Source: Chloroflexota bacterium
GTDB lineage: Bacteria > Chloroflexota > Anaerolineae > Anaerolineales > Villigracilaceae
Reading direction: 5' to 3'
Assembly: GCA_013388855.1 (NCBI GenBank)
Contig: JACAEM010000018.1
Location: forward strand, 62,001-126,000
Length of the DNA stretch: 64,000 nt
Numbering within the stretch: position 1 is the first letter of the stretch; each line of letters begins with the position of its first letter. Positions 1 to 64,000 of this stretch are shown piece by piece. A program made the position numbers and the translations under genes. Under the pieces are notes generated by a model. It searched no databases, had not been told where the DNA came from, and saw only the letters and a program-made list of their open reading frames with translations.

Positions 1-285
1 TGAAGATAAATAATGTAAAGAACACAGTTACCTCATTCCTCGAACTGCAAAAGATAATTTCATGGAATTTATTGTATGGATTCGGGAAACGACGACTATT
101 ACCCCAATGGAGAATATTGAGTAGACGACTGCCATCAAGTACACAGATTGAGCGGCCTTTTCCTACCCAAATGGAGCAGTATGACGGAAACACATAAAGG
201 CGACCGGGGTTTGTCGCCCATCAGCCGCCTTTATGCGAGGAGAGCCAAATTGTCGGCGAGATAAATCTCGCGTTGCATTAGTGGT
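1..285. other. 3' flank of gltB; hairpin, no gene seen
   Basis: I see no supported gene here. The stretch lies downstream of the leftward gltB gene. One nested inverted repeat stands out: ATAAAGGCG at 194-202 pairs with CGCCTTTAT at 226-234, and inside it GGCGAC at 199-204 can pair instead with GTCGCC at 213-218. Neither strand has a T-run after the stem, so a transcript-end hairpin is possible but a Rho-independent terminator is not shown. Confidence 0.4.
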
Positions 286-3200
286 TTACTCGGTTGCGAA
301 TCGTTGATCTTCCTGTTGTCCCTGCGGCACTATCCGAACGAATGTGTTCTTCCAGTCGATCAACAGGCCAAGGATTTTCTGAGCTTCTTCCACCTGGTGA
401 TTTTGTTTAAGTTCCTCCGCGTACACTGTCAATAGTTCACGCAGATTTGCCAGATCATTTTCTCTCACTTCCTGGATGACGACCTTCGCTCCTTTTGCCA
501 GCCGACGCTGGATCGCTGCTTGATCGAAGTTGAGGTGCGGCTGGATGCGTAGGTACAAGACGCCGCCGGTCATCCCCGCACACATCCACGGGCCGGGGTC
601 TCCCAATACGACAACGCGTCCGGCGGTCATATATTCGCACAGGAATCCTTTGACGTTGGCGCGCGCCCCGATAAAGCCCAGACTGTCGTTGAGCGGTTTT
701 TTGATCTCGCCGCCGATGATGACATCTGCACCGGAGAGGCGGATGCAGGCACGCGAGTCGGCGTTGCCCTGCACGATGACCGTCCCATGCGTGCCTCCAT
801 AGGCTAGGCTCTTACCCACGGAGCCATCGATCAATAAACCATCATGGTTGTAGCCCTTCAGAATGACCACCCGCCCACCGGAGATGCCCTTTGCCACGCC
901 ATCCTGCGCGCCGCCTTCGACGACGATGCGGATCGGGTCGGCATTATACGCGCCGAGCCCATTGCCGGGGACGGAACTACTGAAGAAGCGCAGGGCAGTA
1001 GCGGGAATGGAACGCGTATCCTCCTCGCCAAGCGGCGGTAGCCAGGTCTCACGGTGACCGCCCACGCCGCCATGACCGGGCAGCCAGTCCCAATTTTTGC
1101 GGTAGCGAGTGAGAGCGCCGGTAAGATGCGTACCGAGGGCGCGGTCCACGGGAGTAACCTTGTCATCCTCGAAGAGAACCGTATCCTGTCGATAATTGGT
1201 GAAACTTTCCATCACTAAATTGGAGATGACCGTGGTGAGATGGTTGCGCGGGCGGTGTAGTGGTCCACGGTCGATGAGTGTCATCTCGTGCAAGGGGATT
1301 TCAACAGGGATCGGCTTGGCGTTGAGATATTCCTCCACAGTGACGAGCATATCCCGTAGATCGATCTGTTCATAGTGAGAAATTTGTTGCAGCAGATCGG
1401 AGCGCCCGACAATATCCTGTGCTTTTTCAAACCCTAACCTTGCCACGATGTTTTGCATGGCTTCCCCTAGTCCGTTGAATACATTGGTCAATGCCCCCAC
1501 TGCCTGTTCGAAATCGCGCGGCACAAAATGTTTGATGCCTTTGGCATGCGCATCTTCCGCCGTTTCGATTTGTGTGGTGATGCCGGTATGACAGGTCCCA
1601 CTTTGACAGTCGCGGCAGATCGTACAGCCGATTGCCACCATGGGCAGCGTACCCAACCCGACGCGATTCGCGCCCAAACACATCAACTTGACCGCGTCCG
1701 CTGCGGAACGGACCCCGCCGTCGGCCCAGAGTTCGACGCGTTCGCGCAGCCCCGCCTCGGTCAAAGCGCGATGCGCATCCACAATGCCGATCTCCGCAGG
1801 CAGACCGACATAACGCAGCGAGTGTGAGCGCGCCGCGCCTGTTCCGCCGTCATAGCCGGTGAGGCAGATGATATCAGCATCCGCTTTGGCAATGCCGACG
1901 GCAATGATGCCAATGCCCGGCACGACAGGCACTTTGACCGCAACGCGCGCCTTTGGATTGATGGTCTTCAATTCTTCGATGAACTGCGCCAGATCCTCGA
2001 TGGAATAAATGTCGTGATTGTTAGAGGGCGAGATCAAGTCCACGCCGGGGCGGGCATGGCGAGCCGCGGCTATCTTTTGAGTCACCTTGCGGGCGGGGAG
2101 ATGTCCGCCTTCGCCGGGTTTCGCGCCCTGACCGACCTTAATCTCGATCAAGTTCGTGGCATTGATGGTCTCGGCTGTAATGCCGAAACGTCCCGAAGCA
2201 ATTTGAACGCCGCGGTTAAACGGATATTTGCCGAGCAAGTCGGGGATCTCGCCGCCTTCGCCGTTAAGCGAGAGCATGTTCAAACGGAGTGCGGCTTCGG
2301 CATAGGCGCGATACGCCGTCTCACCTTGCGACCCAAATGACATGGATGAGATCAGGAATGGCAAACGATGCGATGTGACCCCCAAATCCACTTGACTCGG
2401 GTCAACCCTTGAATTGGGGTCGTACCGAAAATCAAGGATGTTGCGGATCGTCACCGGATTGGCTTTCGCTGTATTTTCGACGTGCTCTTCGTAGGCGCGC
2501 CAATCCGCTTCTCCCTTGCCAAGCCTGCCTGCCATCTTCCAAACCTTGGGATAAAAATGATTCACGCGTGAGAGGTCGCTGCGCCCGGTGCTGTGATAAC
2601 TGGCTTTGCGCGCAGTAATGTCAGTATCCAGATGTTCCCAGGTCAGCCCGCCCTGGTCTGAACCGGCATAATTGGGTGTTCCGAGGGTAAGTGCGATGGC
2701 GTTACTCAAACCGATGCTGGCGAACAGACGTCCATACCCCCGCGCTTCATGAATACCCATTGTGCTGATGCATTTCTCGATTCCTGTACGCAACGCCTTC
2801 AAAGTGTTTTTTATGCGTGCACTTTGTTCTTCGAGTGTCAAATTTGCCGTCTTTAGGATTTCTTCAAAAATCAAGTATGGCACAACTGCATCTGCACCCA
2901 TGCCAATACACATGATCAAGTCGTGCAGGTTGCGGATAGCGCCGCTGCGGAGAACGATGCCCGCCTGCCGTCGCAAATTGACTTGCGGATTCGATGCCAT
3001 GAGTCCCAGATCGATCCTGCCGCTGTCGCTCAACGGAATGGGGGTGGGGGAGTCAGCTGGCGAATTTTCGATGAACGATAGACGCAGCGCGCGGTCCACC
3101 ACACCAATGACCAGGACAGGGTCCACCCAGCCGTTTTCTCCCAGGAATGCATCCGCATCATTCAGAACGATCAACCTGCTCCCGTTGCGAACGGCATCTA

Positions 3201-5085
3201 CTGCGCTTTGGGCGATGCGCTCGAGCGCCTGCGTTGTGGACTCGCCTTCGAGAGTTATTGTTTGGATATTAGTGATTTGTGAAGCAGGATATTGCTGCAT
3301 TACAGTATTGAGGGTCGTGAAACCGGATTTGTCCGAAATGTGAGTGTACATTTCTTTTGTATCGTCCAGCAATATCGGCGTATCGAAGGTAAGCGTGACC
3401 TCCTGCTCCATTTCGCCAGGGATCAATGGCGGGCGCGCGCCGAGAATCATCTGTGTCGAAAAATGTTCGACCTCACGCTCGCGGTCGATGGCGGGATTGG
3501 TCACCACCGCGACCGCTTCCTTGAAATAATCAGCAATGTTCTGCCGTTCCTTCGAGAGCGGCGCCAGTGGACCATCGTAGCCAAGTGAGCTGATCGGGTC
3601 GCTGCCATTTTTGGCGAGTTCCTGAATCCACTCGCGATCTTCGCGTCCCCAGCCAAAGGCGGACATACGATTATCGAGATTGATCGCGGAAGAAGGATGA
3701 GGGGCGGCTGATACTGAATGGTTAGGAACAGCTGCAGACGTGGATTGGGCGAGGCGTTTGTTCAGCGTCTCCAAAGAACCGAAGCGGCGCAGCGTCAGGG
3801 TGAGGATTCGCTGCTGGATGGCGGGATAGTCCAGCACTTCCACTGCCTGGCCGCGCCGTACACGGATGCGCATCTTTTCACCCGGCGAGAGCGGTACAGG
3901 GTCAACGTGCATCGTGTCAAGATGATAGACACCTTTTTCCGACGAAAAGAAATATTCCTTTTCGGTGTCGCCAAACCAGAGCGGGCGCAGACCGAGCGCA
4001 TCCACGCTGAAGACGCATTCATCGCCTTGACGTGAAATGATGCCCGCCGGTCCCTGCGCGAACGGACCGAACGCCTGACGGTAATATTTGTAAACGGTTT
4101 GCAGTTCAGGAGAAAGTTTTTCCACTTCACTGAGAATGGGTGGAAAGACGATCTCCATCGCCTCTATTAGTGTGAAGTGGTAGCGGTGGATTAATGTGGC
4201 AAGCAGCCGATCCAAATCCTGTGAGTCACTGCCGCCATCAACAAGATTCACGCCGAGCATTTGTGCCTGTTCACGCAGGCGGGCGATGGTGTTGATCTCA
4301 CCATTGTGACCAAGTAAGTTGAACGGTTGCACGCGTTCGAAACTGGTGGCAGTATTGGTCGAATAGCGCGCATGACCGATGGTGATTGTTGTCGTGAAAT
4401 CGGGGTTCCGCAATTCGGGATAGAACTGATACAACGTTTCGATTGAGCCGCGGACTTTATACACAACTACATTGCTGGAAAGCGACGCCACGCTGATATG
4501 GGTCTCTTTTTCGATTTTGAGCAACAGATCGAACAGTGTGCGCTCGACATTCTCCAGGGGGCCCTGTCGCATCATGCCCGCGACTTGCCAGAGGCGTGGA
4601 GCCTGCAAACGCGCCATCTTGCCCAATGCTTGTGGGCGGGTGGGGATGGGGCGTTCCAGCAATAGATCGGCGCCACTCTCCTGCAACAGCTTGATGACTG
4701 TCGCTTCTGTATTAAAATCTCGATTGATGTTGGGGATCATCAAGTGCCCCACAAAAAAGCGCCGATCTTCCGCGAGCCAGCCAGGTTTCCCCTCTTGCTC
4801 CAGCGCTTGCGACCACAACAGGCGCGGGATGTCCGTCAATACGCCAACGCCATCGCCTTCCCCGTTGACCTCACCGCTGCGGTGTCCCATGATGCTAAGG
4901 GCGGCGAGGGCCCGTTTGAGATTGCCATGTGTGGCTTCCCCATTCTTACGAATGGCAGCGACCAGCGCACAGGCGTCGTGCTCCTCCAGCCATGACTTTG
5001 TATCTGCGGCGGTCAGCCAATTGAAAGCACCAGACTGTGCGCGCTGGTCATCCTCCGTTTTGGACGATCCGTGTTTATTTGACAT
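286..5085 (-). CDS. gltB: Glutamate synthase, large (alpha) subunit
   Basis: The product makes glutamate from glutamine and 2-oxoglutarate in the cytoplasm, normally with a GltD small subunit, which is not in this window. The protein has about 1599 residues, slightly longer than the usual ~1500. Cys39 (context HDACALVA) fits the N-terminal glutamine-amidotransferase nucleophile, which would be freed by removing a 38-residue propeptide. The central and FMN-binding synthase domains follow, with the 3Fe-4S motif CRDCQSGTC near residue 1160, then the C-terminal GXGXG beta-helix. I chose ATG 5085 over the longer reading from 5112 because AGAGGTG lies a few bases upstream of it. The gene diverges from the lysine operon, and two operator-like palindromes lie between them. 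Glutamate is the amino donor in lysine synthesis, so shared control is plausible but inferred. Confidence 0.96.
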   Translation of the reverse strand: MSNKHGSSKTEDDQRAQSGAFNWLTAADTKSWLEEHDACALVAAIRKNGEATHGNLKRALAALSIMGHRSGEVNGEGDGVGVLTDIPRLLWSQALEQEGKPGWLAEDRRFFVGHLMIPNINRDFNTEATVIKLLQESGADLLLERPIPTRPQALGKMARLQAPRLWQVAGMMRQGPLENVERTLFDLLLKIEKETHISVASLSSNVVVYKVRGSIETLYQFYPELRNPDFTTTITIGHARYSTNTATSFERVQPFNLLGHNGEINTIARLREQAQMLGVNLVDGGSDSQDLDRLLATLIHRYHFTLIEAMEIVFPPILSEVEKLSPELQTVYKYYRQAFGPFAQGPAGIISRQGDECVFSVDALGLRPLWFGDTEKEYFFSSEKGVYHLDTMHVDPVPLSPGEKMRIRVRRGQAVEVLDYPAIQQRILTLTLRRFGSLETLNKRLAQSTSAAVPNHSVSAAPHPSSAINLDNRMSAFGWGREDREWIQELAKNGSDPISSLGYDGPLAPLSKERQNIADYFKEAVAVVTNPAIDREREVEHFSTQMILGARPPLIPGEMEQEVTLTFDTPILLDDTKEMYTHISDKSGFTTLNTVMQQYPASQITNIQTITLEGESTTQALERIAQSAVDAVRNGSRLIVLNDADAFLGENGWVDPVLVIGVVDRALRLSFIENSPADSPTPIPLSDSGRIDLGLMASNPQVNLRRQAGIVLRSGAIRNLHDLIMCIGMGADAVVPYLIFEEILKTANLTLEEQSARIKNTLKALRTGIEKCISTMGIHEARGYGRLFASIGLSNAIALTLGTPNYAGSDQGGLTWEHLDTDITARKASYHSTGRSDLSRVNHFYPKVWKMAGRLGKGEADWRAYEEHVENTAKANPVTIRNILDFRYDPNSRVDPSQVDLGVTSHRLPFLISSMSFGSQGETAYRAYAEAALRLNMLSLNGEGGEIPDLLGKYPFNRGVQIASGRFGITAETINATNLIEIKVGQGAKPGEGGHLPARKVTQKIAAARHARPGVDLISPSNNHDIYSIEDLAQFIEELKTINPKARVAVKVPVVPGIGIIAVGIAKADADIICLTGYDGGTGAARSHSLRYVGLPAEIGIVDAHRALTEAGLRERVELWADGGVRSAADAVKLMCLGANRVGLGTLPMVAIGCTICRDCQSGTCHTGITTQIETAEDAHAKGIKHFVPRDFEQAVGALTNVFNGLGEAMQNIVARLGFEKAQDIVGRSDLLQQISHYEQIDLRDMLVTVEEYLNAKPIPVEIPLHEMTLIDRGPLHRPRNHLTTVISNLVMESFTNYRQDTVLFEDDKVTPVDRALGTHLTGALTRYRKNWDWLPGHGGVGGHRETWLPPLGEEDTRSIPATALRFFSSSVPGNGLGAYNADPIRIVVEGGAQDGVAKGISGGRVVILKGYNHDGLLIDGSVGKSLAYGGTHGTVIVQGNADSRACIRLSGADVIIGGEIKKPLNDSLGFIGARANVKGFLCEYMTAGRVVVLGDPGPWMCAGMTGGVLYLRIQPHLNFDQAAIQRRLAKGAKVVIQEVRENDLANLRELLTVYAEELKQNHQVEEAQKILGLLIDWKNTFVRIVPQGQQEDQRFATE

Positions 5086-5211
5086 GATACACCTCTTGTA
5101 ATGTGATCCCAACGATTTTCACCATGTACATTTGAAGAAAAATCATCAGCATCTAAATTTGACGAGTTGATAAATTCTTTAAATCATACAAATTGAAAAA
5201 GAAAATACTAC

Positions 5212-5258
5212 TACCCGCATGGGTAATCATTATTGAAGACTTTTTACCCAAACGGGTA
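5212..5258. promoter_or_regulatory. Tandem TACCC-N4-GGGTA palindromes
   Basis: Two inverted repeats share the pattern TACCC-N4-GGGTA: 5212-5225 (spacer GCAT) and 5245-5258 (spacer AAAC). Their centres are 33 bp apart, about three helical turns. They lie between divergent gltB and the lysine operon, just upstream of the lysine -35 box at 5270. The arrangement suggests a dimeric regulator binding two sites on one DNA face. The protein is unknown. Confidence 0.55.
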
Positions 5259-5269
5259 TTCCAAAACTA

Positions 5270-5297
5270 TTGACATATTTCACATCGCGGGTAGAAT
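5270..5297 (+). promoter_or_regulatory. Lysine operon promoter
   Basis: A perfect -35 TTGACA at 5270-5275 and a -10 TAGAAT at 5292-5297 are separated by 16 bp. The leader ATG at 5308 lies only 10 bases after the -10 box, so transcription would start within about four bases of the ATG and the leader would be nearly leaderless. The carA leader at 27169 has the same boxes and spacing and the same following bases, CCGCCCAATATGTTT. Confidence 0.75.
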
Positions 5298-5307
5298 TCC
5301 GCCCAAT

Positions 5308-5433
5308 ATGTTTCGCGATAAAGCAAGTATCCTGATGGAAGCCAAGTCAAAGCGCAAGCCCATTTCTGCAACTTCGGTTGTCGGGATTGGGCTTGTTCCG
5401 GTTGAACAGAAAAAGGATAATGCTTTAGTGTAG
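5308..5433 (+). CDS. Lysine-rich leader peptide (putative attenuator)
   Basis: This is a 41-codon frame beginning MFRDKASILMEAKSKRK. Six residues are lysine (5, 13, 15, 17, 35, 36), three of them in the AKSKRK cluster. There is no Shine-Dalgarno sequence and almost no 5' UTR, so translation would be leaderless. A hairpin follows the Lys cluster: CAAGCCCA 5355-5362 pairs with TGGGCTTG 5388-5395, and inside it CAAC-UUCG-GUUG at 5369-5380. A ribosome stalled on the Lys codons at 5344-5358 would cover the 5' arm. The stop codon is about 30 bases before a terminator. Ribosome-mediated attenuation by lysyl-tRNA supply is inferred from this layout. The frame is open further upstream, but that part lies before the promoter. 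Confidence 0.55.
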   Translation: MFRDKASILMEAKSKRKPISATSVVGIGLVPVEQKKDNALV

Positions 5434-5464
5434 TTCTTTCTGCGTATTTATCTGTTATGCCGTC

Positions 5465-5500
5465 AAAGCGCCATCCGACAACGGATGGCGCTTTTTGTTT
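5465..5500 (+). terminator. Leader terminator of the lysine operon
   Basis: AAAGCGCCATCCG (5465-5477), loop ACAA and CGGATGGCGCTTT (5482-5494) form a 13-bp perfect stem followed by TTTTTGTTTT. It lies between the leader peptide and the first structural gene, so it would act as an attenuator rather than an operon end. Confidence 0.85.
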
Positions 5501-5503
5501 TGC

Positions 5504-5536
5504 TGCAGGGCGATATTAATACCGCCCTGCAAGGAG
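5504..5536 (+). promoter_or_regulatory. Hairpin abutting the ribosome-binding site
   Basis: TGCAGGGCG (5504-5512) pairs with CGCCCTGCA (5523-5531). The stem ends directly at AGGAG (5532-5536), the ribosome-binding site for ATG 5542. Such a stem can limit ribosome access, adding a possible translational control after the terminator. Function is inferred. Confidence 0.5.
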
Positions 5537-5541
5537 CACTC

Positions 5542-6924
5542 ATGCTTGAGATTTTAGATACAACTTTGCGCGAAGGTGAACAGACCCCTTATGTCAACTT
5601 TACCGTGGATGAAAAGATGGAAATCGCCAAAATGCTGGACCGCGTCGGCGTGGATATGATCGAAGCGGGAGACCCATCCGTTTCACCGAATGTTGCCCGT
5701 GCCATCGAACGTATCGCCTCTCTCGACCTTCGGGCGGAGATTGTTGCCCATTCGACCGCCACACGCCTGAGCATTGACCGCGCCAAAGCCTGCGGTGTAG
5801 ATCGCGTGGCAATTTTTTACGCGACATCCAAAATCCATCTCGACTCAAAACTACGCAAATCTGAAAAGGAAGCACTTGCCATTATTCAAGAGCATGTATG
5901 TTATGCAAAGAGTCTAGGCTTGAATGTCCGTTACACGCCTGAGGATGCCACTCGCACAGATTTTGACTTTCTCGTGGAGGTGTGCAACGTTGCCATCAAA
6001 GCCGGCGCGGACCGCATCAGTTTTGCTGACACGCTCGGAATTATGCAACCACACACCATGTTTGAGCGCGTGCAAAAGCTGCGAAAGAATCTTTTGCCCT
6101 GCAAAATCGACCTGCATTGTCACGATGATTACGGTCTGGCGCTGGCGAACGCCATGGCAGGTATCCGCGCAGGAGCAGACTGTATTCACACTACCGTGAA
6201 TGGAATGGGGGAGCGCACGGGAATCCCCGACTTGGCGGAGACAATCCTTGCTTTTCATAACCTGGAAAGAACCGAAAAATATAAAATCCAGCCTTTGATG
6301 GAACTTTCAAGTTATCTGGAAAAAGTAACAGGCTTCTTCCTGGCTCCCAACAAACCAATCACCGGACAGAACGCCTTCAGTCACAAAAGCGGAGTCCATA
6401 CCAACGGCATTCTCAAAGACCCGCGCACGTATGAACCATTCGACCCATCTGTTCTGGGGCGGGAACGCAAGATCGTAATCGATAAATATACCGGCAAGAC
6501 CGCTGTTGCCGCCCGCTTGGAGGAGTACGGAATTGAAGTTAGCGCGGCAGAATTGGAAATGATCGTCACGCGCATCAAGAATACAGGCGACCAACGTAAA
6601 CAGCTCTTCGATGCCGATATTCTGGAGATCGCCGAGCAGGTTACGGGAAGGAAGATCGATGTTATCCCGCACGACATCAGTGCGCTGGTCATGCTGGAGG
6701 TCGAGTCGCATGTATATACATCTGCGGTGGTGCGGCGATTGCGCGGTTTTTCGAATGTGTCCAGTGTCTATGAAGTGACTGGCGACCATGATATCAGTGC
6801 CTTTGTGAATGTGGAGAATGTTGCTGCGTTAAACAACCTAATCGAAGAAATCCGTACTGTGCAAGGTGTCAAGCGGACGGAGACACGCATGGTGCTGAAG
6901 AAATATAGCGGGAGTAATAAATGA
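5542..6924 (+). CDS. lysS: Homocitrate synthase with C-terminal RAM-like domain
   Basis: This enzyme would condense acetyl-CoA with 2-oxoglutarate to homocitrate, the first step of alpha-aminoadipate lysine synthesis. The HMGL-like TIM barrel starts with LDTTLREGEQTP, in which the catalytic Arg and metal-binding Asp are visible; LHCHDDYGLA and HTTVNGMGERTG follow. A subdomain contains SGVHTNGI. The last ~75 residues, from about VESHVYTSAVVRR, resemble the RAM/AsnC effector fold seen on some archaeal homocitrate synthases, where it is linked to lysine sensing. I chose ATG 5542 because AGGAG lies 5 bases upstream and the LEILDTTLREGEQ start is typical; the reading from 5485 begins inside the terminator. 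Isopropylmalate, citramalate or Re-citrate synthase are alternatives, but the lysX neighbour and the gene order favour lysine. The product has 460 residues. Confidence 0.85.
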   Translation: MLEILDTTLREGEQTPYVNFTVDEKMEIAKMLDRVGVDMIEAGDPSVSPNVARAIERIASLDLRAEIVAHSTATRLSIDRAKACGVDRVAIFYATSKIHLDSKLRKSEKEALAIIQEHVCYAKSLGLNVRYTPEDATRTDFDFLVEVCNVAIKAGADRISFADTLGIMQPHTMFERVQKLRKNLLPCKIDLHCHDDYGLALANAMAGIRAGADCIHTTVNGMGERTGIPDLAETILAFHNLERTEKYKIQPLMELSSYLEKVTGFFLAPNKPITGQNAFSHKSGVHTNGILKDPRTYEPFDPSVLGRERKIVIDKYTGKTAVAARLEEYGIEVSAAELEMIVTRIKNTGDQRKQLFDADILEIAEQVTGRKIDVIPHDISALVMLEVESHVYTSAVVRRLRGFSNVSSVYEVTGDHDISAFVNVENVAALNNLIEEIRTVQGVKRTETRMVLKKYSGSNK

Positions 6925-7081
6925 TCGCTCATCAAGAAGTGGTCTCATGCTTTTTGAGGCATATCGAGATCAATTATTGGATGTGGGCAATGACTAACTT
7001 GAAATGTTGTGGTCCTGATATACCTTTCACGGCAAGTACTCACGGCTGCTCGACCACTGTATACAAATCAACGGAGAAATT

Positions 7082-8329
7082 ATGGGCACACTGATCGAAG
7101 AAATCTTTTCACGCCGGGCTGGCGGGACTGTACAGGCAGGTGAAATTGTGTTGTTGGATGTGGACTACATCATGAGCCACGACAATACTACACCGCTTGC
7201 GATCAAGGCGTTCCGCGAAATTGGCAAACCGATCCTGGACAAGAATAAGATTGTTCTACATCTTGACCATGCATACCCCGCCCCGAATATATTGGCGGCA
7301 GAGAACCATCGCAAGATCCTTGATTTTGTGAAGGAACAGCAACTGCCACACCTGTTTCAGCAGGGAGTCTGCCATCAGGTGATGCTCGAAGAGGGATTCG
7401 TCACGCCCGGCTCGATCATTATCGGCGCAGATTCGCACTCGAATACCTACGGTGCCATGGGAGCCTTCGGCACGGGACTCGGTTCGACCGAGATTGGTGT
7501 GGCATGGGTCACGGGAAAGTGCTGGTTCAAAGTTCCCGAAACGATCCGCGTGGAACTGAGCGGACACACACAACCAGGCGTCTACGCTAAGGATGTCATG
7601 ATCCACATTGCTGGTTTGCTCGGCATGGATGGTGGTACCTATCGTTCAGTGGAATTCGGCGGCGAATACATCGATAACCTGCCGATGCATGAACGCATCA
7701 TCTTCCCGAATATGTCCACAGAGATCGGGGCGAAGTGTGGCTTGATCGCTGCCGATGATGTGACTATTGCTTATCTCGAAAATGAGACGCCTGCCAAGGG
7801 TCCGTTTGAGCGGATTGTGCCAGCCAACCCGCGCTATGAGCGCGTTCTTGAGATTGATGTCTCGCTCCTAGCCCCGCAGGTTGCCTGTCATCCCGATGTG
7901 GACAATGTCAAGCCGCTGATGGCCGTCGAAGGGCTGGAAGTGCATGAAGTGTATATTGGCACCTGCACCAACGCACGTTATGAGGACCTGGAAATCGTGG
8001 CGAATATTCTCAAAGGAAGGAAGGTCAACCCTCTGACGCGTGTCATCGTTACTCCTGCCAGTGCTCGTATTTATAAGAAAGCTCTCAAGAACGGCTTGAT
8101 TGAAATCCTCATAGATGCAGGGTGTATTGTCACGGGCGCCGGCTGTGGCGCGTGCATCGGGCGTCACGGTGGCATCCTGGCACCGGGCGAACGCGCATTG
8201 ACTACTATGAACCGTAACTTTGTTGGGCGTATGGGTAGTCCGCTTTCGGAGATTTATCTGGCAAGCCCGGCAACGGCTGCGGCAACAGCATTGACGGGGC
8301 GAATCACGGACCCGCGCGGATGCTTGTAA
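7082..8329 (+). CDS. lysT: Homoaconitase large subunit (LysT type)
   Basis: The 415-residue product belongs to the aconitase/LeuC family and would convert homocitrate to homoisocitrate with LysU. The 4Fe-4S ligands are visible as GTCTNAR near residue 294 and GCGACIGRHGG near residues 354-357. ADSHSNTYGA and HLDHAYPAPN are substrate-site motifs. A 157-bp gap separates it from the homocitrate synthase gene; it has no visible gene and ends with GGAG seven bases before ATG. Sequence alone does not fully separate it from isopropylmalate isomerase; the operon context decides. It could also serve leucine synthesis if the cell has no other LeuCD. Confidence 0.85.
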   Translation: MGTLIEEIFSRRAGGTVQAGEIVLLDVDYIMSHDNTTPLAIKAFREIGKPILDKNKIVLHLDHAYPAPNILAAENHRKILDFVKEQQLPHLFQQGVCHQVMLEEGFVTPGSIIIGADSHSNTYGAMGAFGTGLGSTEIGVAWVTGKCWFKVPETIRVELSGHTQPGVYAKDVMIHIAGLLGMDGGTYRSVEFGGEYIDNLPMHERIIFPNMSTEIGAKCGLIAADDVTIAYLENETPAKGPFERIVPANPRYERVLEIDVSLLAPQVACHPDVDNVKPLMAVEGLEVHEVYIGTCTNARYEDLEIVANILKGRKVNPLTRVIVTPASARIYKKALKNGLIEILIDAGCIVTGAGCGACIGRHGGILAPGERALTTMNRNFVGRMGSPLSEIYLASPATAAATALTGRITDPRGCL

Positions 8330-8431
8330 TACATCGTTGCGATGCGGCGCTTTTCCACCGAAGCAATTTCCAATAATCTGAAGATTGGTTCGCTTTGGTC
8401 GCAACAAAATTGCAAAATTAAGGAAAATATT

Positions 8432-8929
8432 ATGTCAAAAGCCTGGACGTTTGGAGAAAATATGAACACCGATGAGATCATTCCCGGTCGTTACAACATT
8501 ACGATCGATCCTTTGGAATTGGCGAAGAACGTGTTTTGTGAAGTCAAACCGGAATATGTGAAGAATGCACAGCCCGGTGATGTAATCGTAGGTGGACAAA
8601 ACTTTGGCTGTGGTTCGTCTCGTGAACATGCGCCGATTGCCATCAAAGGTTCGCTGGCAAAATGCGTTATTGCCGCCTCGTTCGCGCGTATTTTCTTTCG
8701 CAATGCTGTCAACATCGGTCTGCCGATCTTGGAATGCCCTGAAGCAGCAGTGGGCATTTCTGAAGGCGATGATGTTGAAGTGAATTTATCGACGGGTGAG
8801 ATCATCAACCGCACGAATGGCCGCCGCTATCAAGCCAACCCATTACCTGATTTTGTATTAAAGATCGCAGACGCAGGCGGCATTGTCAATTTCCTTAAAA
8901 TGCACGACATTCAGGAAGTACTTGCATGA
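8432..8929 (+). CDS. lysU: Homoaconitase small subunit (LysU type)
   Basis: The 165-residue product is the swivel-domain partner of the large subunit upstream. GENMNTDEIIPGRY is the typical N-terminal motif and GCGSSREHAP, near residue 60, the substrate-recognition loop. I chose ATG 8432 because TAAGGA precedes it and the family starts there; an upstream ATG at 8342 would add an unrelated 30-residue extension. The last four bases overlap the next gene (ATGA), indicating translational coupling. Confidence 0.88.
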   Translation: MSKAWTFGENMNTDEIIPGRYNITIDPLELAKNVFCEVKPEYVKNAQPGDVIVGGQNFGCGSSREHAPIAIKGSLAKCVIAASFARIFFRNAVNIGLPILECPEAAVGISEGDDVEVNLSTGEIINRTNGRRYQANPLPDFVLKIADAGGIVNFLKMHDIQEVLA

Positions 8930-9924
8930 GTTATCGCATCTGCTTGCTTCCCGGTGATGGTATCGGGCCGGAAGTCATTAACTGCGCTGAACAAGTCTTG
9001 CGTGCTTTGCCTTTGAATTTTGAATTCGTCCGTGCGGATATTGGCTTCGGCGCCTATCAATGTTTCGATACCCCATTACCTGATTCAACGTTGAATGAAA
9101 TACGCTGCTCTTCCGCTGCCTTGTTTGGCGCTGTGACCACACCGCCCAATGTCCCGGATTATTTCTCCCCCGTTGTGCGGATGCGCCAGTCTCTTGAATT
9201 ATACGCGAACCTGAGACCGATCCGATCTATCCCTCATACATCCTCGCGATCGAACATCGACCTCATCATTGTCCGTGAGAATACGGAAGGGCTGTACTCA
9301 GGCATTGAGCGACTGGAAGAAGATGGCAATCGTGCAATCACTGAACGGGTGATCACGCGCCATGGGGCAGAGCGAATCATTCGTAAAGCTTTTGACCTGG
9401 CGCGGCAAACAAATCGCAAGTCTGTACATGTGATCCATAAAGCCAATGTTCTGCGGCAGACTTGTGGTTTGTTTCGTGAAGTTGCTTTGGATGTTGCAAA
9501 AGAATATCCCGACATTATGATGCATGAAATGCTTGTGGATACCTGTGCCATGGAACTTGTCCGCGCGCCGGAGCAGTTTGAGGTGATTGTCACAACGAAT
9601 CTTTTCGGCGATATTCTGAGTGATGAAGCCTGTATGTTTGCCGGCGGACTGGGCGTCGCGGCATCAGGAAATATTGGTGTGAATACTGCAGTATTTGAAC
9701 CGGTACATGGCAGCGCGCCAACTTTGGTTGGCAAAGGCAAAGTGAACCCTATTGCTACATTCCTCGCCGCGGCGATGATGCTTGAGTATCTGAACGAAAA
9801 TGAATTCGCGGAACGATTGCGCGACGCGGTGAATGCCTGTATCGCGGATGGAGAATCCACGCCGGATTTGGGCGGGAACCTGACAACGAGGCAGGTGATG
9901 GAAAGTGTTATTCGAAGACTCTGA
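8926..9924 (+). CDS. hicdh: Homoisocitrate dehydrogenase
   Basis: The 332-residue product is a beta-decarboxylating dehydrogenase that would oxidise homoisocitrate to 2-oxoadipate with NAD+. LLPGDGIGPEV is at the N-terminus, RENTEGLYSG near residue 116, HKANVLRQTCGLF near 168, TTNLFGDILSDEA near 225 and EPVHGSAP near 263, where the coenzyme binds. RENTEGLY and the short length match Thermus-type homoisocitrate dehydrogenase more than LeuB. It overlaps lysU by 4 bases. Confidence 0.86.
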   Translation: MSYRICLLPGDGIGPEVINCAEQVLRALPLNFEFVRADIGFGAYQCFDTPLPDSTLNEIRCSSAALFGAVTTPPNVPDYFSPVVRMRQSLELYANLRPIRSIPHTSSRSNIDLIIVRENTEGLYSGIERLEEDGNRAITERVITRHGAERIIRKAFDLARQTNRKSVHVIHKANVLRQTCGLFREVALDVAKEYPDIMMHEMLVDTCAMELVRAPEQFEVIVTTNLFGDILSDEACMFAGGLGVAASGNIGVNTAVFEPVHGSAPTLVGKGKVNPIATFLAAAMMLEYLNENEFAERLRDAVNACIADGESTPDLGGNLTTRQVMESVIRRL

Positions 9925-9935
9925 TTTTCAAGTGT

Positions 9936-10016
9936 GTCGTTGTGAGATCGAAGGTCGGAGTAACTTCCTGTGTTGAAGGATTGTTTTGTCACAAATGACG
10001 CTTCTCGCAATGACGT
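9936..10016. repeat. Degenerate dispersed repeat between hicdh and lysX
   Basis: The 108-bp gap between the two genes holds TCGTTGTGAG at its left and ACGCTTCTCGCAATGACG at its right end. The second resembles the CGTCATTGCGAG-type repeat found in many bacterial genomes. AAGGAG just before ATG 10033 is the ribosome-binding site of lysX. Confidence 0.4.
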
Positions 10017-10032
10017 AATATAAGGAGTAACA

Positions 10033-10881
10033 ATGATACGTGTCGGCTTTTTATATACCCGCCTGCGTGCAGAGGAAAAATATCTGCTGGAGGAATTGGA
10101 AAAACAACCTGATGTGGATATTATCCGCGTCAACGATGGCGATACATTCTTCGATATCAACCAACTTCCGGAACAGATCGATGTTCTTTTCGAACGCTCT
10201 ATCTCCTATTCGCGCGGGCTTTATATTTCGCGCATCTTTGAGGCGCATGGAATTCCTGTTGTAAATTCATCTGTCGTCGCGGAACGATGTGGCGACAAAT
10301 ACATCACGAGCCAGATCCTGGCGAAGAACGGAATCCCAACTCCCAGAGTGCTGATGGCTTTTGATGAGGAGTCTGCTCTTCGGGCGATCGAGGCGATGGG
10401 CTATCCCTGTGTGCTGAAACCTGTCGTCGGCTCGTGGGGACGTCTGCTGGCGAAAATCGAAAACCGCGAAATGGCAGAGGCATTGATCGAGCACAAAGCC
10501 ACATTGGGAGTTAATCATCAAATCTTCTATATCCAGGAATATATCAACAAACCCGGACGCGACATTCGCGCCTTTGTTGTTGGTAATGAAGCGATCTGTG
10601 CCATCTATCGGTCGTCCGAAAACTGGATCACAAACACCGCGCGCGGCGGCATTGCTACGAATTGTCCTGTTACTGATGAGATAGCGGAATTATGTCATCG
10701 TGCCGCATACGCTGTGGGAGAGGGATTGCTTGCGCTTGATCTTTTTGAGACTGAAAATGGACTCACAGTCAACGAGATCAATCACACAATGGAATTTCGT
10801 AACAGTATCACAACAACCGGTGTCAACATCCCGCAAAAAATGGTCGATTATGTTTTGGCGCAGGTTCCTGTGAAGCTGTAA
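10033..10881 (+). CDS. lysX: Alpha-aminoadipate--LysW ligase (LysX)
   Basis: The 282-residue product is a RimK-like ATP-grasp ligase. In this pathway LysX joins the alpha-amino group of 2-aminoadipate to the C-terminal Glu of the carrier LysW, so that later intermediates are carried and protected. GSWGRLLAK near residue 135 is the glycine-rich ATP loop; RDIRAFVVG and [13 protein letters not shown] near residue 248 are the metal and substrate-binding region typical of LysX/ArgX. Its place after hicdh supports LysX over ArgX or RimK, though some LysX enzymes also make ornithine. No lysW (a ~55-residue protein ending EDWGE) or lysZ, Y, J, K is in the window, so the rest of the pathway must lie elsewhere. 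Confidence 0.88.
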
Positions 10882-10891
10882 GACAAATCGT

Positions 10892-10920
10892 TTGACTAGA
10901 CAAATCCATAGGGGTAAAAT
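10892..10920 (+). promoter_or_regulatory. Promoter of the purine cluster
   Basis: TTGACT (10892-10897), 17 bp, then TAAAAT (10915-10920), close to consensus. It lies right after lysX and 24 bases before the purL ATG. It suggests that the purine cluster has its own transcript. Confidence 0.65.
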
Positions 10921-10944
10921 GTCGCCCATCCACAACAGGTTCAT

Positions 10945-13833
10945 ATGCCGATTTATAAATTTCTTGTTCACAATAAAACCGATGACCCACGAGGTGACGG
11001 GCTCTTGAAAGATGCTCACGCGCTTGGATTTCTGCACCTGAAGAGTATTCAGGTGCGGAACCTCTACTTTGTCGAGGGCCAACTGTCGCAGGAAGAATTG
11101 CAGCAGTTGGCTCTCAAACTTTTAAGCGACCCGGTTACCCAAACCATTGCATGGGAGGAAATATCTGCGCCTCCGACTCCGCCCGAGCCTGATTCTGTTA
11201 TTCTCGAAGTTTCCCTTCGCCCCGGCGTGACCGACCCCGTCGCCGCCGAAATTGTCCGCGCCGCACATGAGTTGGGAATCAACGGAGTCCGCCGCGCCGC
11301 CACGGGTCAACAATTCATTCTCTACTTCGACCCATCCGTTTCCCAATCCGATTCCATCCGCTTATCCGCTTCCATATCCGCTACTCTACTTGCCAACCCC
11401 GTCATTCAACACTGGAAGATCGGCAGCATCGAACCCTCCTTCCCTGAAGAAGCCGAATCCAGCGGACAAGTCGAAACCATCACCATCCGCAACTTGAGCG
11501 ACGACGAACTCCTCGCCCTCTCCAAAGACCGCCGCGCCGCGCTTGACCTCGCCGAGATGCAAGCCATCCGCGCCTACTGCCAAAAAGAAAACCGCGACCT
11601 GACCGACGTCGAATTTGAAACCATCGCGCAGACGTGGAGCGAACATTGTGTTCACAAGACATTCAAGGCAAAGATTGAGATTAGTAATTGGGTAATTGGT
11701 AATTACCAATCCCCAAGTACCAATTACCCGCAAACCATAGACTCGCTAATCAAAACATATTTGAAATCCGCCACCGACAAGATCAACGCCCCCTGGGTCA
11801 TCTCCGCTTTTGTCGACAACGCAGGCATCATCGACTTCGACGAAGAATTCGAAATCTCCTTCAAAGCCGAAACGCACAACCACCCCTCTGCCATCGAACC
11901 CTTCGGCGGCGCGAATACGGGCGTCGGCGGCGTCATCCGCGACATCCTCGGCGTCTCCGCCAAACCCATCGCCAACACGGACGTGCTTTGCTTTGGCAAA
12001 CAAAACGTCTCATTCGATGAACTGCCTGAAGGCGTACTCCACCCCAAACGCATCATGAGCGGAGTCGTTGCAGGCGTGCAGGATTACGGAAACAAGATTG
12101 GCATCCCCACCGTCAACGGCGCAATTCTGTTTGATGAAGGCTACGCCGCCAATCCCCTCGTCTTTTGCGGATGCGTTGGCATCGCCCCGAAGGGACTGCA
12201 CCGCAAAAATCCCCAAGTCGGTGACCGAGTCGTTGTCCTCGGCGGGCGCACAGGACGTGACGGCTTGCGCGGCGCGACCTTCTCCTCCATGACCATGGAT
12301 GCGCAGACAGGCGAAGTCGCTGGCGCATCCGTTCAGATCGGCGATCCCATCGTCGAAAAAGGACTCATCGACGTCATCACCCGTGCCCGCGATCTGCGCT
12401 TGTACAACGATATCACCGATTGCGGCGCGGGCGGCTTATCTTCCGCAGTTGGTGAGATGGCATCCAACATTGGTTGCAACGTTGAACTGAAAAAAGTTAA
12501 ACTCAAATACCCTGGTCTTGCTCCATGGGAGATCTGGCTCTCCGAAGCACAGGAACGCATGGTGCTTGCCGTTGCCCCTGAAAACATCCCCGCCCTGCAA
12601 GAACTCTGCGACACCTTCGACACCGAACTCACCGACATCGGCGAAATCACAGGCGAGCATCGACTCATTGTCCGTTACAACGACTATCCCGTCGTGGACA
12701 TGGATAATGATTTTTTGCATGAGGGTATTCCGCAAAGACAGTTGAAAGCAGAGATTAGAGAACAGAGAGTAGAGAATAGTAGTGACTCAGCCCAAATTAC
12801 TACTGAACCAATCTCTAATCATCTAATCTCTACTTATCTTCTCTCCCTCCTCTCCCACCCTAACATCGCCAGCAAATCCTCCGTCATCCGCATCTACGAC
12901 CATGAAATTCAAGGCGGAACCGTCGTCAAGCCGCTCACGGGCATCGAAGCAGACGCTCCTTCCGACGCGACGGTTCTCAAACCGTTTGGCACGAAAGGCA
13001 TGAAAGGCATCGTCCTCTCGAACGGCATCAATCCCGAATACGGCAAACGCAATGCCTACCACATGGCATTCGCTGTCATTGATGAAGCCATTCGCAACGC
13101 CGTCGCCGTTGGCGCTGACCCAGAGCGCATCGCCATTCTTGATAACTTCTGCTGGGGCGACCCAAAGCGTCCCGAAACCTTAGGCTCACTCGTTGAAGCA
13201 GCCCGCGGCTGTCATGATGCGGCGCTCTTGTTCCGCACTCCTTTTATCAGCGGCAAAGACTCGCTCAACAACGAATATCTCGGCACTGATGGTCAACGTC
13301 ACGCCATCCCGCCCACGCTGCTCATCTCTGCGCTCGGCATCATGGACGACATCACCAAAGCCGTCACGATGGATTTGAAAGAAACGGGCAATGCAATTTA
13401 TCTCGTCGGCAATTTTGCACCTGTGTTTGGCGGTTCGCACTTTGACACAACGATAGACGAATCCATTCCGCAAGTTTCAGAAATCACACCGCAAGTTTAT
13501 AAGGCTTTGCATAACGCGATCAATGCAGGTCTTATCCGCTCTGCACACGATCTCTCCGAAGGCGGATTGGCTGTCGCCGCCGCCGAGATGTGCATTGGCG
13601 GGCGTTTGGGGCTGGATATAACCCCGCCTCTCACTACCCGCGACCTGTTTGGCGAGACGACAGGCTGTTTACTCGTTGAAGTTTCTCCTGCAAACACCGC
13701 CCGCTTCGAAGAGACTTTCAAAGATTTGCCACTCAAAAGACTCGGGCAAGTCATCGCTGACCCCATTCTCAAACTCAACGAAACAACCATTACCGTTGAA
13801 GACCTAACCATTGCCTTCAACACACCCATCTAA
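10945..13833 (+). CDS. purL: FGAM synthase: PurS-PurL fusion
   Basis: This enzyme converts FGAR to FGAM using ammonia supplied by PurQ. The 962-residue protein begins with two PurS-like stretches (about 1-80 and 88-165), normally a separate ~80-residue subunit. The PurL part follows: QTWSEHCVHKTF near 230, KAETHNHPSAIEPFGG near 307, DCGAGGLSSA near 491 and SGKDSLNNEY near 770. No GATase domain is present, consistent with purQ next to it. Three in-frame repeat insertions are visible at residues ~134-146, ~245-262 and ~603-634; all lie in linkers, not in motifs. Confidence 0.93.
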   Translation: MPIYKFLVHNKTDDPRGDGLLKDAHALGFLHLKSIQVRNLYFVEGQLSQEELQQLALKLLSDPVTQTIAWEEISAPPTPPEPDSVILEVSLRPGVTDPVAAEIVRAAHELGINGVRRAATGQQFILYFDPSVSQSDSIRLSASISATLLANPVIQHWKIGSIEPSFPEEAESSGQVETITIRNLSDDELLALSKDRRAALDLAEMQAIRAYCQKENRDLTDVEFETIAQTWSEHCVHKTFKAKIEISNWVIGNYQSPSTNYPQTIDSLIKTYLKSATDKINAPWVISAFVDNAGIIDFDEEFEISFKAETHNHPSAIEPFGGANTGVGGVIRDILGVSAKPIANTDVLCFGKQNVSFDELPEGVLHPKRIMSGVVAGVQDYGNKIGIPTVNGAILFDEGYAANPLVFCGCVGIAPKGLHRKNPQVGDRVVVLGGRTGRDGLRGATFSSMTMDAQTGEVAGASVQIGDPIVEKGLIDVITRARDLRLYNDITDCGAGGLSSAVGEMASNIGCNVELKKVKLKYPGLAPWEIWLSEAQERMVLAVAPENIPALQELCDTFDTELTDIGEITGEHRLIVRYNDYPVVDMDNDFLHEGIPQRQLKAEIREQRVENSSDSAQITTEPISNHLISTYLLSLLSHPNIASKSSVIRIYDHEIQGGTVVKPLTGIEADAPSDATVLKPFGTKGMKGIVLSNGINPEYGKRNAYHMAFAVIDEAIRNAVAVGADPERIAILDNFCWGDPKRPETLGSLVEAARGCHDAALLFRTPFISGKDSLNNEYLGTDGQRHAIPPTLLISALGIMDDITKAVTMDLKETGNAIYLVGNFAPVFGGSHFDTTIDESIPQVSEITPQVYKALHNAINAGLIRSAHDLSEGGLAVAAAEMCIGGRLGLDITPPLTTRDLFGETTGCLLVEVSPANTARFEETFKDLPLKRLGQVIADPILKLNETTITVEDLTIAFNTPI
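11345..11380. repeat. Family A repeat inside purL (in frame)
   Basis: AATCCGATTCCATCCGCTTA followed by TCCGCTTCCATATCCG. It aligns base for base with the copy at 20727-20761 apart from one inserted T and a few substitutions. It is read here as QSDSIRLSASIS within the second PurS-like domain. Confidence 0.7.
11679..11728. repeat. AATTACC-type palindromic repeat in purL (in frame)
   Basis: TTAGTAATTGGGTAATTGG meets its inverted copy in GTAATTACCAATCCCC and ACCAATTACC. It is read ISNWVIGNYQSPSTNYP between the conserved SEHCVHKTFKAKIE and IDSLIKTYL segments. The same unit occurs in carB and, shorter, in purQ. Confidence 0.75.
12751..12846. repeat. AGAGATTAGA inverted repeat in purL (in frame)
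   Basis: GAGATTAGAGAACAGAGAG and CAATCTCTAATCATCTAATC form the arms of a long imperfect inverted repeat with TAGTAGT/ACTACTG near its centre. About 30 residues rich in Ser, Glu and Gln are encoded, between the PurL N- and C-terminal halves. Confidence 0.65.
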
Positions 13834-13856
13834 TATCGATTATCGAATATCTACTC
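13834..13856. repeat. CGATTATCGAATATC repeat between purL and purQ
   Basis: The 31-bp gap is almost wholly TATCGATTATCGAATATC plus CTCTAAC. It resembles the CGAATATCGA units inside carA (27926-27970). No clear ribosome-binding site remains for purQ. Confidence 0.45.
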
Positions 13857-13864
13857 TCTAACTC

Positions 13865-14662
13865 ATGAAACCTCAAACCCTTATCATCCAAGCCCACGGC
13901 ACCAACCGCGATTACGACGTTGCCGAAGCCTTAACTCTCGCTGGCGCAGACCCACATCCCGTTCCACTCAATGACTTGCGCGCTGGCAAAAAACGCTTCG
14001 CCGATTATCAAATGCTCGTCGTCGCGGGTGGATTTTCTTACGCAGACTCGCTCGGTGCAGGCAAACTCCTTGCCCTCGATTTGAACTCCTATTTCAATGA
14101 AGAGATTTCCGCTTTTGTCGAATCAGGCAAACCCGTTATTGGAATTTGTAATGGGTTTCAGGCGCTGGTCAAGTCGGGGATTCTGCCAGGCGAATCCCCC
14201 TCTCCTGGCGGGAGAGGGGCTAGGGGTGAGGGCGCGACATTGACCTTCAACCAACAAGGTCACTTTGAATGCCGTTGGGTAACTCTAAAACCTGTATCTC
14301 AACATTGTATTTGGACAAAAGATTTAAAGACTATTATCGAATGCCCCGTTGCACATGGTGAAGGAAACTTCCAAATCAACAACCAACAACAAATTACCAA
14401 TTACCTATCACCCGACCAAATCGCCCTCACCTACGTCCACCCCGACGGCTCGCCCGCCAACGGAGAGTACCCTGCCAACCCAAACGGCTCCATGCTCGAC
14501 ATCGCTGGCATTTGCAACCCGCAAGGCAATGTACTCGGACTCATGCCCCACCCTGAGAATCACATTTATCCGCACCAACATCCACAATGGACGCGCGGCG
14601 TGAAAGGCAACAGCGGATTGGCGCTGTTTAAAAATGGCGTGAGATATGCTTCGCAAGTCTAA
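13865..14662 (+). CDS. purQ: FGAM synthase glutaminase subunit
   Basis: The 265-residue product is a class I glutamine amidotransferase that feeds ammonia to PurL. VVAGGFSYADSLGAGK is near residue 57, the nucleophile lies in GICNGFQAL near residue 95, and the His/Glu pair in LMPHPENH near residue 228. NGEYPANPNGS is conserved. Between SGILPG and ATLTFN, where relatives have a short turn, residues ~110-124 (ESPSPGGRGARGEG) are encoded by a G/C-rich repeat. A second, shorter repeat follows INNQQ. Confidence 0.93.
   Translation: MKPQTLIIQAHGTNRDYDVAEALTLAGADPHPVPLNDLRAGKKRFADYQMLVVAGGFSYADSLGAGKLLALDLNSYFNEEISAFVESGKPVIGICNGFQALVKSGILPGESPSPGGRGARGEGATLTFNQQGHFECRWVTLKPVSQHCIWTKDLKTIIECPVAHGEGNFQINNQQQITNYLSPDQIALTYVHPDGSPANGEYPANPNGSMLDIAGICNPQGNVLGLMPHPENHIYPHQHPQWTRGVKGNSGLALFKNGVRYASQV
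14196..14232. repeat. CCCTCTCC palindromic repeat in purQ (in frame)
   Basis: CCCCCTCTCCTGGCGGGAGA followed by GGGGCTAGGGGTGAGGG. The core CCCTCTCC-TGGC-GGGAGAGGG is a hairpin of a kind seen between genes in many bacteria. Here it lies inside purQ without breaking the frame. Confidence 0.75.
14391..14405. repeat. AAATTACCAATTACC unit in purQ (in frame)
   Basis: This partial copy of the AATTACC repeat is read QITNYL, between GEGNFQINN and the conserved QIALTYV segment. Confidence 0.45.
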
Positions 14663-14708
14663 AGTCAAAGGTCGAAGGTCAATGACTTTAGACTTTTGAC
14701 CTTTGACC
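14657..14708. repeat. GTCAAAGGTC inverted repeat after purQ
   Basis: GTCTAAAGTCA (14657-14667) pairs with TGACTTTAGAC (14683-14693), and AAAGGTCGAAGGTCAA recurs inverted as TTTTGACCTTTGACC. It includes the purQ stop codon and ends 12 bases before the purC start. Confidence 0.6.
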
Positions 14709-14720
14709 TATAAGGAAATT

Positions 14721-15686
14721 ATGATCGCAAAAGAAGAGCTCCTCAAATTACTACCGCAGGCATTAGGTAAAACAAACCTTCCGCTTCCCAACAAACAGAC
14801 AGGCAAAGTCCGCGAGTGGTATGACCTACCTGACGATAAACGACTCATCGTCACCACGGACAGGCTCTCTGCTTTTGACCGTATTCTCGCGAAAGTCCCA
14901 TACAAAGGGCAAGTCCTCAATCAACTCTCCGCTTGGTGGTTCGAGCAGACTAAAGACATCATTGCCAATCATCTCATCTCAACCCCCGACCCGAATGCTT
15001 CAGTCGTCACCACCGTTCAGCCACTGCCCATCGAAGTCATCGTGCGCGGATATATTACGGGCGTCACGTCCACGGCGTTGTGGTATCGCTACTCCATCGG
15101 CGAGCGGACTATTTACGGCTATGACTTCCCTGATGGCTTGAAAAAGAATCAAGCCTTACCAGAGCCGATCATCACCCCCACCACCAAAGGCGGCGAAACG
15201 GGGCATGATGAACGCCTCACCTGTGCCGAAGTCACCGAAAACGGCTTGCTCGACGAAAAGACTTGGAATCAAGTTCAAGCCGCCGCGCTTGCCATCTTCA
15301 AACGCGGACAGGAAGTTGCCCAAAAAGCAGGCTTGATTCTCGTGGACACCAAATACGAATTTGGCATTGCGCCCGACGGCAGTGTGATGCTCATTGACGA
15401 AGTCCACACACCCGATTCATCCCGTTATTGGAAAGCGGATTCCTACCAAGAAAATTTCAATGCAGGCGAAGAACCCGAAAACTTCGACAAAGAATTCGTC
15501 CGCATTGCATACGCTGAAAAAGGCTATCGCGGCGATGGTGACATCCCATCCATGCCGAATGAACTATGGGCAGCGGCGAGTGAACGTTACATCACCATTT
15601 ATGAAATGCTCACAGGCAAAACCTTTGAGGCGGGCGTATATCCCATTGAAGAACGCCTGCTCAACAATCTGAAAGAGTTGCTATGA
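14721..15686 (+). CDS. purC: SAICAR synthetase
   Basis: The enzyme joins CAIR and aspartate to give SAICAR. The 321-residue product is of the longer type: GKVREWYDL near the start, [12 protein letters not shown] near residue 51, [10 protein letters not shown] near 114 and [12 protein letters not shown] near 228. ATG 14721 is preceded by TAAGGAAATT; an earlier TTG at 14703 falls within the upstream repeat and is unlikely. The stop overlaps purE by 4 bases. Confidence 0.95.
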
Positions 15687-16183
15687 CCCATCCGCTCATT
15701 GCCATCATCATGGGTTCCAAGTCTGATTGGGAGACGATGGAACATGCGACCAAAACGCTCGACCAATTAAACATTCCCTACGAAGTCAAAATCGTTTCGG
15801 CGCATCGCACACCTGACCTGCTGTTTCAATTCGCCGAGTCCGCTCACGAGCGCGGCATTGAAGTCATCATTGCTGGCGCGGGCGGCGCGGCGCATCTGCC
15901 TGGAATGACCGCCGCCAAGACGCATCTGCCCGTGCTGGGTGTGCCCGTCCAATCGAAGGCGCTCAACGGCATGGATTCCCTCCTCTCCATCGTGCAAATG
16001 CCCGCGGGCATTCCCGTTGGCACACTGGCTATCGGGCGCGCGGGCGCGGTCAATGCGGCACTGCTCGCGGCGTCCATCGTTGTCAACAAACACAGTGAAC
16101 ATCTCGACGCCCTGCTCGCCTATCGCGCCGCGCAGACCCAATCCGTTTTGGATAACCCCGACCCGCGAGAAGATAACGGATGA
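15683..16183 (+). CDS. purE: N5-CAIR mutase (class I PurE)
   Basis: The 166-residue product rearranges N5-CAIR to CAIR, the step after Pur[13 protein letters not shown] is at the N-terminus, SAHRTPD near residue 39, [12 protein letters not shown] near 63 and [20 protein letters not shown] near 91, all typical of class I. It overlaps both purC and purK by ATGA junctions. Confidence 0.96.
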
Positions 16184-17271
16184 TGAACATTGGCATTTTG
16201 GGAGCAGGACAACTGGGACGCATGCTCGCCCTGGCTGGATACCCGCTCGGACATCGCTTCCGCTTCCTAGACCCCGCCTCCGACTCACCCGCAGGCTTGC
16301 TCGCTGACCATCTGGCATTGGACTACTCTGACACATCCGCTCTCGAGCAGTTTGCTAATGGATTAGATGTAGTGACATACGAGTTTGAGAACGTCCCTGT
16401 GGAGGCGGCGCGTTACTTGGAAAAGTTTGTTCCTGTGTATCCGCCGCCAATGGCATTGGAAAAAGCACAAGACCGTTTCGTTGAAAAATCCTTTTTTCAA
16501 GAGTTGGGGATACCTGCGCCGAAGTTTGAAAGCGGATTATCGAATCGGATAGCGGATGGAATCGGATTCCCTGCTGTGTTGAAGACACGCCGCATGGGGT
16601 ATGACGGGAAGGGGCAGGTGGTGGCGCACTCACAGGCAGAGTTAGAAAGCGGATTATTGAAACCGATAGCAGATAAAGCGGATTCGTTTATCTTGGAAGA
16701 GTTCGTTGCATTTGATCGTGAACTATCCATTATTGCCGTTCGGGGTAAATCTGGCGGTACGAAGTTTTATCCGTTGATCGAGAATCGTCATCGTGATGGG
16801 ATCTTGCGGTTGTCGCTGGTGATCGGAAATATCACGGCGGAGTTGCAAAAGCAGGCAGAGGAATATGCCCAACGGATTTTGTCTGCGTTGGATTATGTCG
16901 GTGTGCTGACGATTGAATTTTTTGAGAAGGACGGTCAATTGCTGGCAAATGAAATGGCGCCGCGCGTTCACAACAGCGGGCACTGGACAATCGAAGGGGC
17001 GATCACGTCTCAGTTCGAGAATCAGGTTCGGGCGGTGTGTGATGCGCCGCTTGGGAGCACGAGTCCGCTTGGAGTGTGCGCCATGGTCAATTTGGTGGGA
17101 ACGCTTCCAGACGAGACATCCATCTTGAAAATTGAGGGAGCGCATTTGCATTTGTACGATAAGGCTCCGAGACCAAAGCGCAAGCTGGGGCATATTACTT
17201 TGGTTGAAAAAGACGTTACGACGTTGAATAAAAAATTGGATGAGATAAGGAAAGTGTATGCTGAATTTTAG
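16180..17271 (+). CDS. purK: N5-CAIR synthetase
   Basis: This ATP-grasp enzyme carboxylates AIR with bicarbonate and [16 protein letters not shown] is at the N-terminus, then [12 protein letters not shown] near residue 137, [13 protein letters not shown] near 177 and [18 protein letters not shown] near 255. The 363 residues are of normal length, yet residues 117-130 and 156-169 are each encoded by a family A repeat (both read ESGL....IAD). They replace linker segments that in relatives carry unrelated helices. Confidence 0.95.
16528..16568. repeat. Family A repeat in purK, copy 1 (in frame)
   Basis: GAAAGCGGATTATCGAATCG then GATAGCGGATGGAATCGGATT. It is the reverse complement of the purL and purM copies and is read [14 protein letters not shown] at residues 117-130. 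Confidence 0.8.
16645..16684. repeat. Family A repeat in purK, copy 2 (in frame)
   Basis: GAAAGCGGATTATTGAAACC then GATAGCAGATAAAGCGGATT. It lies 77 bp after copy 1 in the same orientation and frame, read [15 protein letters not shown]. Confidence 0.8.
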
Positions 17272-18727
17272 TGAGTCGCCGAAGGAAGAATGTGGCGTGA
17301 TCGGAATTTTTGCGCCAAATGAAGATGTGGCGCGAATGACGTTCTTTGGCTTGTACGCCTTGCAGCATCGCGGACAGGAAGCGGCGGGCATGGCAGTTGC
17401 CGACGGGCATGTGATGACAATGCACAAGGGCATTGGTTTGGTGTCGCAGGTGTTTACGCCAAACACGACGGCAGAGTTGAAGGGACACTACGCCATTGGA
17501 CATACGCGCTATTCAACCACAGGGTCATCATCGTTACGAAATGCACAGCCGTTCATGATCGAGACCATTCATGGTCCGCTGGCGTTGGCGCATAACGGCA
17601 ACTTGGTCAACTCGGCAGAGTTGCGACAGGAATTGATGGAACAAGGCGTCGGGTTTTCATCGTCGTCGGATACCGAAGTGATGACGATGATGTTGGCGCG
17701 CAACGGCGGCGTGACGTGGGAAGAGCGCATCAAGACCGCGATGAAGAAATGGATTGGTGCGTATTCGTTGGTGATCTTGACACACGATTGTGTGTACGCG
17801 GTGCGCGACCCGTGGGGGTTTCGTCCGCTGTGTATTGGGATGCTGCCGAGCGGCGGACATGTCGTGGCTTCGGAGATGGGTGCGTTGCAGACGTTGGGCT
17901 GCGAAGCCATCCGCGACGTGAAGCCTGGCGAAGTGGTTTCGTTATCGAACAATGCGTTGAAGGTGATGCAAGCCATTAAACCAGAACAGCCTTCAGCCAT
18001 GTGTGTGTTCGAGCATATTTATTTTGCAAGACCCGATCAGACTTGGGACGGGATCAATGTCCATCATGTGCGGCAGAGGTTGGGGGAGGAGTTGGCGCGC
18101 GAAGTGGAAAGCGGATTACAGAAACGGATAGCGGATGGCGAAGCAGATAAGCGAATGGGAAAAGGATTTGCGGATGTGGTGATTCCTGTGCCTGATTCGT
18201 CTGTCCCTGCGGCGATTGGGTTTTCGCGGGTGACAGGGATTCCGTACAATGATGGCTTTATCAAGAACAGATATGTTGGGCGGACGTTTATTGAACCAAC
18301 GGATTCACTGCGCAAGCGCGGCGTGGCGTTGAAGTTCAATGTGATTAATGAGAATGTCCGCGATAAACGTGTGGTGATGATCGATGACAGTATCGTACGT
18401 GGCAATACGACGGGTCCGCTGATCAAGTTATTGAAAAATGCAGGCGCGAAGGAAGTACATGTGGCAATCACCTGCCCGCCGATCGCGCATCCATGTTTCA
18501 TGGGCGTGGACATGGGCAGGCATGAAGATTTGATCGCCCACAATCGGACGGTGGAGGAAATCCGCGAACACGTCGGCGCAGATAGTTTGTATTATTTGTC
18601 TGTTGAAGGCATGATGAAAGCGGTTCGGCGCAAGGATGGATTTTGTCAGGCGTGTTTTACGGGGCAGTATCCCATCCCTGTGGATTTGATGTCTGTAAAG
18701 ACGGGTTTTGAAAGAGGGACTAAATAG
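17258..18727 (+). CDS. purF: Amidophosphoribosyltransferase
   Basis: This enzyme commits PRPP to purine synthesis, making phosphoribosylamine with ammonia from glutamine. Cys12 (SPKEECGVIGIF) is the nucleophile after an 11-residue propeptide. GHTRYSTTG lies near residue 82, HNGNLVNS near 111, RDPWGFRPL near 182, and the PRPP motif VMIDDSIVRGNTT near 372. It overlaps purK by 14 bases. Residues 284-307 (ESGLQKRIADGEADKR onward), between EELAREV and ADVVIPVPDSS, are extra compared with PurF of Bacillus type and come from a family A repeat. Confidence 0.96.
   Translation: MLNFSESPKEECGVIGIFAPNEDVARMTFFGLYALQHRGQEAAGMAVADGHVMTMHKGIGLVSQVFTPNTTAELKGHYAIGHTRYSTTGSSSLRNAQPFMIETIHGPLALAHNGNLVNSAELRQELMEQGVGFSSSSDTEVMTMMLARNGGVTWEERIKTAMKKWIGAYSLVILTHDCVYAVRDPWGFRPLCIGMLPSGGHVVASEMGALQTLGCEAIRDVKPGEVVSLSNNALKVMQAIKPEQPSAMCVFEHIYFARPDQTWDGINVHHVRQRLGEELAREVESGLQKRIADGEADKRMGKGFADVVIPVPDSSVPAAIGFSRVTGIPYNDGFIKNRYVGRTFIEPTDSLRKRGVALKFNVINENVRDKRVVMIDDSIVRGNTTGPLIKLLKNAGAKEVHVAITCPPIAHPCFMGVDMGRHEDLIAHNRTVEEIREHVGADSLYYLSVEGMMKAVRRKDGFCQACFTGQYPIPVDLMSVKTGFERGTK
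18107..18176. repeat. Family A repeat in purF (in frame)
   Basis: GAAAGCGGATTACAGAAACG then GATAGCGGATGGCGAAGC, continuing with GCGAATGG and TTTGCGGAT. It is read ESGLQKRIADG, the same frame as both purK copies. Confidence 0.8.
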
Positions 18728-18731
18728 ACAA

Positions 18732-18769
18732 CGGATTATTGAAACGGATATACGGATAAGGAAACGGAT
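18732..18769. repeat. Family A repeat between purF and purD
   Basis: CGGATTATTGAAACGGATAT then ACGGATAAGGAAACGGAT. It fills most of the 48-bp gap, and the only Shine-Dalgarno-like bases for purD (AAGGAAA at 18758-18764) lie inside it. Confidence 0.75.
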
Positions 18770-18775
18770 GAAATT

Positions 18776-20038
18776 ATGAATGTTTTGGTCATTGGTTCGG
18801 GCGGGCGGGAACATGCAATTGTATGGAAGGTCAGCCAGTCGCCGAATTTGACAAAGTTATATGCGTTGCCTGGCAACCCAGGGACAGCGGAATTGGCAGA
18901 GAATGTCAGTGAAATATCTGTGGATGACCACGCGTCAGTCGCTTCGTTTTGCAAGGACAAACAGATTGACTTGGTCATCGTCGGACCCGAAGCGCCATTG
19001 GCGGCAGGGTTGGTGGATTCGCTTTCAGCGGAAGGAATCCACTGCTTCGGACCGAGTCAAGCCGCGGCGCAGATTGAGGCGTCGAAGTCTTTTGCCAAGG
19101 ATTTCATGGCGCGGCACAACATCCCCACCGCAAAGTACGCGACTTTTTCTGATTACGATGAAGCCGTTCATTATTTGCAATCCGTTGATTATCCAATCGT
19201 TATCAAGGCATCGGGACTGGCGGCAGGCAAGGGTGTGATCTTACCTGAAACGGATGAAGAAGCAAAATCAACGCTTGAAGACATTTTGTTGAAGAAAGCC
19301 TTTGGCGAAGCGGGCGCGGAAGTAGTCATCGAAGAACGAATGACGGGACAGGAAGTCTCGCTTATGGCGTTCACGGATGGAACATCTGTTGTGCCAATGT
19401 TACCTGCGCAAGACCACAAACGTTTGCTGGATGGCGATAAAGGATTGAACACGGGCGGCATGGGTGCATATGCGCCTGCGCCGATATTTACATCTGAGAT
19501 GATGGACGAAGCGATTGAAAAAGTTTTGAAACCCGCCGTGAACGGAATGAAAAGCGAAGGCAATTCATTCGTGGGTGTGTTGTATGCGGGCTTGATGCTC
19601 ACGCCGAATGGCATCCGCACATTGGAGTTCAATTGTCGTTTTGGCGACCCTGAAACGCAGGTGGTGCTTCCGCTTTTGGAAACGGACTTGATTGAAATCA
19701 CCGCAGCCTGTGCAGATGGAAATTTAGCCAACATCAATATTCAATGGAAAAACAACGCGGCAGTCTGTGTGGTGCTGGCAAGCAAAGGCTACCCAGAAAA
19801 AGTTGAAAGCGGCAAAGTCGTAACCATCGAGAAACTTCCTGATGATATGGTTTGTTTTCATGCAGGCACGAAAATGGAAAATGGACATCTTGTCACATCG
19901 GGCGGGCGTGTGTTCGGTCTGACGGCGTGGGCAGACACGATTGATGAGGCAATCAGAGTTGTATATGCCAATATCGAAAAAGTTGATTTCGCGGGAAAAC
20001 AATACAGAAATGACATTGCTCGCAAGGCATTAAAATAA
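18776..20038 (+). CDS. purD: Phosphoribosylamine--glycine ligase
   Basis: The 420-residue ATP-grasp enzyme makes GAR from phosphoribosylamine and glycine. VIGSGGREHAIVWKV is at the N-terminus, ALPGNPGTAE near 25, GPEAPLAAGLVD near 74, IKASGLAAGKGV near 143, DHKRLLDGDKGLNTGGMG near 212 and LEFNCRFGDPETQ near 285. It lies between two family A repeats. Confidence 0.96.
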   Translation: MNVLVIGSGGREHAIVWKVSQSPNLTKLYALPGNPGTAELAENVSEISVDDHASVASFCKDKQIDLVIVGPEAPLAAGLVDSLSAEGIHCFGPSQAAAQIEASKSFAKDFMARHNIPTAKYATFSDYDEAVHYLQSVDYPIVIKASGLAAGKGVILPETDEEAKSTLEDILLKKAFGEAGAEVVIEERMTGQEVSLMAFTDGTSVVPMLPAQDHKRLLDGDKGLNTGGMGAYAPAPIFTSEMMDEAIEKVLKPAVNGMKSEGNSFVGVLYAGLMLTPNGIRTLEFNCRFGDPETQVVLPLLETDLIEITAACADGNLANINIQWKNNAAVCVVLASKGYPEKVESGKVVTIEKLPDDMVCFHAGTKMENGHLVTSGGRVFGLTAWADTIDEAIRVVYANIEKVDFAGKQYRNDIARKALK

Positions 20039-20043
20039 AATCA

Positions 20044-20067
20044 GATTACTGAAACGAATAGCGGATT
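20044..20067. repeat. Family A repeat, left of the GxxExxY gene
   Basis: GATTACTGAAACGAATAGCG plus GATT. It matches the reverse complement of 20736-20759 at 20 of 24 positions, so the two form an inverted pair around the GxxExxY coding region. AAGGAG (20077-20082), just after it, is the ribosome-binding site. Confidence 0.75.
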
Positions 20068-20088
20068 TTTTGCCATAAGGAGCGATGA

Positions 20089-21759
20089 ATGGGTAATCAA
20101 AAATCGGATTTCATAAAGACCGAGCATGACGACCTGACTTATAAAGTCAATGGACTGGCAATGCAGGTTCATAATGAATTAAAGCCAGGTCATGCAGAGA
20201 AGTTTTATCAACGTCGGTTAAGAGATTTATGCCTTGCAAGCGGATTGGCGGCTGAAATCGAAAAACGGGTGGATGTACGGATAGAAGATAAGAAAATTGG
20301 CTATTTGATTCTCGATTTATGGGTTGAAGAGTCTCTGGTGGTGGAGTGCAAGGCTTTCTCTCATCATTTATCTGTCGATGAAGCTGGGCAGGTAATGACA
20401 TATCTTACTGCCACAGGAACGCCTGTTGGATTGTTGTATAACTTCGGACGAAAATCTCTTGAGTTCAAACGTATTTTTCCATCCAAAGATGTTCAAGATT
20501 GGCAAAAGTTTTTATATCGCTCCATTCATGTCATCCCTGGGATGACTTTGCCGCCCTTACCAGAGCCGCGTGGAAAAGGCAATAAACCTTCCGTTCCCAT
20601 TCCCTCAATCCGTTTCAGCGTTGTAAAGTCAACGACCGTTGTTAGTATTCCATCTCCCAGCGGCGCGGCAGTGCGGGCGTCTATTAAGCGGGCAGAGAAA
20701 TATTCAAAAGAAAAAGAAGAAGCTAAATCCGATTCAATCCGCTATCCGCTTCAACAATCCGATTATGCCTCAGCAGGTGTGGACATTGACGCAGGCAACC
20801 GCGCCGTTGAACTTATGAAAGAATCCGTCCGCTCCACCTACAACCAATCCGTGCTCGCGGGCATTGGTTCGTTCGGCGGTCTCTTCGATGTCTCCGCCCT
20901 CAAGCAAATGGACAGCCCTGTGCTTGTCGCCTCCACCGACGGTGTTGGCACCAAGGTCAAACTCGCCGCGTCCGTCGGTCGTTATCGCGGCATCGGTCAT
21001 GACATCGTCAATCACTGCATCAACGATATTCTTGTGCAAGGCGCGCGTCCGCTTTTTTTCATGGATTACTTCGCCACCTCAAAATTGAATCCCGAACAAA
21101 CCGCGGATGTGGTGACGGGCATAGCCGAAGCCTGCAAAGAGTCGGGCATCGCGTTGCTCGGCGGCGAGACGGCGGAAATGCCCGACGTGTATCGTGACGG
21201 AGAATTTGACGTGGCTGGCACGATCGTCGGCGTATTGGAACGCTCCCGCCTCCTTCCCCGCCCAAACCTGCTCACTGGCGACCTGATCCTTGGTCTACCC
21301 TCCAGCGGACCGCACACCAACGGCTACTCGCTCATCCGCAAAGTCTTTGAAGGCGCAGACTTGGAATCCATTCACCCCGAACTCAACTGCTCACTAGCTG
21401 ACGCATTACTCGCGCCGCATCGTTCTTACTTCAATGATCTATATTCGTTTTTGCCGCATATCAAAGCCCTGGCTCATATCACAGGCGGCGGATTCATCGA
21501 AAACATTCCGCGCATACTGCCAGAAAATCTGAACGCAGTCATCCACTTGAACTCATGGCAAATCCCGCCGCTGTGGAAGTTGATTCAAGAAACAGGCAAC
21601 ATATCCACTGAAGAAATGTACCGCGTCTTCAACATGGGCATCGGCATGATCGTCATCGTAGATAAATCTTTTGCCTACGAACTGCAAGCATCCATCCCAG
21701 AACCCATCTTCATCATCGGCGAACTAACCAAAGGTGAACGAAAAGTCATCCTAGCTTAA
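20089..21759 (+). CDS. purM: GxxExxY-domain protein fused to AIR synthetase (PurM)
   Basis: The C-terminal ~335 residues (about 222-556) are PurM, which cyclises FGAM to AIR: YASAGVDIDAGNRAVELMK, VASTDGVGTKVKLA, LLGGETAEMPDVY near 357 and TGGGFIENIPR. Ahead of it are ~150 residues of a GxxExxY protein (PD-(D/E)XK-like fold): TYKVNGLAMQVHNEL, GHAEKFY (the name motif), LILDLWVEE and VVECKAF (the D...ExK signature), and TATGTPVGLLYNFG. A Pro/Lys-rich linker of ~65 residues ends in a family A repeat (SDSIRYPLQQSD) that runs straight into PurM. There is no in-frame ATG at the PurM start; the ATG at 20764 is out of frame. One fused product is therefore the simplest reading, although an internal GTG/TTG start cannot be excluded. 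AAGGAG precedes ATG 20089 by six bases. Confidence 0.9.
   Translation: MGNQKSDFIKTEHDDLTYKVNGLAMQVHNELKPGHAEKFYQRRLRDLCLASGLAAEIEKRVDVRIEDKKIGYLILDLWVEESLVVECKAFSHHLSVDEAGQVMTYLTATGTPVGLLYNFGRKSLEFKRIFPSKDVQDWQKFLYRSIHVIPGMTLPPLPEPRGKGNKPSVPIPSIRFSVVKSTTVVSIPSPSGAAVRASIKRAEKYSKEKEEAKSDSIRYPLQQSDYASAGVDIDAGNRAVELMKESVRSTYNQSVLAGIGSFGGLFDVSALKQMDSPVLVASTDGVGTKVKLAASVGRYRGIGHDIVNHCINDILVQGARPLFFMDYFATSKLNPEQTADVVTGIAEACKESGIALLGGETAEMPDVYRDGEFDVAGTIVGVLERSRLLPRPNLLTGDLILGLPSSGPHTNGYSLIRKVFEGADLESIHPELNCSLADALLAPHRSYFNDLYSFLPHIKALAHITGGGFIENIPRILPENLNAVIHLNSWQIPPLWKLIQETGNISTEEMYRVFNMGIGMIVIVDKSFAYELQASIPEPIFIIGELTKGERKVILA
20727..20761. repeat. Family A repeat at the GxxExxY/PurM junction (in frame)
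   Basis: AATCCGATTCAATCCGCTAT then CCGCTTCAACAATCCG. It is the inverted partner of 20044-20067, and its reading frame joins the GxxExxY linker to PurM. Confidence 0.8.
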
Positions 21760-21768
21760 ACATCTGCC

Positions 21769-21787
21769 ATCCGTTTCAATAATCCGC
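21769..21787. repeat. Half family A repeat between purM and purH
   Basis: ATCCGTTTCAATAATCCGC, a half unit, lies in the 45-bp gap. It is followed by AAGGA, ten bases before ATG 21805. Confidence 0.65.
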
Positions 21788-21804
21788 TGCACAAGGAATA
21801 CATC

Positions 21805-22977
21805 ATGAAATCTCTCACCCTCCGCTACGGAACAAACCCCAATCAATCCCCTGCCCGCATCTACATGCAAGACGGCAGCGACCTGCCCCTATCCGTTCTG
21901 AACGGTTTGCCAGGCTACATCAACCTGCTGGACGCGCTCAACGCCTGGCAACTGGTTCGGGAGTTGAAGCAGGTCATCGGTCAGCCTGCGGCGGCTTCGT
22001 TCAAACATGTCAGCCCGTCAGGTGCCGCCGTCGCCGTCCCGTTGACCGACATCCTCAAGAAAATCTACTTCGTGGATGACATGGAACTCTCGCCGCTCGC
22101 CACCGCCTACACCCGCGCCCGCGGCGTGGACAGGATGTCATCGTTCGGCGATTTCATTGCGTTATCAGATACAGTAGATGTACCGACTGCAAAACTGATC
22201 TCGCGCGAAGTATCCGACGGCGTGATAGCGCCTGCATATGAACCCGAAGCGCTGGAAATTTTGAAGAAAAAGAAACAAAGCAAATATGCGGTTGTGCAAA
22301 TTGACCCTGCCTACGAACCGCAGTTGACCGAGACGCGCCAAGTCTTTGGCGTGAGCATGGAACAGCGCCGCAATGACCGCATTGCGACTCGTGACGACTT
22401 TGCCAACATCGTGACCAAGAAAAAAGACCTGCCCGAATCGGCGGTGCGCGATATGTTCATCGCATGGATCACGCTCAAGTTCACGCAATCCAATTCCGTG
22501 TGCTATGTAACCGATGGACAGACTATCGGCGTTGGCGCGGGGCAGCAATCGCGGGTGCATTGTGCTCGTCTCGCTGGCTCCAAAGCAGACTTGTGGCGTC
22601 TGCGCCAGCATCCGTCCGTGCTCGCGCTTCCATTCAAATCCGATGTTAAACGCCCCGACCGCGACAACGCCATTGACCAGTTCCTGCAACCCGATGTCAC
22701 CGATGAAGAGAAAAAGAATTGGGTAAATGTCTTCACTGAAATCCCGAAGCAACTAACTTCCGAAGAACGCCGTGTATGGCTTGACGGTCTCACCGATGTC
22801 ACGCTCGGCTCCGACGCCTTCTTCCCTTTCCGCGACTCGATCGACCGCGCTGCCAAGAGCGGAGTGAAATACGTCCTGCAACCTGGCGGCTCCAACCGCG
22901 ACGAAGATGTCATTGCCGCTTGCGACGAATACGGCATGACCATGGTCTTCTCAGGTCTACGCCTATTCCATCACTAA
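21805..22977 (+). CDS. purH: AICAR transformylase, stand-alone
   Basis: The 390-residue product corresponds to the C-terminal, formyl-transferring half of Pur[17 protein letters not shown] at the start, [14 protein letters not shown] near residue 68, [10 protein letters not shown] near 113, [13 protein letters not shown] near 223, [15 protein letters not shown] near 243 and [13 protein letters not shown] near 356. It formylates AICAR to FAICAR with 10-formyl-THF. No IMP cyclohydrolase domain is attached; that is encoded separately at 23645, beyond purN. Confidence 0.93.
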
Positions 22978-23002
22978 ACTGGCTACTGTTCACTGGATAC
23001 TG
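22975..23002. repeat. CTGGCTACTG-type repeat before purN
   Basis: AACTGGCTACTGTTCACTGG followed by ATACTG, a run of near-repeated ACTGGATACTG units. It starts at the purH stop and runs up to the purN ATG, leaving no Shine-Dalgarno sequence. Confidence 0.45.
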
Positions 23003-23617
23003 ATGATTTCTCGTCTCGTCGTCCTCATCTCTGGCAATGGTTCCAATCTCCAAGCCATCCTTGACGCCTGCAAGTCAGGCGAACTCCCTGCATCCGTTGT
23101 CTGTGTTATCACCAACAAAGCGGACGCCTATGGACTCGTCCGCGCCAAAAATGCAGGAGTCGAAGCCATTCACTTTGCCAAACTCACAACCGAGACTCGT
23201 CAAGAATATGACAAACGCCTAGCCAATTATGTGACTACCAAACAACCCGACTACATCATCCTCGCTGGCTGGATGCGCATTCTTTCCTCTGCCTTTCTTT
23301 CGTCTTTCCCGAACAAAGTCATCAACCTCCATCCCGCCCTGCCCAATACCTTCCCTGGCACACACGCCATCGAACGCGCCTACGAAGCATATCAACGCGG
23401 CGAAATCCGTTACACAGGCGTTATGGTTCACCTCGTCCCCGACGAAGGCGTGGACAACGGTCCCGTGCTGGCAACGGAAATTGTTCCAATCCACAAGGAA
23501 GATACTCTGGAATCACTCGAAACCCGTCTCCACCAAACAGAACATACGCTCCTCGTAAAAACTATAAAGACCTTGCTCGAGAAATCCGTTTTACCATCCG
23601 ATTATCCGCTTCACTAA
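23003..23617 (+). CDS. purN: GAR transformylase
   Basis: The 204-residue product transfers a formyl group from 10-formyl-THF to GAR. LISGNGSNLQAILDA is at the N-terminus, LAGWMRILS near residue 87, NLHPALPNTFPGTHAIERA near 110 (Asn and His catalytic) and VHLVPDEGVDNGPVL near 141. The last ~11 residues and the stop codon come from a family A repeat (23583-23621), so the native end was probably replaced. Confidence 0.95.
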   Translation: MISRLVVLISGNGSNLQAILDACKSGELPASVVCVITNKADAYGLVRAKNAGVEAIHFAKLTTETRQEYDKRLANYVTTKQPDYIILAGWMRILSSAFLSSFPNKVINLHPALPNTFPGTHAIERAYEAYQRGEIRYTGVMVHLVPDEGVDNGPVLATEIVPIHKEDTLESLETRLHQTEHTLLVKTIKTLLEKSVLPSDYPLH

Positions 23618-23621
23618 TCCG
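23583..23621. repeat. Family A repeat forming the purN 3' end
   Basis: AATCCGTTTTACCATCCGAT then TATCCGCTTCACTAATCCG. It encodes SVLPSDYPLH and supplies the purN TAA at 23615-23617. Confidence 0.75.
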
Positions 23622-23644
23622 TTACCCAAAAGGAAACTTAACTG

Positions 23645-24226
23645 ATGCCTACTGCAATCCTCTCCGTCCACAACAAAACTGGACTCATCGAATTCGCCCA
23701 GGGACTGACCTCCCTCGGCTGGACTCTGCTCGCCTCTGGCGGGACCTCGAACCTGCTTCGCCAAAATAACATTCCCGTCACCGAAGTCGCGGACTACACC
23801 AAGTCGCCCGAAATCCTCGGCGGACGGGTCAAGACTCTCCACCCCGCCATCCACGGCGGACTCCTCGCCCGCCCCACAAACGAAGACCACCAGCAACTCC
23901 TCAACCTCGGCTGGGACTACATTAACCTTGTCGCCGTAAATCTCTATCCATTTGAAGAGACCATTGCTAAGCCAAACGTCACCTACGCCGACGCCATCGA
24001 AAACATCGACATCGGCGGTGTCACCCTCATCCGCGCCGCAGCGAAGAATCACGAACGTGTTACTCTTGTCTGCGACCCCGCCGATTACCCATCCGCTCTC
24101 GCTGAAATCCGCGCGGGCGGCATATCCGCTCAAACCCGCGCCAAACTCGCCATCAAAGGCTTTGCCTCCACAGCACATTACGATACAGCCATTTATGCAT
24201 ACTTAAAACAACAAATGGAAGCGTAA
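23645..24226 (+). CDS. purH: IMP cyclohydrolase, stand-alone
   Basis: The 193-residue product is the MGS-fold N-terminal half of PurH, which closes FAICAR to [18 protein letters not shown] is at the start, [11 protein letters not shown] near residue 29, [20 protein letters not shown] near 53, and [17 protein letters not shown] near 118. The chain ends where the AICAR transformylase domain would begin in bifunctional PurH. AAAGGAAAC precedes ATG 23645. Confidence 0.94.
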
Positions 24227-24292
24227 ATCCGCTTATCCGTATTGCCGCAGACAATCCGTTGAGTCCATCCGCTATCCGCTTCCAAAATCCGC
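24226..24292. repeat. Two family A repeats between IMP cyclohydrolase and guaB
   Basis: AATCCGCTTATCCG begins at the stop codon (24226), followed by a complete unit at 24253-24291 (AATCCGTTGAGTCCATCCGC then TATCCGCTTCCAAAATCCG). The pair fills the gap up to the guaB ribosome-binding site. Confidence 0.75.
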
Positions 24293-24312
24293 TCCCCCGA
24301 AAGGAAACCATA

Positions 24313-25797
24313 ATGAACGAAGAACTTTTTGACCGCTTTGACTCCCTTACCTTCGACGACGTCCTCATCGTCCCTGGCTATACCGAAGTACTGCCCAACG
24401 AAACCGACGTGCGCGTCCAACTCACGCCGACGATTCACCTCAACATCCCCATCCTCTCCGCCGCCATGGATACCGTCACCGAAGCGCGGCTGGCAATTGC
24501 GCTGGCACGAGAAGGCGGCATGGGCATCATCCACCGCAACATGCCGCCCGAGAAACAAGCCGCCGAAGTGGAAAAGGTCAAGCGCTCGCAGTCAGGCATG
24601 ATCGTTGAACCCATCAGCCTCCAGCCCGATGCGCCGCTCAGCAAAGCCGAAGAAATCATGTCCACCTATCACATCAGCGGCGTGCCCATCACCGATGACA
24701 AAGGCAAACTCGTCGGCATCCTCACCAATCGTGATATCCGCTTTGTGGACTCTTCTGATTACAACCTGCCTGTCAGTCAGTTCATGACGGGCGGAGAAAA
24801 ACTCGTCACCGCCAAAGTGGGTATCTCTGCCAAAGACGCTCAAGACATTTTGCAAAAGTATCGCATCGAAAAACTTCCACTTGTCGATGAACATGGCATC
24901 CTCAAAGGCTTGCTCACCGTCAAAGACATACAAAAAGCCCGCGAATATCCCAATGCCGCCACCGACTCCAAAGGTCGCCTCCTCGTTGGCGCAGCCGTCG
25001 GTGTGGGCAAGGATGTCGAAACCCGCGTTGACCTCATGCTCAAAGCAGGCGTGGACGCAGTCACCATTGACACCGCGCATGGACATTCCAAAGGCGTGCT
25101 CGAAGCCATTCGCCGCATCAAAGGCGCATGGAAAGACCTGCCCGTCTTCGCGGGTAACGTGGTCACAGCCGAAGGCGTGGATGCGCTTGTCGAAGCAGGA
25201 GCAGATGCAATCAAAGTCGGAGTCGGTGCGGGTTCCATCTGCACTACCCGCATCGTGTCGGGCGCAGGCATGCCACAAGTCTCCGCCATCTTCGAATGTT
25301 CACGCGCTGCACAAAAACACGGCGTCTCCATCATCGCCGATGGCGGCATCAAGTTCAGCGGCGACATCGTCAAAGCCATTGTCGCAGGCGGCAATGCCGT
25401 CATGCTTGGCAGTCTGCTCGCGGGACTGGAAGAAGCGCCTGGCGAAGTGATGATGTATGAAGGTCGCCGCTTCAAGGAATATCGCGGCATGGGCAGTCTC
25501 GGCGCGATGAAAGGTTACGGCGTCGATCGCTATGCCACAGGTCAAAGCGGAAGCGGCAAACTCGTGCCTGAAGGCATCGAAGGTCGCGTGCCGTATAAAG
25601 GCGCGCTTGGCGAATATGTCTATCAACTCGTCGGCGGTTTGCGCTCGGGCATGGGCTATGCAGGCGCCGCCTCGCTCGAAGACCTGCGTACCAAAACCCG
25701 CCTCACGCGCATCACCAACGCGGGTCTCATCGAAAGCCACCCGCATGATGTTATTATTACCAAAGAAGCTCCAAACTATCAGTTGAGCCAGCGATAA
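24313..25797 (+). CDS. guaB: IMP dehydrogenase
   Basis: The 494-residue enzyme oxidises IMP to XMP, the first step towards [21 protein letters not shown] is at the N-terminus, two CBS domains span about 95-205, and the catalytic Cys is in [15 protein letters not shown] near residue 310, followed by [13 protein letters not shown] and the flap EGRVPYKG. I chose ATG 24313 because GAAAGGAAAC precedes it; an upstream TTG at 24259 would read the repeat. The coding ends 3 bases before purB. Confidence 0.96.
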
Positions 25798-25800
25798 CAC

Positions 25801-27162
25801 ATGACCCTTCACCTTCTCTCTCCTTTGGATGGACGCTACGCCGAGACCACATCGCCTCTGCGGGATCACTTCTCTGAGTTTGCTTTTCTACGCGACAGAG
25901 TGCGCGTCGAACTTAACTTTTTGCCTGCTCTTTCCAAAACAGGCTTGGTGCGCCCTTTGAGCGATTCTGAGTCCGCGCACCTTAAATCAATTCTTATAAA
26001 TTTCTCAGATGCCGACGCGGAACTGATCCTCGAATACGAACGCAAAACCCGCCACGACGTCAAAGCCATTGAGTATTTCATCCAAAACAAGTTACAAGAT
26101 ACATCGTTACAAGATACCATCCCATGGATTCACTTCGGATTGACCTCCGAAGATACAAACAGCATTGGTCAAGCTATATCGTTGAATGAGTCACGAGACA
26201 AAGTAATTCTCCCTACTCTCAATTCTCTAATCCTTCATCTCTCCGAACTAGCTCTTCGCTATAAATCCGTGCCCATGCTCGCCCGCACGCATGGACAGTT
26301 CGCCGTACCGACAACTTTGGGAAAAGAATTTGCCGTTTACATCGCCCGCCTCAAAAAGACACGAGACGAAATTGCCGCACATAAATTTGAAGCCAAGTTG
26401 ACAGGCGCCGTTGGCAACTTCAATGCCCTGCAAGCCGCCGCGCCCAATGTGGATTGGATTTCATTCAGCAAAGAATTTGTCTCCAGTTTTGGACTTGAGC
26501 CGAATCTGCTCACCATCCAAATCCTCCCCTACGATAACTGGATACGCTACTTCGACCTCATCCGCTTGACCAATTCCATTCTCATTGACTTTGCCCAAGA
26601 CATCTGGCGCTACATCAGCGACGGCTATCTCAAACAAGCCGTCGTCGCAAGCGAAGTCGGTTCGTCCACCATGCCGCAGAAGGTCAACCCGATTGACTTT
26701 GAAAACGCCGAAGGCAATCTCGGCGTGGCGAATTCGCTCTTCGCGCATTACGCCCAAAAGTTGACCGTCTCACGCCTGCAACGCGACCTCTCCGATTCCA
26801 CCGTCCGCCGCACGTTTGGCACGGCGTTGGGTCACAGCCTGTTGGCATGGACCAACTTCCAGCGCGGTCTGAAGCGTATTGCTCCCGATGAGGAAAAGCT
26901 CACAGCCGAGTTGAATGCCCATTGGGAAGTTGTCTCCGAAGGCGCACAAACCATCCTGCGTGCCGCTGGAAAATCAGACGCCTACGAATCGCTCAAAGAA
27001 CAAACTCGCGGACGAGTCCTCACCGAGACCGATTACAAGAATTGGTGTAACTCAATTGATGTGGATGAACCAACACGCGAAAAATTGAAAGCTTTATCGC
27101 CTGAAACCTATATCGGGTTGGCTGTTCAATTGACTGACAACCTGTTGAATAATCGCGACTGA
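25801..27162 (+). CDS. purB: Adenylosuccinate lyase
   Basis: The 453-residue fumarase-family enzyme cleaves SAICAR and adenylosuccinate. LSPLDGRYAETTSPLRDHFS is of the E. coli PurB type, RKTRHDVKAIEYF lies near residue 81, ARTHGQFAVPTTLGKE near 161, and the signature SSTMPQKVNPIDFEN near 287. The segment LQDTSLQDT near residue 100 is encoded by a direct repeat (GTTACAAGATAC at 26091 and 26106), perhaps another small repeat unit. Confidence 0.95.
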   Translation: MTLHLLSPLDGRYAETTSPLRDHFSEFAFLRDRVRVELNFLPALSKTGLVRPLSDSESAHLKSILINFSDADAELILEYERKTRHDVKAIEYFIQNKLQDTSLQDTIPWIHFGLTSEDTNSIGQAISLNESRDKVILPTLNSLILHLSELALRYKSVPMLARTHGQFAVPTTLGKEFAVYIARLKKTRDEIAAHKFEAKLTGAVGNFNALQAAAPNVDWISFSKEFVSSFGLEPNLLTIQILPYDNWIRYFDLIRLTNSILIDFAQDIWRYISDGYLKQAVVASEVGSSTMPQKVNPIDFENAEGNLGVANSLFAHYAQKLTVSRLQRDLSDSTVRRTFGTALGHSLLAWTNFQRGLKRIAPDEEKLTAELNAHWEVVSEGAQTILRAAGKSDAYESLKEQTRGRVLTETDYKNWCNSIDVDEPTREKLKALSPETYIGLAVQLTDNLLNNRD

Positions 27163-27168
27163 AATTCA

Positions 27169-27196
27169 TTGACAGATTTCGCATGGATGGTAGAAT
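27169..27196 (+). promoter_or_regulatory. carAB promoter
   Basis: TTGACA (27169-27174), 16 bp, TAGAAT (27191-27196). The -10 box is 10 bases from the leader ATG, as at 5270. The bases CCGCCCAATATGTTT follow both promoters. Confidence 0.75.
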
Positions 27197-27206
27197 ACCG
27201 CCCAAT

Positions 27207-27311
27207 ATGTTTAGACAAGCTGGCTTGCGCCGTACCCGTTGTTTCATACTGACTTTTCCTGAAAGGTCGGTCGTTTTCGATTTGATGCAGGTGCAATGCT
27301 TGTCGGCATGA
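27207..27311 (+). CDS. Arginine-rich leader peptide (putative attenuator)
   Basis: This is a 34-codon frame that starts MFRQAGLRRTRCF. Five residues are arginine (3, 8, 9, 11, 20), three of them within four positions. No Shine-Dalgarno sequence fits; the 5' UTR would be about 0-4 bases. A small stem (GACTTTTC 27251-27258 with GAAAGGTC 27261-27268) follows the Arg cluster, and the stop is 12 bases before a terminator stem. carAB makes carbamoyl phosphate for arginine and pyrimidines, so control by arginyl-tRNA supply would make sense. This is inference from layout; the peptide itself has no known relative. Confidence 0.5.
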   Translation: MFRQAGLRRTRCFILTFPERSVVFDLMQVQCLSA

Positions 27312-27319
27312 TGTGAATC

Positions 27320-27354
27320 TAAAACAGCCCTCCCCTTTCGGAGGGCTGTTTTTA
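27320..27354 (+). terminator. Leader terminator of carAB
   Basis: ACAGCCCTCC (27324-27333) and GGAGGGCTGT (27340-27349) form a 10-bp stem followed by TTTTT. It can also end read-through from purB. Its place after the leader peptide makes it the likely attenuator. Confidence 0.85.
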
Positions 27355-27385
27355 TGAATGGTTTATTTCTTTGAAAGGAACTTGT

Positions 27386-28525
27386 ATGATTGCAACACTT
27401 GTATTGGAAGATGGAACTGTGCTTGAAGGTCACGCGTTTGGCGCGGAGACTGATGCGGTCTTTGAACTGGTCTTCAACACCAGTATGACCGGCTATCAGG
27501 AAATTCTCACCGACCCTTCCTACCGCGGACAGGGTGTGTTGTTCACCGTGTCGCATATCGGCAATGTGGGTATCAACCTGGAAGACGATGAATCGACGCA
27601 ACCGCAGGTTTCAGCCGCTGTTATCCGTGCGTTGAGTCCCGTAGTGTCGAACTGGCGTTCGGCGCTTTCTTTATCTGACTGGCTCGCACAGTATGGCGTG
27701 CCCGGCATCAGCGGCGTGGCCACACGCTGGTTGACTCGCAAACTGCGCGACGGCGGCACGCAAAAAGCCGCACTTTCTACGAAGGGTACTTCTGCTGAAA
27801 CGTTGTTGAAAATGGTACGCGAGTGGAGCGGGCTCGACGGACGGGACATGGTGAAGGAAGTGACGTGTGAGGAGAGTTATCGCTGGGTTGGGGATGCGGG
27901 AAGTAAATGGGTCGAGAAAAAAGATAATTCGAAACTCGAACATCGAAAGTCGAATATCGAATATCGAATTGTCGCTTACGATTTTGGGATTAAGAAAAAT
28001 ATCCTTCGTCATCTTTCATCGTACGGCGCAAATGTGACCGTTGTCCCTGCGGATACTTCTGCGGAAGAAACGCTGGCGCTGAAACCGGATGGCATCTTTC
28101 TCTCGAATGGTCCCGGCGACCCGGCGGGGTTGCCCTATGCCGTTGAAGCCGTGGAGAAATTGATTGATAGCAACGTGCCGATGTTTGGCATCTGTTTGGG
28201 ACATCAACTCATCGGTCGCGCACTCGGAGCGGATACGCATCGTCTCAAGTTCGGACATCACAGCGGGAATCACCCCGTTCAGCATTTGCCCAGCGGAGAG
28301 GTTCTCATCACCGCGCAAAATCACAATTACTGCGTCACCGAAGGGGATTTGAATAAAGATGAAGTGGAGATTACTTACAAGAGTTTGAACGATGACTCAC
28401 TGGAAGGAATTCGGATGAAGAACAAACCGGTCTTCAGCGTGCAGTTTCATCCCGAGTCCGCGCCGGGTCCGCATGATGCGCACGATATTTTTGGTGAGTT
28501 CTTCAAGATGATCGGGGATAAATAA
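27386..28525 (+). CDS. carA: Carbamoyl-phosphate synthase small subunit
   Basis: The 379-residue glutaminase subunit hydrolyses glutamine for Car[14 protein letters not shown] is at the N-terminus, [17 protein letters not shown] near residue 32, [12 protein letters not shown] near 240, and the nucleophile in [14 protein letters not shown] near 270, with [15 protein letters not shown] near the end. ATG 27386 has GAAAGGA upstream; an earlier TTG at 27371 overlaps that site. Residues ~181-195, just before the conserved [13 protein letters not shown], are encoded by a CGAATATCGA repeat. Confidence 0.95.
27926..27970. repeat. TCGAATATCGA repeat in carA (in frame)
   Basis: AATTCGAAACTCGAACATCG then AAAGTCGAATATCGAATATC, ending in GAATT. 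It is a run of CGAA(A/T)(A/C)(T/G) units read [16 protein letters not shown], placed between the N-terminal and GATase domains. Confidence 0.7.
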
Positions 28526-28526
28526 C

Positions 28527-31500
28527 ATGAAGCGCACAGATATTCATACAATTCTTATTCCAGGTTCAGGTGCAATCGTTATCGGTCAGGCTGCAGAGTT
28601 TGATTACTCCGGCACGCAAGCCGTGAAGGCGTTGAAAGCCGAAGGCTACCGTGTGGTGCTGGTCAATTCAAATCCAGCCACCATCATGACCGATCCCGAA
28701 ATCGCGGATGCAACCTATGTCGAACCGCTCACACCCGAAGCGCTCGAAGCCATCATCGCACAAGAGAGACCCGATGCTATGCTACCCACCGTTGGTGGGC
28801 AGACGGGACTCAACCTTGCACTGGCTCTCAGTGAAAATGGTGTGCTCGAAAAATACGGTGTGCAACTCATCGGCGCAAAACTCAGCGCCATCAAAGCCGC
28901 CGAAGATCGATTGTTGTTCCGTGAGGCGATGCAGAAGAACGGAATCTCCGTTCCGCGTGGCGGGGCGGCGTATTCACTGGCAGAAGCCGAAGAGCTCGTC
29001 AAGCAAACGGGCTATCCCGTTCTTGTCCGCGCTTCATTTGCGATGGGCGGCACGGGCGCGGGCTGGGTTTACAAACCGGACGAACTCCCCGAAGCCGTGC
29101 GTAAAGCAATCTCTGAATCGCCAATTGGGCAGGCATGGTTGGAAGAGTCTGTGTTGGGTTGGAAAGAATACGAACTCGAAGTGATGCGCGATAAAGCCGA
29201 TAACTTCGTCGTGGTCTGCTCCATCGAAAACCTGGACCCCATGGGCGTCCATACGGGCGACAGCATCACCGTCGCGCCAGCGCAAACGCTCACCGACCGC
29301 GAGTATCAAATCCTGCGCGACCTTGCGCATCGTGTGCTGACAGCCGTCGAGGTTGAAACAGGCGGCTCGAACGTGCAATTCGGCGTGGATCCAAAAACGG
29401 GTCGCGTTGTCGTCATCGAAATGAATCCGCGTGTGAGTCGTTCGTCTGCATTGGCGTCCAAAGCCACGGGCTTTCCCATCGCCAAGCTTGCTGCGCTGGT
29501 TGCGGTGGGTTACACCCTCGACGAAATCACCAACGACATCACGGGGCAAACCAAAGCCGCATTCGAACCGTCGCTCGATTATGTCGTCACAAAAATTCCA
29601 CGCTGGGCGTTCGAGAAATTCCCCGGCGTAGACCCCACCCTCGGACCTCAAATGAAATCGGTGGGCGAAGTGATGGCGCTGGGGCGGACGTTCCCCGAGT
29701 CTCTGAACAAGGCGATTCAATCCCTCGAAATTGGAGTGGACGCCCTCGACGGTTCCGGTCCCAGCCGAGAGTTGCCCGCTGACCCCGAAACATTATCTTC
29801 GCTGAAAGTTCCCACCGCAGATCGATTGTTCCGCGTGTATCGAGCCATTCGACAGGGAATGTCGTTGGATGAAATCGCCAATGCGACGGGATTTGACCTG
29901 TGGTTTCTAGCGCAAATGAAAGAGATTAGTAATTGGGAATTGGTAATTAGAGATTGCAAGACCGAAGCCGAACTCAAACCTGTGCTTCGTGCTGCCAAAC
30001 AAATGGGATTTGCAGACTCTCACATTGCTCGTCTACTCACCAATTACCAATCACCAATTACCAATATTCGAGAACTACGCAAATCCCTCAATATTCTCCC
30101 CACCTTCCAACGCGTGGATACCTGCGCCGCAGAATTCGAGTCGCAGACGCCCTATCTCTACTCCACGTATGAAATAGATGATGAGTCCCGCCCAACCGAT
30201 AAGCAAAAGATCCTCATCCTCGGCGGCGGACCGAATCGCATTGGGCAGGGAATCGAGTTTGATTATTGTTGTTGTCAGGCGGCATTTGCTTTGTCTGAGA
30301 TGGGATTCGAGACCATCATGTACAACTGCAACCCAGAGACCGTCTCCACGGATTACGACACGGCTGACCGTTTGTACTTCGAGCCGCTGACGCTTGAACA
30401 TGTGTTGAATGTTATTGATAAAGAACAGCCCGTCGGTGTGATCGTTCAGTTCGGCGGGCAGACGCCGCTTAATTTGGCGGCAGGGTTGGAAGCGGCGGGC
30501 GTAAAAATTTTAGGCACATCACCCCACGCTATTCAACTCTCGGAAGACCGCGAAAAGTTTGCAAAACTGCTCAAAGAATTGGATATTCCCCAGCCGGAAA
30601 ACGGAATCGCCCGGTCGTTGAAAGAGTCGCAAGAAGTCGCTCAACAAATTGGGTATCCAGTACTGATACGTCCATCCTTTGTATTGGGCGGGCGAGCCAT
30701 GGCTTTAGTGGAGTCTGAGGCTCATTTGGCAGGATTCATTCAAGGGGCGATTGAAGCGGCTCCTGGTCATCCCATATTGATTGATAAGTTCATGGAAGAC
30801 GCCTTCGAGATCGATGTCGATGCGTTGTCTGATGGCAGGTGCGTGGTGATTGGCGCGATCATGCAGCACATCGAAGAAGCGGGTGTGCATTCCGGCGATG
30901 CGGCGTGTGTGCTGCCGCCGTACAAGGTCAGCGAATATCATCTGGGAATCATGCGCGAATACACCGAGCAACTTGGGTTTGCCCTCGGTGTTCGCGGACT
31001 TATGAATGTGCAGTTTGCGCTGAAAGATGAAGTGGTGTGCGTGTTGGAAGTGAATCCACGTGCTTCGCGCACCGTGCCGTATGCCAGCAAAGCGACGGGA
31101 TTGAACCTCGCATATGTTGCCGCGCAAGTGATGGCAGGGAAGACGTTGTCCGAATTGGGTGTGACCGAAGAACCGCGCGTGGACGGATTCTTCGTCAAGG
31201 AAGCGGTGTTGCCCTTCAAGAAACTGCCCGGCTCGAACTCATTGCTCGGACCTGAAATGCGCTCGACGGGTGAAGTGATGGGACATGCCTCGCGCTTTGG
31301 TCATGCCTTTGCCAAATCGCAGATCGCGGCGGGGATGGGACTTCCGCAAAGCGGGGCGGTGCTGATCAGCGTGAATGACTATGATAAAAGTGCGGCACTG
31401 AAAGTAGCGCGGGATTTGTTTCGCATGGGCTTTACGTTATATGCCACCCCTGGCACCGCAGACTTTTTCCGCAGGGTCGGTTTACCTGTGGAGGTAGTCC

Positions 31501-31754
31501 ACAAGATCGACGAAGGTTCGACTGTCATCGAAGATTTGATCCACAGCGGAAAGGTGCAGTTGATTCTCAATACTCCGTTGGGAACTCATGCCCATTCGGA
31601 TGGCGCATGCATTCGCGCAGCGGCGATTGAGATGAATGTGCCTTTGCTCACTACACTTTCCGCGGCGACTGCGGCGGTGGCGGCGATTCAGGCGCTGAGG
31701 AAAAAGGAGTTGATGTATCGCAGTTTACAGGGTCATTTTAAGCGTGGAAGATAG
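28527..31754 (+). CDS. carB: Carbamoyl-phosphate synthase large subunit
   Basis: The 1075-residue enzyme makes carbamoyl phosphate from bicarbonate, ammonia and two ATP. It has the usual duplicated ATP-grasp halves ([40 protein letters not shown]) and a C-terminal MGS-like allosteric domain from about 940. It starts one base after the carA stop. The oligomerisation region between the halves carries two in-frame AATTACC-type insertions, residues ~466-477 and ~504-513, flanking the conserved [15 protein letters not shown] helix. Confidence 0.96.
29922..29955. repeat. AATTGG-type repeat in carB, left arm (in frame)
   Basis: GAGATTAGTAATTGGGAATT then GGTAATTAGAGATT. It is read [11 protein letters not shown]. 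The first 15 bases equal those at the purL copy (11679). Confidence 0.75.
30038..30065. repeat. AATTACC-type repeat in carB, right arm (in frame)
   Basis: CACCAATTACCAATCACCAA then TTACCAAT. It is the inverted partner of 29922-29955, about 80 bp away, read TNYQSPITN. Confidence 0.75.
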
Positions 31755-31902
31755 CGGTCCTTGTGCTATCCAAGATAATCACTGTTACAGACCAGGAATC
31801 AGCTCTGGGTTTACATTTACAGTGGTAGGTTTTCGCTTCACAAGCTAGCCTGACTCTACACCACTTTGTAAATTTACCGCCGCTTTTCATTGTAGTCGAT
31901 GA
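31755..31902. other. Gap between convergent carB and DUF4386 gene
   Basis: No gene is seen. An imperfect inverted repeat (GGTTTACATTTACAGTGGT at 31808-31826 and ACCACTTTGTAAATTTACC at 31860-31878) could serve as a two-way transcript end, but no T-run follows it. Confidence 0.35.
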
Positions 31903-32619
31903 TTACCCATAAATAGCTATTCGCTGAATAATCTCCAATTTCTTGACCATATCCTGGTTAAAGCCCTTCACGATCAGCCATGCAGCGAAGACCAGTTCGT
32001 TCAGCCCAATGGGGATGCTTAAATAAGTATGGACCGACTCCATCCCAAAATCACGCGCGAACGAGGCTAGCACGGTTGCTGTCAATGACAGAATGGCGCC
32101 AAGAGCGCCCCAGCCTGATAACCAGCGCGGGATGAGGTTTGCTCTATACAGAATAACATAATACATCAGCGCGCCCAGAGAAAAGGCAAGCCCTGATATT
32201 ACATGGAGTTGCCAGTCGCGCAATGCCAACAGTAATGTGCCCAAAGTTTGAGATGAGGCGGCCCCAGAAGTTCCTGTTGCAATGAATTCCTGACTCAATG
32301 TCAATAGCGATAGCAGGCTGAGTGTACCGATGAGGACAAATACGCCTTCAACGACCCGAAAACTGACGGATCCGAGCGCTAGGGCCTCGTTGTGCTTTTT
32401 CAAAAGTGGATACAACCCGATGGCAATGCCAGCACCCGTAGCAGCCCAGATAAATTCCAGTAGAGCCGCCGTGATGATCTGGACTGGGTTATCAGCCAGG
32501 TAATTGAGATAGTTTGGGGAATTTATCGAAATGACCAGCGAGGGTCCAAGGATACTGGCAACAGTGCAAACGATGAATAAGGCGCCCACGGTGATGGCGG
32601 TCTTTCTATAAGTGTTCAT
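31903..32619 (-). CDS. DUF4386-type membrane protein
   Basis: The 238-residue product has about six hydrophobic segments; it starts TYRKTAITVGALFIVCTVAS and contains GLYPLLKKHNEALALG, a pattern of the DUF4386 family. The function of this family is unknown to me. It is the last gene of a leftward run that starts with a MalT-like regulator. AAGGAAATC precedes the ATG. Confidence 0.75.
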   Translation of the reverse strand: MNTYRKTAITVGALFIVCTVASILGPSLVISINSPNYLNYLADNPVQIITAALLEFIWAATGAGIAIGLYPLLKKHNEALALGSVSFRVVEGVFVLIGTLSLLSLLTLSQEFIATGTSGAASSQTLGTLLLALRDWQLHVISGLAFSLGALMYYVILYRANLIPRWLSGWGALGAILSLTATVLASFARDFGMESVHTYLSIPIGLNELVFAAWLIVKGFNQDMVKKLEIIQRIAIYG

Positions 32620-32649
32620 TTGGGATTTCCTTTGTGACCTGTCTTGATG

Positions 32650-33309
32650 TTATGCTGCCGTGGCTTGGCGACTGCCAAGCAACATAACCCCCAACCAGAC
32701 GAACCACACGATCTGACCCAGGCCAAAGATGCCGGTCAGGGCGTTCAGCGTTGGGATAAGCGTGACGATGCCCACCGTGCCGACGAACAAGCCTAGGATG
32801 CTCAGCCCCTTGGACAATCCGCCTGTCCGTAGCGCGGCCAGACTGACCAACAATGTCCATGATCCGCCGAGGATTTCGCCATTGGCGTTGCCCAGTCCGT
32901 TCGTGATGGACTCAATCGCCTGAAAGGTCAATGCGGCTTGGGCCGGGTCTTTGGCGTAGAGCGCGGCAATGGTTGTGAGTCCCGCGTTGGCGGCCATGCC
33001 GCTGGCAATGAGCGAACCAGCCCAAATAATTCCGATCGCAGTTGCCGCTTGCATGAGCGCCGGCGCGCCAGACTTCATGCGGTCGTACAACGCCAGCGAG
33101 AGGACGAGCAGCGCAAAGCCAAAGAACACGTACATGAGCAGGTTGGTCGAGAAGATGACCGGCTGTTTTTCGACGTTCACGGCGAGTTTTTGCATCGGGT
33201 CGGTGATATTGATGTAGTCCAACACGGCGATGAAGATGATGATGCCGATCAGATGGCTGATTGCCATATATAGGGCGGCGATACCGCCGGATTTCTGCAA
33301 GGTCTTCAT
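32650..33309 (-). CDS. DUF4386-like multi-pass membrane protein
   Basis: The 219-residue product has about six hydrophobic segments, starts LQKSGGIAALYMAISHLIG and ends LGQIVWFVWLGVMLLGS. Its layout matches its downstream neighbour, and both may be distant members of one family. AAGGAG lies six bases before the ATG. Nothing catalytic is visible. Confidence 0.7.
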   Translation of the reverse strand: MKTLQKSGGIAALYMAISHLIGIIIFIAVLDYINITDPMQKLAVNVEKQPVIFSTNLLMYVFFGFALLVLSLALYDRMKSGAPALMQAATAIGIIWAGSLIASGMAANAGLTTIAALYAKDPAQAALTFQAIESITNGLGNANGEILGGSWTLLVSLAALRTGGLSKGLSILGLFVGTVGIVTLIPTLNALTGIFGLGQIVWFVWLGVMLLGSRQATAA

Positions 33310-33335
33310 GTTTTGCTCCTTTTATATTGAAAAGA

Positions 33336-33729
33336 TCAAGATTCGACGTTACGCCAGGTCCACGCAAACCAGACGATCAGCAGCAAGCAGAGCGTCTCGA
33401 CCGTGGCGATGAAAATATAGTGGGGATACGACGCCATACCGCCCCAGATGTAGGCGATATTGACAATGCTCACGACGATGTTTGCCCAGCGATTGATTCC
33501 TCAAGACGCGGGACAAGACGATCATGGCAATACCAAGCTGCCCCATGACCGCGCCGATCAACATCAATTGCGGAATGGACGCGCCTGCGCTGGCGGAGGT
33601 TCTTGCCACTTCTTCCGCCGCGCCAGGGATGAACAGCGAAAGGATGTCCGCTTTCAGCATGTTAAGCATGACCACAATCCACAAGGTCGAGAGCAGAACT
33701 TTTGTATCTATCTTTTTGATGGAATTCAT
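33336..33729 (-). pseudogene. DUF6326-type membrane protein, frameshifted
   Basis: From ATG 33729 (AAGGAG upstream) the reading begins MNSIKKIDTKVLLSTLWIVV and continues to IAMIVLSRVLRNQ. Then the frame is lost near 33490-33505. A shifted frame restores a family-like end: NRWANIVVSIVNIAYIWGG, then YIFIATVETLCLLLIVWFA and a stop at 33336. The unshifted reading ends in basic, unrelated residues at 33349. A one-base loss (or a base-calling error) explains this. The protein would have about three to four membrane segments. Confidence 0.7.
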
Positions 33730-33993
33730 ATTTGTTTCTCCTTGTTTTGAATGAACTTGATGGGTTTCATCGAACTGAACTTGATAGACCGAGACCAATG
33801 GCATTCCCAGATCGCGTACTTTTTTGAGCAATCCGTGCAACGCCGCTTGATCCGCCACAGGTCCAGAAAGAAGCGTATCGCCGTTTTCCAGCGTGATGGT
33901 CAAACCGTCGAACCACGTCACCCATTGGACGTCCAGATGTCCCTTGAGGCGGATCTCATAAAATTGAACATTTGCGGGCGGCTTGTCAATCAT
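33730..33993 (-). CDS. Small conserved protein, read through into the next gene
   Basis: From ATG 33993 the frame encodes 88 residues (QFYEIRLKGHLDVQWVTWF, LTGP-like LLSGPVADQAALHGLLKKVR). I know this as a small conserved protein of unknown role. There is no stop before the ATG of the DUF6326-type gene; the frame runs on through that gene's ribosome-binding site. Either the stop was lost or the two are fused. The frameshift next to it suggests decay. Confidence 0.6.
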
Positions 33994-34033
33994 CGTTTTC
34001 TCTCTGTAAACCTGCCCGTAAGATACTGTTGGG

Positions 34034-34056
34034 TGTGGTGAGATGTCATCACCACA
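34034..34056. promoter_or_regulatory. Palindrome upstream of the membrane-protein run
   Basis: TGTGGTGA (34034-34041) and TCACCACA (34049-34056) form a perfect 8-bp inverted repeat with 7 bases between. It lies about 40 bases upstream of ATG 33993 (-), a fitting place for an operator, perhaps for the neighbouring MalT-like regulator. Confidence 0.45.
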
Positions 34057-34082
34057 TGATGTGATTGAGGCGGTGATTGTGC

Positions 34083-34117
34083 GGAAAACAAAAACTCCAG
34101 CGGGTAAGGCTGGAGTT
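34083..34117 (-). terminator. Terminator after the MalT-like gene
   Basis: On the minus strand AACTCCAGC and GCTGGAGTT (34109-34117 and 34093-34101) form a 9-bp stem followed by TTTTGTTTTCC. It ends the regulator transcript, so the membrane-protein genes downstream need their own promoter. Confidence 0.8.
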
Positions 34118-34139
34118 GGGCTGGAGGAGTTTCAGGCGG

Positions 34140-36887
34140 CTAAAACAGATCGAGCTCTTCGGCGCGGCGGATGGCTGCCCGTCGGTTGTTGACTCCCAGT
34201 TTGTTGAAAATATTTTTGGTGTGGGTGCGCAACGTGTTGAGCGACACGATCAGTTGTCCGGCGATTTCGGGTCCACTCAATTCGCTTCTGAGCAGCTTGA
34301 GCACTTCCAGTTCGCGTTCGCTCAAAGGCTCGGTCATTTTGGATTTCTGATTTACGATTTTAGGTTGAAGCCTGTTTTCCTTCTGCTGCGGGAAAAAATC
34401 CAAAATGCGATTCACATATCCGAACAACGGATGAGCGCGGTTTGCAATCGTCGAGCGAAAATCAGAAAGCAACGAACGCATCGGTTCGCCTTCATCTACG
34501 AAAATGCGGATGTAGCCCTCAGGTTCAGTCAACGTTAGCGCGCGTTCCAGCGCGGCAAGCGCCTTGGGTTGGTCGCCCTGCGCTTGATGAACGAGCGCCT
34601 GCGTCAACAGGGTTTCGATCACGCTCCCTATCCGTTTTTGCGATTCAGCCAATGCCAGCAGGCAATCGAGCATTTCATGGACTCCAGCAAAGGAGCCCTC
34701 AGCCAGACGCACACGCGCCAGGGTGAGATGTTCGTACTCGCCGAGATAATTCGCCTCATCCTTGACCGAGAGGCCGCGTTCCCGCGCCCAAGCCTGAGCC
34801 TTGTCCAGGCGGCCTTGTTTGAGATGGACGCGCGCCTTGTGCGCCGCGATCGGTTGCAGGATGGGGATCGGGTTTTTGACGTAACCGCTTTGGGCGTCGT
34901 CCAAACATTGGAGCGCAGAATCAAATTCCCCGTCCGATTCTTTGAGGCGGGCTTGGGCGAGATTCCAACGATGGAGCCAATCCACCAGAGTCGTCCGCTG
35001 ACCCAAATCCGCGGCAACCTGCAAAGATTGTGCGAACGCGGCATCGTCGCCCCGTTCGTAAGCGAGCATCGCCAATCCCAAATGTTGATGAGCGGTAACC
35101 ACTTCCGCTTCCTGGCCATACGCCTTCGCCTTTTGGATGGTTTCTCGAAGAGTCTTTTCGGCTTCGCCCAAGCGGCCCAGAGTCACTTGCATATCCGCCA
35201 CCACAAAGGCGCTGGCAATCGCATACATTTGATTGCCCAATTTTTGCATGTCATCCACCCAGGTACGCATGGCTTGCAGCGAGGCTTCCACATTGCCCGT
35301 TGCCCAATGGGTAAACCCCAGCGTGATGGCAGCTTGTGCGCGGATCAAGAGATCGTCCTCAGGCGCGAGTTGAATGGATCGCTCGGCATACCGCACCGTT
35401 TCAGCCAGATCGCCCTCGATTTGGGCATTGCCTGCGCGGATGAGGGCAATATTCGCCGGGATGGACTTGAACGCCTCCTGCGTCTCCATGCCTGCCACCG
35501 CCCGCTCGGCATGTTGCAAATACGTTTCGCTGGACTCCGTTTCCCCCACATCCGAATATGCCCACCCAATTTGGACGCACAACCACGGACGGGAACAAAT
35601 CGTCTCATTGGGCAGTTTCTTCACCCAGCCAATCCAGGCAAGGGTGTGGAAATTACGTTCCATGCCCTGCCAGGCCGCTTCAGCCAGGCGAGCCGCCCGT
35701 TCAAAATCGCCAGCCGCGAGAGCGTGTTGGAAGGCTGCGGCAAGGTCGGCGTTCGCCTCATACCACGCGCTGGCGCGCAGATGGTATTCGGGAAGTTCAC
35801 GCGGTTGGCCGAGACGCTGGCGCAACAGATCGCCGAACAAGTGATGATAGCGATACCAATGCCGTTCATTATCCAACGGGACAATGAACAGGTTGGCGCG
35901 TTCGAGTTGTTCCAATATCAAGGATGAGGAGTGAAGGATGAAGGATGAAGTTTCAGAATTTATTTTCTTTTCATCCTTCATCCATCCGCTTTCATCCTTT
36001 CCCAGAACGGCGTCACACAGCGAACCGCACATGCGATCAAGAATGGAGGTGCGCAACAGGAAGGTCTGAATTTTTTCTGACTGCCGTTGTAAAACCTCTT
36101 CGATCAAATAGTCCAGCACAAAACGATGACTGCCCGTGAAGGATTTGATAAAACTGGTCGTGTCTTGATGTCCCTGCATCGAGAGCGCCGCTAATTGCAA
36201 GCCGGCAATCCAGCCTTCGGTGCGGGATTCCAGCGCGGCGATATCGGCCGCGGAGAGGTTCAATCCCATCACGCGGTTGAGGAACTCGGTCGCTTCAGCG
36301 GGGGTGAACTGTAAATCGGCGGCGCGCAGTTCGGTCAGTTGGCCTCGGGCGCGCAGACGCGCCAACGGCAGGGACGGGTCTTCGCGCGTGGCGATGACCA
36401 AATGCATCTGCGGCGGCAGTCGCTCAACTAGAAAGGTGAGGGCTTCGTCCACGGGTTTGGAGTCGATTACATGGTAGTCGTCAAGGATCAGGAGAAACGA
36501 TTCGGGGATGGAAGAAATTTCGTTCAGCAAAAACGTCAAAACCATTTCGATTTGTAGTTGCTGAGGGCGCGAAGCTTGGAGCGTTGTCAGCACTCCTTCT
36601 CCAACTCCCGCTTTGACGGTTTGTAATGCCGCTATCAGGTATGAGATGAAACGAACCGGATCGTTGTCCCCTTCATCCAGTGAAATCCACGCGACTGGAC
36701 TGCTACAACCATTAATCCATTCACTGGCTAGCGTGGTTTTACCAAAGCCAGCAGAAGCAGAGATGAGGGTTAGTTTGCGCCCTATCGCCAACCCCTTATT
36801 TAGTCGCTCAATCAGCCGCGGGCGAGGGACGATGTTGGAACCGGGTGGGGGGATGTATAGTTTTGTCGCCAAAATCGGAGCGGACAT
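34140..36887 (-). CDS. MalT-like LuxR-family transcriptional regulator
   Basis: The 915-residue product is an ATP-dependent regulator of the MalT (STAND) type. KLYIPPPGSNIVPRPRLIERL starts it, Walker A is SAGFGKTT (45-52), LLILDDYHVID near 135 is Walker B, and a long TPR-like helical part follows. The C-terminal LuxR HTH is LSERELEVLKLLRSELSGPE and LNTLRTHTKNIFNKLG. Residues ~297-323, between LCDAVLG and LEQLERANLF, are an insert encoded by a repeat. A second repeat-like run (PKIVNQKSK) lies just before the HTH. The inducer is unknown; the membrane-protein genes downstream are likely targets. Confidence 0.92.
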   Translation of the reverse strand: MSAPILATKLYIPPPGSNIVPRPRLIERLNKGLAIGRKLTLISASAGFGKTTLASEWINGCSSPVAWISLDEGDNDPVRFISYLIAALQTVKAGVGEGVLTTLQASRPQQLQIEMVLTFLLNEISSIPESFLLILDDYHVIDSKPVDEALTFLVERLPPQMHLVIATREDPSLPLARLRARGQLTELRAADLQFTPAEATEFLNRVMGLNLSAADIAALESRTEGWIAGLQLAALSMQGHQDTTSFIKSFTGSHRFVLDYLIEEVLQRQSEKIQTFLLRTSILDRMCGSLCDAVLGKDESGWMKDEKKINSETSSFILHSSSLILEQLERANLFIVPLDNERHWYRYHHLFGDLLRQRLGQPRELPEYHLRASAWYEANADLAAAFQHALAAGDFERAARLAEAAWQGMERNFHTLAWIGWVKKLPNETICSRPWLCVQIGWAYSDVGETESSETYLQHAERAVAGMETQEAFKSIPANIALIRAGNAQIEGDLAETVRYAERSIQLAPEDDLLIRAQAAITLGFTHWATGNVEASLQAMRTWVDDMQKLGNQMYAIASAFVVADMQVTLGRLGEAEKTLRETIQKAKAYGQEAEVVTAHQHLGLAMLAYERGDDAAFAQSLQVAADLGQRTTLVDWLHRWNLAQARLKESDGEFDSALQCLDDAQSGYVKNPIPILQPIAAHKARVHLKQGRLDKAQAWARERGLSVKDEANYLGEYEHLTLARVRLAEGSFAGVHEMLDCLLALAESQKRIGSVIETLLTQALVHQAQGDQPKALAALERALTLTEPEGYIRIFVDEGEPMRSLLSDFRSTIANRAHPLFGYVNRILDFFPQQKENRLQPKIVNQKSKMTEPLSERELEVLKLLRSELSGPEIAGQLIVSLNTLRTHTKNIFNKLGVNNRRAAIRRAEELDLF
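35920..35997. repeat. GGATGAAGGATGAAG inverted repeat in the MalT-like gene (in frame)
   Basis: AAGGATGAGGAGTGAAGGAT with GAAGGATGAAG on one side and TTTCATCCTTCATCC with GCTTTCATCC on the other form a hairpin about an A/T-rich centre. It adds about 27 residues (KDESGWMKDEKK ... SSFILHSSS) without breaking the frame. Confidence 0.75.
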
Positions 36888-36893
36888 ATAGGC

Positions 36894-36924
36894 ATTATAA
36901 GACTAACATCCAATAATTTGGCAA
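36894..36924 (-). promoter_or_regulatory. Leaderless promoter of the MalT-like gene
   Basis: On the minus strand TATAAT (36899-36894) is followed by just six bases and the ATG (36887), so the transcript would start at the ATG. A possible -35 TTGCCA (36924-36919) has a long 19-base spacer. Confidence 0.5.
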
Positions 36925-37140
36925 GTTCTCATACAGTCTAAATCACCTACTGGTATCTGCATTCATTACTTGATAGGGGACCCTGCCATAACATTCTGCA
37001 TTATGAGGATGAGGTATTGCCTGCTGCAGATACATTTCAATCAAGATGTCCAACCCCTTTTGTTGTTATCCTGTAACTGTTACACTACATCCCAGCGTTC
37101 GATCAGAACGATTAGCCGCGCCATTTTATGGTGAAAATCA

Positions 37141-37222
37141 GCATGAAACAACAAAAAAACCGACCTTTTGGATCGGTTCTTTCGCGTTGCTATTGGCGGT
37201 CCCGACGGGATTCGAACCCGCG
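37141..37222 (-). repeat. Partial tRNA-Asp copy plus terminator (att-like repeat)
   Basis: These 82 bases match 47818-47899 with only about six differences. They include the tRNA-Asp 3' part (T-arm, acceptor 3' strand and CCA; GGGTTCGAATCCCGTCGGGA on the minus strand) and the terminator behind it. The 5' half of the tRNA is missing. Both copies have the same orientation, as left by site-specific integration at a tRNA 3' end. Confidence 0.8.
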
Positions 37223-37436
37223 GAGCGTAACTGGTTGGGTAGGTGATTTTCGATGTAGAAGCGGTTGTATTGTGCCACTTGCGAAATGTCAAACAGATGA
37301 GTCAGACGATTCTTTCAGCAAGAGCCCATCATCGTTTCCTGAAGCTACGATTGCGATCATGGACCTGGCTGGGAGTGGAGATGCAATCTGTGCATTTGGC
37401 CGAGACGTTGCAGTGCCGTCGCGAGTTAATATTGCG
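37223..37436. other. Non-coding flank inside the tRNA-bounded segment
   Basis: I see no gene or clear signal. The first bases, GAGCGTAACTGG, directly after the tRNA fragment, recur as GAGCGTAACCAA near 47778. Confidence 0.35.
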
Positions 37437-40400
37437 TTATTTTTTCATCATTTTGTTGTACAGTCGCATTGTCTCAGGCAGGGGGTGGGTATTCAGTTCG
37501 TTTTGCAGGATCAATTTCAATCTTGTGAAGAGACGCGAGAGGTTGGTGCGATCATTCAACGCGGAGTAGGCGCGCATCCCCTGACAATATAGGTCTTCGT
37601 TAAGTTGATCCAATGGAATGGCTTTTTCGATGTATTCAATTGCCTGTTTTGGTGACTGTACGGAGAGATAGTAGGAAGCCAGTTCCTGCAACGCGTTGAG
37701 ATAGGATTGCATCAACCTGCGGCGTTCGGGAAAGACCCAGTCGTAATACAGGTTTTGCAGATATTCACCACGATACAGAGATACGGCGCGCTCATACCAC
37801 TCTGCACGATTCTTTGCGTTAGGTGCAACACGCGCTTTTGCCAGCGCTGAATCGAATTCATCCACATCGATCGTGAAGCGAGCGGGATCTAAACGGTATT
37901 CCCCAACCTCTGCAAGAATTAACCGCGGACTATCCTCTCTTACTCTCAATGCGTTTCGCAGGCGTGATAACGCCGTATGAAATGCGGTGCGGCTTGTGCG
38001 TTCCTTTTCACCCCAGATCGCGTCGAACACTTTATCGGCGGGGATCTTCTCTCCGCGCATGGTGACGAAATATGCGAGTAAATCTCGCGCCTTTGCTGAA
38101 ACCCAGCGCTCCTGTGATACTTCCTTTCCGCTCAAGAGGACGCGAAAATTCCCAAAGCATTGCACTTGAATGGAGTACCCATTTTGTATGGAAACTTGAG
38201 CGGTTGGTTTCCCGGGCAGGTTTTCCAGGACTCGCTCAAGGAAGGGACTCTTCTCTCCAGCGCGGACCAGGGCTTCGGTCACAATCTTGGAGCGTGTGCC
38301 TTGGTCTAGAAAAAGCTGGAAGGCGCGTGATGCCTGGATAAGTTGAAGGGCTTTGCGTGCGTAATCCAGTCCGCTTTCGTCCCGTTTGGTTTCAAGATGG
38401 ATATATGCCAGGCCGAAATACACCATCGCCAACGGAATACGGAATTGCCGGCGTTCGCCCGTTTCGATCAATTGTGCGAACAGTGATTCGGCTTTCTCGA
38501 GTTGACCGTTTTCCAATGCGACATCCGCCAGCACGCTTCGACAGACGTATGCTTCATAGGTGTCGGGATTGCCCGTGTAAGACCATAACACGCCCTCTGC
38601 CAGTTGACGGGCCTCTTCCACACGTCCCTGCCCGCAAAGATTATAGGCAAGAAAACCCGTTGCCATAAGTTGTTCGTAGGATGCCAACCCCAACTGTTGA
38701 CCGATCTCCATACCCTGACGTAACGATGCTTCGGCGCGCGCGGTTTCGCCCATGCGCGTGAGAACGTTTCCCAGTGCTGTATACGCGCTGGGCAGCAACT
38801 CTTTCAGATGAAGCGTTTGAGCAATCTGCAAGCCACGCTCGGCATATTGCAAAGCCTTATCGAGTTCACGCCAGTATAAATAGGGAGTGACAAGTGAAAT
38901 ATACGCCTGTGCTGCAATCGGAGAAAATTCCTCAGGCGCGATCTGCAGGGCTTCCTGACAATAACGGACGGTTGCCTGTGGGTCACCATGCCACCAGCAG
39001 ATCTGTCCCAGTGATTGTAAAAAGTTTGCGCGTGATAATGCGCTGATCTTATCTTTGGCAAGGCGCGCTTCCTCCACTGCCTGTTCTGCAAGTTCACGGC
39101 CTCTGTCCATGCCTGTGAGAAAGCCGACGCTTTTTGCCAGTGCCATTAGAGCTTCGGCACGTGCAGCGTGATCCACATCGGCGAAGGACAATGCTTCGGT
39201 GGATAGTGTCTCGGCTTGGCGGTAATGTCCCTGCGCGCGGTTGACTTCGGCGAGGCGCGTCAGTGCGCGGCAGACTCCGCTTGAATCGTTTTGTGATGCA
39301 AATGATAAGCGTGCATCTTCGTATGCCGAAACCGCCGCCCCTGACTGCCCCAACCGTAACAATGCATTGCCATGTGCGAGCAATAATTCAGGATTTGCCT
39401 TCAACAGGTCCGAAGGCAGCGTGCTCAAGTAACGGTGCAGGACTTCGACGCGTCCGCGTTCGACATAATCAGATGCAAAGATGGATACGACACGCGCGGC
39501 GGATTCGTGATCATGCGCGTTGACATAATGTGAGAACGCGACCTCCAACTCGCCCCGCGATTCGTAATGCACGCCTGCGATTCTTTCCAACCCTTCGACA
39601 CGGCTCAGGGTGAATCCGACAATTGATTCCGTTTCGACGCGTTGCAGGCGGCTGAGCAGGAATTCACGGAAGAGATAGTGATAGCGATACCATTTCTTTT
39701 GCGAATCCAGGCTGGTGACAAAGAGATTCTGCTTCTCCAGTCCATCCAAAATGGACTGTGCATTTTGCACACCTGCCACTGCATTGCATGCGGAAGCGTC
39801 CATTTGCTGGAGGATGGATGTGCGCAATAAGAATTCCTGTACATCTTCGGGAAGGCGTTTGAAGACTTCGTCGGCGAGATAATCGAACACGAACTGCTGT
39901 GAACCGCTCAACCCTGAAAGCATGGCGTTGACACCTTCGGCATCACGTCCACTCAACGAAGAACGGACAATTTGTAACGCCGCGATCCAGCCTTCGGTCT
40001 TTTCACTTAATAAGTTCAGGTTATCATTGGAAAGTTTGAGGAAGTTAGCGCTCATCCATTTGGAAACTTCGTCCTCGCGGAAGCGCAAGGAGGATGTCCG
40101 CAATTCAGCCAATTGTCCGCGTGCGCGTAGGCGAGCAAGCGCGATGGGCGGATCCGAGCGCGTGGAGAGGACGATTCGCAATCCATCGGGTGCATTCTCG
40201 AGCAGAAAATCCATGAGTTGATGGACAACCGGACTGGTAACATAGTGATAATCCTCGAGGACGATCAGCCAGGGAATCTCGATCTGTTCGGCGAGTTCAT
40301 TGATAAGCACGGTCAGCACGCGTTGAGGGGAAATGGTCGTTTCGGCGCTATCCAACAGGGATTGTGCTGTTTGACCGACTGCACGCGTCAATGTCTCTGG

Positions 40401-40679
40401 AGCGCGCTTCATACTGCGCAATGATTCGATCAGGTAGGTCAGGAAAACGGTCGGGTCGGAGTCCTGCGCGTCGAGGGTGTACCAGGCAAAGGGGCGGTTT
40501 GAAGCGTTGATAAAGTCCGCGAGCAGGGTCGTTTTGCCGTATCCAGCCGGGGCGGAGAGCAGGATCAGTCGTTTGTCTGAATTTGATTCGAGCCAGTCCA
40601 GAAGGCGGGGGCGGGGGAGCAGGTCGGGGCGGGGGCGCGGAACGAGAAATTTCGTTCGCAAAAGAATTGACGGCTTCAT
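37437..40679 (-). CDS. MalT/SARP hybrid transcriptional regulator
   Basis: The 1080-residue product has a MalT-like STAND ATPase at the N-terminus (RTKFLVPRPRPDLLPRPRLL; Walker A SAPAGYGKTT near 43-52; LIVLEDYHYV near 138), then a long TPR region. Instead of a LuxR HTH it ends in an OmpR/SARP-like winged helix (VQCFGNFRVLLSGKEV near 840; KARDLLAYFV; TAFHTALSRLRNAL) and a bacterial activator (BTAD) domain. The ATG at 40679 is preferred over the TTG before it. It diverges from a peptide ABC transporter operon, a likely target. A repeat encodes FTLSRVEGL near residues 355-363. Confidence 0.9.
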   Translation of the reverse strand: MKPSILLRTKFLVPRPRPDLLPRPRLLDWLESNSDKRLILLSAPAGYGKTTLLADFINASNRPFAWYTLDAQDSDPTVFLTYLIESLRSMKRAPETLTRAVGQTAQSLLDSAETTISPQRVLTVLINELAEQIEIPWLIVLEDYHYVTSPVVHQLMDFLLENAPDGLRIVLSTRSDPPIALARLRARGQLAELRTSSLRFREDEVSKWMSANFLKLSNDNLNLLSEKTEGWIAALQIVRSSLSGRDAEGVNAMLSGLSGSQQFVFDYLADEVFKRLPEDVQEFLLRTSILQQMDASACNAVAGVQNAQSILDGLEKQNLFVTSLDSQKKWYRYHYLFREFLLSRLQRVETESIVGFTLSRVEGLERIAGVHYESRGELEVAFSHYVNAHDHESAARVVSIFASDYVERGRVEVLHRYLSTLPSDLLKANPELLLAHGNALLRLGQSGAAVSAYEDARLSFASQNDSSGVCRALTRLAEVNRAQGHYRQAETLSTEALSFADVDHAARAEALMALAKSVGFLTGMDRGRELAEQAVEEARLAKDKISALSRANFLQSLGQICWWHGDPQATVRYCQEALQIAPEEFSPIAAQAYISLVTPYLYWRELDKALQYAERGLQIAQTLHLKELLPSAYTALGNVLTRMGETARAEASLRQGMEIGQQLGLASYEQLMATGFLAYNLCGQGRVEEARQLAEGVLWSYTGNPDTYEAYVCRSVLADVALENGQLEKAESLFAQLIETGERRQFRIPLAMVYFGLAYIHLETKRDESGLDYARKALQLIQASRAFQLFLDQGTRSKIVTEALVRAGEKSPFLERVLENLPGKPTAQVSIQNGYSIQVQCFGNFRVLLSGKEVSQERWVSAKARDLLAYFVTMRGEKIPADKVFDAIWGEKERTSRTAFHTALSRLRNALRVREDSPRLILAEVGEYRLDPARFTIDVDEFDSALAKARVAPNAKNRAEWYERAVSLYRGEYLQNLYYDWVFPERRRLMQSYLNALQELASYYLSVQSPKQAIEYIEKAIPLDQLNEDLYCQGMRAYSALNDRTNLSRLFTRLKLILQNELNTHPLPETMRLYNKMMKK
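39591..39617. repeat. CCCTGAGCC..TCGAAGGG repeat in the SARP/MalT gene (in frame)
   Basis: On the minus strand GGATTCACCCTGAGCCGTGT then CGAAGGG. It is a form of the TTCACCCTGAGC...GTCGAAGGGT repeat common between bacterial genes; another form lies at 57529. Here it is read GFTLSRVEG. Confidence 0.65.
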
Positions 40680-40687
40680 CAAATGCT

Positions 40688-40718
40688 ATTATATCGGTTA
40701 CGGCGTGGATTTCTGCAA
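40688..40718 (-). promoter_or_regulatory. Leaderless promoter of the SARP/MalT gene
   Basis: TATAAT (40693-40688, minus strand) is eight bases from ATG 40679. TTGCAG (40718-40713) with a 19-base spacer mirrors the arrangement at the other MalT-like gene. Confidence 0.45.
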
Positions 40719-40779
40719 ACTTTTTGCAAATGGCTCGTGCTACCATTAAGACTACCCAAATGTCTTGAGAGGAGTAACT

Positions 40780-42432
40780 ATGAAACGCTTTACATTGTTC
40801 GTGTCTTTGTTTGTTGCGCTTTCCGTGGTCTTGAGTGCGTGTGGACCTGCCGCCACCGAGGCGCCAGCCGCTGAGTCTCCTGCGGAACAGCCCGCGACCG
40901 AGGCTCCCGCCGAGCCTGAGCCGACAGAAGCGCCTCCGCCAGCGCCGAAGGTTTTGAAGATCGCCAACACCGCCAACATTACCACCTGGGACCCCATCGC
41001 TTCGTTCTCGACCGAAGCCGCCTACATGGCGAATTCATATGAGCAGCTCCTGCGCATCAATCCGCCGGGTTCCGCCGAACAATACACGCCGTTGCTTGCT
41101 ACAAGCTGGGAATCCAGCGAGGGCGGCAAAGTATGGACGTTCAAACTGCGCGAAGGTGTGAAGTTCCACGACGGCGAAGCAATGAACGCCGATGCGGTGG
41201 TGAAGTCCATTGATGCGGCGAGGGAACGCGGTGGCGCATCGTTCATCTGGTGGATGGTGGACAGCGTCGAAGCCGTGGACGACCTGACGGTCAAATTCAA
41301 CCTAAGCGCCTCCGCTCCGATGGACTTGATCGCATCCTCCCTCTACGCCGCCTGGATCGTGAGCCCCAAAGCGCTAGAAGCGGGTGCCGCCGATGAAAAC
41401 TTCTGGGCGGACGGCAAGAGCTATGGCACGGGTCCATATTTTGTTGAGTCTTATGTTCCCGACCAGGAGATCGTCTTCCAGCAGTTCCCCGAATATTGGG
41501 GCGGATTCACAGACAGCAACTACGATACCGTGCTCGTACAGATCGTCCCTGAGGCGCTGACACAACAGCAGATGCTCGAAGCGGGCGATGTGGATCTGGT
41601 CACGCGTGTGCCGGTCGAGAACTATGCATCGTTCCAGAACAATCCCGATTACACCTACTACGAAGAGCCTTCCTTCTTCAATTACGTGGGTTACTTCAAT
41701 ACCCTGCGGCCGCCATTGGATAACGTGAAGGTCCGTCAGGCACTTTCGTATGCCATCCCCTATGAAGATATCATCAAGATTGGCGCCAAGGGACTTGGCA
41801 CGCAGAGCCGTGGTCCTGTGCCTGCGGGTGTATGGCCCTGGTCACCTGATGTTCCCCAGTACACTTATGATATCGAAAAGGCCAAGGCTCTATTAACTGA
41901 AGCAGGCTTTGAAGGCGGCGGCTTCTCCATGCGGATCACCTACGCGGCGGAGAACGACACCGAAGCCGCATTCGTGCCGTTGATCAAAGACTCCTTTGCG
42001 CAGATCGGTGTGGATGCCACCGTGGAAGCCATCGGCTTCAGTCAGCAATGGGAGGAGGCAAAATCTGATCCCGCCAACGCACAGGATATGTTCATCGTGC
42101 TCTACTGGCCTACTTATTCTGATGCCGGTTCCGACAACCTGTGGTCGTTGTTCTACTATACTGAGAAACCGTTCTTCAACCTCTCCTACTGGAACAACCC
42201 AACCTACAACGCCACGCTCGACGAAGCTATCGGTCTCACCGTCACCGACCCTGCCGCATCGCAGGCAAAGTACGTCGAAGCCATGAAACTGCTCGTGGAT
42301 GAGGCGCCCGGTGTCTTCTTCTTCGATACCAAGGCAGTCTTCATCATCCCGAACAGAGTTCAGGGATTCAGCTACAATTTGAACTACCCGTTCGTGCAGT
42401 ACTTCTTCTATGAGTTGAGCCCGGCTGAATAA
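40780..42432 (+). CDS. Peptide-type ABC transporter substrate-binding lipoprotein
   Basis: The 550-residue product belongs to SBP family 5 (oligopeptide/dipeptide/nickel type). A lipoprotein signal ends in LSAC (Cys21), followed by a Pro/Glu/Ala-rich tether to about residue 50. NTANITTWDPIAS and SWESSEGGKVWTFKLREGVKF are typical of the family. GAGAGGAG lies six bases before ATG 40780. Four transporter genes and an amidase follow on the same strand, suggesting import of a peptide, amide or nitrile-like compound that is then hydrolysed. The ligand cannot be told from sequence. Confidence 0.93.
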   Translation: MKRFTLFVSLFVALSVVLSACGPAATEAPAAESPAEQPATEAPAEPEPTEAPPPAPKVLKIANTANITTWDPIASFSTEAAYMANSYEQLLRINPPGSAEQYTPLLATSWESSEGGKVWTFKLREGVKFHDGEAMNADAVVKSIDAARERGGASFIWWMVDSVEAVDDLTVKFNLSASAPMDLIASSLYAAWIVSPKALEAGAADENFWADGKSYGTGPYFVESYVPDQEIVFQQFPEYWGGFTDSNYDTVLVQIVPEALTQQQMLEAGDVDLVTRVPVENYASFQNNPDYTYYEEPSFFNYVGYFNTLRPPLDNVKVRQALSYAIPYEDIIKIGAKGLGTQSRGPVPAGVWPWSPDVPQYTYDIEKAKALLTEAGFEGGGFSMRITYAAENDTEAAFVPLIKDSFAQIGVDATVEAIGFSQQWEEAKSDPANAQDMFIVLYWPTYSDAGSDNLWSLFYYTEKPFFNLSYWNNPTYNATLDEAIGLTVTDPAASQAKYVEAMKLLVDEAPGVFFFDTKAVFIIPNRVQGFSYNLNYPFVQYFFYELSPAE

Positions 42433-42443
42433 GCTTCTCCTTT

Positions 42444-42478
42444 CCGCTCCTGCGGGGGCTTAGCCCCCGCAGGAGCGG
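42444..42478. repeat. Strong hairpin after the binding-protein gene
   Basis: CCGCTCCTGCGGGGGC (42444-42459) and its exact complement (42463-42478) form a 16-bp stem with a TTA loop. No T-run follows, so it more likely protects the upstream mRNA and lowers read-through into the permease genes than ends transcription. Confidence 0.75.
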
Positions 42479-42487
42479 ACAAGCATC

Positions 42488-43510
42488 ATGCGACACATTG
42501 AATTCATCCTTCGCCGCCTCGTCACATCCATATTTGTTCTATTGGGTGTCTCAGTCATCACCTTCTTCATCGCAAGGGTGGTGCCGGTCGATGCCGCCGC
42601 GCTGTACATCGGTCCCAAAGCGCGGCCCGAGGAGATCGAACGTGTGCGCATCAAGCTGGGCCTCGATAAGCCTCTCCCGGTGCAGTATGTGATCTACATG
42701 GGTGAATTATTCCACGGTGATCTGGGTAATTCCATTTCCACCAAACGCCCGATCACGCAGGAACTCGCCGACCGCCTGCCTGCCACGATGGAACTGCTTC
42801 TTGCAGGCATGTTCCTTGCCGCGCTCATCGGCATTCCATTTGGCGTGCTCAGCGCACGTTGGAGCGGCAGACTTCCAGATCTTTTTATCCGCCTGCTTTC
42901 CATCGTCGGCGTTTCGATGCCTGCCTTTTTCCTTGGACTTCTCCTTCAAATCCTTTTCTTTCGTAATCTGGATTTTCTTCCGCTTGCAGGCAGGCTGGAT
43001 AGTGACATGCGATTCATCAGTCCTGTAACTGACATCACTGGATTCCTCCTGCTCGATTCTTTCTTAACTCGAAACTGGGTCGCTTTCAAGGATGCTTTTC
43101 TACACCTCGTCCTTCCTGCGCTAACCCTCGCCGCATATCCCATCGGTCTCATTGCCAGGATGACCCGTGCCACCATGCTCGAAGTGCTCGAGCAGGATTA
43201 CATCCGCACCGCGCGCGCCTATGGCATCAAGGACATGGTCATCACCTATCTCTACGCCTTGAAGAACGCCATCAGTCCCACACTGACGGTCATTGGACTG
43301 ACCTTTGCTTTCGCCCTGACAGGGACGTTCTTCGTTGAGATCATCTTCAACTGGCCTGGGCTAGGATTGTTCACGACACGCTCTCTTTTGAATCTTGATT
43401 ACCCTGCCATCATGGGCATGACTCTTCTGGGTGCGGGAGGCTATGTCCTGATCAACCTCATCGTTGATGTTGTCCAGGCATGGGTTGACCCGCGTGTGAG
43501 TTTGCATTAA
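42488..43510 (+). CDS. ABC transporter permease (DppB/OppB type)
   Basis: The 340-residue membrane protein starts IEFILRRLVTSIFVLLGVSV, has GDLGNSISTKRPI near residue 78 and the ATPase-contact EAA-like loop near EQDYIRTARAYGIKD (about 235), followed by AISPTLTVIGL. About six membrane segments are visible. It pairs with the next gene. Confidence 0.93.
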   Translation: MRHIEFILRRLVTSIFVLLGVSVITFFIARVVPVDAAALYIGPKARPEEIERVRIKLGLDKPLPVQYVIYMGELFHGDLGNSISTKRPITQELADRLPATMELLLAGMFLAALIGIPFGVLSARWSGRLPDLFIRLLSIVGVSMPAFFLGLLLQILFFRNLDFLPLAGRLDSDMRFISPVTDITGFLLLDSFLTRNWVAFKDAFLHLVLPALTLAAYPIGLIARMTRATMLEVLEQDYIRTARAYGIKDMVITYLYALKNAISPTLTVIGLTFAFALTGTFFVEIIFNWPGLGLFTTRSLLNLDYPAIMGMTLLGAGGYVLINLIVDVVQAWVDPRVSLH

Positions 43511-43512
43511 CC

Positions 43513-44403
43513 ATGGCAAGCGTTCCTGTCTCCCTACCTGCTGAAAGTGAAGGCACACGGACATTCCGTCACGTGTTTTCGGTCATTGTGCGGGATCCGC
43601 TTTCGCTGATCAGCACGATCATTATTGTTCTGTTCGTAGTCATTGCCATCTTTGCATACCAGATCGCACCTTATCCATTGGAGGGTGCGGGCAAGACGAA
43701 CGCAGACAACTCCCTGCTGACTCCCTCCTCTGAACACCTGCTTGGCACCGACAAGCTTGGGCGTGACCTGCTTAGCCGCATCATTATCGGCGCAAGACCC
43801 GCGTTGATCGTCCCGATGGGCGTCGTCTTTTTTGCGATCCTGATTGGGACTCCACTCGGAGCGCTGGCCGGTTATAAAGGCGGCTGGATCGATGAGGTCA
43901 TCATGCGTATCACGGACCTGTTTCTGGCATTTCCATCGTTACTGCTGGCGATGGCAATCACGTCCGCTTTGGGACGTGGACTGGATAAAGCCGCCATCGC
44001 GCTCGTGGTCTCGTGGTGGCCCTGGTACACCCGTATCGCGCGCGGAGTTGCTGTCAGTTTGAGGGAAAGATATTTCGTCGAAGCCGCCCAGGCTGTCGGG
44101 GTGAGCGACGCGGTCATCATCTTCCGTCATATCCTGCCGAACACGATCTCCCCGATCCTTATTCAGGCAACAGTTGATCTCGGGACGGTCATCCTTGCGA
44201 TGGGCGGGCTTGCATTTCTTGGGCTTGGCACACAACCACCTTCACCCGATTGGGGTTTGATGGTGAGCGAGGGGCGTGAATTGATCCTAAACCAGTGGTG
44301 GGTGGCGACGTTTGCCGGGCTTGCGATTTTTATTGTAGTGCTGGCGTTTAATTTGCTTGGTGATACCTTGCGCGACATCTTTGACCCGAGGCAATACAAA
44401 TGA
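43513..44403 (+). CDS. ABC transporter permease (DppC/OppC type)
   Basis: The 296-residue membrane protein has the N-terminal DPLSLISTIIIVLFVVIA segment, LLGTDKLGRDLLSRIIIGAR near residue 75 and the EAA loop VEAAQAVGVSDAVIIFRHIL near 195. It starts two bases after the DppB-type gene and overlaps the next gene by four. Confidence 0.93.
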   Translation: MASVPVSLPAESEGTRTFRHVFSVIVRDPLSLISTIIIVLFVVIAIFAYQIAPYPLEGAGKTNADNSLLTPSSEHLLGTDKLGRDLLSRIIIGARPALIVPMGVVFFAILIGTPLGALAGYKGGWIDEVIMRITDLFLAFPSLLLAMAITSALGRGLDKAAIALVVSWWPWYTRIARGVAVSLRERYFVEAAQAVGVSDAVIIFRHILPNTISPILIQATVDLGTVILAMGGLAFLGLGTQPPSPDWGLMVSEGRELILNQWWVATFAGLAIFIVVLAFNLLGDTLRDIFDPRQYK

Positions 44404-45389
44404 TGGTGGCATCGTGGGCGGGAGGCGGCAATCTCCTCGCTGTGGCCGATTTGAATCTCGAATTCAAAACATCCCGCGGCGTGCTCAAAGCTTTAAATGG
44501 GATCACCTTCGATGTCCAGCGCGGCGAAGTGTTTGGCGTCGTCGGCGAGACGGGTTGCGGGAAAACAGTGACCGGGCTTTCGGTTCTGCGTCTCCTGCCG
44601 CGTTCCGCCAGGATCACGAATGGAACGATCAACTTCGATGGAACGAACCTGCTCGATCTGACGACATCTGAGATGGAAAAGGTGCGCGGCGGCAAGGTTG
44701 CGATGATCTTTCAAGACCCGTCTTCCTCCCTCAATCCTGTTTTTACGGTTGGCTCCCAGATGATGCGTGTCATTCGCCAACATACAGACCTGAATAAAAA
44801 ACAGGCGGAGGGACGTGCCAGCGAGACATTGGAAGCCGTTGGCTTGCCTGATGTCAAACGCATCATGAGTTCATATCCCCACCAACTTTCCGGCGGACAG
44901 CAACAGCGCGTTATGATCGCGATGGCTTTGTCGTGCCGCCCGAAATTGTTGATCGCGGATGAGCCGACCACCGCGTTGGATGTCACTATTCAGGCGCAGA
45001 TACTCAGGTTACTGCGGGACCTGCAACAACAATTCGATATTTCTGTCATTCTCATTACTCACAATCTCGGCGTTGTCGCACAGACGTGCGACCGGCTGGC
45101 TGTTTTGTACGCAGGACGTGTTGCAGAGATTGGCACCGCTCATGACATCTTCAACAATCCGCAACATCCCTACACACGCGGTTTGATGGGTGCTATTCCC
45201 AAGCCTGGTTCGCGCGGCAAAAGAATGGCGGCGATTCCTGGCACAGTGCCTTCCAATCCCGGTACGCTGATCGGGTGTCCATTTGCAGACCGGTGCGAGT
45301 TTGTGTTCAAACGTTGCACACAAGAAGTGTCTTCACTTTTTGATGTAAGCGATGGTCATCAAAGTGCCTGTTTTCTGGTAAATCAATGA
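44400..45389 (+). CDS. ABC transporter ATPase (DppD/OppD type)
   Basis: The 329-residue ATPase has Walker A GETGCGKT near residue 50, signature LSGGQQQRVMIAMAL near 164, Walker B LLIADEPTTALD, and the C-terminal Cys-rich segment CPFADRCEFVFKRC (oligopeptide-transporter type; may bind 4Fe-4S). The start (MMVASWAGGG) overlaps the upstream stop. Confidence 0.93.
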   Translation: MMVASWAGGGNLLAVADLNLEFKTSRGVLKALNGITFDVQRGEVFGVVGETGCGKTVTGLSVLRLLPRSARITNGTINFDGTNLLDLTTSEMEKVRGGKVAMIFQDPSSSLNPVFTVGSQMMRVIRQHTDLNKKQAEGRASETLEAVGLPDVKRIMSSYPHQLSGGQQQRVMIAMALSCRPKLLIADEPTTALDVTIQAQILRLLRDLQQQFDISVILITHNLGVVAQTCDRLAVLYAGRVAEIGTAHDIFNNPQHPYTRGLMGAIPKPGSRGKRMAAIPGTVPSNPGTLIGCPFADRCEFVFKRCTQEVSSLFDVSDGHQSACFLVNQ

Positions 45390-46357
45390 CCAACCTCGTT
45401 GAAGTTCACTCCCTCAAAAAACATTTCCGATTGCCGGGCGGATGGCTCTCGGGCGATGTCAAGCACGTCTACGCAGTGGATGGGGTGGACCTGTCCATCG
45501 TATCTGGCGAGACTTTTGGTCTGGTCGGCGAATCTGGATGCGGGAAAACCACCCTGGGGCGGATGATCCTGCGGCTCATTGAACCAACCTCCGGCAAGGT
45601 GATGTTCGATGGAAAGGACATCACCGCGATCGAAAAAGGCAGGATGAAACCTGTCCGCCGCGAGATGCAGATCGTGTTCCAAAACCCGCTTTCGTCGTTG
45701 AGTCCGCGATTGAGGGTGGAGCAGATCATTGCCGAGCCGTTGACCACACATGGTGTTTTGCCCAAGCATGAGATTCGTCCACGGGTGGTCGAATTACTCG
45801 AACAGGTTGGGCTTGGCGGACAACATCTTGATCGTTTCCCGCATGAAATGTCGGGCGGGCAGTGCCAACGTGTGGCGGTGGCGCGGGCATTGGCTTTGAA
45901 TCCAAAACTGATCGTGTTGGACGAGCCCACATCCGCTCTGGATGTGTCGGTGCAGGCGCAGATTATCAACCTGCTGGATGATCTCAAGAGATCATTCGGC
46001 TTGACCTATCTTTTCATTTCACATGATTTGAATGTGGTTCAACATATTAGCGACCGCATTGGGATCATGTATTTGGGTAAGTTGGTGGAAGTGGGTGACG
46101 CGCAGGGTGTATTCGAAGAACCCTTGCATCCGTACACACAGGCGCTGTTCGGTGCCATCCCCATGCCGATTGTGGATAACAAACGCGAATTGAAAATACT
46201 CGAAGGGAATGTGCCTAGTCCGGTGAATCCGCCTTCGGGATGCCGCTTCCACACGCGCTGCCCAATCGCCGCAGGGCGGAAAAAGTGTCAGGAAGTTGAA
46301 CCAGTTTTACGTCAGGTAAGAAGCGCCCGACAGGTTGCATGTCATTTTGTTGAGTGA
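45386..46357 (+). CDS. ABC transporter ATPase (DppF/OppF type)
   Basis: The 323-residue ATPase has Walker A GESGCGKTTLGR near residue 48, signature MSGGQCQRVAVARAL near 155, LIVLDEPTSALD, and a C-terminal CRFHTRCPIAAGRKKC motif. It overlaps DppD by four bases and completes the transporter. Confidence 0.93.
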   Translation: MTNLVEVHSLKKHFRLPGGWLSGDVKHVYAVDGVDLSIVSGETFGLVGESGCGKTTLGRMILRLIEPTSGKVMFDGKDITAIEKGRMKPVRREMQIVFQNPLSSLSPRLRVEQIIAEPLTTHGVLPKHEIRPRVVELLEQVGLGGQHLDRFPHEMSGGQCQRVAVARALALNPKLIVLDEPTSALDVSVQAQIINLLDDLKRSFGLTYLFISHDLNVVQHISDRIGIMYLGKLVEVGDAQGVFEEPLHPYTQALFGAIPMPIVDNKRELKILEGNVPSPVNPPSGCRFHTRCPIAAGRKKCQEVEPVLRQVRSARQVACHFVE

Positions 46358-46414
46358 AGCAAATCGGAGTCCCCATCAGTACGTCGATGGAATCCAAAAC
46401 TTGGAGATTACTTT

Positions 46415-47317
46415 ATGACTCGTTTATTTGGAATCGCCGCAGTGCAAATGTCGGTGGAAGCCTGGGATATGGACGCGACGTTCGAGAAGATGTCGGATAT
46501 CGCGCTAAACATCCGCAAACAAATGCCGTGGGTCAACATGGTCGTATATCACGAACTGGTTGTGCCGGGGCTTGTGCAGTTCAAAACGCCTGTGGATGTG
46601 GATTGGTGGAAGAAGAATTGCGGTCCCGTGCCCGGACCTCAAACGGAGCGCCTGTGCGACCTGGCTCACAAGACGAAACAATGGTTGATCCCCGGTTCGA
46701 TGTGGGAGGTCGAAAACGGTAAGATGTATAACACATCGGTTGTGATCTCGCCTGATGGTGACATTGTCGCGAAGTATCGCAAGATGTTTCCGTGGCTTCC
46801 CTATGAAGCCGGGACTGCGGCAGGGGATGAGTTTTGTGTCTTTGATATTCCCGATGTGGGGCGGTTCGGTTTGTGCATTTGCTACGACATGTGGTTCCCG
46901 GAAGTGGCGCGTACGCTGGCGTGGATGGGGGCTGAGGTCATCATTCAGCCAACACTAACGCCGACATCGGATCGTGAATTGGAATTGGTAATGGCGCGTG
47001 CGAACGCGTTGTTCAACCAGTGCTATTTTGTCAGTGTGAATGGCGTGGGTACATGGGGTGGTGGACGGTCCACGATCATCGACCCGGATGGGCGCATCCT
47101 GCAACAGGCGGGCACCAACCAAACCTTTCTGACAGAGATGATCGATCTCGATCACACGATTCGCACGCGTGAATACGGCACACTCGGACTGGCGCAAACA
47201 CTTAAACAACTCAGAGACTCGGGACAAAAGTTCCCGGCATATGGAAACAACGGTCTGGCAGATGGAGGTTTCGGGCAATTGGGGAAACTTGCCTTCCATC
47301 GGAATACGGGATTATGA
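46415..47317 (+). CDS. Nitrilase-superfamily amidohydrolase
   Basis: The 300-residue product has the complete Glu-Lys-Cys triad: Glu47 (VVYHELVVPG), Lys123 (KYRKMFPW) and Cys156 (GLCICYDMWFPE). Cys156 with the downstream Trp/Phe pattern resembles aliphatic amidases and formamidases. It is 57 bases after the transporter ATPase, with TTGGAG before ATG, so it probably acts in the cytoplasm on the imported compound. Other nitrilase branches cannot be ruled out. Confidence 0.9.
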   Translation: MTRLFGIAAVQMSVEAWDMDATFEKMSDIALNIRKQMPWVNMVVYHELVVPGLVQFKTPVDVDWWKKNCGPVPGPQTERLCDLAHKTKQWLIPGSMWEVENGKMYNTSVVISPDGDIVAKYRKMFPWLPYEAGTAAGDEFCVFDIPDVGRFGLCICYDMWFPEVARTLAWMGAEVIIQPTLTPTSDRELELVMARANALFNQCYFVSVNGVGTWGGGRSTIIDPDGRILQQAGTNQTFLTEMIDLDHTIRTREYGTLGLAQTLKQLRDSGQKFPAYGNNGLADGGFGQLGKLAFHRNTGL

Positions 47318-47694
47318 ACAACTACCCTGCCGCAAGCGGATGGGGTAGCTCATTTGAACGCGCTGTTCTCTTACTGCAAGGCTGGCAGTGCAACGCCTCT
47401 CCAGCCGATCTCTTTGCCCAATGTTGCGATCAGAAGAAACACTGCGTTGGCGACGAACGTGTTGACGGAGATCAATGGCTCGGGGTGATCCTTGAGTTGG
47501 CAAACAGAGAACAAGCTGACCGAGAACTGCCACCGCCCACCACTTCCAATCCACGCACCAGAAAAAGAGCCGCGCCCCACAAAGCTCGCATGGCGGGGTG
47601 TCCGCTTGTGAACGTGGTCAATATCAAAGCGGACGTGGCGGGCGTCACTACGCCTAACAAGCGGATGCAGATTTCCTTCTATTGAGAAGACCAA
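47312..47694 (-). pseudogene. CPBP-family intramembrane protease, decayed
   Basis: Three minus-strand frames each hold a piece of one protein: MRALWGAALFLVRGLEV, then DWKWWAVAVLG, then ISVNTFVANAVFLLIATLG with KEIGWRGVALPALQ. The last holds the Glu-rich motif of CPBP/CAAX proteases (EExxxR, here KEIGWR). At least two frameshifts separate the pieces, and the rest of the protein is missing. It lies next to the tRNA-Asp att-like repeat. Confidence 0.65.
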
Positions 47695-47767
47695 CCTTTG
47701 TATAAATATCTTGCCGACTTGCTGGTGTTCTGCTAGACCGCGGGTCCGATCAAAAGATGTCGTATAA

Positions 47768-47786
47768 AAAACCCGCAGAGCGTAAC
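47768..47786. repeat. Remnant of a further att-like end
   Basis: AAAACCCGCAGAGCGTAACC resembles the bases at 37215-37232 (AACCCGCGGAGCGTAACT), which run from the tRNA T-arm into the segment. It may be the trace of an earlier or nested insertion at the same tRNA. Confidence 0.4.
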
Positions 47787-47817
47787 CAAGAAACTGCCAG
47801 ATTTTAAGCAGAAATTG

Positions 47818-47899
47818 GCATAAAACAACAAAAAAACCGACCTTTTGGATCGGTTCTTTCGTGTTGTTCCTGGCGGTCCCGACGGGATTCGAACCCGCG
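47818..47899 (-). repeat. att-like direct repeat at tRNA-Asp
   Basis: This is the second copy of the 82-bp repeat at 37141-37222. It covers the 3' part of the intact tRNA-Asp and the terminator behind it. Confidence 0.8.
47829..47858 (-). terminator. Terminator of tRNA-Asp
   Basis: On the minus strand AACCGATCC-AAAA-GGTCGGTT forms a stem (one bulge) followed by TTTTTG. An identical copy lies at 37150-37180 behind the tRNA fragment. Confidence 0.8.
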
Positions 47900-47947
47900 A
47901 TCTCGGCCTTGACAGGGCCGCATGTTAGGCCGCTACACCACGGGACC
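47871..47947 (-). tRNA. trnD: tRNA-Asp (GTC)
   Basis: The 77 bases on the minus strand fold as a cloverleaf. Acceptor GGTCCCG pairs with CGGGACC, the discriminator is G and CCA is encoded. The anticodon loop is CTGTCAA (anticodon GTC) and the T-arm is CGGGTTCGAATCCCG. Confidence 0.95.
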
Positions 47948-47971
47948 AGTCCTTCCTAACAAGCGGGCAGT

Positions 47972-48000
47972 AGTTTACCATGCGAGGTATATGGTGTCAA
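47972..48000 (-). promoter_or_regulatory. tRNA-Asp promoter
   Basis: On the minus strand TTGACA (48000-47995), 17 bases, TAAACT (47977-47972), about 24 bases before the tRNA. The -35 box overlaps the last codons of the transpeptidase gene. Confidence 0.7.
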
Positions 48001-49151
48001 TATGCCCAGTCATGATATAGTGCTGGATCTGTTGGTGTCTGTCCTGATGGGTCATGAACATAGACGAAGTCGCCTTCGTGTGCCCAGTTGAAAAGCCAGT
48101 GTGAATCGCCGACCGAGAGATTGACACATCCATGTGATTGAGGGTAACCGAATCGCGTACGCCAATATGCTCCGTGCAGGGCCCGCGCCTTGTCGAAGTA
48201 CATCGTCCATGGAACATTGTCAAGGTAATAGAAATCGGTCGGGTCGCTATTCCGCATTGTCTCAGTTTCCTTTTTCAGATAAATCTGAAAAAGCCCGGGT
48301 TTTGTCCAGAACGGCTCCAACCCACTGGCGATGACTGTGGCAAAGACCAATTCGTAATTGTCGTAGACCGCGAGCGTTTGCTCCGCCAGATTGACATCGA
48401 TCCAGCGATTGCCGGTCACGCCTTCAGGAGGGATCGGTTTTGGAAATACCACCGCCACTTTGCGCGCTTCAACCCATTGGTTGGGACCGATCATATTCCA
48501 ATCGGCACCATCTACATTCTTTGTGTCATATATCTGGATAATGTCAATAAACGGATTCAGATAGGTCCCAGTCTCTGCGGTGTTGTAGCCGGGTGCCTTC
48601 TTTACGGGAATGTATTCAAAAGGCCAGCCAAATGCATTCTGCGGTGTGGAAAAAAATTGCAACCCTTGAAAGGCGGAAATTTCAGAGACCCGCGCTCCTT
48701 TTCCGGGAATCCAGCCGCCGTTTTGAAGCATATAATAAATCCCTTTTCCGGTATCCACACGGTCGACGTAGGATACATAGACAAATCCAGGCAAAAAAGA
48801 TTGCCCCGTGTTCGAGCCGCCTGGTCCGCTGACCATTGGGACCACATCCTCCTCCAGATGAAAATAATAATAAGGCAATTTTGTCAGGGATGGATCAGGC
48901 TTGAAAGCGGGTAACAGCCGCGGCGGAAAGGTCAACCCCAGTTTCGCCATCTCGGTCAAAAACGTTGAGGGACCCGAGGGCATGCAATCATCAGGTGTCG
49001 CTAGGTACACATCCGGCATGCACACAACGGCACCATTATCCGGTTCGATCTCAGGACCCGGACCTTGGGCCGAAGCATCGGAAGGATGGATCAAGCTGAG
49101 AAGTATAATCGCCCCAAGAACAAGTTGAAAGATTTTATTTGGCATTAGCAT
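47997..49151 (-). CDS. L,D-transpeptidase (YkuD) exported protein
   Basis: The 384-residue product has an N-terminal signal peptide (KIFQLVLGAIILLSLIHPSDA) ending near ASAQG. A ~210-residue extracytoplasmic region follows, then a C-terminal YkuD domain from about RWIDVNLAEQTLAVYDN. The catalytic motif is HGAYWR, then SHGCVNLSVGD near residue 347 with Cys as nucleophile. It would crosslink peptidoglycan or a similar wall polymer. Many Anaerolineae have little or no classic peptidoglycan, so the substrate is open. The start could also be the ATG two codons on. Confidence 0.9.
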   Translation of the reverse strand: MLMPNKIFQLVLGAIILLSLIHPSDASAQGPGPEIEPDNGAVVCMPDVYLATPDDCMPSGPSTFLTEMAKLGLTFPPRLLPAFKPDPSLTKLPYYYFHLEEDVVPMVSGPGGSNTGQSFLPGFVYVSYVDRVDTGKGIYYMLQNGGWIPGKGARVSEISAFQGLQFFSTPQNAFGWPFEYIPVKKAPGYNTAETGTYLNPFIDIIQIYDTKNVDGADWNMIGPNQWVEARKVAVVFPKPIPPEGVTGNRWIDVNLAEQTLAVYDNYELVFATVIASGLEPFWTKPGLFQIYLKKETETMRNSDPTDFYYLDNVPWTMYFDKARALHGAYWRTRFGYPQSHGCVNLSVGDSHWLFNWAHEGDFVYVHDPSGQTPTDPALYHDWAY

Positions 49152-49167
49152 GGTTTTGCAGACGATT

Positions 49168-49179
49168 TTAACATGTTAA
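49168..49179. promoter_or_regulatory. Palindrome TTAACATGTTAA between divergent genes
   Basis: This is a perfect 12-bp palindrome in the 176-bp gap between the transpeptidase (-) and roadblock (+) genes, close to the transpeptidase start. It may be an operator. Confidence 0.35.
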
Positions 49180-49225
49180 TATTTACATTTCTGTAAGAGA
49201 ACAAAGCCTTTTTTGCATGCTCGGC

Positions 49226-49254
49226 TTGACACTTTCCCTCCACTATGCTAAATT
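49226..49254 (+). promoter_or_regulatory. Promoter of the roadblock/V4R/response-regulator operon
   Basis: TTGACA (49226-49231), 17 bases, TAAATT (49249-49254). The 5' UTR would be about 65 bases to TTG 49328. Confidence 0.7.
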
Positions 49255-49327
49255 ATCCGCAATTCTTTATCGAAATCCACCAGTCTGAAAATCAGGCTGG
49301 AGACCATCTCTGTGCAGGAGGGTTGTC

Positions 49328-49699
49328 TTGTCCAAGTCTCGTACGCAACAAATGGTAGATCGTCTGCGCGAGTTGCAGGCTTCGTCGCCCGATATTGAAG
49401 CCTCCGCGGTTGTGAGTGTTGATGGTTTGAGCATTGCATCCGCCCTGCCACAAGGGGTGGAAGAGGATCGTGTTTCTGCGATGTCCGCCGCCATGTTGTC
49501 GCTGGGTGAAAGGATCGCCACCGAACTGGGACGCGGATCTCTCGAGCAAGTTTACATTAAAGGGGAAAAAGGATACGTTGTCCTCATGTCGGTAGGGGAA
49601 GAGGCTGTGCTTACCGCGCTGGCGCGTGAACAGGCAAAATTGGGTTTGATCTTTCTCGATATGAGACGCGCCACCGAAGACCTGGCGAAACTGATTTAA
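49328..49699 (+). CDS. Roadblock/LC7-domain protein
   Basis: The 123-residue product has the roadblock fold: SPDIEASAVVSVDGLSIASA near residue 18 and LEQVYIKGEKGYVVLMSVG near 72. Such proteins regulate small GTPases or assemble signalling complexes. AGGAGG (49316-49321) is six bases before TTG 49328, so I take that TTG as start. It leads an operon with a V4R protein and a response regulator. No small GTPase is nearby. Confidence 0.88.
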   Translation: MSKSRTQQMVDRLRELQASSPDIEASAVVSVDGLSIASALPQGVEEDRVSAMSAAMLSLGERIATELGRGSLEQVYIKGEKGYVVLMSVGEEAVLTALAREQAKLGLIFLDMRRATEDLAKLI

Positions 49700-49710
49700 G
49701 CGGAGACATT

Positions 49711-50346
49711 ATGACCCCTGTTCAAAAAGCCGGTTTATATTACCCTAATAAATTTGGTCTCATTACCATCAAATCCCTTGAGGAGGTGATGGGTAAAAAC
49801 GGACTTAATGCCATTCTCAACCTTGCAGGCTTGAATCACTATATTGAAAATTATCCACCCGATAATTTGGATAAAGGCTTCGATTTTGCCGAACTTTCAG
49901 CCATTGGCACTGCTCTGGAGGAAATGTACGGTCCCCGCGGGGGGCGCGGCCTGGCTCTACGTGCCGGGCGTGCCACCTTCTCTGACGCGTTGAAGAACTT
50001 TGGCGCTCTGGCTGGCGCTGCAGACCTGGCTTTTGTCGTGCTCCCGCTTCAATCTAAGTTGCGTATTGGTTTACCGGCGTTCGCCAAGATCTTCTCCCAA
50101 TTGAGCGACCAATACAGCACCGTCGAGGAAAAAGACTCCGAATTTATCTGGACCATCCACAAGTGTCCTGTGTGCTGGGGACGCACGAATGCAGACAAGC
50201 CCGTGTGTTATATTGCCACGGGGTTATTACAGGAATCGCTCAAGTGGGTGTCCGGCGGGAATGAATTCCGTGTGAATGAATCGAAATGCGTCGCCATGGG
50301 CGATGCAGTCTGTGAATTCGTCATTCAAAAAGAACCCATTTCCTGA
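49711..50346 (+). CDS. V4R-domain (4-vinyl reductase-like) protein
   Basis: The 211-residue product has a C-terminal V4R-type ligand-binding domain with Cys residues in CPVCWGRTNADKPVC and SKCVAMGDAVCEF. These could bind a metal or a small hydrophobic ligand. It lies between a roadblock protein and a response regulator, suggesting a sensory input role. The ligand is unknown. Confidence 0.8.
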   Translation: MTPVQKAGLYYPNKFGLITIKSLEEVMGKNGLNAILNLAGLNHYIENYPPDNLDKGFDFAELSAIGTALEEMYGPRGGRGLALRAGRATFSDALKNFGALAGAADLAFVVLPLQSKLRIGLPAFAKIFSQLSDQYSTVEEKDSEFIWTIHKCPVCWGRTNADKPVCYIATGLLQESLKWVSGGNEFRVNESKCVAMGDAVCEFVIQKEPIS

Positions 50347-50361
50347 ACCGGCGGGGTTGAC

Positions 50362-51213
50362 GTGGCAGACGCCAAATCCAAGATTCTAATCGTCGAAGAC
50401 GACCTCGATGTAGCCGAAATGTTGAACGCTTATTTCCGTGTTCAAGGCTATGAGGTATTTACCGTTAACTGGGGCGAAGATGGTGTACGGGCGGCGCAGA
50501 CCGTTCTGCCCGACCTCATGATTCTGGATATCCGCCTGCCGGATATCGACGGGTACGAAGTCGCCCGTCGCGTGCGAAGCGACCGCCGCACAAACGAGAT
50601 CCCCATCATTTTCCTGACCGAGAAGCGAGAACGTGTCGACCGCCTGCAGGGCTTCGAAGTCGGCGCGGACGATTACATTACCAAGCCCTTCGATGTGCAG
50701 GAACTGCGCCTGCGCGTACGCAATGCCCTGAAGCGTGTCAGCCAGGGGTCGTTAACCAACCCGGTTAGTGGATTGCCCGAGGGCGCGTTGGTGGATGAAA
50801 AACTCTCGGATGTAATTCACAAAAGCGGTTGGGCCCTGCTCCACATTTCCATCAGCCACCTTGATTCTTTCCGTGAAGCCTACGGGTTCGTCGCATCCGA
50901 TGATGTATTGCGCGCTATCAGTTTGATGGTGCATAATACTATGAAAGAGACCAGTTCCCCCGATGATTTCCTCGGACACATCAGCCCGACCGATTTTGTG
51001 GTAGTGCTGGCGCCCGCAAACCTGCCTCCATTTCAGGAGCGGATCCGGTCTCGTCTTGAGCAATCGCTTGATTATTTCTATCCCATCAAAGACCGGGAAC
51101 AGGCGTCCAAACGCCCCGACCGTCTTGGTATTCGAATCTCTGAAATTCCTTCTGTGTATGGACGTTACTCCAGTGTTGACCAACTGAAGAAGGAACTCTT
51201 GAGCAAACCATAG
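50362..51213 (+). CDS. Response regulator with degenerate GGDEF-like domain
   Basis: The 283-residue product has an N-terminal receiver domain: acidic pair EDD (12-14), phosphoacceptor Asp56 (LMILDIRLPD), and Lys in DDYITKPFD. The C-terminal ~150 residues look like a diguanylate cyclase fold (NPVSGLPEG, then YGFVASDDVLRAI), but the GGDEF motif is replaced around LGHISPTDF, so no cyclase activity is expected. The start is GTG 50362 with only a weak GGCGGGG ahead of it. Confidence 0.85.
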   Translation: MADAKSKILIVEDDLDVAEMLNAYFRVQGYEVFTVNWGEDGVRAAQTVLPDLMILDIRLPDIDGYEVARRVRSDRRTNEIPIIFLTEKRERVDRLQGFEVGADDYITKPFDVQELRLRVRNALKRVSQGSLTNPVSGLPEGALVDEKLSDVIHKSGWALLHISISHLDSFREAYGFVASDDVLRAISLMVHNTMKETSSPDDFLGHISPTDFVVVLAPANLPPFQERIRSRLEQSLDYFYPIKDREQASKRPDRLGIRISEIPSVYGRYSSVDQLKKELLSKP

Positions 51214-51965
51214 TGCGTATCACCGTTGTCATCCCAACCTATAATGAAGCGGAGAACCTGCCCAGACTGGTCTCCGTTTTATTTTCGCTTCCGCTGAACC
51301 TCTCTGTTCTGGTCGTCGACGACAACAGCCCGGACGGCACGGGCGATATCGCGGAGAGCCTGGCAAAAGAACATCCCGGACGCGTTGCCGTGTTGCGCCG
51401 TGCCGGAAAATTGGGACTGCGTTCCGCCTACATCGAGGGATTCCAAAAAGCCTTCGAACTGGGAGCGGAGGCGGTTGTTCAAATGGATGCAGACTTTTCC
51501 CACGACCCTCACGTGATCAAGGAGATGGCGCGGCGCATCGAATCCTGCGACGTGGTGATTGGCTCCCGTTATATAAAGGGAGGCTCCCTCGACGAGCGCT
51601 GGCCTCTCTGGCGCAAAGGACTTTCCGCGTTCGGGAACTACTATGCGCGGACGATCCTTGGCTTCCCGTTGCGCGACGTGACGACCGGCTTCCGCATGTG
51701 GCGGCGCGAAGCCCTGCAAGGAATGCCGCTGGATCGCATCCGCTCGAATGGCTACATCTTTCTGGTGGAAATGGCGTATGTCGCCTTTTTAATGGAGTAT
51801 GATATTACCGAAGTCCCCATTTATTTTGCCGACCGGCGCTGGGGAAAATCGAAGATGTCGCTGAAAATCCAGCTGGAGGCGGCGATGCGCATCTGGGATG
51901 TGTGGCTTCATTACCGGGACCTGCGGAAGAAAAGCCACCCGCACCAAATTAGAAGCGATGAATAA
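51213..51965 (+). CDS. Dolichyl-phosphate mannose synthase-like glycosyltransferase (GT2)
   Basis: The 250-residue product has the GT2 core: VVIPTYNEAENLPRL, VVDDNSPDGTGDIA near residue 35, QMDADFSHDP near 90 (DxD-like), GSRYIKGGSLDERWPLWRKG near 113 and RDVTTGFRMWRREAL. It lacks C-terminal membrane segments, as in the short Dpm1 type. It would load a sugar onto polyprenyl phosphate at the membrane. GTG 51213 overlaps the upstream stop by one base. Confidence 0.9.
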   Translation: MRITVVIPTYNEAENLPRLVSVLFSLPLNLSVLVVDDNSPDGTGDIAESLAKEHPGRVAVLRRAGKLGLRSAYIEGFQKAFELGAEAVVQMDADFSHDPHVIKEMARRIESCDVVIGSRYIKGGSLDERWPLWRKGLSAFGNYYARTILGFPLRDVTTGFRMWRREALQGMPLDRIRSNGYIFLVEMAYVAFLMEYDITEVPIYFADRRWGKSKMSLKIQLEAAMRIWDVWLHYRDLRKKSHPHQIRSDE

Positions 51966-52003
51966 ACGGACAGTCACCTCAATGGTGACTGTCCGTTTTT
52001 ATT
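51964..52003 (+). terminator. Terminator between the glycosyltransferase and rsmA
   Basis: AAACGGACAGTCACC (51964-51978) pairs fully with 51984-51998, followed by TTTTTATTTT. It overlaps the 3' end of the convergent rsmA and may also work leftward. Confidence 0.9.
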
Positions 52004-52824
52004 TTCTCGCAGAGCCTTTCCCATTCAGGGATGCTCAACGTCTCTGCGCGGCGCTGCGGATCGATGCCTGCCTGGGTGAGCAAGTTTGCCGCGTTGGCAG
52101 GGGGGATGCGCAAGCCGGAGGAAAGCGAATTGCGGAGCGTCTTTCTTTTCTGGCTGAAACCGGCTTTGATCACTTCAAAAAATGTTTCAAGCAGTTCGCG
52201 TTTTACCTGCGGTTCCGGGTGGACATCGAGACAGAGGACAGCCGAATCTACTTTGGGAGCGGGGAAGAACGCACCCGCCGGGATGCGCGCCGCAATGCGC
52301 GGTGTGCCGTAGACTTGCACGCTCAAAGCCAGCAGACTCATGCCACCGGGCGCGGCGCAGATTCGGTCCGCAACCTCTTTTTGGATGGTCAGCACAATAC
52401 GGCGCGGCTGGGGTTTGTTTTCCAGCAGATGGCGGATGATGGCGGATGTGATGTAGTAGGGAATGTTCGCGACAACCAGATAGCCGGGCCGATTGACCAA
52501 CTCCGATGGTTTGAACTCGAGAATGTCGCCGTGGATTAAACGGATATTGGTGTACGGGGCGAGAACAGCCTTCAATAGCGGGAACAGGTTCCCATCCAGT
52601 TCGACCGCTACAACTTCCCCGGCGGCGACTGCCAGATAGCGCGTCAAACTTCCCAGCCCGGGACCGATTTCCAGCACGGAGTCTGTCGGCTGGAGCTCTG
52701 CGGCGGAGGCGATCTTTTCCAGGGCGATGGGGTCTTGCAAAAAATTCTGCCCGAGGCTTTTATCGGCGCGTAAGCCATGTCGCTTCAATAAATTTGCGAC
52801 GTTAAGAGGCGGAATTTCGTTCAT
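51979..52824 (-). CDS. rsmA: 16S rRNA (adenine1518/1519-N6) dimethyltransferase
   Basis: The ~281-residue product dimethylates two adjacent adenines near the 3' end of 16S rRNA. SLGQNFLQDP near residue 23 begins the SAM fold, VLEIGPGLGSLTRYL near 49 is motif I, and VVANIPYYITSAII near 115 is the NxPY-type catalytic motif. FSQKRKTLRNSL lies near the end. I chose ATG 52824 because it overlaps the upstream LCP stop (ATGA). Confidence 0.95.
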   Translation of the reverse strand: MNEIPPLNVANLLKRHGLRADKSLGQNFLQDPIALEKIASAAELQPTDSVLEIGPGLGSLTRYLAVAAGEVVAVELDGNLFPLLKAVLAPYTNIRLIHGDILEFKPSELVNRPGYLVVANIPYYITSAIIRHLLENKPQPRRIVLTIQKEVADRICAAPGGMSLLALSVQVYGTPRIAARIPAGAFFPAPKVDSAVLCLDVHPEPQVKRELLETFFEVIKAGFSQKRKTLRNSLSSGLRIPPANAANLLTQAGIDPQRRAETLSIPEWERLCEKIKTDSHH

Positions 52825-53975
52825 GGGCAAAATGGGACCTCTTCTTTGTCGTTCTCGGGCGTACCGGAGATGGGAGGCCAAGTGCCGGCATGAAATTGCT
52901 CGATATAGTCGCGCAGAACGTCGTAATCAACATCCCAGACAAAGACCCTTGCCTTGAAGACCGGATCGTAAATGCGGGTCTGTGCAAAGAGTTCCTGAGG
53001 AAATGTAGCAAAGCGGATGTTTTCCGGATCGATCTGCGTGCTGATGCATGCCAGTTGTCCGAGTTGTGCGGGGCTGAGGTCGGTTTGCACCGAGTCGCGG
53101 AAGGATTTGATCAGGTCGGGGATTTTTGTCACGACGGATGGACTGGCGAGTTTGTCGCGCAGGGCGCAGATGACGCGGTCCTGGTTTTCCTCGCGATTGA
53201 AGACACCTGAGATGCGGATGCGTGCCAGGGTGAGAGCGCGGTCTCCATCGAGGTGGTGTTCGCCTTCAGGAAAGACCAGGCGCTGGCTTCGGTCTTCCGC
53301 GGTGCGACCATCCACGGCTTTGGGCAGGTAGACGTCGATGCCGCCGACCGCGTTCACGATCTTGACGAAGGTCTTCATGTTGACCGCCGCGTAGTGATCG
53401 ATCTGCGTGCCAAAGTTGAGAGTGAGCGTGCGCGAAAGCAGACCGGGTCCTTGGGCGGGGTCGTTGGTGTATCCAAAGCCTCGATTGCCGTAGAGATATG
53501 CCTGGTTGAGTTTTTCGTGATCCTGACCGTTCAGGTTATCGGCGATGTCGGGAATCTCCACCCACAGGTCGCGCGGAATTTCGAGCACGGTGACCCGCGG
53601 ATTCACGAAGTCCACGCGCACAAGGCGGATCACATCGGCAAGCCCATAGCTGTAGCTCTCGCCGCGCTGATCACTCCCGACGACGAGAATGTTCATTACA
53701 GGCGGCGCACCACACAAGCCGACATTGGGAGTGATGGTCGGGAGAGGAGAGGCTTGCGAAACGGGATCCAGCGTCGACGACGCGAGGCGCGTGGCTGTCG
53801 CGTTGGCATCCGGCGTCCATGTGGCAGGGAGTCCAAATGGGGTGACGGTTGGATAGATCTGAAGCGGAGGTCCGAGCGGCGTCTGCCAGCGCGGCCCAAT
53901 CCAAACGACAAGCCCGGCAATGGAGACCGCGACCACGATGAAGAATGAAATGGCGGCTTTCTGGAATTTTCTCAT
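52821..53975 (-). CDS. LytR-CpsA-Psr (LCP) family protein
   Basis: The 384-residue product has one N-terminal membrane segment (AAISFFIVVAVSIAGLVVWI), a Pro/Thr-rich spacer, and an LCP domain from about residue 95 (MNILVVGSDQR, DVIRLVRVDF, LEIPRDLWVEIP, RALTLARIR). LCP enzymes transfer polyprenyl-linked glycopolymers to the cell envelope. It is flanked by the DUF348-G5-3D gene and rsmA on the same strand. Confidence 0.92.
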   Translation of the reverse strand: MRKFQKAAISFFIVVAVSIAGLVVWIGPRWQTPLGPPLQIYPTVTPFGLPATWTPDANATATRLASSTLDPVSQASPLPTITPNVGLCGAPPVMNILVVGSDQRGESYSYGLADVIRLVRVDFVNPRVTVLEIPRDLWVEIPDIADNLNGQDHEKLNQAYLYGNRGFGYTNDPAQGPGLLSRTLTLNFGTQIDHYAAVNMKTFVKIVNAVGGIDVYLPKAVDGRTAEDRSQRLVFPEGEHHLDGDRALTLARIRISGVFNREENQDRVICALRDKLASPSVVTKIPDLIKSFRDSVQTDLSPAQLGQLACISTQIDPENIRFATFPQELFAQTRIYDPVFKARVFVWDVDYDVLRDYIEQFHAGTWPPISGTPENDKEEVPFCP

Positions 53976-53979
53976 GAGG

Positions 53980-55176
53980 TCATTCGAGGATGTACAAAAT
54001 GTTCGTCGGCACGGGGGTCAGAAAATACACTGTGACCCATGAAGACCAGCCCACGTAATCGGCGTCGCTATACCCAAGGTCGATCCACGGCTTGCCCACG
54101 CATCCACCGCAGACATCTTCCACGGTGGCGCGCCCGTAGCCGGGGATGTATACCGGCTGCCCTTGCATGGCGAGGTACCAGTTGAGTCGCAACCCGACCA
54201 TGCCCTTTTTCAGCTGTTTGCCGCTGGCGGTGGTAGAGCCGCAGTTTGCCACACCTGAATTGCATGGCGAATAGGACGTAGCATACATTTGCACTGCTCG
54301 CCAATATTCGATCTGTACGCCATCCACGGTGGCGGTCTTGATTTCGATCTTGGTGCCATAGGCAAGCACCCGTTTCTCCGGAGGGCGTACCACCGTTTCA
54401 TTCTCGGTCACGCGCGAGACTTCCACGCCGTCTTCATAGCGGATGCGGATGCGCTGGACGCTCAGTCCGCTGGAGCCGGGGTCGAGGATCTGCGTCTGGT
54501 CGAGTGGGACCTCCGCAGAGGCGATCAACTCGCTCTCGAAAGGGATGGGTTTCTGTGCCAAAATGACCGACTCGCTGACCCGCACAACCTTGATCTGCCC
54601 ATCGGGCGGGAGCGGTTCTTTCTCAGCCGGGAGGCTGTAATCGAGCCCATTGAGCGGAATCCCAGCCTCAGCCAGCGCCTCGCCAACCGTCCGCGCGGAG
54701 GATCGGATTTGGGTGGTCTTTCCGTCGGTTGCGATGGTGAGGGGGACAGATGGATGATAGTTAATGGTTAACAGGCTGGAGATGGGAGTATTGGCGGGTG
54801 GGTCGACCTTGTCACTGGAGCGGAGTTGGATGCCTGCTTCCTGCAAAGCTTCTCCTATCGTGAACGCGGAGGTTTGCACCTGTTTTTGCCCATCTGGCGA
54901 AACGATGGTCACATTCACTGCACGGCGAATCTGAAGAACAATGGGATCTGTTTCAATAGGCTGGTCAGGCGCAACAGAAAGTCCGCTGGAGAGAACACGG
55001 TCATTGGGTTGTAGCGTGATTCCCGCTTGGGTCAGTATCGCCGCTGGGACACGCTCCTCCGTTTGAAGAGCGACGGGCATCCCATCGTCGATGATCAAGA
55101 CGGTGAGGGGAGTGGTTGGCTGGCAGGCGAAGAGGAAAAAAGTGAGAAATAGTGCCAGTCCGCTGGAGATTTTCAT
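53980..55176 (-). CDS. DUF348-G5-3D domain lipoprotein
   Basis: The ~398-residue product starts with a lipoprotein signal (LALFLTFFLFAC, Cys18). DUF348-like repeats follow (VTIVSPDGQKQVQTSAFTIG; LTIATDGKTTQIRSSARTVG), then a G5-like region, and a C-terminal 3D domain (QMYATSYSPC, TASGKQLKKGMVGL, DVCGGCVGKPWIDLGY). This layout recalls YabE/Rpf-like wall proteins. The 3D domain has conserved Asp residues of a possible glycan lyase. I chose ATG 55176 because the lipobox fits; the upstream ATG at 55215 would spoil the signal. Confidence 0.88.
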   Translation of the reverse strand: MKISSGLALFLTFFLFACQPTTPLTVLIIDDGMPVALQTEERVPAAILTQAGITLQPNDRVLSSGLSVAPDQPIETDPIVLQIRRAVNVTIVSPDGQKQVQTSAFTIGEALQEAGIQLRSSDKVDPPANTPISSLLTINYHPSVPLTIATDGKTTQIRSSARTVGEALAEAGIPLNGLDYSLPAEKEPLPPDGQIKVVRVSESVILAQKPIPFESELIASAEVPLDQTQILDPGSSGLSVQRIRIRYEDGVEVSRVTENETVVRPPEKRVLAYGTKIEIKTATVDGVQIEYWRAVQMYATSYSPCNSGVANCGSTTASGKQLKKGMVGLRLNWYLAMQGQPVYIPGYGRATVEDVCGGCVGKPWIDLGYSDADYVGWSSWVTVYFLTPVPTNILYILE

Positions 55177-55182
55177 ATGGGT

Positions 55183-55188
55183 ATTATA
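55183..55188 (-). promoter_or_regulatory. -10 box six bases before the 3D-lipoprotein ATG
   Basis: TATAAT on the minus strand is followed by ACCCAT and the ATG, the same geometry as at 36894. No good -35 is seen. Confidence 0.4.
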
Positions 55189-55190
55189 AA

Positions 55191-55609
55191 TCAGCGGAGC
55201 GGGTGCGCCATCCACACATTAGGCTCGATGTAAATGCCTTCGTCCTTTTCCACGTCCATATTCATCGGGTTGAGCGCACCGGGGATGTGGTAGGGTCCGC
55301 TTTGTGGAAATTTCAAGCCGGTCCATTCCTCCCATTCCGCACGGGTGCCGCGGATGGTCATGGCTTGGTGGCAGGGTTTGAGAATCAGCGCACCTGCCCG
55401 GGCATAGACTCTCAGCTAGGCGTCGAAGGGCAAGCCTTCCTCGTTTGTCCACGTGATGTAATCGTCAATGCTCGTGAGCGGATATTTGCTCTTTTGGTTC
55501 GGTCGTACTGGCGCAACGAGGTGCAGGATGCTTCGGCGATGTCGCCAGCCTGGTTGCGATAATTGGGCAGGTCGTTCGGGGTGATAATCTTGTAACGGTT
55601 TGCGTTCAT
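55191..55609 (-). pseudogene. GNAT acetyltransferase, internally deleted
   Basis: ATG 55609 begins NRYKIITPNDLPNYRNQAGD, an acetyltransferase-like start, but after ~28 residues the frame shifts straight to LVAPVRPNQKSKYPL, near the end of the GNAT core, so roughly 130 central residues including the acetyl-CoA site appear deleted. The new frame meets TAG at 55417-55419, where relatives have Trp (PFDA-stop-LRVYARAG). It then continues TIRGTRAEWEEWTGLKFP and IYIEPNVWMAHPLR to the natural stop. Deletion, frameshift and nonsense codon all point to a dead gene. Confidence 0.7.
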
Positions 55610-55892
55610 GCAGGTATGTTGTCCTTGACGTATTGGATAAGTTCAATGGCAGGCGCGGGCAGGTCAAATTCCTGGGGCGTGGGCTTGGGGCAAGCAGGGC
55701 AAGGTGGATGATGTCAGTCCATTTGCCGCCGAGTTTTGCCTGTGCCCATCGTGCCGCGACCGGCTTGGAAACGATTGTACCGTGTTCGAGTGTGTGCAAC
55801 ACCCGGCACATAGTCAGGATGGCTTTTGTGCTGGCGAGAAGCCGAAGCAGGAGTTTGTTCACTTCGGGGTAGGGAGTGGGGTTTGGATTCAT
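55606..55892 (-). pseudogene. Aminoglycoside-type nucleotidyltransferase, internally deleted
   Basis: ATG 55892 begins NPNPTPYPEVNKLLLRLL, the start of DUF4111-type nucleotidyltransferases, and then runs directly into TMCRVLHTLEHGTIVSKPVA from the C-terminal helical part. The catalytic GSxxxGD region is missing. A later frameshift moves the true end, QEFDLPAPAIELIQYVKDN, to another frame. The stop overlaps the next ATG (ATGA), so the two dead genes were once coupled. Confidence 0.65.
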
Positions 55893-55894
55893 TT

Positions 55895-57508
<1,614 letters not shown>

Positions 57509-57528
57509 AAGAGCCTGTAGTGTTGTGT

Positions 57529-57600
57529 GTCACCCTGAGCGGTGGTGAAGGGTCTCTACGCAGGTGGGCGAGATTCTTCGCTTTGCTCAGGATGACATGG
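57529..57600. repeat. CACCCTGAGC-type repeat in the ABC-F leader
   Basis: TCACCCTGAGCGGTGGTGAA plus GGGTCTC at one end and GCGAGATTCTTCGCTTTGCT plus CAGGATGACA at the other are the two arms of a common interspersed bacterial repeat. It lies between the terminator and the ABC-F start. Confidence 0.65.
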
Positions 57601-57606
57601 GCAATT

Positions 57607-57635
57607 AAAAACAAAAACCGAGGGCAAGCCCTCGG
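57607..57635 (-). terminator. Leader terminator of the ABC-F gene
   Basis: On the minus strand CCGAGGGC-TT-GCCCTCGG is followed by TTTTTGTTTTT. It lies about 100 bases before the ABC-F ATG and after a short leader frame, as expected for attenuation. Confidence 0.85.
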
Positions 57636-57687
57636 CTGGAATCAAACAAGTAGCCACGCGGGTTGGTGCCCTAAAAATACATTTGGA

Positions 57688-57705
57688 CTACAGGTTATCA
57701 GTCAT
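57688..57705 (-). CDS. Five-residue leader peptide MTDNL
   Basis: ATG ACT GAT AAC CTG TAG on the minus strand, with AGGAG (57718-57714) eight bases ahead. Very short leader frames before a terminator are known for antibiotic-inducible ABC-F genes, where a stalled ribosome prevents termination. The role here is inferred. Confidence 0.45.
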   Translation of the reverse strand: MTDNL

Positions 57706-57737
57706 TCACTTCGCTCCTACTAATCACGGACGGGCAG

Positions 57738-57766
57738 ATTATATCATGGGTTTTGTGAGCGATTAA
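57738..57766 (-). promoter_or_regulatory. Promoter of the ABC-F leader
   Basis: TATAAT (57743-57738) on the minus strand with a weak -35 TTAATC (57766-57761) at a 17-base spacing. The -35 overlaps the end of the CDF gene. Confidence 0.5.
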
Positions 57767-58422
57767 TCCTCGCAATAATCTTCATCACAATCACATTCCA
57801 TCCCCGCCGCCTTCTCAAAAGCTTCCTTGCCTTCTCTGTACGAAAACCAGATTAGTCCCAGCGCGCCGATGGAATCGATAAAACCAAAACCAGTCAATTC
57901 GTAGACAAGACTGGACGCCAGTAGCACGACCGACATGTAAACGCAGACCATTGTACAGTTCGCATCGGAAAGGATCGGCTGGGAGTTGAGCGCGCGTCCC
58001 AGCCTTCGTTTTCCGCTGACAAGCGCCCACATGACGGCGATGGAAACAACCGAGATGATGAGTCCAGGCAGGGTTGTTTCGGGCTTGTGACCCACAACGA
58101 TGTTATAGATGGCGGTTCCAGCCAGGCCGGCAACAAGCAGGTAAAACGCCATGCCAGTGACGCGGAGCGCGGTCCGCTCGAATTGGGTGCGGGATGTTTC
58201 GGGGTTCTGGCGGATGCGCAACACCATTGCCAGGATGCCAATGCCGGACATGACCTCGATGAACGAGTCTACGCCAAAGCCGAAGAGGGTCAATGCCTCG
58301 TCGGAAAAACCGAAGAAGACCGAGATCAATCCCTCGGCGAGGTTGTAAAAAATAGTGAATAGCGCCAGCCACAGGGTGTAGGTCCAGTAGCGATCGGTCA
58401 ATACACGGGTAAGCGCGGTCAT
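57763..58422 (-). CDS. Cation-efflux (CDF-like) membrane protein
   Basis: The 219-residue product has about five to six membrane segments, with LAEGLISVFFG and GVDSFIEVMSGIG early and MVCVYMSVVLLASSLVYE later, the layout of a CDF transporter membrane domain without the usual cytoplasmic tail. It ends in an acidic, Cys-rich stretch (CDCDEDYCED) that may bind metal. Some HxxxD-type CDF residues are not obvious, so substrate and direction are uncertain. Confidence 0.75.
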   Translation of the reverse strand: MTALTRVLTDRYWTYTLWLALFTIFYNLAEGLISVFFGFSDEALTLFGFGVDSFIEVMSGIGILAMVLRIRQNPETSRTQFERTALRVTGMAFYLLVAGLAGTAIYNIVVGHKPETTLPGLIISVVSIAVMWALVSGKRRLGRALNSQPILSDANCTMVCVYMSVVLLASSLVYELTGFGFIDSIGALGLIWFSYREGKEAFEKAAGMECDCDEDYCED

Positions 58423-58531
58423 GAATGCTCCTACAGATGGGTTCTCGGAGGAACCACCTGGATAGAATTTGATTTAAGATGGGGTGTCTGATAGAATTTT
58501 ATTCGAAAATATATTTATTCAGGAGGTCGAT

Positions 58532-58936
58532 ATGAAAAAAGTGTCTTTTGTTCTTCTGCTTGGGTTGATCCTGACGTTGGCGGCGTGCGGCAACGGGGGA
58601 TCCTCCACCACCATCAATGTCTTGTTCACAGATTTTGCGTTCAATCCTACAGAGTTTACCATACCTGCAGGTCAGGAAATAACCGTTAATGCCACCAACA
58701 ATGGCGCAGTCGTGCATGAATTTGTTATCATGAAGTATGGGCAGACGATCGGCGATACCTTTGGCGACGAAGACGAAGAAAATATCTATTGGGAGGTCGA
58801 GGTCGATCCTGGTCAGTCTAAAACCGAGACTTTCACGGCGCCTACTGAACCGGGAGAGTACCAGTTGGTTTGCGGTACAGAGGGTCACTTCGCGGCTGGC
58901 ATGTACGGAAAGATCATTGTTGTGGCCGGGGAATAA
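58532..58936 (+). CDS. Cupredoxin-like lipoprotein
   Basis: The 134-residue product has a lipoprotein signal ending LAAC (Cys19) and one cupredoxin domain. The type 1 copper ligands are visible: His in VVHEFV, and Cys, His and Met in VCGTEGHFAAGM. It would carry electrons or bind copper at the outer face of the membrane. AGGAGG (58521-58526) sets the start at ATG 58532. Confidence 0.9.
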   Translation: MKKVSFVLLLGLILTLAACGNGGSSTTINVLFTDFAFNPTEFTIPAGQEITVNATNNGAVVHEFVIMKYGQTIGDTFGDEDEENIYWEVEVDPGQSKTETFTAPTEPGEYQLVCGTEGHFAAGMYGKIIVVAGE

Positions 58937-58989
58937 TCCAAAGCATATCTGAATATCGGTTGAAGGCTTTTTCCAATTACAATTCAGGT

Positions 58990-59766
58990 ATGGAGAAAAA
59001 CCTGATCACCGGGTTGAGCAATCCGCTTGTCAAACAGGTGCGTTCTCTGAAACATAAGAAGGCACGGGACGAAAGTGGTTTATTCCTTGTGGAGGGGATC
59101 CATCATGTAGGAGAAGCCCTCGAAGCGAAATGGGAGGCGGAGTCCATTCTCTATGCACCCGACTTGTTGTCGAGCCGTTATGCCCGCGACCTGGTCGTCC
59201 GCCTCGGGGCGAAGACTCAGCCTGTTTCTGCACAAGTGATGGAATCTCTGGCTGACAAGGAAAACCCGCAGGGTATCCTGGCGGTCATGCGACAGAGACG
59301 GTTCCAGTTCTCCAGCCTCCCGCCCCCGTCAAAATCCGTTGCCCTTGTCTCTCCGCAGGACCCGGGGAACGTCGGCACGATCCTCCGCACCATGGATGCC
59401 GCCGGCGCCGATGTCCTGTTTCTGCTCGATGGCGGTGTGGATGTGTATCATCCCACCGTGATTCGCTCCAGCATGGGCACCCTGTTTTGGAAGCCGATTA
59501 TCCAGACTTCGTTCGATGAATTCATTCAATGGGCACGCGCCAGGAAATGCCAACTCATTGGCACATCCGCACATGGCGATGTAGATTATCATACCCTTGT
59601 CCCGCAACTCCCTTGGGCACTGGTGCTGGGAAACGAACAAAAAGGACTTTCCTCCGAGCAAACCAGCGCCTGCGATGTAACTGTCTCTCTGCCCATGAAA
59701 GGGCGCGTCAGTTCGTTGAATCTGGCGGTGGCGGCGGGGGTGTTGTTGTATGCTTTAAACGTGTAG
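58990..59766 (+). CDS. TrmH/SpoU-family RNA 2'-O-methyltransferase
   Basis: The 258-residue product has an N-terminal RNA-binding part (NPLVKQVRSLKHKKARDESG, FLVEGIHHVGEAL) and a SPOUT fold with the three motifs SPQDPGNVGTILRTMDAAG near residue 118, ALVLGNEQKGLSSEQ near 212 and LPMKGRVSSLNLAVAAG near 236. It probably methylates rRNA. TACAAT lies six bases before ATG 58990, so the transcript may be leaderless. Confidence 0.92.
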   Translation: MEKNLITGLSNPLVKQVRSLKHKKARDESGLFLVEGIHHVGEALEAKWEAESILYAPDLLSSRYARDLVVRLGAKTQPVSAQVMESLADKENPQGILAVMRQRRFQFSSLPPPSKSVALVSPQDPGNVGTILRTMDAAGADVLFLLDGGVDVYHPTVIRSSMGTLFWKPIIQTSFDEFIQWARARKCQLIGTSAHGDVDYHTLVPQLPWALVLGNEQKGLSSEQTSACDVTVSLPMKGRVSSLNLAVAAGVLLYALNV

Positions 59767-59790
59767 GGACACAGCATGCTGTGTCCCTAC
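59763..59790. repeat. 28-bp perfect palindrome
   Basis: GTAGGGACACAGCA and its exact complement form an unbroken palindrome that includes the TrmH-family stop codon. It lies between convergent genes and resembles an interspersed repeat centred on GGCATGCC or AGCATGCT. It may act as a transcript-end hairpin. Confidence 0.7.
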
Positions 59791-59825
59791 GGTATCGGGG
59801 TCAACTTTGGGTGCGGGATGAAGCG

Positions 59826-60056
59826 CTAGAATTCGTCTTCCTCTTCATCCCATAATTCGTCGTCTTCCTCTTCCAAATCCTCTTCGTCCCATTCCTCCCC
59901 TTCTTCTTCCGCCTCCCACTCGTCTTCTGCGGCGGCTTCATCGGTGGGGGAATAGGTGGCGCAACCGGTGTCTGGGTCGATTTCCACTGCAGCGGCACTG
60001 CATAAGCCTTCGTCTAGGAATACACAATCCATGTAATGACACTTGATGCGGGGCAT
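59826..60056 (-). CDS. Small Cys-containing protein with acidic tail
   Basis: The 76-residue product begins MPRIKCHYMDCVFLDEGLC and has CATYSP, four Cys in all, a pattern that may bind a metal. From residue 40 it is almost wholly Glu, Asp and Trp. I know no function. It starts one base after the VKOR stop on the same strand. Confidence 0.75.
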   Translation of the reverse strand: MPRIKCHYMDCVFLDEGLCSAAAVEIDPDTGCATYSPTDEAAAEDEWEAEEEGEEWDEEDLEEEDDELWDEEEDEF

Positions 60057-60494
60057 TCATTCCTCCTGGAGTTGGGGTTGTTGGACCAGGCGGATGACCG
60101 AGAGAATAAAGATTACGGTCATTGCCGCCTGCGATGTTATACAAAACGGACAATATTCCTGCAACAGCGCAACTTCAACGTAGATCAGGTACAACGTGAA
60201 AAGAAAACCGGTGAGCGAAAGCCCAAAGAAAATCATCGAGCCATTTTCTTTGAAGAAACCGACCTTTTTTTCAAGGAAAAGCACAGCCAGGATCGCCGAG
60301 TATCCAACCACCCCCAATACAGCCACCGGGATGCCATTGATCTCCGAATAGCGGCTGGCATTCACCACGGAACAGCCCCCGGAACCGATGCACATTTTTT
60401 CGTTGTCCGTCAGTTTGTAGATTGTCATGTAAATCGAGACCAGCAAACCGAGGATTGTCAATCCGATTGCAAGTTGTGAGAGCCGCTTATTCAT
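60057..60494 (-). CDS. Vitamin K epoxide reductase (VKOR) family protein
   Basis: The 145-residue membrane protein has four hydrophobic segments, the CIGSGGCSVVNASRYSEING loop with its Cys pair and Ser, and the redox motif CPFC near residue 116. Bacterial VKOR reoxidises DsbA-like proteins using quinone. No thioredoxin-like partner is adjacent; the small Cys protein downstream is a possible, unproven partner. Confidence 0.92.
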   Translation of the reverse strand: MNKRLSQLAIGLTILGLLVSIYMTIYKLTDNEKMCIGSGGCSVVNASRYSEINGIPVAVLGVVGYSAILAVLFLEKKVGFFKENGSMIFFGLSLTGFLFTLYLIYVEVALLQEYCPFCITSQAAMTVIFILSVIRLVQQPQLQEE

Positions 60495-60500
60495 GTATCC

Positions 60501-61733
60501 TCATAACAACCAGGCGTTTACTTCCTGACCAGCAGGCACGCATTTTACACCAGCGGGGATAATAAGTAAAGCGTTTGCTTGTACCAGGGAGTGCAGGTTA
60601 CCTGAGCCCTGATGACCTGTCAACCGGGCGGTGAAAACGCCATTTTCCTCATGGACGTGAGCGCGGAGGTAGCTCTCGCGCCCGTCGGAGTCGATCTCTT
60701 CCTCGCATCGCGCCCGAACCGTCTGCCGGATTCCGTTTTGTAAGCCGCTCAACTTCCCGATGGCTGCGCGCACAAATACCTCAAACCCCACGAATGCCGA
60801 AACCGGATTCCCCGGCAAGCCGATGAACGGGATGTTCCGATACTGCCCGAAGGCCAGCGGTTTTCCGGGGCGCATGTTCACGCGCCAGAAATCCATTTTG
60901 CCGTTCGATTCGATCACTTCCTTGATGAAGTCGAACGCGCCTACGCTGACGCCTGCGGAGGAGAGAATCAAATCCACCTTTTGCGCTTCCGCTTCATCGA
61001 GCAATTTTTTGACAGACTCGCGATCATCCCTTGCCACTCCCAGGCGGACCGGCTCCGCACCGGTGGATTCAATCAACGCCGCAATGGTGTATGAGTTTGA
61101 GTCTCTGATCTTGCCGGGTTCAAGTGGGGCATCCACGGCAATCAGTTCATCGCCGGAGGACAGCATGGCAATTCTGGGTCTTTGATAGACAATCACCGAG
61201 GAAATGCCCAGCATGGCCAGCAAACCAAGGTCCTGCGGTTTGAGGCGGCGCCCCTTTTCGAGAACAGTATTGCCAGAGCGAATATCCATGCCGCGCGGAC
61301 GGATGTTATTCCCTATCTTGGCGGCTTTGAAGATCTGGACCTGATCGGGGACGGTGGAACCGGCATCGCGGTTCTCGAAATTGGTGTCTTCCACCGGGAC
61401 GACTGCATCGGCTCCTGACGGAATTTGTGCTCCCGTCATAATACGCGCGGCTTGTCCGGGCGCAAGAGAAATGGTCGGGGCATGCCCGGCTGGAATATCG
61501 GCGACCACGCTCAGGCTTCGCGGCGAAGCGGTCGACGCGTCTGTCACATCCTCCGCGCGGACGGCGAATCCGTCCATCGAGGAGTTGTCGAAAAGCGGAA
61601 GGTCATCCAACGCGATGATGTCCTGCGCCAAAACGCGATTTGAACATTCAGCCAGGTTTACCGTCTCGGTCGTAACGGGATGAAGTTGAGAAAGTATGCG
61701 TTCCCGAGCCTGATCCACACTTAATAAAGCCAT
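60501..61733 (-). CDS. moeA: Molybdopterin molybdenumtransferase
   Basis: The 410-residue enzyme inserts molybdate into adenylated molybdopterin. LPLFDNSSMDGFAVRAED near residue 44, IMTGAQIPSGADAVVPVED near 98, LSSGDEL near 193, SSAGVSVGAFDF near 258 and GLPGNPVSA near 308 are all family motifs. GAGGTAAT precedes the ATG. It indicates molybdoenzymes in this organism. Confidence 0.95.
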   Translation of the reverse strand: MALLSVDQARERILSQLHPVTTETVNLAECSNRVLAQDIIALDDLPLFDNSSMDGFAVRAEDVTDASTASPRSLSVVADIPAGHAPTISLAPGQAARIMTGAQIPSGADAVVPVEDTNFENRDAGSTVPDQVQIFKAAKIGNNIRPRGMDIRSGNTVLEKGRRLKPQDLGLLAMLGISSVIVYQRPRIAMLSSGDELIAVDAPLEPGKIRDSNSYTIAALIESTGAEPVRLGVARDDRESVKKLLDEAEAQKVDLILSSAGVSVGAFDFIKEVIESNGKMDFWRVNMRPGKPLAFGQYRNIPFIGLPGNPVSAFVGFEVFVRAAIGKLSGLQNGIRQTVRARCEEEIDSDGRESYLRAHVHEENGVFTARLTGHQGSGNLHSLVQANALLIIPAGVKCVPAGQEVNAWLL

Positions 61734-61766
61734 ATTACCTCACTTGAATCGGAAATTAGAATTGCC

Positions 61767-63995
61767 TTACCCCGGTTTGGTGCGTTGCGCCTCCAGCACA
61801 TTTGGCAGGCTTTCAATACGTGTCAGAACGCGGCTGAGTTGGGCAAGGTCACGCACTTCTACAACAAGTTTCAAGTCGGCATGTGCCTGTTTGACGTTTA
61901 CAGCCACGTCGGCGATGTTTACCCCTTCATTCGTGAGCAGGTTTGAAATATCGCCCATCAAGCCCTGCCGGTCATACGCCTTGATCGTGACTGGCACGGC
62001 GAAAGTCCGTTCGGCTTTTCCCCAGCCCACCTGCAGAAATCGTTCCTTGTCTTTGCGGTGCAGGATGTTTGGACAATCCTGCCGATGGATGGTTGCACCG
62101 CGCCCGCGCGTGATGTAGCCAACGATTTGGTCGCCGGGCATGGGGTTGCAGCACTTTGCCATCGTGGAGAGCAAGCCCTTCAGTCCCACCACGGTCACAG
62201 CATCGGTGCTCGATTTTTGGTCGTGGGTCGGGGCGGTGATTTCAAGAATATCGGCAGCTTGCGGAGTTTCCGAAATGTCCTTGATGATCTTGTTGACCGA
62301 CAGGTCGCCGCACCCCAGCGCGATGAACATTTCATCCGGGACTTTGAAACCCAGTTCGCGCGCCATTTTTTCGTAGTTGGTTTCTGTGATGCCAAGCCGT
62401 TGTAATTCGCGTTCGAGCGCGGCGCGTCCCTGAGCAAGGTTCTGTTCGTCTTCCTGTTTCTTGAACCAGGCTTTGATCTTGGTGCGGGCGCGCTGTGTTT
62501 TGACCAATCCCAAGTTTGGATTCAACCAGTCCCGGCTGGGACCGCCCCGCTTCGCCGTCAGGATTTCGACCTGGTCGCCGGTCTTCAGTTCCTGATACAA
62601 CGGGACAAGTTTCCCGTTAATACGTGCGCCCCGGCAGCGGTGTCCAATGTCCGTGTGGACGTGATACGCAAAGTCGATGGGTGTGGAGCCGGCGGACAGG
62701 TCGATGATGTCGCCGCGCGGCGTGAAGACATACACGCGGTCCTGAAAGACATCTGTCTTCATCCCTTCGACAAATTCCTGCGCGTCGTTCACATCCGAGC
62801 GCCATTCCATCATCTTGCGGAGCCAGTTGATGCGTTGTTCGAAACTCTTATCCGAACTTTTTCCTCCCTCTTTGTACCGCCAATGAGAAGCGATCCCATA
62901 CTCCGCGTTTTGGTGCATTTCCTGTGTACGGATCTGCACCTCCAGCGGGCGTTTGTCGTCGTAGATCACGGCGGTGTGCAGGGACTGGTAGAAATTGTCC
63001 TTGGGGGCGGCAATGTAATCGTCGAACTCGCCGGGAATGGGTCGCCAGTGGGTGTGGATCACGCCCAGAGCGGCGTAACAGGATGGCACGTCGGGGACAA
63101 TGAGACGCACTGCCCGTACATCCCGGACAAGGTCGAACGGTTTTCCCTTCTGTGTCATCTTTTTGTAAATGGAATAAATGTGCTTGGGACGCCCGCTGAT
63201 TTCCGCTTTGATGTTATTGTTCGCAAGCAGCTTTTCCAGGGTGGCCTTGATGGTCTCAATCTGCTCTTCGCGGTCAGATCGCTTTTCCTGGATTTGTTCG
63301 GCAATTTCCTTGTATTTCTCCGGCTCAAGGTAACGGAAACCCAAATCTTCCAACTCCCACTTGATCTGCCAGATGCCCAACCGGTTTGCCAGTGGGGCAA
63401 AAATATCGAGAGTTTCCTTGGCAATCCGCTTTCGTTTGGATTCAGGCATATGTCCAAGCGTACGCATGTTATGCAGGCGGTCGGCCAGTTTGATGAGCAC
63501 CACGCGCACATCATCGCCCATCGCAAGGAAAGTTTTTCGTAAGGTTTCCGATTTGAGGTCCTGTTTACGCCCGAGGGTGGTGGATGGTTCCGGTTCAGGC
63601 GGTTCATTCCCTTCTTTCTGATCGGGCGACTGGATGTGCTGGGCTCGCGAGACGCGCGGCAGGTTAGTCAATTTTGTGACCCCATCCACGAGGACGGCAA
63701 TCGTATCTCCAAAATCCCTGCGAATGTCGTTGAGTGTGATGGAAGTATCCTCGACCGTGTCATGAAGCAACCCGGCCGCGACCACTTCAGGAGGGACCCG
63801 CAAATCCGCAAGAATGCTTGCAACGGTGAGACAATGATTGATGTATGGCTCGCCCGAATGACGTTTCTGTTCGCGATGCGCCTCTTCTGCCACGCGGTAC
63901 GCGCGCTGGATCAACTCGCGGTCGGCAAGTGTGTAATTATCGGGGAGTTGCTCCATTAGTTTTTCGAGCGGAATGGCAATAACCGAGTCTTTCAT
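61767..63995 (-). CDS. rel: RelA/SpoT-family (p)ppGpp synthetase/hydrolase
   Basis: The 742-residue product has an HD hydrolase domain (AGLLHDTVEDT near residue 77, KLADRLHNMRTL near 170), a synthetase domain (KPFDLVRDVRAVRLIV near 290 and YQSLHTAV), a TGS domain (FTPRGDIIDLSAGSTPIDFA near 425) and a C-terminal ACT domain. This is a long bifunctional Rel. Between VTKLTNLPRV and SETLRKTFLAMG lies a ~30-residue polar insert with EPPEPEPSTT, longer than in most homologues. The ATG is five bases from the window edge, so an upstream start is possible. Confidence 0.94.
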   Translation of the reverse strand: MKDSVIAIPLEKLMEQLPDNYTLADRELIQRAYRVAEEAHREQKRHSGEPYINHCLTVASILADLRVPPEVVAAGLLHDTVEDTSITLNDIRRDFGDTIAVLVDGVTKLTNLPRVSRAQHIQSPDQKEGNEPPEPEPSTTLGRKQDLKSETLRKTFLAMGDDVRVVLIKLADRLHNMRTLGHMPESKRKRIAKETLDIFAPLANRLGIWQIKWELEDLGFRYLEPEKYKEIAEQIQEKRSDREEQIETIKATLEKLLANNNIKAEISGRPKHIYSIYKKMTQKGKPFDLVRDVRAVRLIVPDVPSCYAALGVIHTHWRPIPGEFDDYIAAPKDNFYQSLHTAVIYDDKRPLEVQIRTQEMHQNAEYGIASHWRYKEGGKSSDKSFEQRINWLRKMMEWRSDVNDAQEFVEGMKTDVFQDRVYVFTPRGDIIDLSAGSTPIDFAYHVHTDIGHRCRGARINGKLVPLYQELKTGDQVEILTAKRGGPSRDWLNPNLGLVKTQRARTKIKAWFKKQEDEQNLAQGRAALERELQRLGITETNYEKMARELGFKVPDEMFIALGCGDLSVNKIIKDISETPQAADILEITAPTHDQKSSTDAVTVVGLKGLLSTMAKCCNPMPGDQIVGYITRGRGATIHRQDCPNILHRKDKERFLQVGWGKAERTFAVPVTIKAYDRQGLMGDISNLLTNEGVNIADVAVNVKQAHADLKLVVEVRDLAQLSRVLTRIESLPNVLEAQRTKPG

Positions 63996-64000
63996 GCCTG

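Follow-up and report, generated by a model that had tools for sequence, protein, structure and literature searches.

Inverted repeats that change in step with the GxxExxY protein suggest an overlooked kind of mobile DNA

Why should a bacterium carry PurM, an enzyme of purine synthesis, as the continuation of a nuclease-fold protein, and why should inverted copies of one repeat bracket the nuclease part and recur in the neighbouring genes? The question is raised by a stretch of 64,000 nucleotides from a Chloroflexota genome of 4.03 Mb, analysed here as a whole and called the window, in which a GxxExxY gene lies between purD and purM. GxxExxY is a family defined by sequence profiles, and we know of no role that has been assigned to it. 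An initial annotation, made from the letters of the sequence, proposed that the gene and its repeats form a small mobile unit comparable to RAYT proteins and REP elements. Inverted repeats that change in step with the protein suggest that such units are an overlooked kind of mobile DNA, and the evidence for this is set out below together with the explanations that compete with it.

The fusion gene and its repeats

A single frame (20089-21759, 556 aa) encodes a GxxExxY domain of the PD-(D/E)XK fold followed by PurM, which bears out the earlier claim that the two are joined. Residues 15-129 are matched by the profiles TIGR04256 (88 bits, curated cut-off 35 bits) and PF13366 (81 bits, cut-off 22 bits), above both cut-offs, and residues 225-548 by the purM profile TIGR00878. 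This frame is the sole GxxExxY gene of the genome and also its sole match above the PurM cut-off. In an alignment of 40 sequences, including that of the window, D76 and E86 are invariant and K88 is nearly invariant; we take the conserved D and ExK to be the catalytic residues of the PD-(D/E)XK fold. The inverted repeats described around the domain are likewise present, with 20 of 24 bases identical between the left arm (20044-20067) and the reverse complement of 20736-20759. By contrast, the statement that no ATG lies inside the join has to be withdrawn, since the linker contains an in-frame ATG at 20542, common to all four genomes with the fusion. After the start of the right repeat, the first in-frame ATG is found at 20815, within the PurM domain, and a GTG is located at 20779. 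The right-hand copy had been credited with keeping the frame open. It does read in frame, but it is not the whole reason, because the linkers of the relatives G019 and G024 carry other ATCCG units. For that reason the right-hand repeat was also rejected as the creator of the fusion.

The fusion is found in four genera of the same family, represented by the window genome (G000), G019, G021 and G024. A relative without the gene at this place, as had been sought, is G018, in which purD and purM overlap in ATGA. In 17 genomes of the same genus, a profile search gave no PurM match above the cut-off. Between the window and G021, the nuclease domain has a dN of 0.047 and an amino acid identity of 0.91, with dS saturated. 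Inferred from sequence comparison alone, the nuclease domain of the fusion is under purifying selection and the fusion itself is old and selected.

The flanking repeat, family A, has ten copies in the window, from 11334 to 24292 (AAAGCGGATTATTGAAACGGATAGCGGATGGAATCGGAT and variants; Table 1). A weaker cluster of three units at 24091-24129 and another at 52425 were excluded from these ten. When the genome was searched with a 17-bp family A core at up to 2 mismatches, all seven matches fell at C34:78534-85620 (window 16534-23620), a span of about 7 kb around the fusion gene. At 3 mismatches the core had 15 matches, two in the same cluster and 13 scattered; the chance estimate, assuming equal base use, is about 9, and a single match in total came from the reversed pattern. 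The triple pattern CGGATN{2,9}CGGATN{2,9}CGGAT had 16 matches in the genome, some overlapping, of which 14 lie within 11334-24291 of the window, and its reversed control had none. The family A copies are not a chance effect. Their scatter over about 13 kb, which had been noted before, is thus confirmed, and the genome-wide search places the sole GxxExxY gene inside the only dense family A cluster found.

Some of these copies lie within coding DNA. The insert in PurF is of variable length in G000, G018, G019, G021 and G024 and is absent from G020, G025 and G039. For PurK the comparison is limited to G019, which has an 81-bp tandem of units at that place, and the purL copy is accompanied by no length difference, so that insertion into coding DNA is demonstrated solely for purF. 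Three single copies from the window were folded as single strands, and none had a hairpin of its own; the palindrome at this locus is the pair of arms around the gene. The description of the repeat as palindromic therefore holds for the pair and not for the three copies folded singly.

The history of the cassette, that is, the GxxExxY gene with its arms, can be compared with that of its neighbours. In most of its pur genes the window is nearer to G019 than to G021. The identity to G019 and G021, respectively, is 0.89 and 0.76 for purC, 0.76 and 0.71 for purD, and 0.87 and 0.82 for purM; purH1 is tied between the two and purN leans towards G021. The GxxExxY domain stands at 0.91 to G021 versus 0.71 to G019, and the linker at 0.78 versus 0.52. 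Of all segments defined by the 709 informative nucleotide sites, the strongest is the one given in Table 1, and none of 300 permutations reached its score. Sites siding with G021 amount to 170 of 214 between the repeats (20044-20759), 112 of 275 in purD and 83 of 212 in purM (Fisher p = 7e-23 for inside sites versus all 495 outside, 8 of which fall beyond the purD and purM ranges). The left break point is 21 nt from the left arm, and the right one lies between 20767 and 20770. Because the affinity of the GxxExxY domain and linker is unlike that of both neighbours, the cassette has a history separate from theirs, and the breaks fall at the two repeats. As read from these alignments, the mosaic shows that the cassette was exchanged or replaced; the manner of exchange is not demonstrated, and the odd partner could equally be the G019 cassette.

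A compositional signal was also considered. In each of the four fusion genomes, the GC3 skew of the coding strand switches at the GxxExxY-PurM gene, and the ten repeats of the window follow this change. It was first read as a sign of recurrent breaks and then dropped, since G018, with an unfused purM and no GxxExxY gene at the junction, has the same flip, and the skew is no evidence for the nuclease.

Table 1. Position and strand of the features discussed, in window coordinates
Feature	Coordinates	Strand	Basis or remark
GxxExxY (PDDEXK_3) domain	20089-20493	+	residues 1-135; D76, E86 and K88 retained
Linker of fusion	20494-20727	+	alignment of four fusion genera; in-frame ATG 20542
PurM part of fusion	20761-21759	+	TIGR00878, 361.8 bits; genome search
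Left arm, family A repeat	20044-20067	+	close upstream of GxxExxY gene
Right arm, inverted family A units	20728-20763	-	within linker, in frame into PurM
Mosaic segment	20023-20767	+	mostly sides with G021; purD and purM more with G019
Family A copy in purL	11334-11381	-	inside open frame; no length difference versus relatives
Family A copy in purK	16532-16567	+	in frame
Second family A copy in purK	16649-16683	+	in frame
Family A copy in purF	18111-18175	+	in-frame insert, LGEELARE to ADVVIPVPDSS
Family A copy, purF/purD intergenic	18731-18769	+	
Family A copy, purM/purH intergenic	21762-21787	-	
Family A copy spanning 3' end of purN	23584-23622	-	
Family A copies upstream of guaB	24227-24292	-	

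Cognate repeats around GxxExxY genes elsewhere

At 21 of the 30 loci tested in relatives, the GxxExxY gene has a flanking inverted-repeat score of at least 17. Among 1532 positional control windows the share was 3.6%, and the score was reached by two PIN genes out of 29 and by one purM-like gene out of 27. In the version of this test with 31 loci, which includes that of the window, the window locus is negative. A census of 41 related genomes yielded 134 GxxExxY loci, drawn from 153 match rows (some loci had two rows, and short fragments and unlisted rows were omitted). Seven of these loci lack a full flank; of the other 127, 93 score at least 17. The expectation that repeats cluster at GxxExxY genes elsewhere is thus met, in that these genes are usually bracketed by their inverted cognate repeat. 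The other 34 loci score below 17, and 13 have neither an inverted repeat nor a recognizable repeat dialect (see below). The window locus is among these 13 because its right arm lies farther than 200 bp away.

Other taxa were represented by the best-scoring 80 of at least 575 loci, a choice that introduces a bias to the subfamily of the query. To judge from their record titles, they include Bacteroidetes, Acidobacteria, Planctomycetota, Verrucomicrobia, Myxococcales, Chloroflexi, Methanothrix and Methanophagales, among others. Four of the 80 have no flank for the inverted-repeat score; 52 of the remaining 76 score at least 17, compared with 6.9% of 5396 control windows. Around these best 80 loci, the word CRCNRAG occurs at 18.0 per kb upstream in forward orientation and at 17.2 per kb downstream in reverse, against a background of 1.2-1.3 per kb; it is thus enriched about 14-fold and inverted around the gene, archaea included. 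At least two CRCNRAG are present on each side at 51 of the 80 loci, and on at least one side at 75. The wording of CRCNRAG was chosen after the flanks had been inspected. A stricter pattern, CCRCNGAGNNCRCNGAG, was set before the 80 loci were retrieved and was not fitted to them. It gave 25 matches in 31.6 kb of flank (16 of the 80 loci) and 1 match in 277.8 kb of background, and the reversed pattern gave 0 and 0. Within the arms (58 left and 50 right), the distance from one unit to the next is mostly 8-11 bp, and the arms have in common an outer end close to TTYACC. No convincing target-site duplication was found: the shared k was 3.98 versus 3.50 (sd 0.18) when shuffled, and this comparison is confounded by the arms.

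The units occur as four dialect words, GAG, AAG, GAAT and GGAT, and many loci use mostly one of them. A dialect could be assigned to 92 of the 134 census loci. Where both sides carry at least two units, the two arms share one dialect at 62 of 65 loci, with 17.6 expected. Paralogs within one genome, G004, have differing and mostly pure dialects: GAG at L309 (6 units), AAG at L314 (7), GGAT at L310 (9, with 2 others) and GAAT at L313 (4, with 1 other).

The dialects also follow the proteins. Usable frames from 148 of 153 loci, together with that of the window, gave 149 proteins, 26 of which were unlabelled or had a rare label. On the tree of the other 123, dialect changes 15 times versus 46.5 times when labels are shuffled, and none of 200 shuffles was as low. 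On a dereplicated tree of 31 proteins below 60% identity, 7 changes were counted versus 16.0 shuffled, again with none of 200 as low. When the words are taken singly on the dereplicated tree, clustering is seen for GAG and GGAT (0 of 500 shuffles as low for either) and for AAG (3 of 500), and GAAT alone shows no clustering among the 31 proteins (97 of 500 shuffles as low). The window protein falls among GGAT proteins in both trees. Judged on these trees, repeat dialect and GxxExxY protein co-evolve.

One orthologous site, upstream of an E2 gene, could be read in 21 genomes of the family, 9 of 30 loci having no readable gap. Three genomes are empty there (21 bp), 6 have a solo palindrome, 2 a GxxExxY cassette, 8 an S23 unit (7 recognized also by profile and that of G005 by resemblance), 1 another palindrome and 1 a decayed copy, the last being the window's genome. 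Three of the solo palindromes at this site fold as single-stranded DNA, with z from -3.5 to -5.8.

The number of GAG-type copies ranges from 0 to 147 per genome, against 0-3 for the control. The median is 20 in the 19 genomes with a GAG-type gene versus 3.5 in the 22 without (p = 0.003). According to the initial annotation, many copies in genomes lacking the gene would break the link, and on this point the result is divided. The medians support the link, whereas two genomes run contrary to it: G011, whose only GxxExxY gene is not typed GAG, has 147 copies, and 66 copies occur in G040, where no gene is typed GAG. Some genomes have low counts despite a GAG-type gene, for example G006 with a single copy.

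A putative selfish cassette and rival explanations

AF2 modelled the window domain and linker poorly (pLDDT 64.5), so the fold is taken from a canonical member of the family, L242, whose model has a pLDDT of 96. For this member, Foldseek found no match in the PDB at E <= 0.001, the best being SSO0001 at 2.3e-3, and no PDB relatives were found by sequence. In a second structural comparison, the top fold match was SSO0001 (4ic1; Z 10.1), which we take to be a Cas4 protein, followed by restriction-endonuclease-like folds including the archaeal HJC resolvase (1gef; Z 7.1); a Z below 8 can reflect a common arrangement only. On the model, a junction or hairpin substrate would fit the inverted arms, but the fold alone shows no function.

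As a whole, the data are best explained, and in our judgement probably so, by a selfish cassette made of a GxxExxY gene and the repeat units on both of its sides. The inverted cognate arms, the matching of their dialects and their co-variation with the protein tree are demonstrated, as are the presence and absence of the cassette at one orthologous site and a mosaic that breaks at the arms. That the protein recognizes and cuts the arms, and thereby causes movement or copying, is inferred, with no biochemistry to support it. The small mobile unit first proposed for this locus is therefore sustained in its layout, its co-evolution and its mosaic, and its protein-catalysed movement is only an inference. 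We incline, by a slight preference only, to the wider claim that GxxExxY proteins are the movers of a widespread and unnamed palindromic mobile DNA of bacteria and archaea (CCACAGAGACACAGAG-like, ACGGATTTCACGGAT-like and their kin), with capture of host genes of the purM type.

The proposed mechanism is as follows. The small PD-(D/E)XK-fold nuclease would recognize arms built from a few units at intervals of about 9 bp, of the form CRCNRAG and often with an outer TTYACC (in the window RCGGAT, the GGAT dialect), which flank its own gene as inverted copies. It would cut at the arms, most likely while they are paired as a hairpin or cruciform. After cutting, repair could copy the cassette, or a palindrome that descends from it and lacks the gene, to new places or could exchange it between homologous sites; solo palindromes would then be non-autonomous offspring of the cassette. 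In the genome family studied here, one GGAT-dialect cassette may have entered the purD-purM junction and become translationally joined to PurM. The joined cassette would have retained its nuclease domain under purifying selection and been exchanged as a unit, and its units would have spread locally, some of them in frame in purK, purF and purL.

The main rival holds that something else (a reverse transcriptase, an HUH transposase or host repair) moves the repeats and that GxxExxY lands or is retained beside palindromes. It is unlikely on present evidence, and it is kept open by the S23 genes (TIGR02436) of relatives, 18 of 30 of which have the same layout with other repeats and which occupy the same intergenic site. 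Because this unrelated protein has the same layout, it is still possible that both families have one mover or the same habit of insertion. The many copies in G011, whose GxxExxY gene is not typed GAG, point in the same direction, as do the 4 of 25 Y1 transposase loci that reach three units, all of them GAG (one, L418, has both an inverted repeat and three GAG units). What another mover does not account for is that dialect tracks the GxxExxY protein tree, that both arms agree and that paralogs of one genome differ in dialect; moreover, PIN genes and Y1 transposases are seldom flanked by units. HUH/RAYT genes were themselves tried as movers and rejected, since only 4 of 25 usable Y1_Tnp loci reached an inverted-repeat score of 17 (5 of 30 had been excluded for length); in the same test, 2 of 22 PIN genes reached this score and 1 of 22 had three units.

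Somewhat less plausible again is that, in the fusion lineage, the nuclease domain has been domesticated, so that GxxExxY-PurM now works for the host and the repeats nearby are fossil relics. Retention of the fusion in four genera under purifying selection, and the restriction of family A to one cluster in the window genome, would be expected from such a history. A cassette exchanged independently of purD and purM would not, and in G019 the purK units are expanded into a tandem and CGGAT matches are numerous elsewhere, which indicates that the repeats are active now or were so recently.

We consider it doubtful that GxxExxY uses the repeats to control its own gene and adjacent ones, as binding sites, attenuators or terminators, or that they belong to a defence or addiction module, with their spread a by-product of recombination. 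The solo palindromes observed are intergenic, three of them fold as single-strand hairpins, and the units of the window are distributed along one operon, all of which would suit a regulatory role. However, units also stand in frame within purK, purF and purL, and the conserved D and ExK would be superfluous in a pure regulator. As for defence, a PADLOC search gave no match for the window domain and only weak Cas4 matches for the canonical member. Finally, similarity due to composition or chance in a region rich in repeats, which might be invoked because the units are short and degenerate and the background rates of the words are above zero, is contradicted by the positional, reversed-pattern, PIN and shuffle controls and can be practically disregarded.

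Implications and known systems

If the selfish-cassette reading is true, an anonymous repeat class gains a mover, and cassettes are able to capture host genes by fusion. The link to a repeat class, with dialects that track the protein, would provide a testable function for GxxExxY and predicts that each GxxExxY protein binds its own dialect. It would also add a second enzyme type, beside the HUH RAYTs, for REP-like palindromes, and might be a source of small nucleases that are sequence-specific and whose recognition code can be read. At the locus studied here, fusion to the only PurM found in the genome ties the cassette to an essential purine-synthesis gene. No paper linking GxxExxY to repeats was found in a literature search whose coverage left out most subscription papers and preprints.

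Several known systems share single traits with these cassettes. Cas4 and the archaeal Holliday junction resolvase have the PD-(D/E)XK fold in common with GxxExxY, which differs from these nucleases in its association with inverted repeats. Terminal inverted repeats with an outer TTYACC tendency recall classical IS elements and MITEs. The S23 or four-helix intervening-sequence elements (the Coxiella IVS) are, in the part of the source available, small single-gene elements thought to be selfish (PMC4990558). The S23 genes of relatives resemble GxxExxY in their inverted-repeat layout, whereas the protein is unrelated and the repeat words are CAGTNA and AACCTNC.

The Rickettsia palindromic elements (RPE) are in-frame repeats in metabolic genes that add tolerated peptides, and the accessible portion of the source names no cognate enzyme for them (PMC10969869). 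The window repeats are like RPE in their in-frame insertion, found in PurF of G000 and four relatives and unproven for purK and purL. The window copies differ from RPE in being single arms, 24-66 bp long, and in having a dialect with a cognate GxxExxY gene.

The closest parallel is the RAYT/REP system, with its BIMEs and REPINs. As far as the sources could be consulted, it consists of a small gene between two inverted repeats, with co-evolution of repeat and protein, a tendency of gene presence to track copy number, and solo inverted doublets that are potential hairpins (Nunvar 2010, PMC2817692; Bertels and Rainey 2011, PMC3116915). GxxExxY genes similarly lie between two cognate inverted repeats, the repeat co-evolves with the protein, and the solo copies are inverted doublets that can form hairpins. 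The differences are equally clear. The protein has, by profile, a PD-(D/E)XK nuclease fold (PDDEXK_3) and is not an HUH/Y1 transposase of the IS200/IS605 type; each arm consists of a series of CRCNRAG-class units at a spacing of about 9 bp; and the family extends over many bacterial phyla and some archaea, and is joined here to a housekeeping enzyme. By analogy, the evidence fits a cassette that would work like RAYT/REP without being one, served instead by an unrelated nuclease.

Base composition and gene content of the pur operon

Third-codon GC skew changes sign at the purD/purM junction within the pur operon of all four genomes in which the GxxExxY domain is joined to PurM in one frame. The same flip is present in another genome, G018, which lacks GxxExxY at this junction. 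All ten window repeats (10/10) match the local third-codon GC skew. The pur cluster itself is present in the window's genome, whereas a PurM match above the cut-off was found in 0/17 same-genus genomes (G001–G017); the cluster may have been gained, or it may have been lost repeatedly among the relatives.

Shared frames, tandems and palindromes

PurD and PurM motifs share one frame of 771–793 aa at L209, L212 and L213 (genomes G020, G033 and G037), and two GxxExxY domains lie in tandem in single frames of 273–332 aa at L396, L397 and L398 (G027) and L399 (G029). Inside PurK of the fusion genome G019, an 81-bp tandem of CGGAT units gives rise to a repeated peptide, STDGFAKRISGYETDEGNGLEADARI. 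The intergenic site upstream of the E2 gene is occupied in G014 by a different palindrome.

Features discussed in this section, by locus
Feature	Locus	Coordinates	Sequence
Skew-flip region	window	10945-27162	
Skew-flip region	L208		
Skew-flip region	L215		
Skew-flip region	L216		
Skew-flip region	L217		
PurK stretch of G019 holding the CGGAT tandem	L215	4231-4585	
E2-site palindrome of G014	L156		TCATTGCGAGG...
S23-flank repeat words (examples)	L066-L095		CAGTNATCAGT, AACCTTCCAACC, GCGGTCAGC

S23 genes and their repeats

The four-helix S23 (TIGR02436) genes of relatives display the inverted-repeat layout seen around GxxExxY, with different repeat words. Flanking inverted-repeat scores reached at least 17, the threshold also applied to GxxExxY loci, at 18 of the 30 S23 loci. 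Like GxxExxY, S23 is paired with repeats of its own, the second such pairing of gene and repeat.
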